Below, piece by piece: positions 1 through 40,670 of a stretch of DNA of 40,670 nt. Within the stretch, counting starts at the first letter, position 1. Each line of letters begins with the position of its first letter. The position numbers and the translations under genes are program-made. This DNA comes from Nitrospinae bacterium bin107 (GTDB lineage: Bacteria; UBA8248), in the NCBI GenBank assembly GCA_002238965.1, contig MPNJ01000028.1, forward strand, positions 1 to 40,670, written 5' to 3'. The notes beneath the pieces were generated by a model. That model did no database searches and was not told where the DNA came from. It saw nothing but the letters and a program-made list of their open reading frames with translations.

Positions 1-1
1 C

Positions 2-2050
2 CGTCGCGCCCGTCCCGCCCACCGTCGGCGTCAGCTTCACGTGCCTCACCGTGTTCGCTACCGTCGCGGTGTACGCCGTCCTCGAAGCCGAGAAGGCCGG
101 GGCCAGCGTCAGCGCCGAGTACGTCCCCCCCGCGCTCCCCGCCTTCGTCGCCGTCAGACCCGACAGGTCCGCGTCCGACGAGGGCGCCTCGCGCGTCACC
201 GTCACCGTGTAGGTCTTCTTCCTCGTCCGGTCCGCGGACGTCACCTCGACCTTGAGCGCGTTCGCGCCCACCGAGAGCGCTATGGCGCCGCTCGCCTGCC
301 CGCTCGCCACCGCCGTCAGGCTCGTCCCCTTGCCCACCTTCACCGTCGCGCCCGTCCCGTCCACCGTCGGCGTCAGCCACGCTTGCGCCATCGCGTAGGG
401 CACGGTGGCCGTGTAGCTCGTCGTGCCCGCCGAGAACGCGCCGATGTCCAGCGCGAAAGCGCCGATGTCCAGCGCCGAGGGCACGCCGCTCGCGCCGGTC
501 GCCACCCTCAGCCCCGCCAGGTCCGGCGACCCCGGCGGCCCCTGGCGCGTCACGAGCAGCGTGTATGTCCTAGTGTAGCGTTTGTCCTCCGCCGTCACCT
601 TGATCAAGATGGTGTTCACGCCCACCGCCAGCGGCACAAACAAGCCCGGGTCCTCGCCGTTCACCGTCACCCGCGCCAACCGGTTTTGCGGAGGAGGGTC
701 GAGGAAAATCTCGGCCACATCGTAGGGCGCCGTCCCCGTGTAGGTTTGCGTAGCCGCGTCGTACCCATCAAATGCGAACCTCTCCCTGGTATCATCGTCG
801 TCGATCGTGATCTGAACCGAGGTCACCCTGCCCGCAACATAGCCCGCGGGCAGCCTGGCCAAATCAATCGACACCGTGAACCTCTCGTCCTGGTAGTCGG
901 TGTCCTGTTGGGTGGCGACCGTGAATGTGGCTTCGGTTTGACCAGGTGCGACGCTAACGGAACCCCTGTCAAGAAAAGTTCGTGAAGCCGCAGCAATATC
1001 GGCCGACTCCGCCGAGTCCCGCGTCCACGTGAACGGGATTTTCACGGCGGACGAAGCCGCTTCAGACAGCGTCACCTTGAACGTGACACCCGAACCCTCC
1101 GTCACCCTTTTCACTCTCCCGGCGGAGGTCGACAGCGAGACCGTGGGATCCCCCGACGAAGTCCGCCGCGTCACCGTCACCGTGTAGGTCTTCTTCGTCG
1201 TCCCGTCTGCCGCCGTGACCTCGACCCTGAACTCGTTTTCGCCCACCGAGAGTTCGTTGACGAAAGAGCTGGTAGTGGAGCTAGTCCACATGGGCAGCGG
1301 GGTGGTCGACCCCTTCCTGAACACCCTCACCGTCGCATCCGGATCGTTGGGGCTGAAATGGAAAACCGGTATCATCCTATCATCCGACACCGCACCCTTC
1401 AGAATATCCCGCAAATGATTCGGCACCACCACCTTGTAGGACGTGGTGGTCGGCGAGAAGGTCTCCGGGTTCATACCCACGGGTTGGAAACCTTCTCGAA
1501 TATTGCCGGCGCTCACGACCAGTCTGGACAGCGTCGCGTCGGAGAACCCCCGCCGCCGCGTCACCGTCACCGTGTAGGTCTTCTTCGTCCTCCCGTCCGC
1601 CGCCGTGACCTCGACCTTGAGCGCGTTCGCGCCCTCCGAGAGCGCGATGGCCGCGCCCGCAGAGCCGCTCGCCAACGCCGTCAGGCTCGTCCCCTTGCCC
1701 ACCTCCACCGTCGCGCCCGACCCGTTCACCGTCGGCGTCAGCTTCACGTGCGTCACCGTGTTCGCTACCGTCGCAGTGTAGTACACCGTCGTCGAAGCCG
1801 AGAACGTCCCGGGATTCAGCGTCAGCGCCGAGTAGGTCCCGCCCGCACCCTCCGCCTTCGTCGCCGTCAGACTGCTCAGCGTCGCATCGGAGGACTCCTG
1901 CGCCTGCGCGGGCGTGAACGGACCGAACAGGCCTGGCAGCAGCGCGAGGACGAGAAGGAGACGGGAGAAGCGTGGGCGGAAACGCCCGCGGCGCGGGTCA
2001 GGCCTGCGCGGGGAGTCTGCCGATGGCGCCGGCCGGCGCTGCGCGCTCAT
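2..2050 (-). CDS. Secreted cadherin-like/Calx-beta repeat surface protein (C-terminus cut by window edge)
   Basis: An open frame of 683 codons runs leftward from ATG 2048-2050 off the window edge. Residues 1-50 form a long, Arg-rich n-region, a hydrophobic core (LLLVLALLPGLFG) and an AQA cleavage site, a Sec signal peptide. The mature part is a string of cadherin-like beta-sandwich domains, each ending in KTYTVTVTR or a variant and containing the GANALKVEVT strand. A Calx-beta-type domain (EGSGVTFKVTLSEAASSAV ... ITIDDDD) lies between the second and third. The first and last repeats are nearly identical in DNA, so the array probably grows and shrinks by recombination. One repeat carries a 21-bp internal tandem duplication (LDIGAFA/LDIGAFS). 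The start is supported by AGGAAGAG six bases upstream and an in-frame TAA at 2105-2107. Family knowledge suggests an extracellular adhesin or scaffold; no catalytic domain or anchor is visible in the part present. Confidence 0.82.
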   Translation of the reverse strand, partial: MSAQRRPAPSADSPRRPDPRRGRFRPRFSRLLLVLALLPGLFGPFTPAQAQESSDATLSSLTATKAEGAGGTYSALTLNPGTFSASTTVYYTATVANTVTHVKLTPTVNGSGATVEVGKGTSLTALASGSAGAAIALSEGANALKVEVTAADGRTKKTYTVTVTRRRGFSDATLSRLVVSAGNIREGFQPVGMNPETFSPTTTSYKVVVPNHLRDILKGAVSDDRMIPVFHFSPNDPDATVRVFRKGSTTPLPMWTSSTTSSFVNELSVGENEFRVEVTAADGTTKKTYTVTVTRRTSSGDPTVSLSTSAGRVKRVTEGSGVTFKVTLSEAASSAVKIPFTWTRDSAESADIAAASRTFLDRGSVSVAPGQTEATFTVATQQDTDYQDERFTVSIDLARLPAGYVAGRVTSVQITIDDDDTRERFAFDGYDAATQTYTGTAPYDVAEIFLDPPPQNRLARVTVNGEDPGLFVPLAVGVNTILIKVTAEDKRYTRTYTLLVTRQGPPGSPDLAGLRVATGASGVPSALDIGAFALDIGAFSAGTTSYTATVPYAMAQAWLTPTVDGTGATVKVGKGTSLTAVASGQASGAIALSVGANALKVEVTSADRTRKKTYTVTVTREAPSSDADLSGLTATKAGSAGGTYSALTLAPAFSASRTAYTATVANTVRHVKLTPTVGGTGAT

Positions 2051-2062
2051 GCCGGACTCTTC

Positions 2063-2104
2063 CTGGATGCTGGATGCTGGATGCTGGATGCTGGATGCTG
2101 GATT
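2063..2104. repeat. Heptanucleotide tandem repeat, five perfect units plus one variant
   Basis: Five perfect CTGGATG units (2063-2097) are followed by CTGGATT (2098-2104). On the minus strand the array reads CATCCAG and abuts the AGGAAGAG ribosome-binding site of the surface-protein gene. A second possible start, ATG at 2142-2144 with AGGGAG upstream, lies on the far side of the array and is presently one base out of frame with the main gene. Similar CATCCAG runs occur widely as non-coding microsatellites, so the array need not be functional. Confidence 0.9.
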
Positions 2105-2307
2105 TTAACCCATGGCGCCGGCGGTTGCAAGCATTTCGAATCATCTCTTTTCTCCCTTGCGTGCTCAGGGTTTGCCGACCGGGCATAGTTGCGTTTCCGG
2201 CACGCGCCAAGGCAGGAAGCCCACTCTTCCCGATGGTCCTCGTACACTGCTTCCAGATTCACATTCGATTATACATATTATCCATTGCGTATCTTATGTA
2301 TGTACTT

Positions 2308-2336
2308 ATCATAACATTATTATCGTGTAAATTCAA
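2308..2336 (-). promoter_or_regulatory. Candidate sigma70-type promoter for the surface-protein gene
   Basis: Read on the minus strand: TTGAAT (2331-2336), a 17-base spacer, then TATGAT (2308-2313), inside the most AT-rich stretch of the region. Transcription would begin near 2301 and leave a leader of about 250 bases containing the heptamer array. Pattern match only. Confidence 0.42.
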
Positions 2337-2513
2337 ATTTTTTTACGTATTTCACGCTCCCGTGAGGGAGGAGAGATGGACGGAAACAAGGAGACGGGGC
2401 GCATCCCGGGGCCGAACACTGCGAGCCCGGGGCCCCGCTACCCGAGGTGGTCGAACCGGACGGGTCCGGGGAGTTCCTCGCCTCGGAGCCGGGACCTTCG
2501 CTCCCGGGGATTG

Positions 2514-2690
2514 TTTCGTCACGATGCCGAAGGACGGGTTGCGTAACGATTCGGCGGCAGTCTGATGGCCGCCTTGAAACCGGCGTCTATATGAAGTTTT
2601 GTCCGAAAGGAGTCAGGCTGGCGCAGCGCCCTCACCGCTTCGGCAGCAGCAGGAGATTCAGGTGGTCCCGGTGAATCAGCAGCATTCTCG
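2514..2690. repeat. Diverged dispersed repeat, copy A
   Basis: Alignable by eye over about 170 bases with 4304-4476. Shared blocks include ATTCGGCGGCAG, TGATGGCCGC, GAAAGGAGTC and GTGAATCAGCAGCATTCTC, in the same order and spacing. On the minus strand both copies carry a short frame beginning MLLIH, which is too short and too decayed to call a gene. Origin unknown: remnant of a small mobile element or of a lost coding sequence. Confidence 0.7.
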
Positions 2691-2813
2691 CGCCGCTTGA
2701 CACCGGGCCTTCGGAATCGCTAGCTTGAATCCGCAGCCCGTCCCGCCTGTTTCCACCGCCCCCGGAATTTTTTACTCTCCACGCAGCGAGGTTCCGTTCT
2801 CGAAGGGGGCGGC

Positions 2814-3794
2814 ATGAACATCAAAAAGAATTTTTTGAGCCGTATCGCGCGTCGCAAGAGCGCCGCACAGGCTGAACCGGAGGAGGGGTATGAGATCCCG
2901 CCTCCGGCGGCCATCGAATCGAGCGTTCCTTATGCGACGGGAAATTCTGAGGACAAGGAGCCTGGTTCGCATCAGGAACTGGAACTGATCGCTTCCGGAG
3001 AGCCTGCGCCAACCGGTTCGGCGAACCGCGTGGACGCGGTTGATGGCGGCGATGCGCCCGCCCTCGAGGCATTGGCCGGGCCGGTCACGGATGAGTCGCC
3101 GGATGCGCCCGAGCCGCCTCGTGAAGCAGCGCCGTATGAGGAATATGGCCTCGACCTGGAGTTGCTGAGCGGGACGGAATCAGAAGTGTCGCGGCGAGAA
3201 ACGGAGTCGTCTCACGACGATGAAGTCGCGTCCCCGGAAGCAGCCGATAACGTCGCGGAGGCGTCTGCGCCCGAAGCGGGAGTGCCGCAGGAGACCGAGC
3301 CTGGGACCATGGACGAAATCGCTCAGGTGGTGGTGGAACCCCTGGCGCCGGTCACGGGTGAGTCGCCGGATGAGGCCGTGCTTTCTCGAGATCCCAATCC
3401 GGATGAAGGATACGGCGATGACTTCGAGGCATTGGCTGTGGCTGTCTCGGATGAATCTGCTGACGCGCCCGGGACGGAGGTCGTTCAGGAGAACGAACCC
3501 GAAGCTGTCGATGACGCCGTTGCCGAGGATGAGGAGACACGAACGGCGTCGGTTTTGCAAGATTCGCCGGATGAATCCCCGGGACCCGCTCTCGCGGAAA
3601 ACGGTATTTTCCCCCTCGTGCGGGACGCTCGCGGCGTCTGGCGGCCCGGCAAGGGATTCAGCCGGGACGAATTGCGCGAAGCGGGCCTGAGCCTCGCCGA
3701 TGCCGCGCGCCTGCATATCCGCTTCGACAAGCGTCGCCGCAACACGCACCCGGTGAACGTCGCATCCCTCGAACAAGCGAAGAGCGGCGTTTGA
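2814..3794 (+). CDS. Acidic disordered protein with C-terminal eL13-like segment
   Basis: 326 residues; ATG start with AGGGGG seven bases upstream. After a short basic N-terminus (MNIKKNFLSRIARRKS), residues about 20-255 are Glu/Asp/Pro/Ala/Ser-rich with loosely repeated acidic modules (DESPDAPEPPRE, ESPDEAVLSRDPNPDEGY) and look unfolded. Residues about 264-323 are different: WRPGKGFSRDELREAGLS, then DAARLHIRFDKRRRNTHP, which matches the GRGFSxxELxxAGxxxxxARxxGIxxDxRRRN pattern of ribosomal protein eL13 (L13e), a family of eukaryotes and archaea. The basic tail could bind RNA or ribosomes while the acidic arm acts as a linker, but that is inference. No membrane segment or signal peptide. It stands alone, 32 bases before a broken hicB-like gene. 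The gene is confident; the domain match rests on motif reading. Confidence 0.75.
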   Translation: MNIKKNFLSRIARRKSAAQAEPEEGYEIPPPAAIESSVPYATGNSEDKEPGSHQELELIASGEPAPTGSANRVDAVDGGDAPALEALAGPVTDESPDAPEPPREAAPYEEYGLDLELLSGTESEVSRRETESSHDDEVASPEAADNVAEASAPEAGVPQETEPGTMDEIAQVVVEPLAPVTGESPDEAVLSRDPNPDEGYGDDFEALAVAVSDESADAPGTEVVQENEPEAVDDAVAEDEETRTASVLQDSPDESPGPALAENGIFPLVRDARGVWRPGKGFSRDELREAGLSLADAARLHIRFDKRRRNTHPVNVASLEQAKSGV

Positions 3795-3826
3795 GGGGCA
3801 TGAACCAGCACTAAAAGGGAGCAACG

Positions 3827-4087
3827 ATGAGCGAATCAGTATTGGAATTCTATAATTATCACGGACCCACCGGATGCGACGAGGAAAAATGAGACCCTGC
3901 ATGGCAAGGGTTTCCCCGCGTACGGGATTTGATTGCATACGAAGCCGAAACCGCCAAAGAGTTGAAGAAGGCGTTTCAGGATTCGGTGAACACGTATATA
4001 CGCGGCCATACACGTCTGCGGTCCGCTCTTTCACCCTGCGACAGAACAATTAGGGGTCGGCGCAACACAGTTGGGATTCGGTCGTGA
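3827..4087 (+). pseudogene. Broken hicB-like antitoxin gene
   Basis: From ATG 3827 (AGGGAG six bases upstream) the frame reads MSESVLEFYNYHGPTGCDEE, then an in-frame TGA at 3890-3892. It continues in the same frame with RVRDLIAYEAETAKELKKAF and QDSVNTYI. This matches the HicB fold (Y-x-G-x-x-G near the N-terminus, then RDxxxYEGxTxxELxxAFxxSVxxY). After about 4005 the sequence stops resembling HicB: the DNA-binding C-terminus is missing and the sequence runs into repeat-like DNA at 4014. The premature stop, lost core segment and lost tail make this a pseudogene. No hicA toxin gene is visible on either side. Confidence 0.68.
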
Positions 4088-4559
4088 GGTGATAGAGCGG
4101 ACCGCAGAATCAACCGGGTCGAGCTTGAAAGCGGGTTCACGGACATGATGACCAAGTTGAGAATGCCGACAGTTTACCGCAACTGTTCGATTCTCATGTT
4201 ACCGTTGTATTGCGAAAACACTGGGGCGAGACGACCACGCTTGGACAAGATAACGGATTGCTGCCTGCCCCGACACCATCATCACCCCGCGACCGAACGA
4301 ATCCGGTTTCCCACGACTCGGCCCTACCGGGTAACCATTCGGCGGCAGGGTGATGGCCGCGCCAAAACCGGTGCCAACATGAAGTATGTCAGAAAGGAGT
4401 CGAACCAGCGCCTTACCCTCACTACTTCGACAGTGGTAGGATATTCAGGTACTCCCAGTGAATCAGCAGCATTCTCACTGACCTTGGGAGACATTGACCC
4501 GCGTCGTTAACACTCACTCAGGAGAGTCTGTGGTCCGCTCAATCACCCCACGACCGAAT
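4076..4559. mobile_element. 484-bp MITE-like element with 33-bp terminal inverted repeats
   Basis: The left end (4076-4108) begins ATTCGGTCGTG and ends GCGGACCGCAGA. The right end (4527-4559) is its reverse complement with three mismatches in 33 bases. The interior carries no transposase and no convincing gene, but contains copy B of the dispersed repeat. No clear target-site duplication is seen (flanks TTGGG and GCTTA). A further partial copy of the same terminal motif lies just outside at 4014-4047 in the opposite orientation, and another inside near 4279-4300, suggesting nested or repeated insertions. A non-autonomous transposable element is the simplest reading. Confidence 0.55.
4304..4476. 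repeat. Diverged dispersed repeat, copy B
   Basis: Partner of 2514-2690, same orientation, lying inside the inverted-repeat-bounded element. The best conserved part is the 3' block ending GAATCAGCAGCATTCTC (4460-4476). Confidence 0.7.
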
Positions 4560-4696
4560 GCTTACCCTACCGGTTGCCGACAGGCGCACCCCTGGATACG
4601 CGCGAGTTGTAATGAATCCGCTTGCGTATTGATTACATTTATTTTAATGACTTTGTAACTAGTTTAAAAACAATAACATAATTTTTATATTCTGGA

Positions 4697-4731
4697 TATT
4701 TCGATAAATTCACGGGGTATTTCGATAAATT
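4697..4731. promoter_or_regulatory. Two tandem operator-like sites
   Basis: TATTTCGATAAATT occurs at 4697-4710 and again, identically, at 4718-4731, exactly 21 bases apart (two helical turns), in a markedly AT-rich stretch. Spacing on one face of the helix is typical of a protein-binding array. No gene starts nearby, so its target may have been lost. Confidence 0.4.
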
Positions 4732-4859
4732 TCCGGCAAATAATTTGCTCTGGATTGGGCGCAGAAGTAGCGACGCAGGGGCATTCTGACATGAACCGCG
4801 ACTCCCCCGATGACGGCAAATGCGGGGATTTGCGCGCCCCCATCCGGCGCGGGAAGGGT

Positions 4860-6077
4860 CTACATGGCGCCCGCGAAGGCCTCTCCCGCGAGGAGTCCGC
4901 CGAGCTTCAAGCGCGTCGTGTCGTTCAGCCCGTCGATGTGGTAGCACATCATCGCGTCGCGCAGGTGGCGCTCGGCCGGATGGGTGTCCATATAGCCGTT
5001 GCCGCCGAAGATGTTCATCCCCTTGATGCAGACCTGGGGCGCCATCTCAGAGGCGAACAGGGCGGCGCGCATGCCCTCCTTGTGGTCGTATTCGTCGTCC
5101 CCCGCCGTATCCGCGTGCCAGGCCGCGCGCCAGACGGTGTCCCGCGCGACGGTGATGTTCACGTACATGTCGGCGAGAATCTCGCGAATCCGCGCGTGCT
5201 CGATGATGGGCTTTCCGCCCTGCACGCGCTCCCTCGCGTAGGCGTGGGCGTCCTCGAAGGCAGCGCGCGCGATGCCGACGCCGAAGGTGGCCGTGGTCGG
5301 CGAGTGGCGCGAGAAGACGCGGGCCATATAGGGCAGGCCGCCGTCCACCTCGCTAAGGCGCCATTTATCAGGCACTTCGGCGTTCTCGAAGATGAGCTCG
5401 CCGTTCATCAAGAGCCGCGCGCCGAGCTTGCCGTGGATGATTCCGTGCCGGAAGCCGGGTATCTCGTCCGTCATGATGAACATGGTGGTTCCCTCGTTGA
5501 CGGGGACGTTCGGGTTGGTCCTCGCCACGATGAAATTGATGTTGCTCATCGACGCGCAGGCGATGAAGTGCTTCTTCCCGTTCAGTATCCAGGTATCGCC
5601 CTGCCTGACGGCCGAGAGGCGCGCGCCGCCGTCGACGTTCGTGGCGGGCATGATGTTGTCCGTACCCGCCTGGGGCTCCGTCATGCCGATGGCCATGGTG
5701 GAGGTGTCCACGTCCATGTAGCGGGGCAGGAACTCCGCGCGCTGCTCCTCGGTGGTGAAGTGGCAGAGCATCTTGGCGAGCTTCCAGTTCTGGTGGATGA
5801 CGGAGGCGAAGCCCGCCTCGCCCTGGAAAAGCTCCTCCAGCAGGACCACGTGGGCGAATATGCCGAAACCCTCCCCGCCCATCTCCCTGGGCGTCGTGAG
5901 CGTCCGGATGCCCGCCGCGGAGGCCTTTCTGAGCGCATCCAGGGGAAAGGGACTCGTCGGATCGATGCCGTTCTGGCGGTCCCATTCGGCCGCATAGGGC
6001 CGTATTTCGTTTTTCGAGAATTCAGCAATCTTGCTCTGCCAGGCTTTCAGTTCGTCGTCCAGAATATAATCAACCAT
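4860..6077 (-). CDS. Acyl-CoA dehydrogenase-like flavoprotein
   Basis: 405 residues, the usual length for a soluble FAD acyl-CoA dehydrogenase. Visible family features: the FAD/substrate segment AIGMTEPQAGTDNI, then a middle beta-domain (NGKKHFIACASMSNINFIVA), then the C-terminal helical domain with INxFGGNGYM-type sequence (GMNIFGGNGYMDTHPAERHL). At the position of the usual catalytic Glu (YEGT motif) this protein has Asp382 (HIDGLND), and no Glu is evident at the alternative helix-G site. Asp at that position is known in nitroalkane oxidase, a non-dehydrogenase member of the superfamily, so the reaction is uncertain. GAGGGAG lies five bases before ATG. It follows the 3-hydroxyacyl-CoA dehydrogenase gene by 22 bases and is surely cotranscribed with it. 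Role in CoA-thioester catabolism is inferred. Confidence 0.85.
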   Translation of the reverse strand: MVDYILDDELKAWQSKIAEFSKNEIRPYAAEWDRQNGIDPTSPFPLDALRKASAAGIRTLTTPREMGGEGFGIFAHVVLLEELFQGEAGFASVIHQNWKLAKMLCHFTTEEQRAEFLPRYMDVDTSTMAIGMTEPQAGTDNIMPATNVDGGARLSAVRQGDTWILNGKKHFIACASMSNINFIVARTNPNVPVNEGTTMFIMTDEIPGFRHGIIHGKLGARLLMNGELIFENAEVPDKWRLSEVDGGLPYMARVFSRHSPTTATFGVGIARAAFEDAHAYARERVQGGKPIIEHARIREILADMYVNITVARDTVWRAAWHADTAGDDEYDHKEGMRAALFASEMAPQVCIKGMNIFGGNGYMDTHPAERHLRDAMMCYHIDGLNDTTRLKLGGLLAGEAFAGAM

Positions 6078-6099
6078 GTCGGCTCCCTCGCAAGAAGGT

Positions 6100-7074
6100 T
6101 CACGAACCTGAATTTCGCTTCGGTGTCTTCTCCAACCCCTTGTTTTTCCGGTATATACGAATCAACTCCGCATCCCGCGCCCGCGCCGCCTCCCGGGCCG
6201 ATTCCTCCGTCCATTTATAAAACCCCTCGCCGCTCTTGATGCCGAGCAGGTTCTTCTCGATCATCTCGTCCACAAAGGGGCTGGGTTCCGCCCGGTGGTC
6301 CAGGGAGGGCTGAATATGCCGGTGCACGTCGCGCAAAACGTCCATCCCCGAGAAATCATTGAGCTTGCACAACCCCAAGGCCGGAAAGAGAGGGGCGATC
6401 GAGCGCCATACGGCATCGACGTCTTCGGGGCGCGCGTAGCCCTTCTCCACGATATGAAAGGCCTCGCGCCTGAGCGCCGTCGTGAGCCTCACCCCGATGT
6501 GCCCGGGCACTTCCCGGCACACGATGGGTTCCTTTCCCGCTATTTCGAGCAACTCGCACGTGATCCGCGTCGTGTCCGGACTCGTCCGGCGGCCGGCCAC
6601 CACTTCCACGACGGGTATGAGATGAGGCGGGGTGTAATTGTGCGTGACGATGCAGCGCTCGGGGTGAGTCGTTCGCGCGGAAATATCTGTCATCCCCAGG
6701 CCCGAGGTTTCGCTCGCCAATATCACGTCGGGCGGAGCAATTGCGTCCATCTTCTCGAAAACTTCCTGCTTGAGCGATATAATTTCACTCACCGCCTCGA
6801 CGACGAAATCACCGCCCTGGACGGCTTCGTGAAAGTCCTGCGTTTGGGTGATGCGCTCTGAAATTTCGCGCGCGTCTGAATCACCCAACGCTTCCGCATC
6901 GACAAGAATATCAAGGCTTTTTGCGATTTCAGCGCGCGCGCGGGCCGCGCTCTCCGGGCTTCGGTTGAACGTGATAACGCTATAATTCGCCAAAGCGAAC
7001 TGCAACGCCACGCCCCGGCCCACGTATCCACCCCCGATGACAGCGACGTTTCGGATATCGCTTGTCTCGCGCAT
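6100..7074 (-). CDS. 3-hydroxyacyl-CoA dehydrogenase family protein
   Basis: 324 residues. The N-terminal Rossmann fold has G14-G-G-Y-V-G19 (NAD binding), and His145 (THNYTPPH) with Glu157 (VVEVV) form the His-Glu pair of the family. The C-terminal dimerisation domain ends in SGEGFYKW. Family members oxidise 3-hydroxyacyl-CoA (for example 3-hydroxybutyryl-CoA) to 3-oxoacyl-CoA with NAD+. Two deviations: the usual PGFIVNR motif reads PGHIGVR, so the catalytic Asn is Val, and SNTS reads SETS. The substrate may therefore be atypical (lambda-crystallin and gulonate dehydrogenase relatives also use this fold). GGGAG lies five bases before ATG. First gene of a two-gene operon with the downstream acyl-CoA dehydrogenase-like gene; divergent from the kelch lipoprotein. 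Confidence 0.85.
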   Translation of the reverse strand: MRETSDIRNVAVIGGGYVGRGVALQFALANYSVITFNRSPESAARARAEIAKSLDILVDAEALGDSDAREISERITQTQDFHEAVQGGDFVVEAVSEIISLKQEVFEKMDAIAPPDVILASETSGLGMTDISARTTHPERCIVTHNYTPPHLIPVVEVVAGRRTSPDTTRITCELLEIAGKEPIVCREVPGHIGVRLTTALRREAFHIVEKGYARPEDVDAVWRSIAPLFPALGLCKLNDFSGMDVLRDVHRHIQPSLDHRAEPSPFVDEMIEKNLLGIKSGEGFYKWTEESAREAARARDAELIRIYRKNKGLEKTPKRNSGS

Positions 7075-7096
7075 AATGGCTCCCGGTATGGAATGT

Positions 7097-7111
7097 ACTC
7101 AAGGTATGAGT
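7097..7111. promoter_or_regulatory. Inverted repeat in divergent promoter region
   Basis: ACTCA-5-TGAGT, 23 bases upstream of the 3-hydroxyacyl-CoA dehydrogenase start. It sits where a repressor of the minus operon would bind. Short and unverified. Confidence 0.25.
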
Positions 7112-7196
7112 GAAAATGTATCACAGGCGCGTTTCCGAGGCCATGAGGGCTACTCGAAGTCTGCCGTGCGAATAACGGATAGCCAAGGGAGTATTG

Positions 7197-8297
7197 ATGG
7201 GAAAACGAACGATTTTCTGTTTATTGCTCGGCATCGCCCTGGCCGCCTGCAGCGGCGAGGGGGAATTCTCCCCGACGGGAAACTTGAACACCCCCCGGCA
7301 CGGGCATACGGCCACAAAACTCGATTCAGGCGAAATACTCATCGCAGCAGGCCTCACGAAAACCTCTCCGCTCGATGATTTCGAGATATTCGACCCGGGC
7401 CAGGGGATTTTCAAGCCCTACAAGATTCAAGGCCTGCGCAGCCGGGGATGGCACAAGGCGATCCTCCTCAAGGGTGGAGTGCTGATTTCCGGAGGCTGGA
7501 CGAGCGGAGGAAAAGCGCTCAGAGATTCATATCTCATGCAGTCCGGCGGGGGAGTCCTCGTACGCGCCATGATGAAGTATGGCCGCTATGACCACACGAT
7601 GACAAAGCTGCCCACCGGAGACGTACTCATCGCCGGCGGCAACGACGGGAAAAACGCCATTCGTCATCTGGAAATATACGCGCCCGACAAGAGGCGCTTC
7701 ATCCCGGCGCGCAGGCCCATGCTCATGGCGCGCCAGCAGCACAGCGCCACAGCGTTGTCTGGAGGCGATGTCCTCATCCTCGGAGGCGCGGAAGGAAAAG
7801 GGGCGCGATACGCGGAGCTTTTCCAGCCCTCCCGAGGGAGAACGCGGCTGGTCCGAAGCCTGACGACGCAAAGGAGCCGTCACAGCGCCACGCGACTGAA
7901 GGACGGGAGAGTTCTCATCGCAGGCGGCCTGGGAAAAGAAAAAACGCTAGATAGCGCTGAAATCTTCGACCCGGCGACGGAGAAATTCACCCCGCTGGAA
8001 AGCAAACTGCGCGTCAACCGCCAGCAACATACCGCCATATTGCTCCCGGACGGAAGAGTCGTGCTGATCGGCGGATGGGGCGGCGAGGGGCGGACCCTCG
8101 CCGGCGCGGAAGTGTACGAGCCCGAGAAAGGATGCTTCTGGCAGGTGGGAGTCGAAATGAAATATCCCAGACGCCTCCATACGGCCACTTCGCTGGGAGG
8201 AGGGCGGGTTCTCATCACAGGGGGCGCAACTGACAACGAAGTTCTGAAATCAGCGGAAATTCTCACCATCAAGCAGGAAGGGAAAAGCGGATGCTGA
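7197..8297 (+). CDS. Kelch-type seven-bladed beta-propeller lipoprotein
   Basis: 366 residues from ATG 7197, chosen over the TTG at 7194 because AAGGGAG lies five bases before it. MGKRTIFCLLLGIALAAC is a lipoprotein signal with lipobox LAAC, so the protein is lipid-anchored. The rest consists of seven repeats of about 50 residues, each with HxATxLxxGxVLIxGG (for example RHSATRLKDGRVLIAGG) and usually a following SAEIFDP strand. This is the kelch/galactose-oxidase-central-domain type of beta-propeller, and seven copies would close one propeller. No catalytic Cys-Tyr site of galactose oxidase can be identified, so binding rather than catalysis is likely. Divergent from the 3-hydroxyacyl-CoA dehydrogenase operon; 61 bases before the hydrolase gene. 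Confidence 0.82.
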   Translation: MGKRTIFCLLLGIALAACSGEGEFSPTGNLNTPRHGHTATKLDSGEILIAAGLTKTSPLDDFEIFDPGQGIFKPYKIQGLRSRGWHKAILLKGGVLISGGWTSGGKALRDSYLMQSGGGVLVRAMMKYGRYDHTMTKLPTGDVLIAGGNDGKNAIRHLEIYAPDKRRFIPARRPMLMARQQHSATALSGGDVLILGGAEGKGARYAELFQPSRGRTRLVRSLTTQRSRHSATRLKDGRVLIAGGLGKEKTLDSAEIFDPATEKFTPLESKLRVNRQQHTAILLPDGRVVLIGGWGGEGRTLAGAEVYEPEKGCFWQVGVEMKYPRRLHTATSLGGGRVLITGGATDNEVLKSAEILTIKQEGKSGC

Positions 8298-8358
8298 GCT
8301 TCTGGATATCCCGATTACTACGGACAATCATATAACCTGACCAAACGAGGAGCACCGT

Positions 8359-9564
8359 ATGACTTTGAAGCATACCCGCCAACGGGACAACCAGCAATGG
8401 ATTCTGGATTACATCGCCAAGACGGCCGGAATGGTCCAGAACTTCGAAGACGATAAGTTCGAGCTTCCCAAGGGCGTGAAGAACTACAAGATGATCAGCA
8501 AGCTCCAGGGCGAGGACGCTGAGCACAAAGAAGAAATCGCCCGGGCGGCGGAGGAAGCCGGCATGCGGGAAACGGCTCTTGAACTCTACATCCAGGCGTC
8601 GGAATCATACCGCAAAGGACAACACGTCATCTTTGAAGACAATCATCCGCAGAAGATCAAGCTCCACGCCGGGTTGATTCGCTGTTATGACCGCGCCATG
8701 GATCTGGCCGATTACCCGGTGGAGCGAATCGAAGTTCCCTTTGAGGGTCAGGAGATTCAAATCATTCTCCATCTCCTGCCGGAAGGGAGAAAAGCTCCGT
8801 GCATCATTTACATTCCCGGCATGGACCAGACGAAAGAGTTTTATCCCTACATCCTGCAGAACGACATGATTCGGCGGGGCATGCACGCTTGCGCCATCGA
8901 TGGCCCCGGACAAGGAATCTCCAACATGCGCAAGATCCGCGTGACCGAGAACAACTATGAGCGCGCCGTTTCGGCGGTTGTCGATTATCTGATGACACGC
9001 GAGGAAATCGAGGCGGAAAAAATCGGCGTCTTCGGCATCAGCATGGGTTCATACTGGGCGCCGCTCGCCGCAGCGATGGACGACAGGATTAAGGCCTGCG
9101 CGGGCGGCAGCGCCACCTTTTCTGACAAGCACGTGATCTTCGGTGAAGCGTCTCCGCGCTTCAAGCAAATCTTCATGTACATGGCCGGATACACGGAAGA
9201 AGACGCCTTTGATGAGATGGCTTCGAAAATGACGCTCAAGGGCTGCGGGGAGAAAATCTCCTGCCCGACGCTATTGGCCACCGGGGAATTCGACCCGCTG
9301 AGCCATTTGGAAGATGCTCTCCGCTTTTTCGACGAGATCAAAGCGCCCAAGGAATTGTGGGTGCTGGAAAACGAGTTCCACAGGGTGTGGGGAATGCAGG
9401 GCCTGGGCAACCTGGACCTGAACCCCTGGGCCGTGGATTGGTTAAGGAAAGCGCTAAGCGGAGAAATTTCCGACGATCATGACAAAACCGTCTACATCAG
9501 ACAAAAATCGGGCCGCGGCACTTTGAGCGGCCCCATTCCGGACGATCATCCCAGGCGATGGTGA
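8359..9564 (+). CDS. Alpha/beta hydrolase, FrsA/DUF1100-like
   Basis: 401 residues; GAGGAG precedes ATG. Residues 1-120 form a helical N-terminal region; from about 123 an alpha/beta-hydrolase core follows. The nucleophile elbow is GISMGS (Ser228), the likely acid is Asp312 (GEFDPL), and the His is His341 (ENEFHRVWG). This layout, a helical N-terminal domain before the core, is that of the FrsA/DUF1100 group, which includes 2,6-dihydroxypseudooxynicotine hydrolase, a C-C bond hydrolase. The substrate cannot be assigned. No signal peptide, so cytoplasmic. It may be cotranscribed with the upstream lipoprotein gene, but its own ribosome-binding site and the 61-base gap leave that open. Confidence 0.83.
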   Translation: MTLKHTRQRDNQQWILDYIAKTAGMVQNFEDDKFELPKGVKNYKMISKLQGEDAEHKEEIARAAEEAGMRETALELYIQASESYRKGQHVIFEDNHPQKIKLHAGLIRCYDRAMDLADYPVERIEVPFEGQEIQIILHLLPEGRKAPCIIYIPGMDQTKEFYPYILQNDMIRRGMHACAIDGPGQGISNMRKIRVTENNYERAVSAVVDYLMTREEIEAEKIGVFGISMGSYWAPLAAAMDDRIKACAGGSATFSDKHVIFGEASPRFKQIFMYMAGYTEEDAFDEMASKMTLKGCGEKISCPTLLATGEFDPLSHLEDALRFFDEIKAPKELWVLENEFHRVWGMQGLGNLDLNPWAVDWLRKALSGEISDDHDKTVYIRQKSGRGTLSGPIPDDHPRRW

Positions 9565-9712
9565 AAGGTATCAAGGCACATGTAAAAACACCACGCCGCA
9601 TACGTTCTTTCTGTACACCCACTGGTTGAGCGCTTGGCTGCATGTTCCGAATACTTCGAACTCTTTGCGCATTCATTGTGAACCGACGATGGTGTAGTAT
9701 TCACGACAAAAA

Positions 9713-9772
9713 GCGCCGGCTGCGTCCTTGAAAACGGGCCTTCCCTTTCGAGGCTCTGGAAAAAGCCGGCGC
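9713..9772. promoter_or_regulatory. Inverted repeat upstream of the flavin monooxygenase gene
   Basis: Perfect nine-base arms GCGCCGGCT (9713-9721) and AGCCGGCGC (9764-9772), 42 bases apart, ending 23 bases before the TTG start at 9796. It could fold in the leader RNA and affect expression. No T-run follows, so it is not a classical terminator. Confidence 0.35.
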
Positions 9773-9795
9773 GCATTCACCATGCTGGAGACGAA

Positions 9796-10887
9796 TTGGC
9801 CGTTCAATTTCATTGGGCTTTGTGCTCGTTCAACGCGGGCGATGGCCATCAAATCAACCCCGCAGTCCCGGAGCGTTCCGCCACACTGGATTATCTGGCC
9901 CGTGTCGCGCAAGCGGCCGAAGACGCCGGGTGCGTCAACATTCTGGTGCCGACGGGCACGCACTGTCTGGATGCCTGGCAGACGGCATCCGCTCTGGCGA
10001 CCCAGACGAAGAAAATCAAATTTCTAGTCGCCTTCCGCCCCGGTCTGGTGGGTCCGGTCTACGCCGCCCAGCAGGCGAACACGCTCGATTACTTCACGAA
10101 AGGCCGCTTATCCTTGAACGTCGTCTCGGGCGCGAACTCCGCGGACCTCAGACGCTATGGCTACCATGCGCCTCATGACGAAAGATACGAGGTGACCGAG
10201 GAATTTCTGGATATCGTACATCGCCTCTGGCAAGAAGACGGGCCCGTCAATTACAAGGGGAGCTTCTTCCATGTGGAAGAAGCCCACGTCTGGCCGAAGC
10301 GCTATTCGGACCCTCACCCCACTATCTTTTTGGCGGGCAGTTCTCCCGGTGGAAAGCGAGTCGCCGCGCGCTTCGGCGACGTTCACGTCTACTTCGCCTA
10401 TGAACCCGAAACAGTGGCGAAGGAAATCAAAGAGGTCAAAAAACTGGAAAAAGAATTCGAGCGAGTAGCCCCCCTCGAATTCGGAGTTCGCCACTGCGTC
10501 TGCGTGCGGGAGACAAAACAGGAAGCGAGGCGCGCCGTGGAAGGATGGCTGAACGACAGCGACATCGGCAATACCGCCACCTGGGCGGATTCGGTTCGCC
10601 TGAGCGAATCCACCAGCCAGTCGCGCATCAACGAAATGGCGTCGAGAGATTCCCTTTGGCTCACCGACACCATCTGGATGGGCGTGAACAAGGTGCGCGC
10701 CGGCGGGGCCACTACTTTCGTTGGCACACCGCAGATGGTGGCGGACCAGTTCCGAGAATACATTGACGCCGGCGTGACGCATTTCATCATGCACGGCTGG
10801 CCTTATCTGGAAGAAGCGCAGATATTCGGTCGCGAGGTTCTGCCGCTGCTCAAGGACGTGGAGCCGGTGATTCTACCCAACCCTTGA
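9796..10887 (+). CDS. Luciferase-like (LLM) FMN-dependent monooxygenase, SsuD-like
   Basis: 363 residues. The start is TTG at 9796, set by GGAG five bases upstream; the nearby ATG at 9782 is out of frame. The sequence follows the SsuD/NtaA group of bacterial luciferase-like (beta/alpha)8 enzymes: an N-terminal beta strand (VQFHWALCSFNAG), then KIKFLVAFRPGL, RLSLNVVSGANSADLRRYGY and the SSPGGKRVAARFGDVHVYF segment. C-terminal GTPQMVADQFREYIDAGVTH is also typical. These enzymes use reduced flavin from a partner reductase and oxygen to attack alkanesulfonates, nitrilotriacetate or related substrates; alkanesulfonate monooxygenase (SsuD, about 380 residues) is the nearest named type. No reductase or ssu transporter gene is adjacent. 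Cytoplasmic. Confidence 0.87.
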   Translation: MAVQFHWALCSFNAGDGHQINPAVPERSATLDYLARVAQAAEDAGCVNILVPTGTHCLDAWQTASALATQTKKIKFLVAFRPGLVGPVYAAQQANTLDYFTKGRLSLNVVSGANSADLRRYGYHAPHDERYEVTEEFLDIVHRLWQEDGPVNYKGSFFHVEEAHVWPKRYSDPHPTIFLAGSSPGGKRVAARFGDVHVYFAYEPETVAKEIKEVKKLEKEFERVAPLEFGVRHCVCVRETKQEARRAVEGWLNDSDIGNTATWADSVRLSESTSQSRINEMASRDSLWLTDTIWMGVNKVRAGGATTFVGTPQMVADQFREYIDAGVTHFIMHGWPYLEEAQIFGREVLPLLKDVEPVILPNP

Positions 10888-11017
10888 GAGAACGAATAAA
10901 TATGCTTATGCATGTTTTACGAGATGAACGAGAAATGTGTAATGACAATGTGCGATTAAAGTTTACATTTTCGCCGATCCCGCATCAGGCGATGAAAATC
11001 CATCAAAGGAGGTTGTA

Positions 11018-12280
11018 ATGCCAGGCTATCCCGTAAACGGCGACTTGGAACCCACCACAGAGAATTGGCGGATATCGCAGCATTGTTTCTCAGACGAAAT
11101 CCGCTCGCAGATGACGCTTCCGGAGAAATTCCAGCTTTGCGACATCACCTTGAGGGAAGGCAGGCAGCTTCCCGGAGTGTCCCTGAGGCGGGATGAGGTG
11201 ATCCGCATCGCCGATGCGCTCGTCGACGCCGGCGTGAGCATGGTGCAGATGCACCACGACGACCCTTTGGAAATCGAGGAGGTGAAAAAGCGCCACCCCG
11301 ACCTCATCGTGGAAGCCCTCGTGCACCCCACCGCGGTTCTGAATCCCGAACTCGCCAAGGTGGAAGTCGATATGAACGTGGAACACGGCGCGGACTATAC
11401 GACCCTTTGCTTCTCCTTCTCCCCGAACCAGATGTGCCTGTTCGAATCGATGGCCGGAGACCCGAACATCACCATCGAACAGGCTATCGAGCGGGCCTGC
11501 GGCTCCGTGGCCTACGCCCGGGAGAAATCAGGCCCGGACAGGAAAGTGGGCTGCCTGATCCAGGACTGCACGCGCATCCCCATCGAACGGCTCGCCGAAG
11601 TATGCGGCAAACTCGTGGACTCGGGCGCGGACATGATCAAACTCGACGACATCAACGGCATGGCGATCACGCCGGTATATACCTACGTCGTTCGCGAGAT
11701 GAAACGCCTGCTGCCCGGCACGCAAATCGGCCTCCACACCCACAACGACATCGGCATGGCATGCGCCGCCTTGTACGCTGGCCTGGAAGGCGGAGCGGAC
11801 TTGATCGACGCCTGCGTAAACGGGCTGGGCGAGCGCGCCCACATTGCGCCTCTGGCGGAAGTCGCCGCCGTGATTCAGATTTATTACGGCATCGACTGCG
11901 GGATTAAGCTCGAGAAAATGTATGAACTCTCGAGACTCGTCTCCGACATCATGAAGTGGCCCATGACGGACACCATGCCCTTCGTCGGGAAAACGGCTTT
12001 TTCGCATTTGGTCGAAGTGCATTATTGCGTGCCCGACACGGAGGAGGGCTTCTGGGCGTATTCGTGCATGAAGCCCGAGATGTTCGGAAACGGCATGCAC
12101 AATCTCCTGGGCCATTATTCGGGCAACTGGGCGGTGCGCACCAAGGCGCGGGAGCTGGGCCTCGACCTCCCGCAGGAGAAGGAAAAAGACGTGGTCGAGC
12201 GGGTCCGCACCGAAATCCGCTGGCGCAAGCGGCAATTGGGAAACGAAGAATTCGAGGCCATCGTCCGGGAAGTTTGCTGA
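11018..12280 (+). CDS. HMG-CoA lyase-like (DRE-TIM) aldolase/lyase
   Basis: 420 residues; AAAGGAGG seven bases before ATG. TIM-barrel metalloenzyme of the HMGL/isopropylmalate-synthase superfamily: DITLREGRQLPG (metal and catalytic Arg motif, about residues 43-54), LIQDCTRIP, MIKLDDINGM, metal ligands HTHNDIGMA and CVNGLGERAH. Members cleave or form C-C bonds next to a carboxylate or CoA ester (HMG-CoA lyase, homocitrate/isopropylmalate synthase, 4-hydroxy-2-oxovalerate aldolase). The GERA form is nearer the synthase/homocitrate branch, but there is no C-terminal regulatory domain. The C-terminal 100 residues (HYCVPDTEEGFWAYSCMKPE onward) are not a familiar domain and may define substrate. 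First gene of a plus-strand catabolic series. Confidence 0.83.
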   Translation: MPGYPVNGDLEPTTENWRISQHCFSDEIRSQMTLPEKFQLCDITLREGRQLPGVSLRRDEVIRIADALVDAGVSMVQMHHDDPLEIEEVKKRHPDLIVEALVHPTAVLNPELAKVEVDMNVEHGADYTTLCFSFSPNQMCLFESMAGDPNITIEQAIERACGSVAYAREKSGPDRKVGCLIQDCTRIPIERLAEVCGKLVDSGADMIKLDDINGMAITPVYTYVVREMKRLLPGTQIGLHTHNDIGMACAALYAGLEGGADLIDACVNGLGERAHIAPLAEVAAVIQIYYGIDCGIKLEKMYELSRLVSDIMKWPMTDTMPFVGKTAFSHLVEVHYCVPDTEEGFWAYSCMKPEMFGNGMHNLLGHYSGNWAVRTKARELGLDLPQEKEKDVVERVRTEIRWRKRQLGNEEFEAIVREVC

Positions 12281-12320
12281 ATAAAAAACGCTTTTTTCGA
12301 TCAATCACGCTTGAATTCCG

Positions 12321-12333
12321 GGGAATGATTCCC
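12321..12333. promoter_or_regulatory. Perfect short palindrome before the first SDR gene
   Basis: GGGAAT-G-ATTCCC, ending just before the AAGGAG ribosome-binding site of the SDR gene at 12349. A candidate operator or translational hairpin; short and unverified. Confidence 0.3.
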
Positions 12334-12348
12334 TGGTAAGGAGAAGAC

Positions 12349-13125
12349 ATGAAACTCGAAGGCAAAGTCGCATTCATCACGGGCGCATCCGGCGGCATCG
12401 GAGGCGCCATCGCGCGCACCTACGCCAGCGAGGGCGCGAACCTCGCCCTGGCCGCCCGTTCCGTGGATAAACTCGAAGCGCTCGCCGGGGAGATAGAGGC
12501 CATGGGGCGAAAGGCGCTCGTCTGTCCGTGCGACGTTCTGAAGGACGAGGACATTCTCGATTCGCTGCGCAAAACGGTCGACGCGCTCGGCCCCATCGAC
12601 ATCCTCGTGAACAACGCAGGCATCGTGAGCTTCGAGGCGGTGCATGAGCTTCCCGACGAAGTTTGGGAGCGCACCATGCAAATCAACGCCAAGGCGCCGT
12701 TCACGGCGATCCGAGAGGTATTGCCCTCGATGCTCGAGCGCAAATCGGGAAAGATCATCAACGTGGCGTCTGTTTCGGGGAAAATCGGCCTGGCCTACAG
12801 GAGCGCCTATGCGGCGTCGAAACACGCCGTTCTGGGTCTCACCAAGGCGCTCTCCGCCGAAGTCGCCCCCTTCGGCATCACGGCGAACTGTATCTGCCCC
12901 ACATTTGTCTCCACCGGCATGTTCGAGGAAAGCATCCAGAAATGGGCCGATGAAACGGGCAAGACCTTCGAGGAGCAATCTGAGGAGCTCAGGAACAGGG
13001 TGCCGATGAAGCGCTTCATCGATTCGGAAGAATGCGCTCCGCTGGCGCTTCTTCTGGCGTGTGACGACTCGGGCGGCATTACGGGCCAGGCCATCAACGT
13101 GGACGGCGGCTTCGTTCAATTCTAA
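12349..13125 (+). CDS. Short-chain dehydrogenase/reductase (SDR), first of a pair
   Basis: 258 residues, the classical SDR length. Cofactor motif TGASGGIGGAIA (residues 11-22), NNAG motif (LVNNAGIVS), catalytic Ser in NVASVSG and YAASK. Classical SDRs reduce or oxidise hydroxyl/carbonyl groups with NAD(P)H; the FabG-like pattern is compatible with 3-oxoacyl or hydroxy-acid substrates. AAGGAG lies six bases before ATG. The next SDR gene starts 13 bases after this stop, so the pair is cotranscribed and perhaps translationally coupled. The two share fold and motifs but differ widely in sequence, so they probably act on different steps. Confidence 0.88.
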   Translation: MKLEGKVAFITGASGGIGGAIARTYASEGANLALAARSVDKLEALAGEIEAMGRKALVCPCDVLKDEDILDSLRKTVDALGPIDILVNNAGIVSFEAVHELPDEVWERTMQINAKAPFTAIREVLPSMLERKSGKIINVASVSGKIGLAYRSAYAASKHAVLGLTKALSAEVAPFGITANCICPTFVSTGMFEESIQKWADETGKTFEEQSEELRNRVPMKRFIDSEECAPLALLLACDDSGGITGQAINVDGGFVQF

Positions 13126-13138
13126 ACGGGAGACCCGC

Positions 13139-13888
13139 ATGCGGCTCAAGGACAAGGCGGCCATCATCACGGGAGCGGGCAGCGGTCTGGGCGAGGCCAT
13201 CGCCAGGCGTTTCGCGGCCGAGGGCGCGTTTTTATTCATCTGCGACAATAAAGCCCGGGCCGTCCAGGCCCTCTCGGAGGAGCTATCCGTGCATGCGCCC
13301 GGCGTTCTGGCTTGTGAGGCCGACGTTTCAGATTCCGCCGCCGTGGGGGAGATGGTCGAGTCCTGCCTGAAGGCATTTGGACGAATCGACATTCTCATCA
13401 ACAACGCTGGCATCTCTCCCAAGAAGGGATATCTCGAATACACGGAAGCAGACTGGGACGCCGTGATCGACGTGAACCTGAAGGGAGAATACCTGTGCGC
13501 CCGCGCCGTCTCGGAGCACATGATGGAGAGGCGCTATGGCCGCATCGTCAATCTCTCATCATCCGCATGGCGTTCGGGCGGCTTTGCGGGCGGAATCCCC
13601 TACACATCGGCAAAAGCCGGCGTCATCGGTCTCACGCGCTCGCTCGCCAAGACGCTTGGGCCTTACGGTATCACCGTGAACGCCATCGCTCCCGGCCCCA
13701 CGGCCACGCCGCTCACTGACGAATGGCTCCCCGCCCGCACCGATGAGATAGTGAAACAGATTCCACTCGGCCGCGTGGGCAAACCCCTGGACGTGGCCAA
13801 CGCCGCGCTATTCCTGGCCTCGGACGAAGCGGAGTACATCACGGGCATCTGCCTGGACGTGAACGGCGGCATCGCCATGGGTGGTTAA
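13139..13888 (+). CDS. Short-chain dehydrogenase/reductase (SDR), second of a pair
   Basis: 249 residues from ATG 13139, chosen because GGGAG is just upstream and the conserved SDR N-terminus (MRLKDKAAIITGAGSGLGEA) begins there; longer in-frame starts would overlap the previous gene. Motifs: TGAGSGLG (NAD(P) binding), INNAGIS, NLSSSAW with catalytic Ser, YTSAK, and the C-terminal GxxLDVNGG end (CLDVNGGIAMGG). A FabG/FucD-like classical SDR. The 272-base gap downstream before the M24 gene carries no recognisable gene. Confidence 0.88.
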   Translation: MRLKDKAAIITGAGSGLGEAIARRFAAEGAFLFICDNKARAVQALSEELSVHAPGVLACEADVSDSAAVGEMVESCLKAFGRIDILINNAGISPKKGYLEYTEADWDAVIDVNLKGEYLCARAVSEHMMERRYGRIVNLSSSAWRSGGFAGGIPYTSAKAGVIGLTRSLAKTLGPYGITVNAIAPGPTATPLTDEWLPARTDEIVKQIPLGRVGKPLDVANAALFLASDEAEYITGICLDVNGGIAMGG

Positions 13889-14160
13889 GCCCCAATTTCG
13901 ATGAGCAATAATCGCTCGCTTCCCCCAGTCTGTCCTTTCGTGTTCATCCAGCCGATACGCCTCGAATTCAAAACCCTTCGCTTGCAATTTTCCGTCCTGC
14001 ATGACACCCTTTTTCGGTTCATGATTCATTGTTCGAGCATTCGTCGAGACAGCGCATTCTCCGCCGCCTCATTGAGTTCGGGGAGATGGGTAGCGACATG
14101 TTATCGACATGAATTCAGAATACCGAATCCGAAATATTACATATTGGAGAGGAGCCCGTC

Positions 14161-15318
14161 ATGAACCTGCCTTTTGATGACAACAAGCTCAGCGCCTTGA
14201 TGGAAGACCAGGGAGCGGACGTCGTTCTCGCCACGTCGAAGGAAAACGTCCGTTACCTGCTCGGCGGCTATCAATTCTTCTTTTTCGCCCACAAGGACGC
14301 CATCGGCGTAAGCCGCTACCAGCCGATAGTGGGCCTCCCCAAGGGCGCGCCCGATAAAGCGTTCTACATCGGAAACATCATGGAGGGCTGGCAGCAGGAA
14401 GTCGAACCCCTGTGGGTGCCCGAGAAGAGAAACAACCAGTGGCACACCGATCAGGCCGGCAAGGACGCGGCCGATTTCATCCGCAGGCTCGGCCACGAGA
14501 AAGGCACCGTGGCGGTGGAGAAATGCTTCCTGCCGGCGGACTCATACGAGGCGCTTCAGGAGGAATTGCCCGACGCGAAATTCATCGACGCCGTCTACCT
14601 GCTCGAGGAACTCCGGGCCGTGAAGCAGCCCCACGAACTCACCTTGCTGAAGGACGCTTCGGAAACCATCGTCGAGTGCATGCTCGACGTCATGAAGAGC
14701 ACGCCTCCGGGCACCACCATGTACGAGGTGGCGGACGAGATGAAAAAACTCGAGACCCAAAGGGGACTCGACTTCGAGTACTGCCTCACCTGCACGGGGC
14801 CCAGTTTCAACCGCGCCCCCTCGAACGCGACATGGGATGAGGGGAACATCCTCTCGCTCGATTCGGGCGGGAACAAGCAGGGATACCTGGGCGATCTTTG
14901 CCGCATGGCCGTTTTGGGAGAACCCACGACGCTCATGGAGGATTTGCTCGGTGAAATCCAGGCAGTGCAGACGGCCGCACGCGCGGTTGTACGCCCGGGA
15001 GTCACGGGACAGGAAATCTACGACGCCGCTCTCAAAGAGCAGGCCAAATGCGAGCACGACGACCAGATGGTCTTCCTGGCGCATGGCATGGGCATCATCC
15101 AGCACGAAGCGCCGCACCTCACCTCCTCGGGCGTCGTGCCCTACCCCGCCACCTATGAGACCAGGGGTCTCGAACCCGGAATGGTGGTGTCCATCGAAAC
15201 CGACATTAAAAACCCCGAAGTCGGCTTCGTGAAGCTCGAGGACACCGTGGTCGTCACCGAAGACGGGTCGGTTGGCTACGGCGACGAAGGACGGGGCTGG
15301 AACCGAGGCGGCGCATAG
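14161..15318 (+). CDS. M24-family (pita-bread fold) metallohydrolase
   Basis: 385 residues; GAGAGGAG eight bases before ATG. An N-terminal creatinase-like domain (about 1-155) is followed by the pita-bread catalytic domain. All five metal ligands of the M24 family are present: Asp234 (LSLDSGG), Asp245 (YLGDLCRM), His308 (LAHGMG), Glu346 (SIETDI) and Glu360 (VKLEDTVVV). It is therefore probably an active dinuclear metalloenzyme. M24 includes Xaa-Pro peptidases, creatinase, ectoine hydrolase DoeA and the DMSP lyase DddP; sequence alone does not choose between peptide and small-molecule use. Its place within a catabolic series, 32 bases before an acyl-CoA dehydrogenase-like gene, favours a small amide or onium substrate. 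Cytoplasmic. Confidence 0.85.
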   Translation: MNLPFDDNKLSALMEDQGADVVLATSKENVRYLLGGYQFFFFAHKDAIGVSRYQPIVGLPKGAPDKAFYIGNIMEGWQQEVEPLWVPEKRNNQWHTDQAGKDAADFIRRLGHEKGTVAVEKCFLPADSYEALQEELPDAKFIDAVYLLEELRAVKQPHELTLLKDASETIVECMLDVMKSTPPGTTMYEVADEMKKLETQRGLDFEYCLTCTGPSFNRAPSNATWDEGNILSLDSGGNKQGYLGDLCRMAVLGEPTTLMEDLLGEIQAVQTAARAVVRPGVTGQEIYDAALKEQAKCEHDDQMVFLAHGMGIIQHEAPHLTSSGVVPYPATYETRGLEPGMVVSIETDIKNPEVGFVKLEDTVVVTEDGSVGYGDEGRGWNRGGA

Positions 15319-15350
15319 ATTCCAATTCGTGAACGGTAAGGAAGAAGCAG

Positions 15351-16526
15351 GTGGATTTTCGTATCAACCCCGAAAATAAAGATTTGCTCGAACGCGCGAA
15401 AGTCTACGCAAAGGAAATCCTGGCCCCGAGAGCCGAGAAAATCGACGAGGAAGGAATTTTTCCCCGCGAGAATTTCAACGATCTGGCCAAAGAGGGTTTC
15501 ACCTCCCTGACGCTTCCGAAAGACCTGGGCGGCAGAGACCTCTACGAGGACACCGCCACCTACTCGATGGTCCTCTACGAATTGTCCAAGGGCTGTACCA
15601 ATACGGCCATGCTATTCCATATGCACAGCTCCATCTCGCACGTCATCACCTATCTGGGAACGGATGAGCAAAAGCACAGGTACGGCGAAATCATAAGAAG
15701 CGGAAAAATCATCGCGAGCTACGCGAGCGAGAACACCTCGAGCCTCCACGGCGTCTGGCGCATGGAGACCAAGGCGATTCGGGACGGCGACGTATACCGG
15801 ATCAACGGCAGGAAATACTTCTGCTCCATGGCCGGCGAGGCGGATTACTACGTGCTCTGGGTGCAGCTCGAAGGGGAGGAAGACCTTACAAAAAGCCTGG
15901 GCCTGCTCATCGCGCCCTCGGACAATCCCGGCTTCAAGATAGATCAGGAGTGGAACTCCTTCGCCATGCGCGGAACGATGAGCCACTCGATGATATACGA
16001 CGACGTGAAGATACCGGTGGAGGATCTGGTGGGCCGGGGCGGAGACCCGATACGCCCGGACGTTCTGCCCAAGTTCGGTTTCGGCTATTCCGCCGTCTAC
16101 CTGGGCGCCGGCGGCGGCGCCTTCGACTGGGTGGTCAACTACGCGCAAACCCGAAAGCTCATGCCAGACAACGTGCCCATCGCCTCGTATCCCGCCATAC
16201 AGCGCCAGATAGGGGAGATGAAAATAGCGCTCGAGGGGGCGATTCTCATGCTCCAGAGAGCGGGCTGGATGATCAACGCCCACGGCGCGGACAAAGCGTA
16301 CGGCGCCATCAACGAGGCGAAATACGTTTGCGCGGAAGCGTCCGCCTTCATTACGGAAAAAGCGATCAAGGTCGCCGGCGGCCCGGGGCTGTTCCGGCAC
16401 AATCCGCTACAGCGCTTTCACCGCGAGGCGAGAGCCGGCCTCATCATGCCGCCCAACACGGAAAAATGCCTGGAACTCACCGCCAAAACCGTGCTCGAGG
16501 GCAGTGCGAACATGCTGGGCTCATAA
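15351..16526 (+). CDS. Acyl-CoA dehydrogenase-like flavoprotein lacking the catalytic Glu (paralogue 1)
   Basis: 391 residues from GTG 15351, set by AAGGAAGAAG upstream and by the matching start of its paralogue. Full acyl-CoA dehydrogenase fold: helical N-domain, beta-domain (INGRKYFCSMAGEADYYVLW), C-terminal helical domain. The usual TEPxAGSD loop is ASENTSSLHG, and the YEGT catalytic motif is replaced by MPPNTEK (residues 366-372), which puts Pro where Glu should be. Its paralogue at 18156 has MPPSTEK at the same place, so the change is not a sequencing error. The group D flavin monooxygenases (DszC-like) share this fold without the base, so an oxygenase or another flavin reaction is possible. 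It sits 20 bases before the acyl-CoA ligase gene. Confidence 0.83.
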   Translation: MDFRINPENKDLLERAKVYAKEILAPRAEKIDEEGIFPRENFNDLAKEGFTSLTLPKDLGGRDLYEDTATYSMVLYELSKGCTNTAMLFHMHSSISHVITYLGTDEQKHRYGEIIRSGKIIASYASENTSSLHGVWRMETKAIRDGDVYRINGRKYFCSMAGEADYYVLWVQLEGEEDLTKSLGLLIAPSDNPGFKIDQEWNSFAMRGTMSHSMIYDDVKIPVEDLVGRGGDPIRPDVLPKFGFGYSAVYLGAGGGAFDWVVNYAQTRKLMPDNVPIASYPAIQRQIGEMKIALEGAILMLQRAGWMINAHGADKAYGAINEAKYVCAEASAFITEKAIKVAGGPGLFRHNPLQRFHREARAGLIMPPNTEKCLELTAKTVLEGSANMLGS

Positions 16527-16546
16527 CCGATGGAGGAAAATCGCCG

Positions 16547-18118
16547 ATGAGTGAAAACGCGAAACTTCCTCCCTATTTCCGTCCCCCGCTCGAATATCCC
16601 GATTGCGCGTTCCACGGCCTGCTCAAGACGGCGTGCGCGCGCCGCCCGGACGCAATCGCCCTGGTGGACGGGGATATCCACATGAGCTTCCGGGAACTCG
16701 ACGTACTCTCGAACGCCTGCGCCCGCGCCATGCTCACCGAGGGTATCGGAATCGGGGACCGCGTCGGCCTGTTCCTGCCGAATTCAGCCGAATTCGAAAT
16801 CGCCGCTTTCGGCGCATCGAAGATAGGCGCCGTCTTCACGCCGATGAACCCCGCCTACAAGGAAACCGAGGCTGCATATCAGCTCAACGATTCGGGCGCG
16901 AAGATCCTGATCACAACGGCGGAGGGAGCCGCCGTGGTTCGAGAAGTGCAGAAAAACCTCCCGACGCTTGAATCCGTCATCGTCACGGATGACAACGAAG
17001 GAGACGCCCGCTTCGAGGATTGGATAGGCGGGCACTCGCCTGAGAACCTGCCAGAGCCTGAAATCGACTTTGCCCAGGATTTAATCGCCCTGCCCTATTC
17101 GAGCGGCACGACGGGTCTTCCCAAGGGCGTGATGCTCACCCACAGGAATCTGGTGTCGAACTACCACCAGTGCGTGGCGAACCATCAAATCACGGACCGG
17201 GATTCGGGCCTCCTGTTCCTGCCGCTTTATCACATCTACGGCGCGCTGATCATGGGTTCGCTGGTTCTCGCAGGCGCCACCCATGTATTGATGAATCGCT
17301 TCACCGTGCCCGACGCCTTGCGTCTCGTGGAAGAACACAAGCTCACACTCTTCTTTGGCGTGCCGCCTGCGCTCCTGGCGATCGCGCATCATGAGAACCT
17401 GGGCGATTACGACCTTTCCTCCCTGAGGTACATCATGAGCGGGGCGGCGCCCCTGCCGCCCGAGGTGAGACGCATCGTGCAGGAGAAGACGGGTGTACTC
17501 ACCTTCATGGGCTACGGCCTTACCGAAGCCTCGCCTCTCACGCACCTGAACCCTCCGGTGGAGGCTCTCATCCGGGAAGAGTCCGTAGGGCCTCCCGTCT
17601 CCGATCAGGAACAGAAAATCGTCGACGTCGAGACGGGAACAAAAGAACTGCCCGTGGGCGAGGCGGGCGAGTTGATCATCAAGGGTCCCCACATCATGAA
17701 GGGCTACTGGAACGCGCCCGAGGCCACGGCCGAGGCGCTGCGCGACGGCTGGCTCCACACGGGCGACATCGGGCGGGTGGACGAGCAGGGCTACGTCTAT
17801 CTGATGGACAGGAAAAAGGAGATGATCAAATACAAGGGCTTCTCCGTCGCGCCCGCCGAGCTGGAAGCCTGTCTGCACCTACACCCCGACGTTGCGGACG
17901 CGGCTGTCGTCCCACGCGAGGACCCCGCAGCGGGTGAAATTCCGATGGCCTTCGTGGTTCCCAAAGAAGGCGTCCAGATCGACGAAGAGGCCTTGATGGA
18001 ATTCGTGAACGAAAAAGTCGCGGGCTACAAGCAAATTCGCGCGGTGGCCTTTATCGACGCAATCCCGAAATCGGGCAGCGGGAAAATACTGCGTCGCTTA
18101 CTGAAAGAACAAACATAA
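16547..18118 (+). CDS. Acyl-CoA synthetase / AMP-dependent ligase
   Basis: 523 residues from ATG 16547 (GGAGGAAAA upstream); the frame is open further upstream but overlaps the previous gene there. ANL-superfamily motifs in order: P-loop YSSGTTGLPKG (184-194), GYGLTEASPL, DGWLHTGDIG, DRKKEMIKYKG hinge, and PKSGSGKILRR with the adenylation Lys. It activates a carboxylic acid to its CoA thioester through an acyl-adenylate; the overall pattern is nearest medium-chain fatty-acid or 4-coumarate-CoA ligases. Placed between two paralogous acyl-CoA dehydrogenase-like genes, it probably supplies their CoA substrate. Cytoplasmic. Confidence 0.9.
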   Translation: MSENAKLPPYFRPPLEYPDCAFHGLLKTACARRPDAIALVDGDIHMSFRELDVLSNACARAMLTEGIGIGDRVGLFLPNSAEFEIAAFGASKIGAVFTPMNPAYKETEAAYQLNDSGAKILITTAEGAAVVREVQKNLPTLESVIVTDDNEGDARFEDWIGGHSPENLPEPEIDFAQDLIALPYSSGTTGLPKGVMLTHRNLVSNYHQCVANHQITDRDSGLLFLPLYHIYGALIMGSLVLAGATHVLMNRFTVPDALRLVEEHKLTLFFGVPPALLAIAHHENLGDYDLSSLRYIMSGAAPLPPEVRRIVQEKTGVLTFMGYGLTEASPLTHLNPPVEALIREESVGPPVSDQEQKIVDVETGTKELPVGEAGELIIKGPHIMKGYWNAPEATAEALRDGWLHTGDIGRVDEQGYVYLMDRKKEMIKYKGFSVAPAELEACLHLHPDVADAAVVPREDPAAGEIPMAFVVPKEGVQIDEEALMEFVNEKVAGYKQIRAVAFIDAIPKSGSGKILRRLLKEQT

Positions 18119-18155
18119 AATTCGTTTTCATTTTCAAACTCTTTAACGAGAATTC

Positions 18156-19331
18156 ATGGACCTACGCCTAAACCCGAAAAACGAGACCCTGATCGCCCAA
18201 GCCAGAGAACTCGCTCAAAATGTACTGGCCCTTTACGCTGACCAATGCGATCAGGAACAGCGCTTTCCGCGAGAGAGTTTCGACGCCTTGACTCGGGAGG
18301 GCTTCACGCGCCTCACGCTGCCCGAGTCCTACGGCGGGCGAGCGCTCTGGAGCGACCCCGTCTGCTACGCCATGGTGTTTCACGAACTGAGCAAGGGCTG
18401 CACGAACACCGCCATGACGCTGCACATGCACAGCTCGATTCTATACTTTCTCCTCACACTCTCCAATGAAGAGCAAAAAAACCGCTTCGCAGAGGCGGCT
18501 GCGAACGGCGCCATCTTCGGCAGCCATGCAGGCGAGGCGGCCTCCAGCCCCCAGTGGAACCGCACCATCACCACGCGCGCACGCAAGGAGGGCGATGTAT
18601 ACGTCATCAACGGCCAGAAGTATTTTTGCTCCATGGCCGGTGAGGCTGATTATTACGTGCTCTGGTGCCTGCTCGAAGGAGTGGAGGAACTCCAAGCCGG
18701 CCTGCGATGGGCGGTTCTGGACAAAAACCTCTCCGGCATCACCATCCCGAGCCGCTGGGACGCCTTCGCCATGCGGGGCACGGCCAGCCACTCGCTCGCC
18801 TATGAGGACGTGAGGGTTCCGGCGCGCAACATCGTCGGCACGGGTGAGGGTATCCTCCAGCCCGATTTCGTGCCCCGGTTCGGCCTGGGATACTCCGCCG
18901 TCTATCTGGGCGCGGGCGCCGCCGCGCTGGACTGGATTGTGGACTACGCACTCAATCGCAAACTCCTGCCCGACAACGTGCCTATCGCGAACTACCCGGC
19001 GATTCAGCGCCAGATCGGGGAGATGAAAATTGCTTACGAAACCGCGCTCATCATGATTCAGAAAGCCGCCTGGGTGCTGGAGACCCAGGGCGCAGCCAAG
19101 GCCATTCCCTTCATCAACGAGGCGAAATACACCGCTTCGGAAGCGGCGGCTTCCATGACGGAAAAGGCGCTCAAAATCGCGGGCGGACCCGGCCTGATGA
19201 ACGACAAGCCGCTCCAGCGTTTCCACCGCGACGCCAGGGCCGCGCTGGTGATGCCGCCCAGCACGGAGAAGTGTCTGCAAATGGCGTCGAACTTCGTTTT
19301 GAGTCAAAATGAGGCGGCATCCATCTTCTAA
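18156..19331 (+). CDS. Acyl-CoA dehydrogenase-like flavoprotein lacking the catalytic Glu (paralogue 2)
   Basis: 391 residues, exactly the length of the gene at 15351 and collinear with it (both have SKGCTNTAM, MHSS, YFCSMAGEADYYVLW, GLGYSAVYLGAG-type and NYPAIQRQIGEMK-type segments). By eye about half the positions agree, so the two are old duplicates or subunits of a heteromer. The catalytic motif is again replaced, MPPSTEK (366-372). The substrate-loop sequence SHAGEAASSPQ differs from paralogue 1, pointing to different substrates or roles. ATG start with only a weak ribosome-binding site in an AT-rich 37-base gap. Confidence 0.83.
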   Translation: MDLRLNPKNETLIAQARELAQNVLALYADQCDQEQRFPRESFDALTREGFTRLTLPESYGGRALWSDPVCYAMVFHELSKGCTNTAMTLHMHSSILYFLLTLSNEEQKNRFAEAAANGAIFGSHAGEAASSPQWNRTITTRARKEGDVYVINGQKYFCSMAGEADYYVLWCLLEGVEELQAGLRWAVLDKNLSGITIPSRWDAFAMRGTASHSLAYEDVRVPARNIVGTGEGILQPDFVPRFGLGYSAVYLGAGAAALDWIVDYALNRKLLPDNVPIANYPAIQRQIGEMKIAYETALIMIQKAAWVLETQGAAKAIPFINEAKYTASEAAASMTEKALKIAGGPGLMNDKPLQRFHRDARAALVMPPSTEKCLQMASNFVLSQNEAASIF

Positions 19332-19361
19332 GTCCAATAAAATTCTCGTGAGGGAGAGCGC

Positions 19362-21035
19362 ATGAAAAGCGGCAACGGCTCCGACCTGTTCCTGGAAACA
19401 CTCATCGACGAGGGTGTCTATTGCATGTTCGGCAACCCGGGCACCACCGAACTGCCCCTCATGGACGCGCTGGTGAACGAGAGCAGGCTCGATTACATCC
19501 TCTGCCTCCAGGAGTCCGTCACCATCGGCGCGGCGGAGGGCTACGCCTATGCCACCGGCGGCGTGGGCGTGGTGAACCTCCACGTGGCGCCCGGCCTCGG
19601 CAATGCCATGGGCATGCTCTACAACATCAAACGTGCCGGCACGCCGTTGATCGTCACGGCGGGCAACCAGGGCCAGCGCGGCCAACTCTCCGAGCCCGTG
19701 CTCTGGGACGATTTGCCGCGCATGGCGGAGCCGCTCACCAAATGGTCCTACGAGGTGCGCCGGGTGGAGGATCTGGAGCAAAGCGTCCGCCGGGCGATAA
19801 AATACGCGCTCACGCCGCCCACGGGTCCGGTCTTCCTCTCATTGCCCGGTGACGTCATGCTCGCGGAGACGGGAGGCCTCACGGGCCGTCCCACGCGGCT
19901 TTCGAGCGCATTTCCCGCGCCTGCGGAATCCATCGAACGCGCGGCGCAGATGCTCGCCGAAGCCGAGAACCCCTACATCGTCACCGGTTCGCGCGTCACC
20001 CGCTCGGGTGCGGTGGACGAAGTCGCCCGGCTGGCGGAGCGCATCGGGGCGAAGGTGTTTTCCGACAACCGTCCCAATTCCCTCTCGGTCTCCCTCACCC
20101 ATCCCCTGTACGCGGGAGAACTCCTGAACACCATCGAACCGCTGCTGGACCAGATAGAAGACGCGGACGTCGTGTTCTTCATCGGCACGGAGACCTACAC
20201 CTTCTCCTTCCCGCCGGAAGGTCCGCTGGCCCCGCGCGGCGCGCGGATCATTCACCTGGACCTGGACCCCTGGGAGATCGGCAAGAACTTCCCCGTCGAC
20301 GTCGCCATGCTGGGAGACCCGAAGACCACGCTCGTCGAACTCACCGGGGCGGTGGAGAAGAAACTGGGTGAGGCGGGCATCCATAGCGCGGGAGAGCGCC
20401 GCGCGTGGCTCGAGAAGGAACTGGCGGCCTCCAGAAGAGAGATCGCCCCCAAGGCAGGCGACGACAGCGGCACCCTGACGAAAGAAACATTCCAGGCCGC
20501 TTTCGGTGAAGCTCTGCCCCAAGGGACGGCGCTGGTGGATGAATCCCTCACCATGGGGCACGGGGGCGGCTTGAAAAGCGCGATAGCGGGGAAGGTAGAT
20601 TCGCTGTTCGGCATGAAGGGAGGCGGCATCGGCCTGGGCCTGCCCAGCGCGCTGGGGGTGAAAAAAGCCCTGCCCGATACCCCCGTGGTCTGCCTCTCGG
20701 GAGACGGCTCCGCCATGTACGCCATTCAGGCGCTCTGGAGCGCCGCGAAATACGACCTGGACGCCGTGTTCGTGATTCTGAACAACAAGAGCTACCGGAT
20801 TCTGAAAGAGAGAGTCCTGAGGCTCGACGGCAAAACGCAGGAGCACCGGCAATTCGTCGCCATGGATTTCAAGGAGCCCGAACTCGATTTCATCCAGATG
20901 GCGCAATCCATGGGCGTGGACGCCATCCGGGCGAAAACGCCGGCGGAACTCAAAGAGGCCATGGGAAAAGGACTGGCGAGCGGCAAGCCGTACCTGATCG
21001 ACGCCCACATCGAATACGAGCGCCTGGAGAATTAA
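19362..21035 (+). CDS. ThDP-dependent 2-oxoacid decarboxylase, benzoylformate-decarboxylase-like
   Basis: 557 residues; GAGGGAGAG before ATG. Three-domain ThDP enzyme: N-terminal PYR domain with catalytic Glu51 (CLQES) and NLHVAPGLGNAMG, whose His matches the active-site His70 region of benzoylformate decarboxylase (MdlC). The central domain follows from about residue 190, then the PP domain with GDGSAMYAIQALWSAAKYDL...NN, the Mg-diphosphate motif. WSYEVRRVEDL and GPVFLSLPGD are also MdlC-like. The second His of MdlC (His281) is not evident; the region reads ETYTFSFPPEG, so the substrate need not be benzoylformate. A 2-oxoacid decarboxylase or 2-hydroxyacyl-CoA-lyase-like reaction would fit the neighbouring ligase and dehydrogenases. 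Last gene of the plus series; it converges on the next minus gene with six bases between. Confidence 0.87.
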   Translation: MKSGNGSDLFLETLIDEGVYCMFGNPGTTELPLMDALVNESRLDYILCLQESVTIGAAEGYAYATGGVGVVNLHVAPGLGNAMGMLYNIKRAGTPLIVTAGNQGQRGQLSEPVLWDDLPRMAEPLTKWSYEVRRVEDLEQSVRRAIKYALTPPTGPVFLSLPGDVMLAETGGLTGRPTRLSSAFPAPAESIERAAQMLAEAENPYIVTGSRVTRSGAVDEVARLAERIGAKVFSDNRPNSLSVSLTHPLYAGELLNTIEPLLDQIEDADVVFFIGTETYTFSFPPEGPLAPRGARIIHLDLDPWEIGKNFPVDVAMLGDPKTTLVELTGAVEKKLGEAGIHSAGERRAWLEKELAASRREIAPKAGDDSGTLTKETFQAAFGEALPQGTALVDESLTMGHGGGLKSAIAGKVDSLFGMKGGGIGLGLPSALGVKKALPDTPVVCLSGDGSAMYAIQALWSAAKYDLDAVFVILNNKSYRILKERVLRLDGKTQEHRQFVAMDFKEPELDFIQMAQSMGVDAIRAKTPAELKEAMGKGLASGKPYLIDAHIEYERLEN

Positions 21036-21041
21036 GGGCGC

Positions 21042-22292
21042 TCAGGCAACGCCCATCTTCTCGCCATAGGCTTCGAGCGCCTGCTCGAAACAGGCGAGCG
21101 GCGCGCGAACCACGCCCGCGCCCACCTGGCCGACGCCGGGTTCTTTGTGCGCGATTCCTGTGTTGATGACGGGCGTGACGCCCAACTTCACCACCTTGGT
21201 GATGTCTATCCCTGTGGGAACCCCCTGAAAATCAAGAGCCGGAATCGTCCACTCGGGGTTTCGGCCCTGGGTGATCTCGTACATGGAGCGCGAAAAATTC
21301 AGCGCATCCGCAGCACCCCCCGCCCCCACGAACCCGACGACGGCGGGCGCCGCGGCCATGGCGAATCCCCCCAGCCCCATCGTCTCGATGATCGTGGAAT
21401 CGCCCATGTCCGGGTTGGCGTCGTCCTCACCGAAGCCTGGGAAATACAGCCCCTCGGGCATCTCCACCGGCGCGGTGAACCACGCATCCCCCGTCGCGCT
21501 CACCCGCACCCCGAAGTCCGTTCCGTTGCGGCACATCGCCGTGACGATGCTCGACGCCTCGATACCGCGCACCGGGTCCATCACCGCCTTGCCGGTCGCC
21601 ATCGCGACGTTCAGGAAGAACTGATCGTTTCCGCCGATGAAGGACAACACCTCTTCCAGCGCCTTGCTCTCCCTCACCACGCGCGCCAGCGCGGGAGCCG
21701 CCTCGCGCATGAAGAGGCTCGTGCAGGCCACGTTGCGCTGGTGCATCTCGTCACCCATCGAAAGCCCCCGTGCGACGATGCTCTTGAGCGGCAGCCCTCC
21801 CGTGGCCTTAAGGGCGTCCGAGAGCGCGGGGCCGAGACGCTCCGCCAGCCAGCGAAGCCGGTTCAGCACCTCTTCGTCGTTTCCGCCGAAGCGCATCACC
21901 TTTCCCAGACCCTCGTTCAGGGTGCAATACGCCCGGTTCCCGAATTTCCTGTTCTCCACGATCATCACCGGCATCGAGCGCGTGGTGATGCCCGTCATGG
22001 GGCCGACGGCGTCGAAATGATGATTCGGGTGGAAGGCGACGCCGCCCGAGGCGGCGAGCGCTTCGCCCGAGGCCAAATCGTCCGCCCAGCCCTCCAGGAC
22101 GGCCGCCCCCGCAATCGCCCCGCGCAGTGGGCCGCACATCCGCTCCCACTCGATCGGGGGGCCGGCATGAAGGAGAACGCCATCCTCCAGACCCGGTATC
22201 ACTTCGCCCGCCGGGCGCACGTCCACCAGGACGGGTTCCGCTTCAGTGATGCGGCTTAGCGCTTCTGCATTCGCGTCCGAGATCACGCCCAT
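21042..22292 (-). CDS. DUF1116 family protein (AllG/YlbE-like)
   Basis: 416 residues. Recognisable DUF1116 segments: GGVAFHPNHHFDAVGPMTGI near residue 90, RAYCTLNEGLGKVMRFG, and MGLGGFAMAAAPAVVGFVG. In E. coli the family member YlbE (AllG) is one of three subunits, with FdrA (AllF) and YlbF (AllH), of the oxamate carbamoyltransferase of anaerobic allantoin breakdown. Neither partner is present here, so this is a stand-alone use, perhaps a carbamoyl-transfer or related step after the amidohydrolase. It follows that gene with no gap (stop 22293-22295, ATG 22290-22292), so translation is coupled. A short N-terminal extension (residues 1-40, ITEAEPVLVDVRPAGEVI) precedes the family core. Confidence 0.78.
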   Translation of the reverse strand: MGVISDANAEALSRITEAEPVLVDVRPAGEVIPGLEDGVLLHAGPPIEWERMCGPLRGAIAGAAVLEGWADDLASGEALAASGGVAFHPNHHFDAVGPMTGITTRSMPVMIVENRKFGNRAYCTLNEGLGKVMRFGGNDEEVLNRLRWLAERLGPALSDALKATGGLPLKSIVARGLSMGDEMHQRNVACTSLFMREAAPALARVVRESKALEEVLSFIGGNDQFFLNVAMATGKAVMDPVRGIEASSIVTAMCRNGTDFGVRVSATGDAWFTAPVEMPEGLYFPGFGEDDANPDMGDSTIIETMGLGGFAMAAAPAVVGFVGAGGAADALNFSRSMYEITQGRNPEWTIPALDFQGVPTGIDITKVVKLGVTPVINTGIAHKEPGVGQVGAGVVRAPLACFEQALEAYGEKMGVA

Positions 22293-23552
22293 CTATTCCA
22301 TCTCCCGCCAGGTTGTCTGCGCGACGTTCTCCACGATGATGCGCCCGCCTTTCACCACGAATCTCTTCTCGGGCTGATCGATGAGGATATCGTCTAAATT
22401 CACCGAATCGAGCACCACGAAATCGGCCGCGCAGCCGGGCCTCAGGCCATAGCCCTCCTCCACTCCCAAGGCCTTCGCGCCGTTGGTCGTGAAAAGCCGG
22501 GGAATCACGCTCCTGTCCGCTGCGCCGCTCATGTGGAGTGTGTGGGCGAGGAGAAGACCGATTTCCAGCAAATCGCCGCGTCCAGAGGGCGTAAAGGCGT
22601 TGCGGATGTTGTTCGATGAAACGGCCACGTTGACGCCCCCACTCAGCAGGTCCTTCACGGGCGCGAGGCTTCTGAAGCGAGGCGGCTCCTCTCCCCTGCC
22701 GCCCAGGAACAAATCCGTCGCCGGCAAGGGCAGGACGGAGATGCCCGCCTCGAGAATCTGCTCGATGACCGGCGCGGCCTCATCCGGCGACATCGCGCCC
22801 AGGGAGGTGAGATGACCGACGGCCACCCTGCCCTGCAAGCCTGCGGCCATCGTGCGGGCGGCCACGGATTCGACCTTCTTCACCCGGGGGTCGTCCGCGA
22901 AATCGAGATGAAAATCCAGGCCGCAGCCGAACGTCTCGGCCATCGCGAAGACAATATCCAGGTGCCGCTCGGGGTCCAGGTCGTTATACGGGATACCGCC
23001 CACGAGGTCCCCGCCCATCCGCATGGCCTCGCGCATCAAATCCTCCGTTCCCGGCTGCTGCTCGATGCCTTCCTGCGGAAAAACGACGAGTTGAAAATCC
23101 GCCACGCCTGCGTACTTCTCCTTGAGCGCCAGAGCGACTTCCACTCCCTTCAGCCCGACGATGGGGTCGACCTCCACCTGCGTGCGAAACCAGGTGGCGC
23201 CGTTCCGGATGCACATGCGCAGCGCACGCTCGGCGCGCTCCATGATGTCTTGTTTCGTGACGCCTTTCTTGAGCGCCAGGGTGATGGAGATGGCGTCCTC
23301 GAGCGTGCCGGAAAGATTGGGCTCCCGCTCTTCCAGAAACGCCTTGTCCAGATGAATGTGGCTCTCCACGAACGCGGGCAGCACGACGCGGGCCTCCAAA
23401 TCGATTTCCTCGCATCCCGCCTCGCTTTCGAGCCCCGGTGAAATTCTCGAAAACCGGCCCCCGGCGACACGCAAGTCCACCAAAGGGCCGCTTGAGTCGA
23501 TTCTGGCATTCCTGAAAATTCTTTCGTCCGTCATCTCGGCGCTCATGACCAT
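22293..23552 (-). CDS. Cytosine-deaminase/AtzC-type amidohydrolase with altered metal site
   Basis: 419 residues from ATG 23552; ATGs at 23546 and 23534 are alternatives. TIM-barrel amidohydrolase of the CodA/AtzC type: metal ligands His65 and His67 (ESHIHLDKAF), His215 (LDFHLDFADD), His247 (VGHLTSLG), and a C-terminal beta-sandwich strand (GLRPGCAADFVVLD). The usual catalytic and metal Asp, in the SDNIRD-type motif of this family, is Asn314 here (VSSNNIRN). This may lower, change or abolish hydrolysis. Relatives deaminate cytosine or remove N-alkyl groups from s-triazines. It is cotranscribed with the DUF1116 gene and divergent from the ABC importer, which suggests uptake and breakdown of a nitrogen-containing compound (inference). 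Confidence 0.82.
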   Translation of the reverse strand: MVMSAEMTDERIFRNARIDSSGPLVDLRVAGGRFSRISPGLESEAGCEEIDLEARVVLPAFVESHIHLDKAFLEEREPNLSGTLEDAISITLALKKGVTKQDIMERAERALRMCIRNGATWFRTQVEVDPIVGLKGVEVALALKEKYAGVADFQLVVFPQEGIEQQPGTEDLMREAMRMGGDLVGGIPYNDLDPERHLDIVFAMAETFGCGLDFHLDFADDPRVKKVESVAARTMAAGLQGRVAVGHLTSLGAMSPDEAAPVIEQILEAGISVLPLPATDLFLGGRGEEPPRFRSLAPVKDLLSGGVNVAVSSNNIRNAFTPSGRGDLLEIGLLLAHTLHMSGAADRSVIPRLFTTNGAKALGVEEGYGLRPGCAADFVVLDSVNLDDILIDQPEKRFVVKGGRIIVENVAQTTWREME

Positions 23553-23676
23553 TTAACCTGAATGAAACATCACCCTAACAGATACGAAACGCGCATCGCC
23601 CACAGTCGCAAAAATGGAAAAGCTTGACACTGCGAACTCTATCTTTCCGCGTGGATTTTCGCCAGCGAAAAAGGCG

Positions 23677-23698
23677 GAAACGGGAAAAACCCCGTTTC
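23677..23698. promoter_or_regulatory. Hairpin in the divergent control region
   Basis: Perfect eight-base arms GAAACGGG (23677-23684) and CCCGTTTC (23691-23698) with a six-base loop, upstream of the importer promoter. A second small palindrome, GTCAA-C-TTGAC (23701-23711), overlaps the -35 box. Either could be an operator shared by the importer and the amidohydrolase operon. Confidence 0.38.
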
Positions 23699-23706
23699 AC
23701 GTCAAC

Positions 23707-23736
23707 TTGACCCACACCTGGAATCGTGAACATAAT
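23707..23736 (+). promoter_or_regulatory. Candidate sigma70-type promoter of the ABC importer operon
   Basis: TTGACC (23707-23712), an 18-base spacer, then CATAAT (23731-23736), five of six consensus bases in each box. It lies about 110 bases before the first permease gene. The -35 box overlaps the GTCAA-C-TTGAC palindrome, a typical repressor position. Confidence 0.5.
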
Positions 23737-23850
23737 GAAAGCCTCAGGACCATATATCATCTGGGTTTCCGTGCGGGTTGAAGACCCGGTAACGCGCAGT
23801 GGGAGATTTGCTTTTAAGGTGCGCCGTCAGCGGATAAAAGCGAGATATGA

Positions 23851-24948
23851 ATGACCACCCTCAGCTTCGCGAACATTCTCGTTCTTAGTTATAATTCCCT
23901 CTCCTACGCCGCAATTTTGTTCCTACTGGCGAGCGGGCTCTCGCTCATCTTCGGCGTGATGCGCATCGTGAACCTCGCGCACGCCGCTTTTTTCCTCTTC
24001 GCCGGCTATCTCGCCCTGGAATTCTATAACATCATTTTCGGCTCCCTGAGCCTGATGCCGAGAATCATCCAGCTCGTTTCGTGGGCCCTGCTCTATTTCG
24101 CATGGCGGGGACTCACGCTATACATCGCTCCCAAACATGCAGCGCTGGCGCTGCTCCTCGCATACATCGTAATGGAAGTTTTGTGCAGCCTGATATGGAG
24201 CTTCAGATTCTTCGAACTCTTCTTCCCGCACGTGCCCGTCAAACCGGTCGACAGGATCAATTTTCCGGGGATGATGGCCGCCATCGTCGTCGCGCTCACC
24301 ATCGCGGCGCTGTGCGGGATGTTCATCGAGCGTTTTTTCCTGCGCCTCCTCGGACAGGACACGCTCGCGCAGGTGCTGGTGACCATCGGCTTCGCATTCA
24401 TCTTACAAGACGGCTCGCTCTACACCTGGGGCGGGGACAACTTCATGCTCAAACAGCCCTGGCCGCTCAACTTCAGCGCCGTCGTCGGGGGCCTGTCGCT
24501 ACCCCAGTACCGCGGCTTCATGATCGTCATCGCCGTCGTCGTGGCCGCCGCCCTGTTCCTGGGGATAGAGCGCACCCGCCTCGGCGCCATCATGCGCGCG
24601 GCGGTGGACGACCCCGAGATGGCGCGCGGCATCGGCATCAACACCAACGTCGTGCAAATGTCGATATTCGCCATCGGGGCGCTGCTCGCCGCCACGGGCG
24701 GCGTGGTGGGCGGCGCGTTCTTCGGCGTCTACCCGGGTCTCGACTTCGAGATACTTCCCTACGCGTTCGCCGTGGTGATCATCGGGGGACTCGGCAGCCT
24801 GGGCGGCGCCGTCCTCGGCAGCATTGTCGTCGGCTTCATCGAGAATTTCGGGACCGCGCTGTTTCCCGAACTCTCCTATTTCGCACTCTTCGCGCCCATG
24901 GCCATCATTCTGGCGATCAAGCCGACCGGGCTGTTCGGAAAGGGTTAA
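23851..24948 (+). CDS. LivH-type ABC transporter permease with an extended N-terminal part
   Basis: 365 residues against the usual 290-310 for LivH. It has the family start (LFLLASGLSLIFGVMRIVNLAHA, residues 23-45), the permease loop facing the ATPase (GAIMRAAVDDPEMARGIGIN), and the C-terminal GGLGSLGGAVLGSIVVGFIE. The extra length lies at about residues 60-135: two additional hydrophobic segments (IIQLVSWALLYFAW and ALALLLAYIVMEVLCSLIW) inserted before the family's second conserved block. Inner-membrane channel half of a branched-chain-amino-acid-type importer; such systems also carry urea, amides and aromatic acids. The ATG overlaps an upstream ATGA; weak GCGAGAT ribosome-binding site. Four bases separate its stop from the LivM-type gene. 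Confidence 0.88.
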   Translation: MTTLSFANILVLSYNSLSYAAILFLLASGLSLIFGVMRIVNLAHAAFFLFAGYLALEFYNIIFGSLSLMPRIIQLVSWALLYFAWRGLTLYIAPKHAALALLLAYIVMEVLCSLIWSFRFFELFFPHVPVKPVDRINFPGMMAAIVVALTIAALCGMFIERFFLRLLGQDTLAQVLVTIGFAFILQDGSLYTWGGDNFMLKQPWPLNFSAVVGGLSLPQYRGFMIVIAVVVAAALFLGIERTRLGAIMRAAVDDPEMARGIGINTNVVQMSIFAIGALLAATGGVVGGAFFGVYPGLDFEILPYAFAVVIIGGLGSLGGAVLGSIVVGFIENFGTALFPELSYFALFAPMAIILAIKPTGLFGKG

Positions 24949-24951
24949 GTC

Positions 24952-25977
24952 TTGTTGGAGAACCTGGCGGAAAAAAGAAGAGTGCTCATCGTGCTGGGCG
25001 TCTTCGTCGCTCTCGGAGTCATAACGCCGTTTCTCGACCTCTTCATGCAGAGTCTGGTGACGGAGATTCTGGTCTTCGGCATCCTCGCCATGAGCCTGGA
25101 CCTGCTGCTGGGGTTCACCGGGCTGGCCTCTCTGGGACACGCCGCCTATTTCGGCGTCGCCTCCTACACCACGGCCATCATCATGACGAAAGAAGACTGG
25201 ACGTGGACCTTCGCCGCCTTCCAGTGGGCGGACTCGCTGGGGCTGGGCCTTTTCTACATCTTCATATTCGCGTTGATCGTCGCCACGGCCTTCGCCGCGT
25301 TCTTCGGTTTTCTGGCCATCCGCGCGGTGGGCGTGTATTTCCTGATGATCACCCTCTCTCTCGCCATGGTCATCTGGGGTCTGGCTTACCGCTGGAGCGC
25401 CGTGACGGAAGGGGACAACGGCATCAACGTGCTGGGGAGACCTTCTCTGTTCGGCTTATCGCTGGAATCGGAAATGCCGTTCTTCTACTTCACGCTCGCG
25501 GTGTTCCTGATCTGCCTGGGCCTGATGTACATGTTCGTGAGAAGCCCTTTTGGAAAAACGCTGGTCGGCATCAGGGAGCGCGAGGAGCGCATGCAAATGC
25601 TCGGCTACAACATCTGGCTCCACAAATACCTCGCGTTCATCATCGCGGGCGTATTCAGCGGCGTGGCGGGCGTGATGTGGACGCTGTTCAACCTCTTCGT
25701 GAGTCCGCCGGACATCGAACTCATCACCTCGGCCGAGGCGCTCTTCATGGTGGCGCTGGGCGGACCCGCCACGTTGATCGGCCCGGTGATCGGATCGGCC
25801 ATCATCCGCTCGCTGCAGCAGTTCATCAGCATCTACGTGGAGCGCTGGCCGCTGATTCTGGGCGCCATCTACATCATCACCATCATGTTGGGACGCCTCT
25901 ACGGCGTCGAGGGAATACTCGGATTGTTCAGCAAGTTCCGCAAACCCGCCGCCCCGTCGGAAACCCCGGAGGGTTGA
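24952..25977 (+). CDS. LivM-type ABC transporter permease
   Basis: 341 residues, normal for LivM. The start is TTG at 24952 (a second TTG follows directly), with GGAAAGGG upstream and only three bases after the previous stop codon. Family marks: LAMSLDLLLGFTGLASLGHAAYFGV (about 43-67), TGDNGI-type loop (TEGDNGINVL), the ATPase-contact loop GIREREERMQMLGYN, and AEALFMVALGGPATLIGPV. About ten hydrophobic segments. Second channel half of the importer. Confidence 0.9.
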   Translation: MLENLAEKRRVLIVLGVFVALGVITPFLDLFMQSLVTEILVFGILAMSLDLLLGFTGLASLGHAAYFGVASYTTAIIMTKEDWTWTFAAFQWADSLGLGLFYIFIFALIVATAFAAFFGFLAIRAVGVYFLMITLSLAMVIWGLAYRWSAVTEGDNGINVLGRPSLFGLSLESEMPFFYFTLAVFLICLGLMYMFVRSPFGKTLVGIREREERMQMLGYNIWLHKYLAFIIAGVFSGVAGVMWTLFNLFVSPPDIELITSAEALFMVALGGPATLIGPVIGSAIIRSLQQFISIYVERWPLILGAIYIITIMLGRLYGVEGILGLFSKFRKPAAPSETPEG

Positions 25978-26030
25978 GGACGGCGCGGCACCGCGTCTCT
26001 GATTCGAGACGAAATGAGGGAGGAAAACAG

Positions 26031-27284
26031 ATGAAACGGAAATTTATCACCATCATCGCAGTGCTCGGCCTCGCCTTCTCAGTCAGCTTCGGCAGCGCCC
26101 AGGCGGCCGAGGTGCGCATCGGGTTCATCGCGCCGATGACGGGCATCTTCGCCCAGATCGGCAAGGACATGAGCAACGGCTTCAAGATGTACATGGCGCA
26201 CACGAAGAACAAGATGGGCCCACTGGACGTCAAGTTCATCCTCGAGGACTCGACCGGCAAGCCGGCCGTGAACGTGCGCAAGGCGCTCAAGCTCATCAAG
26301 CGCGACAAGGTGCACATGTTCATCGGCGGACTGCTGGCCAGCACCGGGTATGCGCTCGCTCCGGTGGCCAACCGCTTCAAGACGCCCTACATCTCGCCCG
26401 TGCCGGCTGCGGACGACCTCACCCAGCGCAAGCTCTTCAAGCACTTCCTGCGCAGCGGCTTCACGAGCAGCCAGAACAGCCATCCCCTCGGCGAGTGGGC
26501 CTACGACCAGGGCTACCGCAACGTGGTCACCATCGGCGCGGACTACGCTTTCGGCTACGAGACCGTGGGCGGCTTCCACAAGGCCTTCGAGGCGCGCGGC
26601 GGCAAGGTCGTCAAGAAGATCTGGGCGAAACTCGGCACCAAAGACTTCGGCCCCTATCTGCCGCAGATACCCAAGGACGCCGACGCCATCTTCACCCTGA
26701 TGGTCGGCCCCATGTCCCTGGCTTTCCCGAAGCAGTTCCGCGCCGCGGGCTTCAAGATGCCGATGCTCGGCGGCGTGACGAGCGCGGATGAGTTCATCCT
26801 GCCCAGCATGGGCGACGAGGCGCTCGGCTACGTGACGGCCGCGCAGTACAGCGCCGCCCTCGCGACGGACAAGAACAAGGCGTTCGTCAAGGAATACCAG
26901 CAGCGCTACGGGAAGATGGCCTCCTACTATTCGGAGACCTGCTACACCACGGGCCAGTGGGTGGACCTCGCACTCAAGAAAATCGGCTACAAGCCGGACA
27001 ACAAAGATGCGTTCCTCAAGGCGTTCAAGGCCATCCGCATCGACGCCATCAGAGGGCCGGTGTATCTGGACAAATACGGAAATCCGGTGCAGAACAGCTA
27101 CATCCGCAAGGTGACCCGCGTGAAGGGCGATCGCCTGGGTCTGGGCGTGAAGTCGAACTCGCTCTGGAACCTCGTGATCAAGACCTACCCGGCCGTGGGT
27201 CAGTTCTGGAAGTGGTCGGATAAGGATTTCCTGAAAGACCCTGTGTACAGCAAGAAGTTCCCGCCGTGCCCGCATTGTAAGTAA
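26031..27284 (+). CDS. ABC transporter periplasmic binding protein, LivK-like
   Basis: 417 residues; GGGAGGAAAACAG precedes ATG 26031. A cleavable Sec signal peptide (MKRKFITIIAVLGLAFSVSFG, then SAQA before AEVRIGF) is followed by a type I periplasmic-binding fold of the branched-chain-amino-acid (Peripla_BP_6) family: IGFIAPMTGIFAQIGKDMSNG at the start, PYISPVPAADDL, NVVTIGADYAFGYETVGGF. Longer than LivK (about 370) and shaped more like the binding proteins for aromatic or amide substrates, but the ligand cannot be named. It gives the importer its specificity. A longer frame reaching upstream is an accident of high GC. Confidence 0.9.
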   Translation: MKRKFITIIAVLGLAFSVSFGSAQAAEVRIGFIAPMTGIFAQIGKDMSNGFKMYMAHTKNKMGPLDVKFILEDSTGKPAVNVRKALKLIKRDKVHMFIGGLLASTGYALAPVANRFKTPYISPVPAADDLTQRKLFKHFLRSGFTSSQNSHPLGEWAYDQGYRNVVTIGADYAFGYETVGGFHKAFEARGGKVVKKIWAKLGTKDFGPYLPQIPKDADAIFTLMVGPMSLAFPKQFRAAGFKMPMLGGVTSADEFILPSMGDEALGYVTAAQYSAALATDKNKAFVKEYQQRYGKMASYYSETCYTTGQWVDLALKKIGYKPDNKDAFLKAFKAIRIDAIRGPVYLDKYGNPVQNSYIRKVTRVKGDRLGLGVKSNSLWNLVIKTYPAVGQFWKWSDKDFLKDPVYSKKFPPCPHCK

Positions 27285-27296
27285 GGGCGAATTATC

Positions 27297-27328
27297 CCGC
27301 CGTCCGGGTTTCACGGCCCGGGCGGCGG
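27297..27328 (+). terminator. Strong GC hairpin after the binding-protein gene
   Basis: Twelve-base arms (27297-27308 and 27317-27328) pair completely with one T-G wobble around an eight-base loop, 13 bases after the binding-protein stop and before the ATPase genes. There is no T-run, so it is more likely a partial terminator or an mRNA-stabilising hairpin that keeps binding protein more abundant than the ATPases, as seen in many importer operons. Confidence 0.5.
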
Positions 27329-27366
27329 ATTCGCGCCGGTAAACTTTTCGAAGGAGCAGTCACGTT

Positions 27367-28122
27367 TTGGCGAACGGGCAATCAGGGCTGGAGCTTGAGA
27401 ACGTCACCAAGCATTTCGGCGGCCTTCACGCCGTCGAGGACGTGAACCTGCGCCTGAACCTCGGCGAGCGTCGGGGAATCCTGGGGCCGAACGGAGCGGG
27501 CAAGACCACGCTGTTTCACCTGATAACGGGCGTGCTTCCGCTCACCTCGGGCCGCATTCGCCTTTTCGGACAGGACGTCTCGGGATGGCCTACCCACAAG
27601 CGCGTGGCCTTGGGCATGGCGCGCACCTTCCAGATCACCAGCCTTTTCCCCAAGCTCACCGTGCTCGAGAACGTTCTGCTCGCCGTGCAGGGCTTGCGGA
27701 AGATGAAAATGATGATGCTGAAACCGCTTTTCAAGTACAAGGACGTGTACGAAAAAGCCGAAAAACTGCTGAGTGACGTGAACTTCTGGCATTTGAGGGA
27801 TCAGGAGGTCCGCAACCTCTCCCATGGGGAGCAGCGCCAGCTCGAGATTGTCCTCGCCCTGGCAAGTGAGCCCAAGGTTTTGCTTCTCGACGAACCTTCC
27901 GCCGGCCTGGCCACGGGAGAATCCCACGAGATGGCCAATTTCCTGAAATCGCTCGACCCCGAAATCGCCATTCTCATCATCGAGCACGATCTGGACGTCA
28001 TATTCGGGGTCGTCTCCCACATCAGCGTTCTGCACTACGGCGAGGTTCTCGCCGAGGGGCCCAGCGACGACATCCGAAACGACCCCAAGGTGCAGGAAAT
28101 CTATCTCGGAAAGGCGGATTGA
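27367..28122 (+). CDS. LivG-type ABC transporter ATP-binding protein
   Basis: 251 residues from TTG 27367, set by AAGGAG ten bases upstream. Walker A GPNGAGKTT, Q-loop (ARTFQITSLFP), signature LSHGEQRQLE, Walker B VLLLDEPSAGL, switch His in IIEHDLDV. The EHDLDVIF and GEVLAEG segments are typical of LivG. One of two ATPases powering the importer at the inner membrane. The signature has SHGE instead of SGGE, as is common in LivG proteins. The LivF-type gene begins one base after its stop. Confidence 0.92.
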   Translation: MANGQSGLELENVTKHFGGLHAVEDVNLRLNLGERRGILGPNGAGKTTLFHLITGVLPLTSGRIRLFGQDVSGWPTHKRVALGMARTFQITSLFPKLTVLENVLLAVQGLRKMKMMMLKPLFKYKDVYEKAEKLLSDVNFWHLRDQEVRNLSHGEQRQLEIVLALASEPKVLLLDEPSAGLATGESHEMANFLKSLDPEIAILIIEHDLDVIFGVVSHISVLHYGEVLAEGPSDDIRNDPKVQEIYLGKAD

Positions 28123-28123
28123 C

Positions 28124-28834
28124 GTGTCCACCCTTCTGAGCGTGAACGACATCCATACCTACTACGGCGACTCCTACGTCCTTCAGGGCCTGAGCATCCA
28201 CGTCGACGAGGGGGAGACGCTGGGCATACTCGGAAGAAACGGCATGGGCAAGACGACGCTGATCAACTCGATCATGGGTTTCGTTCCGCCGAGACGAGGC
28301 GCCATTCATTTCCGGGGAGAGGACATCACCACCACGAACAGCTTCGACATCTCCAAAATGGGAATCGGGCTGTGCCCGCAGGGCAGGCGCGTGTTCCCGA
28401 CCCTCTCGGTGCGCGAAAACCTCCTGGTGGCCCAACAGGAGCACGACGTGGGCTACCGCTGGAATTTCAAGGAAGTCTACGAACTCTTCCCCCGTCTCGG
28501 GGAGCGCGCAGGTCAGCGGGCGGGTTCCCTCTCAGGCGGCGAGCAGCAGATGCTGGCCGTGGGCCGCGCCCTGATGACCAACCCGAGCTGCCTCATCATG
28601 GATGAACCCTCCGAAGGGCTCGCGCCCATGATCATCCAGGACATCGGAAACGCCATACAGTCGCTCAAGGCCGAAGGACTCGCCGTCGTACTCGTGGAGC
28701 AGAACGCCGCCTTCGCCGTAAAGACGGTGGACAGGGTTTGCGTCATCGCGAACGGAAAAGTCGTCTACGAATCTTCGCCGCAGGAATTGTGGGCGAATGA
28801 GGAAGTCAGGAAAACCCACCTGGGAATCGGTTGA
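28124..28834 (+). CDS. LivF-type ABC transporter ATP-binding protein
   Basis: 236 residues from GTG 28124. Walker A GRNGMGKTT, signature LSGGEQQMLA, Walker B CLIMDEPSEGLAP, switch region VLVEQNAAFA, and the LivF C-terminus WANEEVRKTHLGIG. Second ATPase and last gene of the importer operon (TGA-C-GTG junction with the previous gene). Its 3' end and the following 60 bases have diverged look-alikes at about 31400-31500 and 34480-34540, suggesting this gene's end was carried along in the tandem duplications downstream. Confidence 0.92.
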   Translation: MSTLLSVNDIHTYYGDSYVLQGLSIHVDEGETLGILGRNGMGKTTLINSIMGFVPPRRGAIHFRGEDITTTNSFDISKMGIGLCPQGRRVFPTLSVRENLLVAQQEHDVGYRWNFKEVYELFPRLGERAGQRAGSLSGGEQQMLAVGRALMTNPSCLIMDEPSEGLAPMIIQDIGNAIQSLKAEGLAVVLVEQNAAFAVKTVDRVCVIANGKVVYESSPQELWANEEVRKTHLGIG

Positions 28835-29054
28835 AGAAACCCTCGCGCAACAGAATCCATTCATAGTATTCTTGTGTCGTTGTGACGGAAAGTAAAACTA
28901 CAAATGAAGAGGTGTCCCGATTTTCACATAAGGAGATGAGGCAGAACACTTGCCGCGTCTCTCCCCATCATCCGAAGGAAGCCCGGCCTTGACGAGGGCG
29001 CCGTGGACCTGAATTGACGAACCCGCCGCCATACTCTACGGAAATTCCAAGACG

Positions 29055-31343
29055 ATGATTTCCGTACTATTGGACCGCTATACAAACGCCGTTCTACGCT
29101 ATCGTTGGCCGGTTATCGCGATCGCCACGCTGATCATGCTGCTCACGGGTGTCGGCGCGCTCTTCATCGGCGTCACGAACGACTACCGCATCTTGTTCAG
29201 CGAAGAAAATCCACAGTACGCCGATTTCAAGGCGCTCGAAAACATTTTTTCCACATCCAACATGGCGTTCATCGCCATCGCTCCACGAGGGGGCTCGGTG
29301 TTCACCCGAGAAGCGCTCGCCGCTCTCGAGGAATTAACCGAAGCCGCGTGGCGAACACCCCATTCCAGACGGGTCGACTCACTTACGAACTATACCCATA
29401 GCCGGGCGAAGGGAGATGAGCTGATCGTCGAGCCGCTCGTCGATGATGCGCGCTCGCTGAGCGATGCCGATCTCGCGCGAATCAGGAAAATCGCGCTCGA
29501 GTCGCGCGATCTGCCCGGTCGTCTGGTCTCCCGGGAGGGGCATGTGGCCGGGCTGGCGGTCACTTTCGTCCTGCCCGACGACATGGACGCTGCGGTGGTC
29601 TCTATAAACGATTACCTGAACGCTATCTTGAAGAAAGCCGGGGCCAGATACCCGGAAATCGCCTACTACCTGAGCGGTGACGTGATCAGTAACCGCACCT
29701 TCTCCGTGGCGACTTACAATGATTTCGTCTACCTGGCTCCAATCGTGTTCATCATGATCGTTGTCATCAGCACACTTCTTTTGCGCTCGTTTCTCGGCAC
29801 GTTTTCCATCATCGTCGTGATCGGGTTCGTCATCTTCAACACGATGGGGATTGCGGGCTGGCTCGGCACGGTGTTCAGCCCCACAAATGCCGGCGTACCG
29901 ACCATTGTCATGGCGACATGCGTCGCCCATTCAATCCACATCATCACGACCACGCTGCTGGGCATGGACCATGGGTTGGACAAGGATGCAGCGATTGCCG
30001 AATCGCTTCGGAGCAACGCATGGCCGGTGTTCCTGACTTCGATCACGACCGCGATCGGATTCCTGAGCCTGAACTACTCGGATTCGCCTCCCGCCCGTAT
30101 TCTGGGAAATCTCGTGGCGCTCGGCGTGCTGTGGGCCTTCGTCTACTCGATGACCCTGCTGCCGGCCGTACTTTCGATTCTGCCGTTGCGCGCACGCCGA
30201 ATCCCCTCCGGCAAATCCCCTTTTTTCGTCCGATTCGGCGCTTTCGTGGTCAAGCGCCGGGCGTTCCTGCTCTGTTTCGTCGCCGTTCTGACGGCTGTCC
30301 TCATCACAGGCATTCCCCGCAACGAGTTGACCGACAGATGGGCGCACTATTTCGACGAGCGCTACCGGTTCCGCCGCGATTCGGATTTCATCTTTGATAA
30401 CCTGAACAGCATGAATTTCCTGGAATACGCGCTCAAGGCGGGGCGCGAAGGCGGCATCACCGAGCCTGAATACCTGAAAAAAGTCGAGGCCTTCGCCAAT
30501 TGGTACCGGGAACAGCCGGAAGTGAGCCACGTCCAGGCTTTTACGGACATCATGAAGCGCCTGAACAAGAACATGCACGGCGACGACCCGGCCTACTACA
30601 GGCTCCCAAATGATCCGAAGCTCGCCGCGCAATATCTTCTGCTATATGAGTTCTCGCTTCCCTTCGGCATGGACCTCAACGACCGCATCGACGTCGCCAA
30701 ATCCACGACGCGAATGAGCGTCATGGTTCGCAACCGATCCTCCAAGGATCAGCGCGAACTCGACGAGCGCGCCAAAGCCTGGCTCAACGCCAACATACCC
30801 GAATTCGCTTCCGAGGCATCCGGCATCACCATGATCTTCGCCCATCTATCGCTCAGAAACATCCACGGCATGCTGCGCGGCACGATCATCGCCATGCTGA
30901 TTATCTCTTTACTCCTGATCTGGGTTTTCAAAAGCGTTCGGCTGGGGCTCATCAGCCTCGTGCCCAACTTTCTCCCCGCCGCCATGACATTCGGACTGTG
31001 GGGCTATCTGGTCGGCCAGGTGGACTTTGCCGGCTCGTTGATGACCGCCATCGCGTTCGGAATCATCGTGGACGATACGATTCACTTCATGAGCCGATAT
31101 CAAAAAGCCCGCCGGATGGGCTTCCCCGCGCCTGGAGCCGTGCGCGCCGCCTTTCGGATCGTGGGCCAGGCGCTATGGACGACGACGGCGGTATTGTCAC
31201 TCAGCTTTCTGGTGTTCGCCACATCGGGGTTCCACGGCAGCAGGACGCTCGGCCTGATGGTGGCGATCACGCTCGTATTCGCGCTCCTGGCCGATTTCCT
31301 GCTCCTGCCGACTCTGCTGATGGCTCTCGACCGGAAGAAGTGA
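29055..31343 (+). CDS. RND/MMPL-family transporter, copy 1
   Basis: 762 residues; ATG start with weak GGAAATTCC upstream. Two similar halves, each with one membrane segment, a large periplasmic domain and five further segments, as in MMPL/HpnN-type exporters. The C-half has the proton-relay motif GIIVDDTIHFMSRY; in the N-half the matching position is His292 (VAHSIHI), where copy 3 has Asp. Family members export lipids, hopanoids or other hydrophobic compounds using the proton gradient. Conserved with copies 2 and 3: TNDYRILF, SRVDSLTNYTHSRA-type, ARIRKIAL, LNKNMHGDDPA. Unlike them it has no oxygenase gene directly upstream; a 220-base gap follows the ABC ATPase gene. Confidence 0.9.
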   Translation: MISVLLDRYTNAVLRYRWPVIAIATLIMLLTGVGALFIGVTNDYRILFSEENPQYADFKALENIFSTSNMAFIAIAPRGGSVFTREALAALEELTEAAWRTPHSRRVDSLTNYTHSRAKGDELIVEPLVDDARSLSDADLARIRKIALESRDLPGRLVSREGHVAGLAVTFVLPDDMDAAVVSINDYLNAILKKAGARYPEIAYYLSGDVISNRTFSVATYNDFVYLAPIVFIMIVVISTLLLRSFLGTFSIIVVIGFVIFNTMGIAGWLGTVFSPTNAGVPTIVMATCVAHSIHIITTTLLGMDHGLDKDAAIAESLRSNAWPVFLTSITTAIGFLSLNYSDSPPARILGNLVALGVLWAFVYSMTLLPAVLSILPLRARRIPSGKSPFFVRFGAFVVKRRAFLLCFVAVLTAVLITGIPRNELTDRWAHYFDERYRFRRDSDFIFDNLNSMNFLEYALKAGREGGITEPEYLKKVEAFANWYREQPEVSHVQAFTDIMKRLNKNMHGDDPAYYRLPNDPKLAAQYLLLYEFSLPFGMDLNDRIDVAKSTTRMSVMVRNRSSKDQRELDERAKAWLNANIPEFASEASGITMIFAHLSLRNIHGMLRGTIIAMLIISLLLIWVFKSVRLGLISLVPNFLPAAMTFGLWGYLVGQVDFAGSLMTAIAFGIIVDDTIHFMSRYQKARRMGFPAPGAVRAAFRIVGQALWTTTAVLSLSFLVFATSGFHGSRTLGLMVAITLVFALLADFLLLPTLLMALDRKK

Positions 31344-31719
31344 TGGGCCGGATCGCTTCACCCGTGAGGTAAAGGGCTCAAGAATATGAATGAATCCTCA
31401 GCGGAGAGATTGAGAGTGTACGGGGAAGCCGGAAAAATCCGCCCGGGAATCGGCTGAAATATCTCTTGCGCTGTGAATGGAATTGACAGTATATTCAAGA
31501 AACCATGAGGAAACCATAAAAGATACTGAAACAAATAGTTGCTGATGAAACTTTAAGAGTCAGATAGGATTCGAACGGCTTTTCGAAAGTATACTTACAG
31601 CATTGTTCCAGCGGGACTCAATGAGTAGACGCACATGACTTTCGAAGGCCGCATTCATTTTTCACCACGGTAGGGATTCGTGGAAACACGGACTGAACTT
31701 CCGGGGAAACCTTACGGCG
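31344..31719. other. Leader of duplicated module 1, with a decayed ABC-ATPase tail
   Basis: No intact gene. Bases 31405-31457 translate as ERLRVYGEAGKIRPGIG-stop, which aligns with the ABC ATPase end ELWANEEVRKTHLGIG-stop, and the following 40 bases resemble the sequence after that gene. From about 31520 the leader resembles the leader of module 2 (AAATAGTTGC, GACGGCTTTTC-type and GACTCAATGAG blocks). Bases 31344-31375 resemble the sequences after the other RND genes. Confidence 0.5.
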
Positions 31720-32078
31720 ATGCAAGTACCATCCTCCTACGTTGAAGGCTACGAGCAAAGGGCCCGTCCTCACGATCAGGAACTGGCGGACCTCTACATC
31801 GGGCATACCACCATCGGCGATCCCCTTCTGGACCCGATAATGGAGGAGTTATCTTCGATGCCCGCCTATGAACTGCACGCGTTTGTCGAGGCGGGCATCG
31901 AAGGGCATGACGGCGTTCTCCGGTATGCGCCGCAACCCCTTCGCGATTTTTGCATAGCAAGCAAATCGTCAAATCCCAGAATTTTTCGCAGCTTCTGCAG
32001 ATTTCGGTATACGACGAGGGTGGTATCAGCTACCGTTTGCCCGACCAAGTCAAAGCGTCGGAATCGAGCAAGTGGTAA
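31720..32078 (+). pseudogene. DUF2236 (MpaB-like) oxygenase gene with internal deletion
   Basis: Residues 1-66 from ATG 31720 (SSYVEGYEQRARPHDQELAD onward) match the N-terminus of the intact gene at 36933 closely. After PQPLRDF the sequence jumps to DNA matching the last 44 codons of that gene (from GCATAGCAAGCAAATCG to the TGGTAA end at 32078), but in another reading frame. About 280 codons, including the whole putative haem-binding core, are lost. The parental edges share short TTT-containing microhomology (GATTTCTT and GCTTTCTG), fitting slippage or end-joining. The open frame from 31720 runs on out of frame to 32127 and is not a real product. Confidence 0.85.
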
Positions 32079-32123
32079 GCGATGTCCGCATCCGCGCCCG
32101 ACCCGTGCCGAGGTGATACGCAC

Positions 32124-34403
32124 GTGAAACTGGACCGCTATATCGACGCCGTTTTGCGCCACCGGTGGCTGGTGGTCGCGCTGGCCGTGTTGATTCTGCT
32201 GATCACGGGGGCGGGTGGGCGCTTCATCAAGACCACGAACGACTACCGCATCATGTTCGGCAAAGACAACCCCCAGCTCGCCGCCTTCAGGGCGCTTGAG
32301 AAAACCTTCTCCACTTCCGACACCGCGCTCATCGCCGTCGCGCCCCGAAGGGGTTCGGTGTTCACCAAGGAGGCGCTCGGCGCGCTCGAGGAATTGACCC
32401 AAACCGCGTGGAAGACGCCGCATTCGAGCCGGGTCGATTCCCTCACGAACTACAACCACAGCCGGGCGGAGGGGGATGACCTGATCGTCGAGCCGCTCGT
32501 CGACGACGCGAGCGCGCTGAGCGACGCCGACCTTGCGCGAATCCGGAAAATCGCGCTGGGCGCCACTGAAATCGCCGGACGCCTCGTCTCCCGTGACGGA
32601 CGCGTGGGCGGGCTGGCGATCACTTTCATCCTGCCGGACGACCTCGACGCCGCGGTGATCGAGATAAGCGATTATCTGAACGCAGCTCTCAAGAAGGCCC
32701 GCGCGAAATACCCGAACATCTCCTTTCACCTGACCGGCGACGTCATCATGCACCGCGCCTTCGCCGACGTCACGAAAGAAGAGCTGGAAACGCTCATGCC
32801 GCTCGTGTTCCTCATGATCATCATCGCCACGGCGCTTCTTATGCGCTCGGTGCTGGGCACGCTGGCCATCGTCGTCTCCATCGTATTCATCCTCATAAAC
32901 ACGCTGGGGGTCGCAGGCTGGATCGGGTCGGTATTCAGCCCTACGAATTCGGGCGTGCCGATCATCATCATGGCTATTTCCGTCGCGAACTCGATTCACA
33001 TCGTCACGGCCACACTGCTGGGCATGGGAAACGGCCTCGACAAGAATGCGTCGATCGCGGCATCGCTCCGGAGCAACGCCTGGCCGGTGTTTCTGACTTC
33101 GCTCACGACGGCGATCGGTTTTTTAAGCCTGAACACGTCCGATTCACCGCCCTTTCACGTCCTGGGCAACCTCGTGGCGCTCGGCGTGCTGTTCTCCTTC
33201 GTCTACGCCATGACGCTGTTGCCGGCGCTGCTCTCGATTCTTCCGCTGCGCGCGCGCCGAATTTCGTCCGAGAAATCCTCCTTTTTCGATCGTTTCGGCA
33301 ACTTCGTCGTAGAACGCCGCGTGCTTCTGCTCACGTTCGTCGCGGTTCTGACGCTCGTCCTCATCAGCGGCATTCCCCGAAACGAACTGACCGAGAGATG
33401 GGCGCACTACTTCGACGAGCGCTATGAGTTCCGGCGCGACACGGATTTCGTATTCGACAACCTGACCGGCCTGGATTCGCTGGAATACTCGCTCAAGTCG
33501 GGGCGCGAAGGCGGCATCACCGACCCTGAATACCTCAAAAAAGTCGAGGCCTTCGCCGAATGGTGCCGGAAGCAGCCGAAGGTGAGCCACGTGCGGGCCT
33601 TCTCGGACATCATGAAGCGCCTGAACAAGAACATGCACGGAGACGACCCGGCTTTTTTCAAAATCCCGGAGGACCCCAAACTCGCCGCGCAATATCTGCT
33701 GCTTTACGAGTTTTCACTCCCCTTCGGCATGGACCTCAACAACCGCATCGATGTCTCTAAATCCACGACGCGCATGACCGTGGTGATCCGCAGCCTCTCC
33801 TCCAAGGACCAGCGCGATTTCGACGAGCATGCGCAAGCCTGGCTCCGCGCCAACATACCCGAATTCGCACAGGAAGCGTCAGGCATCACCATGGTCTTCG
33901 CTCACCTCACGCTCAGAAACATCCACAGCATGCTGCGCGGCACGATAATCGCCATGGCCCTCATTTCATTGATCTTGATCCTGGTCTTCAAAAACGTGCG
34001 GCTGGGCCTCATCAGCCTCGTGCCCAACTTCATTCCCGCCGCCATGACCTTCGGCCTGTGGGGCCATCTGGTCGGCCGCGTGGGTCTCGCAGGCTCCGTG
34101 ATGACAGCGATCGCATTCGGGATCATCGTGGACGACACGATTCACTTTTTGAGCAAGTATCTGAGACATCGCCGCGAGGGCCTCTCCGCGACTGAGGCCG
34201 TGCGCGCCGTCTTTCACACCGTGGGCCACGCGCTATGGACGACGACCGCGGTCTTGTCACTCGGTTTTCTGGTGTTCGCCTCATCGGGGTTCGAGGTCAG
34301 CTGGGCGCTCGGCCTGATGGTGGCGATCACGCTCGTCTTCGCCCTGCTGGCGGATTTTCTGCTTCTGCCGACACTGCTGATGCTTCTCGACCGGAAAGAG
34401 TAA
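32124..34403 (+). CDS. RND/MMPL-family transporter, copy 2
   Basis: 759 residues from GTG 32124, chosen because GAGGTGA lies nine bases upstream and copy 3 starts at the same point (VQLDRYIDAV against VKLDRYIDAV); ATG 32082 is an in-frame alternative adding 14 residues. Same two-half, twelve-segment layout as copy 1. The C-half relay motif is GIIVDDTIHFLSKY; the N-half site reads SVANSIHIV, with Asn at the position of copy 3's Asp289. Very similar to copies 1 and 3 throughout, including the periplasmic blocks SRVDSLTNYNHSRAEGDDLI and LNKNMHGDDPA. It follows the broken oxygenase gene by 45 bases, the same junction that joins the intact pair downstream. Confidence 0.9.
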   Translation: MKLDRYIDAVLRHRWLVVALAVLILLITGAGGRFIKTTNDYRIMFGKDNPQLAAFRALEKTFSTSDTALIAVAPRRGSVFTKEALGALEELTQTAWKTPHSSRVDSLTNYNHSRAEGDDLIVEPLVDDASALSDADLARIRKIALGATEIAGRLVSRDGRVGGLAITFILPDDLDAAVIEISDYLNAALKKARAKYPNISFHLTGDVIMHRAFADVTKEELETLMPLVFLMIIIATALLMRSVLGTLAIVVSIVFILINTLGVAGWIGSVFSPTNSGVPIIIMAISVANSIHIVTATLLGMGNGLDKNASIAASLRSNAWPVFLTSLTTAIGFLSLNTSDSPPFHVLGNLVALGVLFSFVYAMTLLPALLSILPLRARRISSEKSSFFDRFGNFVVERRVLLLTFVAVLTLVLISGIPRNELTERWAHYFDERYEFRRDTDFVFDNLTGLDSLEYSLKSGREGGITDPEYLKKVEAFAEWCRKQPKVSHVRAFSDIMKRLNKNMHGDDPAFFKIPEDPKLAAQYLLLYEFSLPFGMDLNNRIDVSKSTTRMTVVIRSLSSKDQRDFDEHAQAWLRANIPEFAQEASGITMVFAHLTLRNIHSMLRGTIIAMALISLILILVFKNVRLGLISLVPNFIPAAMTFGLWGHLVGRVGLAGSVMTAIAFGIIVDDTIHFLSKYLRHRREGLSATEAVRAVFHTVGHALWTTTAVLSLGFLVFASSGFEVSWALGLMVAITLVFALLADFLLLPTLLMLLDRKE

Positions 34404-34776
34404 TATAATGTATGTTCGTCTCATACATGGACAAAGGGGTTCGAGATCGTGGGGGAGTCTTCTCCACAACAACAGTAAATGAATCAGGAAGTGTAAAACT
34501 CATCCGGGAATCGGATGTAATATTTCTGGCATTAATATTAATTTTGAACATATTATATTCTGGACATACCAAAGAACACATAAGTAGGAGTGAAAAAAAT
34601 AGTTGCAGGCCAGCCAAATAGGCAACGAGGGGTCTTGACGGCTTTTCAGTAGTGTTGCTCATCGCTTCGTTCGAGCGTGACTCAATGAGCAGACGGTCAG
34701 GTCTTCCGCGAATGAATTCACTCTTCGTCTCACCGAAGATTCGCAGAAGCTCTGAATTGCCAATCGAGAGAACCCG
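34404..34776. other. Leader of duplicated module 2
   Basis: No gene. Bases 34485-34520 (AAAACTCATCCGGGAATCGG) resemble the ABC ATPase 3' end, frameshifted. CATCCG-5-CGGATG (34501-34517) forms a hairpin and ATTAATATTAAT (34531-34542) is a perfect palindrome in an AT-rich stretch. From about 34590 it aligns with the module 1 leader (AAATAGTTGC, GACGGCTTTTC, GACTCAATGAGCAGACG). Confidence 0.5.
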
Positions 34777-34944
34777 ATGCCCCTACGAGTACCATCAGCT
34801 TACGTCGAAGAATACGAGAAGCAAACACGTCCATACAATCCAGAACTGGCGCACAACTATATCCGCCACACCACCATGGGCCATACCGAACTGGACCCGG
34901 CGATGGAGGAAACTGTGAAGGAGCAAAAGAGGAGGAATCTCTAA
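34777..34944 (+). CDS. 55-residue head of a DUF2236 oxygenase, coupled to the next gene
   Basis: From ATG 34777 the frame reads MPLRVPSAYVEEYEKQTRPY and continues to a stop at 34942-34944. Residues 1-45 match the N-terminus of the intact oxygenase at 36933 (VPSAYVEEYE against IPSAYVEGYE, YIRHTTMGHTELDPAMEE against YIRHTTIGDPVLDPIMEE). It ends with EETVKEQKRRNL and a TAA whose last base begins the ATG of the full oxygenase (TAATG). It is either a truncated relic or a short leader peptide whose translation feeds the next gene; the GGAGGAAT ribosome-binding site of that gene lies inside it. No domain of its own. Confidence 0.5.
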   Translation: MPLRVPSAYVEEYEKQTRPYNPELAHNYIRHTTMGHTELDPAMEETVKEQKRRNL

Positions 34945-36110
34945 TGCAATGTCCGGCAGCGTATAAGGACAGCCTTTCCAGGTGTTCCGACGACATGAAG
35001 GATGCGGCCGAGAACTATATCGAGCACACGACGATCGGGGACCCTGAGCTCGATCCGATCATGGAGGAGCTCTCCTCGATACCGACCAATGATCTCCACC
35101 GGTTTATCGAGGCCGGCATCGAACAGCAGGACCGGGTCTTTCGCGCCGCGCCGCGGTGCCTGCGCGATTTCTTCGACAACCTCGAAGAACCCGCCTGGGT
35201 GGACCACAAAGCATTTACACCCGGGGTACGCGCGTTTCAGAACAATGTCGTCAAGGTATTCGCGGCCTTCGTGGCCGGCGTGCTGATCGACGGCTTCTCG
35301 ACCCGAATCTCCAAGTCGTTCGTTCAAACGGGCCGTATCTTCGACAACGGGGTCGCGCGGCTCCAGCAGAACAACCGCCAGCAGGTCGAGATATTCTGGC
35401 CCGGCGGACTCTTGCGCGAATCCGACGGCTGGAAACTATCGGTCCGGATCAGGTTCGTTCATGCCCGCGTGCGCTACCTGCTGGCCCGCTCGGGCGAATG
35501 GGATGTCGGGGTTCACGGCACACCGATCAGCGCCGCGCATCTGGGCTACTCGCTCGCGTGTTTCTCGGCCAGGACCCTGAAACATTCGACCACCCTGGGC
35601 GCCCGCTATACACGGGAGGAACGCGAGAGCTTCTGTGCGGTCTGGCGCTACGCCGGCTACCTGATGGGCATCCCGGAAAGCATCATGTATCAGGGCGAGC
35701 AGGACGCATTGAAGATGTACCGCGTCGGCATGGCCTGCGAACCGGAACCCGATGAGGACGCAATCGTCATGTCGAATGCCCTCATCAATTCAGCGCCCCT
35801 GGTCGCCGGCATCACGGATAAGATCGAACGGGCCGAACTCGTCCGGAACATCATCTATCCGGTGTCGCGGCTGCTGATAGGGAACACGATGGCCAACAAG
35901 CTCAATTTCCCGAAAAGCTCCAGGTTCAAGATGATGCGCGCGTTCCTCGAGTTCCGCTTCGACAACGCGTTCACGTTGTTCAAGGAGCGCATTTTCCGGA
36001 AGGGTGGATCCAACCTGATCACGGCGTTTGGCGCATCCCTCTACAGCAACGCCGGCACCAGCTACAAGCTGCCCGACCACGTTCATGCAGAACGATCCTC
36101 GGAGTGGTAG
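34944..36110 (+). CDS. DUF2236 (MpaB/Lcp-like) putative haem oxygenase, copy A
   Basis: 388 residues from ATG 34944 (GGAGGAAT upstream). Family marks: FVAGVLIDGFSTRISKSF helix, LQQNNRQQVEIFWPGGLL, the core motif VRIRFVHARVRYLL, GTPISAAHLGYSLACFS, and WRYAGYLMGIPESI. This matches the DUF2236/MpaB family, which includes the latex-clearing protein Lcp, a b-type haem dioxygenase cleaving polyisoprene, and the fungal protease MpaB. The His in FVHARVR is the conserved family His and a candidate haem ligand. No signal peptide, so cytoplasmic. Substrate unknown; a hydrophobic or isoprenoid compound handled together with the neighbouring RND pump is an inference. Downstream lies a broken RND gene, so this copy has lost its own transporter. 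Confidence 0.8.
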   Translation: MQCPAAYKDSLSRCSDDMKDAAENYIEHTTIGDPELDPIMEELSSIPTNDLHRFIEAGIEQQDRVFRAAPRCLRDFFDNLEEPAWVDHKAFTPGVRAFQNNVVKVFAAFVAGVLIDGFSTRISKSFVQTGRIFDNGVARLQQNNRQQVEIFWPGGLLRESDGWKLSVRIRFVHARVRYLLARSGEWDVGVHGTPISAAHLGYSLACFSARTLKHSTTLGARYTREERESFCAVWRYAGYLMGIPESIMYQGEQDALKMYRVGMACEPEPDEDAIVMSNALINSAPLVAGITDKIERAELVRNIIYPVSRLLIGNTMANKLNFPKSSRFKMMRAFLEFRFDNAFTLFKERIFRKGGSNLITAFGASLYSNAGTSYKLPDHVHAERSSEW

Positions 36111-36143
36111 TAGATTTTCCATCCAGGGCAGGCCGGGAGGAAA

Positions 36144-36584
36144 CTGAACAGCGCCCTGCATCGCGAGGTCGACCGGGTCACGCAGGGAGACGATTTAATC
36201 GTCGATCCGCTCGTTGATGACGCGAGCGCCCTGAGCAACGCCGATCTCGCGCGCATTCGGAAAATTGCGTTGAGCTCGGCGGATCTCGCCGGGCGTCTGG
36301 CCTCCCTTGACGGACGAGTGGCCGGACTCGCTATCAATTTCGTAAAGCCAGACAAGAAAAGCAATATGGTGGCCGAGGCCGTGCGCGCCGTCTTTCACAC
36401 CGTGGGCCATGCGCTATGGACCACGACTGCGGTTTTATCGCTGGGTTTTCTGGTTATCGCCTCATCGGGGTTCGAGGTCAGCTGGACACTCGGTCTCATG
36501 GTTTCGATCACGATCGTCTTTGGGCTCCTCACCGACTTCCTGCTTCTGCCACCCTTGCTGACGGCTCTCGCCCTGAAGGATTGA
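36144..36584 (+). pseudogene. RND/MMPL transporter remnant with two large deletions
   Basis: An open frame without a proper start matches two separated parts of the full RND genes: first GDDLIVDPLVDDASALSNAD through GRVAGLAINF (periplasmic domain 1, about residues 117-170), then directly VRAVFHTVGHALWTTTAVLS to the C-terminus (about 690-758). The N-terminal 115 or so residues and about 500 central residues are gone, including the relay motif. The second deletion is in frame (junction near KPDKKSNMVAE), so a 104-residue product from ATG 36270 is conceivable but would not be a transporter. The sequence after it resembles the 3' flanks of the other RND copies. Confidence 0.83.
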
Positions 36585-36932
36585 CGGGGCGCGCTCGTCC
36601 CGCCCGCGCGGCATTGGGCCCAAGAGCGCGAGCAAATCCTCGCCTGTAGAATTGCGGGTGAAAGGGGCTATCGCAAAAACCTATTCCTGAATCTTCTGCT
36701 GCATTACCTTGATGAAAAAAAATTAAACGTGTTACATTCAAAGCGTTGCGACAAGAGGGTTAAGAAATTAGCATAAAGCTATCGTTACCCAGTGATGTAG
36801 AGGTGGGGAAACCACGAGTCCATTCTGTGGACTGACGAGTTAACGAATCGACTATTATCGTGCCGGTCTCATGGCCCTTGATAGTCTGTTGAACTCGGAG
36901 TCCAGAGAATACTCCTTTGGGAGCATGGACTC
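36585..36932. other. Leader of module 3
   Basis: No gene. It begins with RND 3'-flank-like sequence (36585-36650). A candidate promoter lies at 36709-36738. AGTCCA-5-TGGACT (36817-36833) and GGAGT-9-ACTCC (36897-36915) are possible hairpins just before the oxygenase start. Apart from its start it does not resemble the leaders of modules 1 and 2. Confidence 0.5.
36709..36738 (+). promoter_or_regulatory. Candidate promoter of the intact oxygenase-transporter pair
   Basis: TTGATG (36709-36714), an 18-base A-rich spacer, then TACATT (36733-36738), four of six consensus bases each, in the only AT-rich stretch before the pair. Confidence 0.3.
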
Positions 36933-38105
36933 ATGGCAACTCTGGTAATCCCATCTGCCTACGTTGAAGGCTACGAAAATAAGGCGCGCCCTCACGATCA
37001 GGAACTGGCGGACCTCTACATCCGGCACACCACCATCGGCGATCCCGTTCTGGACCCGATCATGGAGGAGATATCCTCCCTCCCCACCTACGACCTGCAC
37101 GCGTTCATCGAGGCCGGCATCGAACAGCATGACGGCGTTCTGAGGGATGCGCCGCAACCCCTTCGCGATTTCTTCTGGAATTTCGAAGAGCCAGCCTGGC
37201 TTGATCACGAAGCCTTCCGTCCCGGGATTCGTTGTTTCAACGTCAACGTCGATCTCATGCTCGTCGCGTTCGTGACGGGTGTGCTGGTGGAGGGTTTCTC
37301 GACGCTCATCGCCAAGTCCTTCAACAAGACCGGGCGGACGGCGGCGACCCCCAGGCGCCTCATGCAGAACAACCGCCAGTTGATGGAGATATTCTACCCC
37401 GGCGGGCTGCTAAGGAACGGCGACGGCTGGAAGCTCTCCACGCGCGTCCGGTTCGTGCATGCGCGCATCAGAAACCTGCTGGCGAAATCAGGCGACTGGG
37501 ACTTCGAGGCCTGGGGCGCGCCGCTGAGCGCGGCGAACCTGGGGTTGGCCATCTCCATCTTCTCGATGCAACTGCTCAGATACTCGAAACTCGTGGGAAC
37601 GAGCTTCAGCATCGAGGAACAGGAGAGCGTACTCGCCGTCTGGCGCTACGCCGGCTATCTCATGGGGATACCCGAAACCATCCTCTACACAGACGGGGCG
37701 GACGCGGAGAGGAAACACGACATCGCCTATATGTGCGAACCCCCTCCGAGCGCGGATTCGGTCGACATGGCGAACGCGCTGATCAAGGCCATTGCGCCGG
37801 TTGCGGGCGTAACGGACCCGAAGGAACAGGAAGACTTGACGGATCTGGCCTATCGCCTTTCCACGGCGTTGATAGGGCAGGAACTCGCGGGTCAGTTTGG
37901 GTATCCGAAGCACTCCCGCCTCACCACGATGCTGACGCTTTACATTTTCCGGACGAAACAACGCCTCCTGCGCTTTCTGCATAGCAAACAAATCGTCAAG
38001 TCCCAGAATTTTTCGCAGCTTCTCAAGATTTCGGTGTACGACGAGGGTGGAATCAGCTACCGGATGCCCGACCGAGTCAAAGCGTCGGAATCAAGCAAGT
38101 GGTAA
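36933..38105 (+). CDS. DUF2236 (MpaB/Lcp-like) putative haem oxygenase, copy B
   Basis: 390 residues; GGGAG nine bases before ATG. Collinear with copy A over the whole length. Motifs: FVTGVLVEGFSTLIAKSF (113-130), NNRQLMEIFYPGGLL (146-160), core RVRFVHARIR (171-180), GAPLSAANLGLAISIFS and WRYAGYLMGIPETI (237-250), as in the DUF2236/MpaB and latex-clearing-protein superfamily. An N-terminal region of about 90 residues (TTIGDPVLDPIMEEISSLPT and PQPLRDFFWNFEEPAW) precedes the core and is kept in all copies, so it is probably functional. Downstream, 79 bases separate it from RND copy 3; this is the only module in which both partners are intact, so it is the reference for the system. No signal peptide. 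Confidence 0.82.
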   Translation: MATLVIPSAYVEGYENKARPHDQELADLYIRHTTIGDPVLDPIMEEISSLPTYDLHAFIEAGIEQHDGVLRDAPQPLRDFFWNFEEPAWLDHEAFRPGIRCFNVNVDLMLVAFVTGVLVEGFSTLIAKSFNKTGRTAATPRRLMQNNRQLMEIFYPGGLLRNGDGWKLSTRVRFVHARIRNLLAKSGDWDFEAWGAPLSAANLGLAISIFSMQLLRYSKLVGTSFSIEEQESVLAVWRYAGYLMGIPETILYTDGADAERKHDIAYMCEPPPSADSVDMANALIKAIAPVAGVTDPKEQEDLTDLAYRLSTALIGQELAGQFGYPKHSRLTTMLTLYIFRTKQRLLRFLHSKQIVKSQNFSQLLKISVYDEGGISYRMPDRVKASESSKW

Positions 38106-38184
38106 GCGATGTCCGTAATCAGATGCGCCCTGAAGGTTCAGCCCCTATCCACACCGTGCCCGTGACCAAGAGGCGATAACTATC

Positions 38185-40467
38185 GTGCAACTGGATCGCT
38201 ATATCGATGCCGTTATGCGTCATCGGTGGCTGGTAGTTGCGCTGGCCTTATCGATAATGATCATCGCAGGGGCGGGCGGGCGCTTCATCACCATTGCGAA
38301 CGATTACCGCATTCTGTTCAGTGAAGACAATCCTCATCTCCTCGCTTTCGACGCGCTGGAGAATACCTTTTCCTCATCCGACAACGCGCTTATCGCCATT
38401 GCGCCCAAAGGCGGTTCGGTTTTCACCAAGGAGGCGCTCGGCGTGCTCGAGGAGTTGAGCAAAGCCGCGTGGAAGACGCCGCATTCGAGCCGGGTCGACT
38501 CCCTCACGAACTATACCCACAGCCGCGCGGAGGGGGATGACCTGATCGTCGAGCCGCTCGTCGAAGACGCGGGTTCGCTTACAGAAACAGACGTCTCGAG
38601 AATCCGGAAGATCGCGCTGGGCGCCACCGAAATCGCCGGACGCCTCGTCTCCAATGATGGGCGCGTGGGCGGGCTGGCGATCACTTTCAATCTGCCCGAA
38701 AACCAGGACCTCGCGGTGCGCGAGATAACCGATTACCTGAACGTGGTTCTCCAGAAGGCGCACGCGAAACATCCGGACATTGCCTATTACATGACCGGCA
38801 CCGTCGTCGTAAACCGGTCTTTCCAGGATGCCCCACAGGCCGAAAACAAGGTGCTGTTGCCGATTGTGCTACTCGTCATCGTGAGTCTCACGATTATTCT
38901 CCTACGCTCGTTTCTCGGCACTTTGGCGATCATGACCGTTATCATTTTCCCCATCGTTACCGCAATGGGATTCGCCGGCTGGGTCGGTGCGGTATTCAGT
39001 CCCACCAACGCCGGCGTGCCCGTCATCATCATGGTGATAGCCATTGCGGATGCTGTCCACATCGTTTCGAGCACTCTTTTCGGCATGAGACGCGGTCTAG
39101 AAAAAGATGCCGCGATTGCGGAATCGATCCGCATCAACGCCTGGCCGGTGTTTCTCACCTCGCTCACGACGGCGATCGGTTTCCTGAGCCTGAACACCTC
39201 GGATTCGCCGCCCTTCCACGTCCTGGGCAATTGCGTGACGCTCGGCGTTTTGTGCGCTCTCGCCTACTCCCTGACGTTGCTGCCGGCGTTGCTATCGATT
39301 CTCCCGTTGCGCGCGCCTCGCCGCCGCACGAAGGGGTTAGACTTGTTCGAGCGCTTTGCCGACTTCGTCATCTCCTGGCGCAAATTTCTGCTCGTGTTCT
39401 TCTCTCTGGCGGTGATTCTTCTGCTGACGGGTATCCCCCGCATCGAGCTGGGCGATGATCTCACAAAATTTTTCGACGAGCGCTACCGTGTCCGCCGCGA
39501 TACGGATTACATCTCCCAACATCTGACCGGCTTCGACAAGCTCGAATATTCCCTGAAAGCCGGGAGAGAGGGCGGTATTACCGATCCCGTATATCTCCGC
39601 AAGGTCGAGGCCTTCGCCGAATGGTACCGGAAGCAGCCGAAAGTGACCCACGTCCAGGCATTCCCGAACGTTCTGAAACGCCTCAACAAGAACATGCACG
39701 GCGACGACCCGGCCTTCTACAGGATCCCCGACGATCCGAAGCTCGCCGCGCAATATCTGCTGCTTTATGAGTTTTCCCTCCCCTTCGGCATGGACCTCAA
39801 CAACCGCATCGATGTCGGGAAAACCGCAACACGAATGACTGTAACGGTCCAGGGCGTCTCGGCCCGAGGCTTACGTGCGCTCGATATGCGCGCGCAGACC
39901 TGGCTGCGCGCCAACATACCCGAATTCGCAGCCGAAGCATCGGGTATCAGCATGATTTTCGCTCACCTCACACAACGAAACATGAAAAGCATGCTGCGCG
40001 GAACGTTCATCGGCATGACCCTCATTTCGATCATATTGATCCTGGTTTTCAAAAACGTGCGCCTGGGCCTCATCAGCCTCGTGCCCAACTTCATTCCCGC
40101 CGCCATGACTTTCGGTCTGTGGGGTTATCTAGTGAGCCGCGTGAGTCTAGCAGCCTCCGTGATGACCATAATCGCTTTCGGCATTATCGTGGACGACACG
40201 ATTCATTTTCTGAGCAAATACCTGAAGAGCCGCCGCGAGGGCCTTACCGCGCCTGAGGCCGTAGGCACCGTCTTTCGCACCGTAGGACATGCGCTATGGA
40301 CAACGACCGTGGTTTTGTCGGCGGGCTTCCTGATGTTCACGTTATCGGGCTACGAGGGGAGTTGGACACTCGGTCTCATGGTTTCGATCACGATCATCTT
40401 TGGGCTCCTCACCGACTTCCTGTTGCTGCCGACCCTGCTGATGGCTCTCGACCGGAAGAAACTATGA
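38185..40467 (+). CDS. RND/MMPL-family transporter, copy 3
   Basis: 760 residues from GTG 38185 (AAGAGG ten bases upstream). Two-half MMPL architecture: membrane segment 1 at about 15-33, periplasmic domain 1 to about 222, five segments to about 375, segment at about 400-417, periplasmic domain 2 to about 600, five final segments. It alone keeps acidic residues at both relay sites: Asp289 (AIADAVH) in the N-half and Asp670-Asp671 (GIIVDDTIHF) in the C-half, so it is the copy most likely to be a canonical proton-driven exporter. It pairs with the intact oxygenase directly upstream. Substrate unknown; lipids and hopanoid-like molecules are typical of the family. Confidence 0.9.
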   Translation: MQLDRYIDAVMRHRWLVVALALSIMIIAGAGGRFITIANDYRILFSEDNPHLLAFDALENTFSSSDNALIAIAPKGGSVFTKEALGVLEELSKAAWKTPHSSRVDSLTNYTHSRAEGDDLIVEPLVEDAGSLTETDVSRIRKIALGATEIAGRLVSNDGRVGGLAITFNLPENQDLAVREITDYLNVVLQKAHAKHPDIAYYMTGTVVVNRSFQDAPQAENKVLLPIVLLVIVSLTIILLRSFLGTLAIMTVIIFPIVTAMGFAGWVGAVFSPTNAGVPVIIMVIAIADAVHIVSSTLFGMRRGLEKDAAIAESIRINAWPVFLTSLTTAIGFLSLNTSDSPPFHVLGNCVTLGVLCALAYSLTLLPALLSILPLRAPRRRTKGLDLFERFADFVISWRKFLLVFFSLAVILLLTGIPRIELGDDLTKFFDERYRVRRDTDYISQHLTGFDKLEYSLKAGREGGITDPVYLRKVEAFAEWYRKQPKVTHVQAFPNVLKRLNKNMHGDDPAFYRIPDDPKLAAQYLLLYEFSLPFGMDLNNRIDVGKTATRMTVTVQGVSARGLRALDMRAQTWLRANIPEFAAEASGISMIFAHLTQRNMKSMLRGTFIGMTLISIILILVFKNVRLGLISLVPNFIPAAMTFGLWGYLVSRVSLAASVMTIIAFGIIVDDTIHFLSKYLKSRREGLTAPEAVGTVFRTVGHALWTTTVVLSAGFLMFTLSGYEGSWTLGLMVSITIIFGLLTDFLLLPTLLMALDRKKL

Positions 40468-40522
40468 TGCGCGCTCGTCTCACCCGCGTGACATAAAGGG
40501 ACCGTAGGGGTCGCCAGACCGG

Positions 40523-40670
40523 GTTGTTGAAAAAGTCCACAGAAGGAGCGCACTGAATTTCACTCCCCCCTTGAGGGGGAGTCAGTGAACTGAGGGCGTA
40601 AGCCCGAAAGTGAACTGGTGGGGGGTATAACTCGGAGTGGCGATAAAACGCGATTCACCCCCCACCGAAT
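40523..40670. repeat. Stem-rich intergenic repeat at the right edge
   Basis: After TTGTTGAAAAAGTCC, a motif resembling insertion-sequence ends, three nested or successive inverted repeats fill the last 110 bases. This is compatible with the end of an insertion sequence or a MITE-like repeat continuing beyond the window. No coding sequence seen. Confidence 0.35.
40562..40582. terminator. Hairpin downstream of the last RND gene
   Basis: Perfect eight-base arms ACTCCCCC (40562-40569) and GGGGGAGT (40575-40582) with a five-base loop, 95 bases after the RND stop. No T-run. Further stems follow: GGGC-4-GCCC (40594-40605) and GGTGGGGGG/CCCCCCACC (40617-40625 and 40658-40666). The cluster looks more like a structured intergenic repeat than a simple terminator. 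Confidence 0.4.

Follow-up and report, generated by a model that had tools for sequence, protein, structure and literature searches.

An oxygenase-exporter gene pair that forms a tandem array in Nitrospinae bacterium bin107 recurs in bacteria of nine phyla by record title, so the pairing is wider and more coherent than is visible from the window alone. The window, i.e., the whole stretch of DNA analyzed here (40,670 nucleotides), is an entire contig of a 4.37-Mb genome that is 95.9% complete (contig C11 of genome G000). We give an even chance to the reading that the array is a worn, local version of a system for oxidizing and exporting an isoprenoid lipid that is common to largely sponge-associated bacteria.

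The array spans positions 29055 to 40467, with all genes on the plus strand. It opens with an RND/MMPL exporter, M1 (29055 to 31343; 762 amino acids [aa]), which is 92% identical to its orthologue in a genus-mate (L045). Next come ox-psi1 (31711 to 32075), a decayed DUF2236 gene that retains OxB residues 1 to 80 and 347 to 390 with about 266 codons gone and a change of frame, and the exporter M2 (32082 to 34403; 773 aa as called, with homology beginning at 32124). A second decayed DUF2236 gene, ox-psi2 (34783 to 34911), is an N-terminal piece of 43 codons and precedes the intact oxygenase OxA (34944 to 36110; 388 aa). The decayed RND gene RND-psi (36162 to 36584) consists of two noncontiguous pieces corresponding to approximately residues 105 to 194 and 692 to 754 of the intact proteins. 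The last two genes are the intact oxygenase OxB (36933 to 38105; 390 aa), which is 87 to 91% identical to the genus-mate oxygenase, and the exporter M3 (38185 to 40467; 760 aa), which is 65% identical to M1 and 70% identical to M2. Mutual identity among the RND proteins of the array is 65 to 73%, and OxA and OxB are 50% identical. The oxygenases match PF09995 (MPAB_Lcp_cat, DUF2236) at 62.7 bits (OxA) and 60.4 bits (OxB) (cutoff, 23), and M1, M2, and M3 match PF03176 at 96 to 125 bits (cutoff, 20.5). Pfam models and tblastn gave the same gene count as an earlier sequence-only reading of the window: three full RND genes, two full DUF2236 genes, and three decayed copies. Outside the array, the genome yielded no further PF09995 match.

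The same reading had noted an identical junction end before the second and third exporters. The window has exactly two copies of the motif TGGTAAGCGATGTCCG, one ahead of M2 (32073) and one ahead of M3 (38100); 100 shuffles gave none. Direct repeats bear out the register of the array. The repeated oxygenase-then-transporter order of the earlier reading needs one correction: an RND gene comes first, as tblastn detected no oxygenase-like sequence upstream of M1. Directly upstream of the array is a branched-chain-amino-acid-type ABC importer (23851 to 28834, plus strand; two permeases, a binding protein, and two ATPases). Acyl-CoA dehydrogenases and a CoA ligase can be read from the sequence further upstream in the window.

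The genus-mates shed light on how the array arose. In three of their loci (L043, L045, and L046), the same ABC importer is followed by M1, a single oxygenase, and M2; the genome of L045 (G003) carries a second oxygenase copy elsewhere (L044). The importer was next to the pair in this genus alone among the loci fetched. ox-psi1 holds the place of the genus-mates' intact oxygenase, and its DNA is 84 to 91% identical to OxB and the genus oxygenases. In a tree of 46 chosen oxygenases, OxB clusters with the genus oxygenases (support, 100/100). OxA stands apart from OxB and clusters (99/95) with the oxygenases of Nitrospira bin75, an alphaproteobacterial metagenome-assembled genome (MAG), and a Latescibacterota MAG. 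Its position outside the OxB clade suggests that OxA was probably gained from outside, in a separate acquisition. In a quick-method tree of 31 RND sequences, M1, M2, and M3 fall into a single clade together with the genus-mate sequences (SH-aLRT, 97), and the RND copies are therefore paralogues of the genus. Repeated duplication, as envisaged in the earlier reading, is not supported as the sole origin of the array: tandem duplication is retained for the RND genes and rejected for OxA on account of its clade. Judged from these placements, the array appears to be a mixture of duplication, decay, and acquisition.

An alignment of seven oxygenases, used to scan genome contigs, found 174 relatives, of which 80 were kept as loci. 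An RND frame followed the oxygenase on the same strand, with a gap of -7 to 167 bases, in 45 of the 80 loci (80 of the 174 relatives), and both pair members were full length in 40. By record title, the 45 paired loci belong to Pseudomonadota, Nitrospirota, Nitrospinota, Acidobacteriota, Binatota, Myxococcota, Gemmatimonadota, Verrucomicrobiota, and Latescibacterota, and the 40 full-length ones belong to seven phyla; the two Myxococcota loci carry the title Deltaproteobacteria and could be Binatota instead, in which case the counts are eight and six. The gene calls behind these pairing and distance counts, and behind the flank counts below, come from a composition-scored caller that splits or misses broken genes. 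With tblastn, we located broken, cut-off, or separated RND genes in L053, L100, L103, L104, L114, and L119 and an RND gene on the opposite strand in L094; in L047, L075, L077, L085, and L088, the sequence ends shortly after the oxygenase, and the presence of an RND gene there cannot be judged. Within Acidobacteriota, the oxygenase had no MMPL neighbor in 12 of 15 loci, and 10 of these 12 adjoin an AcrB-type pump instead.

The divergence of the two partners was strongly correlated (r = 0.86 for 41 pairs; none of 5,000 permutations was as high [by a Mantel test]). The rows of this test were 40 of the 45 pairs plus OxB-M3 of the window, with L052, L092, L105, L110, and L121 excluded for short frames. 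Between-phyla pairs alone gave an r of 0.66 to 0.71. Two of the outcomes that the earlier reading had set against its own hypothesis, a lack of recurrence and discordance between the partners, were thus not observed. No description of a DUF2236-MMPL/RND pair was found among the titles and abstract openings listed in our literature searches, where coverage of subscription papers was thin. The terms squalene, MMPL, and RND are absent from the main text of an Entotheonella paper (PMC12858407).

The structural model of OxB (pLDDT, 89) best matched the rubber oxygenase Lcp (5o1m; Z = 30.1 over 338 residues, 3.5 Å, 17% identity), and a sequence profile picked up Lcp at 3e-13. The second-best match was t-anethole oxygenase (8s1j; Z = 19.4 over 261 residues, 8% identity), which, by its name, extends the fold beyond rubber substrates. 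All 46 sequences compared have His176, Arg142, and Asn146, and 45 have Gln145. The active site of Lcp comprises Arg164, Lys167, Thr168, His198, and Glu148, among which Lys167 is an unusual ligand that is conserved in just 59% of Lcps, according to the text of PMC5522427. By our by-eye reading of the alignment, Lcp His198 lines up with His176 and Lcp Arg164 with Arg142, and this His and Arg are the only residues of the set that are kept: Lys167-Thr168 is replaced by Gln (45/46)-Asn (46/46), and the position of the base Glu148 holds Ile or Val, with the alignment uncertain there. The oxygenases therefore belong to the PF09995 family by model score, by the predicted Lcp fold of OxB, and by the proximal haem His, and they depart from the rubber-oxygenase active site. 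Hydropathy showed no hydrophobic N terminus or signal peptide in OxA or OxB, so a cytoplasmic location is likely, unlike that of extracellular Lcp. To our knowledge, few activities have been described for the DUF2236 family apart from rubber cleavage, and we know of no biochemistry for any member of this oxygenase subfamily.

The RND proteins match both MMPL and sterol-sensing-domain models. The M3 model (pLDDT, 80) was closest to MmpL4 (9syj; Z = 43.1); overall, Z scores were 42 to 43 for MmpL4/5, up to 42 for AcrB-type pumps (mostly with a worse root mean square deviation), 41 for MmpL3, and 40.5 for a yeast NPC1 relative. PF03176 scores above the cutoff and the RND fold place these proteins in the RND superfamily/MMPL family, and the fold matches confirm an RND pump without separating lipid pumps from drug pumps. 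More specific assignments failed: the RND proteins scored 79 to 101 bits with the NCBIfam HpnN model (TIGR03480; cutoff, 751.85) and 19 to 29 bits with the BstA equivalog model (cutoff, 1,400).

Beyond the pair itself, the flanks of the 80 loci point to a larger gene set. A LolA-like protein was present in 37 loci (37 of 37 match PF17131), and a barrel-like protein was present in 30, of which the tested representatives match Porin_4 or DUF1302 weakly, below the cutoff. By hydropathy, the N termini of two of the LolA-like proteins and two of the barrel-like ones are hydrophobic and signal-like. The RND and LolA-like genes were direct neighbors in 28 cases, and in 21 of these they overlap by 4 bases. 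At least one isoprenoid gene flanked 36 loci; the tested isoprenoid clusters were missing from the flanks of the other 44, some of which are cut by contig ends. Squalene/phytoene synthase was the most frequent (24 loci; 24/24 by Pfam), covering Opitutia, Binatia, Alpha- and Gammaproteobacteria, and Acidobacteriota. About 0.5 such loci would be expected by chance, assuming 1.7 synthase genes per 4 Mb, although the 24 are not independent. The others were IspH (12 loci; Pfam 12/12), DXS (8 loci; 8/8), HMG-CoA reductase with a kinase domain (8 loci; 8/8; a mevalonate kinase in the one tested), a polyprenyl (FPP-type) synthase (6 loci; 6/6), and two clusters of FAD amine-oxidase-type enzymes (6 and 5 loci; 11/11; HpnE-like in the one tested).

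The window itself contains no isoprenoid genes, and in this genome the LolA-like and barrel-like partners lie elsewhere; in many others, they share the operon of the pair. Contig C32 carries an MMPL gene, a gene for a TPR protein, and a run of genes for an FAD enzyme, a LolA-like protein, and a barrel-like protein. Identity is 75% between this LolA-like protein and a counterpart next to a Binatia pair and 63% between the barrel-like protein and one titled Deltaproteobacteria. On contig C21, a single open reading frame joins a NUDIX domain to two synthase domains and adjoins an amine-oxidase-type enzyme. In G129, which belongs to another family, the oxygenase, RND, LolA-like, and barrel-like genes are consecutive, and the oxygenase has an in-frame stop.

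That stop, the three decayed copies in the array, broken RND genes (L053, L105, and L119), and short RND frames (L052 and L110) are what would be expected if the genes had no coherent function, with the pair hitchhiking as a selfish or neutral set and the array in decay. We regard such ordinary accumulation as very improbable given the full-length, codiverging pairs in half of the loci (40/80; seven phyla by title), the overlaps between RND and LolA-like genes, and the haem-pocket residues that are invariant in 46/46 sequences. The coupled oxidize-and-export system proposed from the window gains from the pairing in nine phyla, the correlated divergence, and the recurrent isoprenoid neighbors; its substrate and transport are putative.

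We approached the substrate through synthase, cyclase, and epoxidase matches in 59 chosen oxygenase-bearing genomes. Squalene/phytoene synthase was found in all 59, compared with 7 of 14 control genomes; because synthases are common in the controls and the family also makes phytoene, this presence discriminates little. Strong triterpene cyclase matches were limited to 29 of the 59 genomes (18 of hopene-cyclase strength and 24 of oxidosqualene-cyclase strength, some with both; the division rests on bit scores rather than on a tree). The oxygenase is therefore not tied to cyclized products. The 30 genomes without a strong match include that of bin107, in which PF13243 found no triterpene cyclase and, hence, neither a squalene-hopene cyclase nor a lanosterol synthase. 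On this gene content, a linear C30 isoprenoid would be the simplest common substrate.

A sterol module, in which the oxygenase would act on a sterol and the pump would carry sterols as part of the steroid gene sets of sponge symbionts, has several points of contact with these data. Steroid gene clusters (CSG) with ERG24, CYP51, and lanosterol synthase as core genes are reported to have been horizontally transferred over many phyla of Ircinia symbionts (PMC9531527, main text), the RND proteins match the sterol-sensing-domain model, and 24 of the 59 genomes have a cyclase match of oxidosqualene-cyclase strength, so that a nearby squalene synthase could serve sterols there. The absence of squalene epoxidase from the enriched steroid genes given in the same text (PMC9531527) also raised the idea that the oxygenase is the missing epoxidase. 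We rejected this for cyclase-bearing genomes: strong epoxidase matches occurred in 24 of the 59 genomes (in 21, epoxidase and cyclase share a frame), and 23 of the 24 genomes with oxidosqualene-cyclase strength already have an epoxidase match of at least 74 bits (21 in the cyclase's open frame). The sterol module is weakened further by the 30 oxygenase-bearing genomes without a strong cyclase match and by 38 cyclase/epoxidase loci of other genomes, none of which had an oxygenase or RND relative within about 1.5 kb. The terms MMPL, efflux, oxygenase, and LolA are absent from the main text of PMC9531527. We now consider this reading unlikely.

We hold it similarly unlikely that the genes serve catabolism or detoxification, with the oxygenase attacking a hydrophobic sponge compound (a terpene or sterol) and the pump expelling the compound or its products. 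Many loci are sponge associated, the ABC importer, acyl-CoA dehydrogenases, and CoA ligase stand upstream of the array, and Lcp itself is a degradative enzyme (PMC5522427, in the text cited above). Against these points, biosynthetic isoprenoid genes recur beside the pair in several lineages, OxA and OxB lack a hydrophobic N terminus, in contrast to the extracellular Lcp, and, among the loci fetched, the importer borders the pair in no other genus. Isoprenoid oxidation and export is the reading supported by genomic context, and we hypothesize that its substrate lies at the level of squalene.

Well-supported branches of the oxygenase tree put Pseudomonadota, Nitrospirota, and Nitrospinota in at least three places and Acidobacteriota in two; phylum mixing was weaker in the RND tree. 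Cross-phylum identity reaches 77% in both proteins when doubtful titles are merged. Close members (E below 1e-60) were found in 6 of 345 genomes of the family of a Silicimonas MAG (seed included), 9 of the 345 genomes that make up the Nitrospirota set (7 belonging to loci already in our set), 1 of 369 in the gammaproteobacterial set (the seed itself), and 14 of 396 in the Acidobacteriota set. In bin107's own family, all six genus-mates had matches (in G002, the close copy consists of contig-end fragments only), compared with none of 11 genomes of other genera; among sampled genomes outside this family, 2 of 128 had close members. Close members are therefore rare and clumped within the sampled sets. 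This rarity within the same phyla, the oxygenase tree, and the cross-phylum identities suggest that the module moved between phyla by horizontal transfer. Misbinned contigs may imitate transfer, yet L048 (2.35 Mb), L062 (4.2 Mb), and L079 (359 kb) lie on long contigs. We dropped one further argument, namely, that median identity is higher between phyla (oxygenase, 61%; RND, 65%) than within them (55% and 62%), because the difference is due to divergent Pseudomonadota copies (23 of 41 rows), without which the within-phylum medians are 86% and 90%. The transfer reading stands without it, as the tree and the shared operon still favor it.

Sponge origin is documented for 25 of the 80 loci: 19 in bins of the jk18x style, which is that of Ircinia sponge MAGs (PMC9531527, main text), 5 with Petrosia names (277c and 287ce being specimen names in the text of PMC8941161), and 1 titled as sponge. 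There is no genus-mate among them. Six loci were assigned no origin. Judging by their bin names, the remaining 49, which include the genus-mates, presumably come from sponge studies as well (22 RHO/IRC/COS/APA, 15 SB06xx, 8 p16x, and 4 CO36xxx). The prefixes SB06 and CO36, and partly also RHO1, COS1, and IRC1, did not appear in the main text of the sponge papers searched. Restriction of the module to sponges is thus likely but falls short of proof.

In the mechanism that we propose, the cell would make a C30 isoprenoid (squalene itself or a polyene derived from it). As a cytoplasmic haem oxygenase of the Lcp fold, the DUF2236 protein would oxidize this isoprenoid, and the adjoining RND/MMPL pump would lift the oxidized product out of the inner membrane. 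LolA-like periplasmic and beta-barrel-like proteins would then take the product to the outer membrane or outside. In this scheme, the involvement of haem and oxygen, what the substrate is, and which way it is moved are inferred, as are horizontal spread and a role in sponges. A more specific version, to which we attach only tentative credence, is that of a symbiosis trait that members of the sponge microbiome share by horizontal transfer, in which an intracellular haem oxygenase of the Lcp fold, its distal pocket altered to Gln-Asn, acts on squalene or a C30 polyene and a dedicated RND-LolA-barrel route delivers the product to the cell surface or the host. If true, it would add a new DUF2236 activity and a lipid common to sponge bacteria of many phyla. 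One lipid module in many largely sponge-dwelling phyla would imply that the lipid is important in that habitat, beside the steroid clusters published for communities of this kind, and could bear on which partner makes sponge isoprenoids. Because this DUF2236 protein now has a gene partner that recurs consistently, a predicted location in the cell, and a candidate class of substrates, its function is testable.

The module resembles several known systems in part. OxB shares the fold, the proximal His, and the distal Arg with Lcp and differs from it in the Gln-Asn pocket, the lack of a hydrophobic N terminus, and an operon with an exporter and isoprenoid genes. With t-anethole oxygenase it shares the fold, whereas identity over the aligned part is 8% and the substrate is another one. 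HpnN and the hpn clusters also combine an RND exporter with squalene-type synthesis genes, which in our case lie near the pair in other genomes; the HpnN model is not matched, and this genome has no cyclase match. The CSG of Ircinia symbionts are likewise isoprenoid-linked genes, reported to have spread across many sponge-symbiont phyla, but are built around ERG24, CYP51, and lanosterol synthase, the last of which has no match in this genome. The BstABC system, according to the text of PMC10942540, comprises an RND protein with periplasmic and outer-membrane-associated partners encoded with lipid biosynthesis genes. At the level of the gene set, our module has this same layout of an RND protein with putative periplasmic and outer-membrane partners and lipid synthesis genes; it differs in that the BstA model is not matched and in that it carries an oxygenase.

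Among the 59 oxygenase-bearing genomes searched for cyclase and epoxidase, 24 contained a match of oxidosqualene-cyclase strength (graded by bit score). In 21 of these 24, this match shared a single open frame of 1132 to 1484 codons with a squalene epoxidase match, an arrangement that represents an apparent epoxidase-cyclase fusion. Examples lie on G149:C16 (genome G149, contig C16; locus L168), G003:C31 (L151), and G002:C23 (L152), among others, and the carriers of the apparent fusion include two genus-mates of the window's genome. A 719-codon open reading frame of the window's own genome (L127:12405-14561, on G000:C21) encodes a NUDIX domain along with two squalene/phytoene synthase domains. 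All seven genomes searched from this genus had two synthase matches within one open frame, 719 or 724 codons long.

At the window's start, TYTVTVTR stretches recur in a long frame of repetitive sequence (positions 2-2050, minus strand) that continues past the contig start. Judging from its sequence, the putative product looks like a series of repeated extracellular-type domains.

Further oxygenase copies were also observed. Genus-mates possess a second oxygenase subfamily (L031:12064-13266 and L036:4527-5729), 37 to 39% identical to OxB, one of the window's two intact DUF2236 oxygenases. The two loci share a common gene string around this gene, and neither has an MMPL neighbor beside it. Genome G714, from the Nitrospirota set, has four oxygenase genes (G714:C1:1552087-1567245 and 2874575-2875738) with 42 to 44% identity to OxB, two of them separated by about 8 bases. 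The oxygenase of G129, a genome of another family, is interrupted by an in-frame TGA (L027:14609-15820), with the string of oxygenase, RND, LolA-like, and barrel-like genes otherwise complete. At eleven loci, ten from Acidobacteriota and one from Bacteroidota (L080-L084, L086, L087, L089, L091, L093, and L077), the oxygenase adjoins an AcrB-type RND pump rather than an MMPL pump. All 11 of these pumps matched ACR_tran, and five of the loci include HlyD-type fusion proteins.
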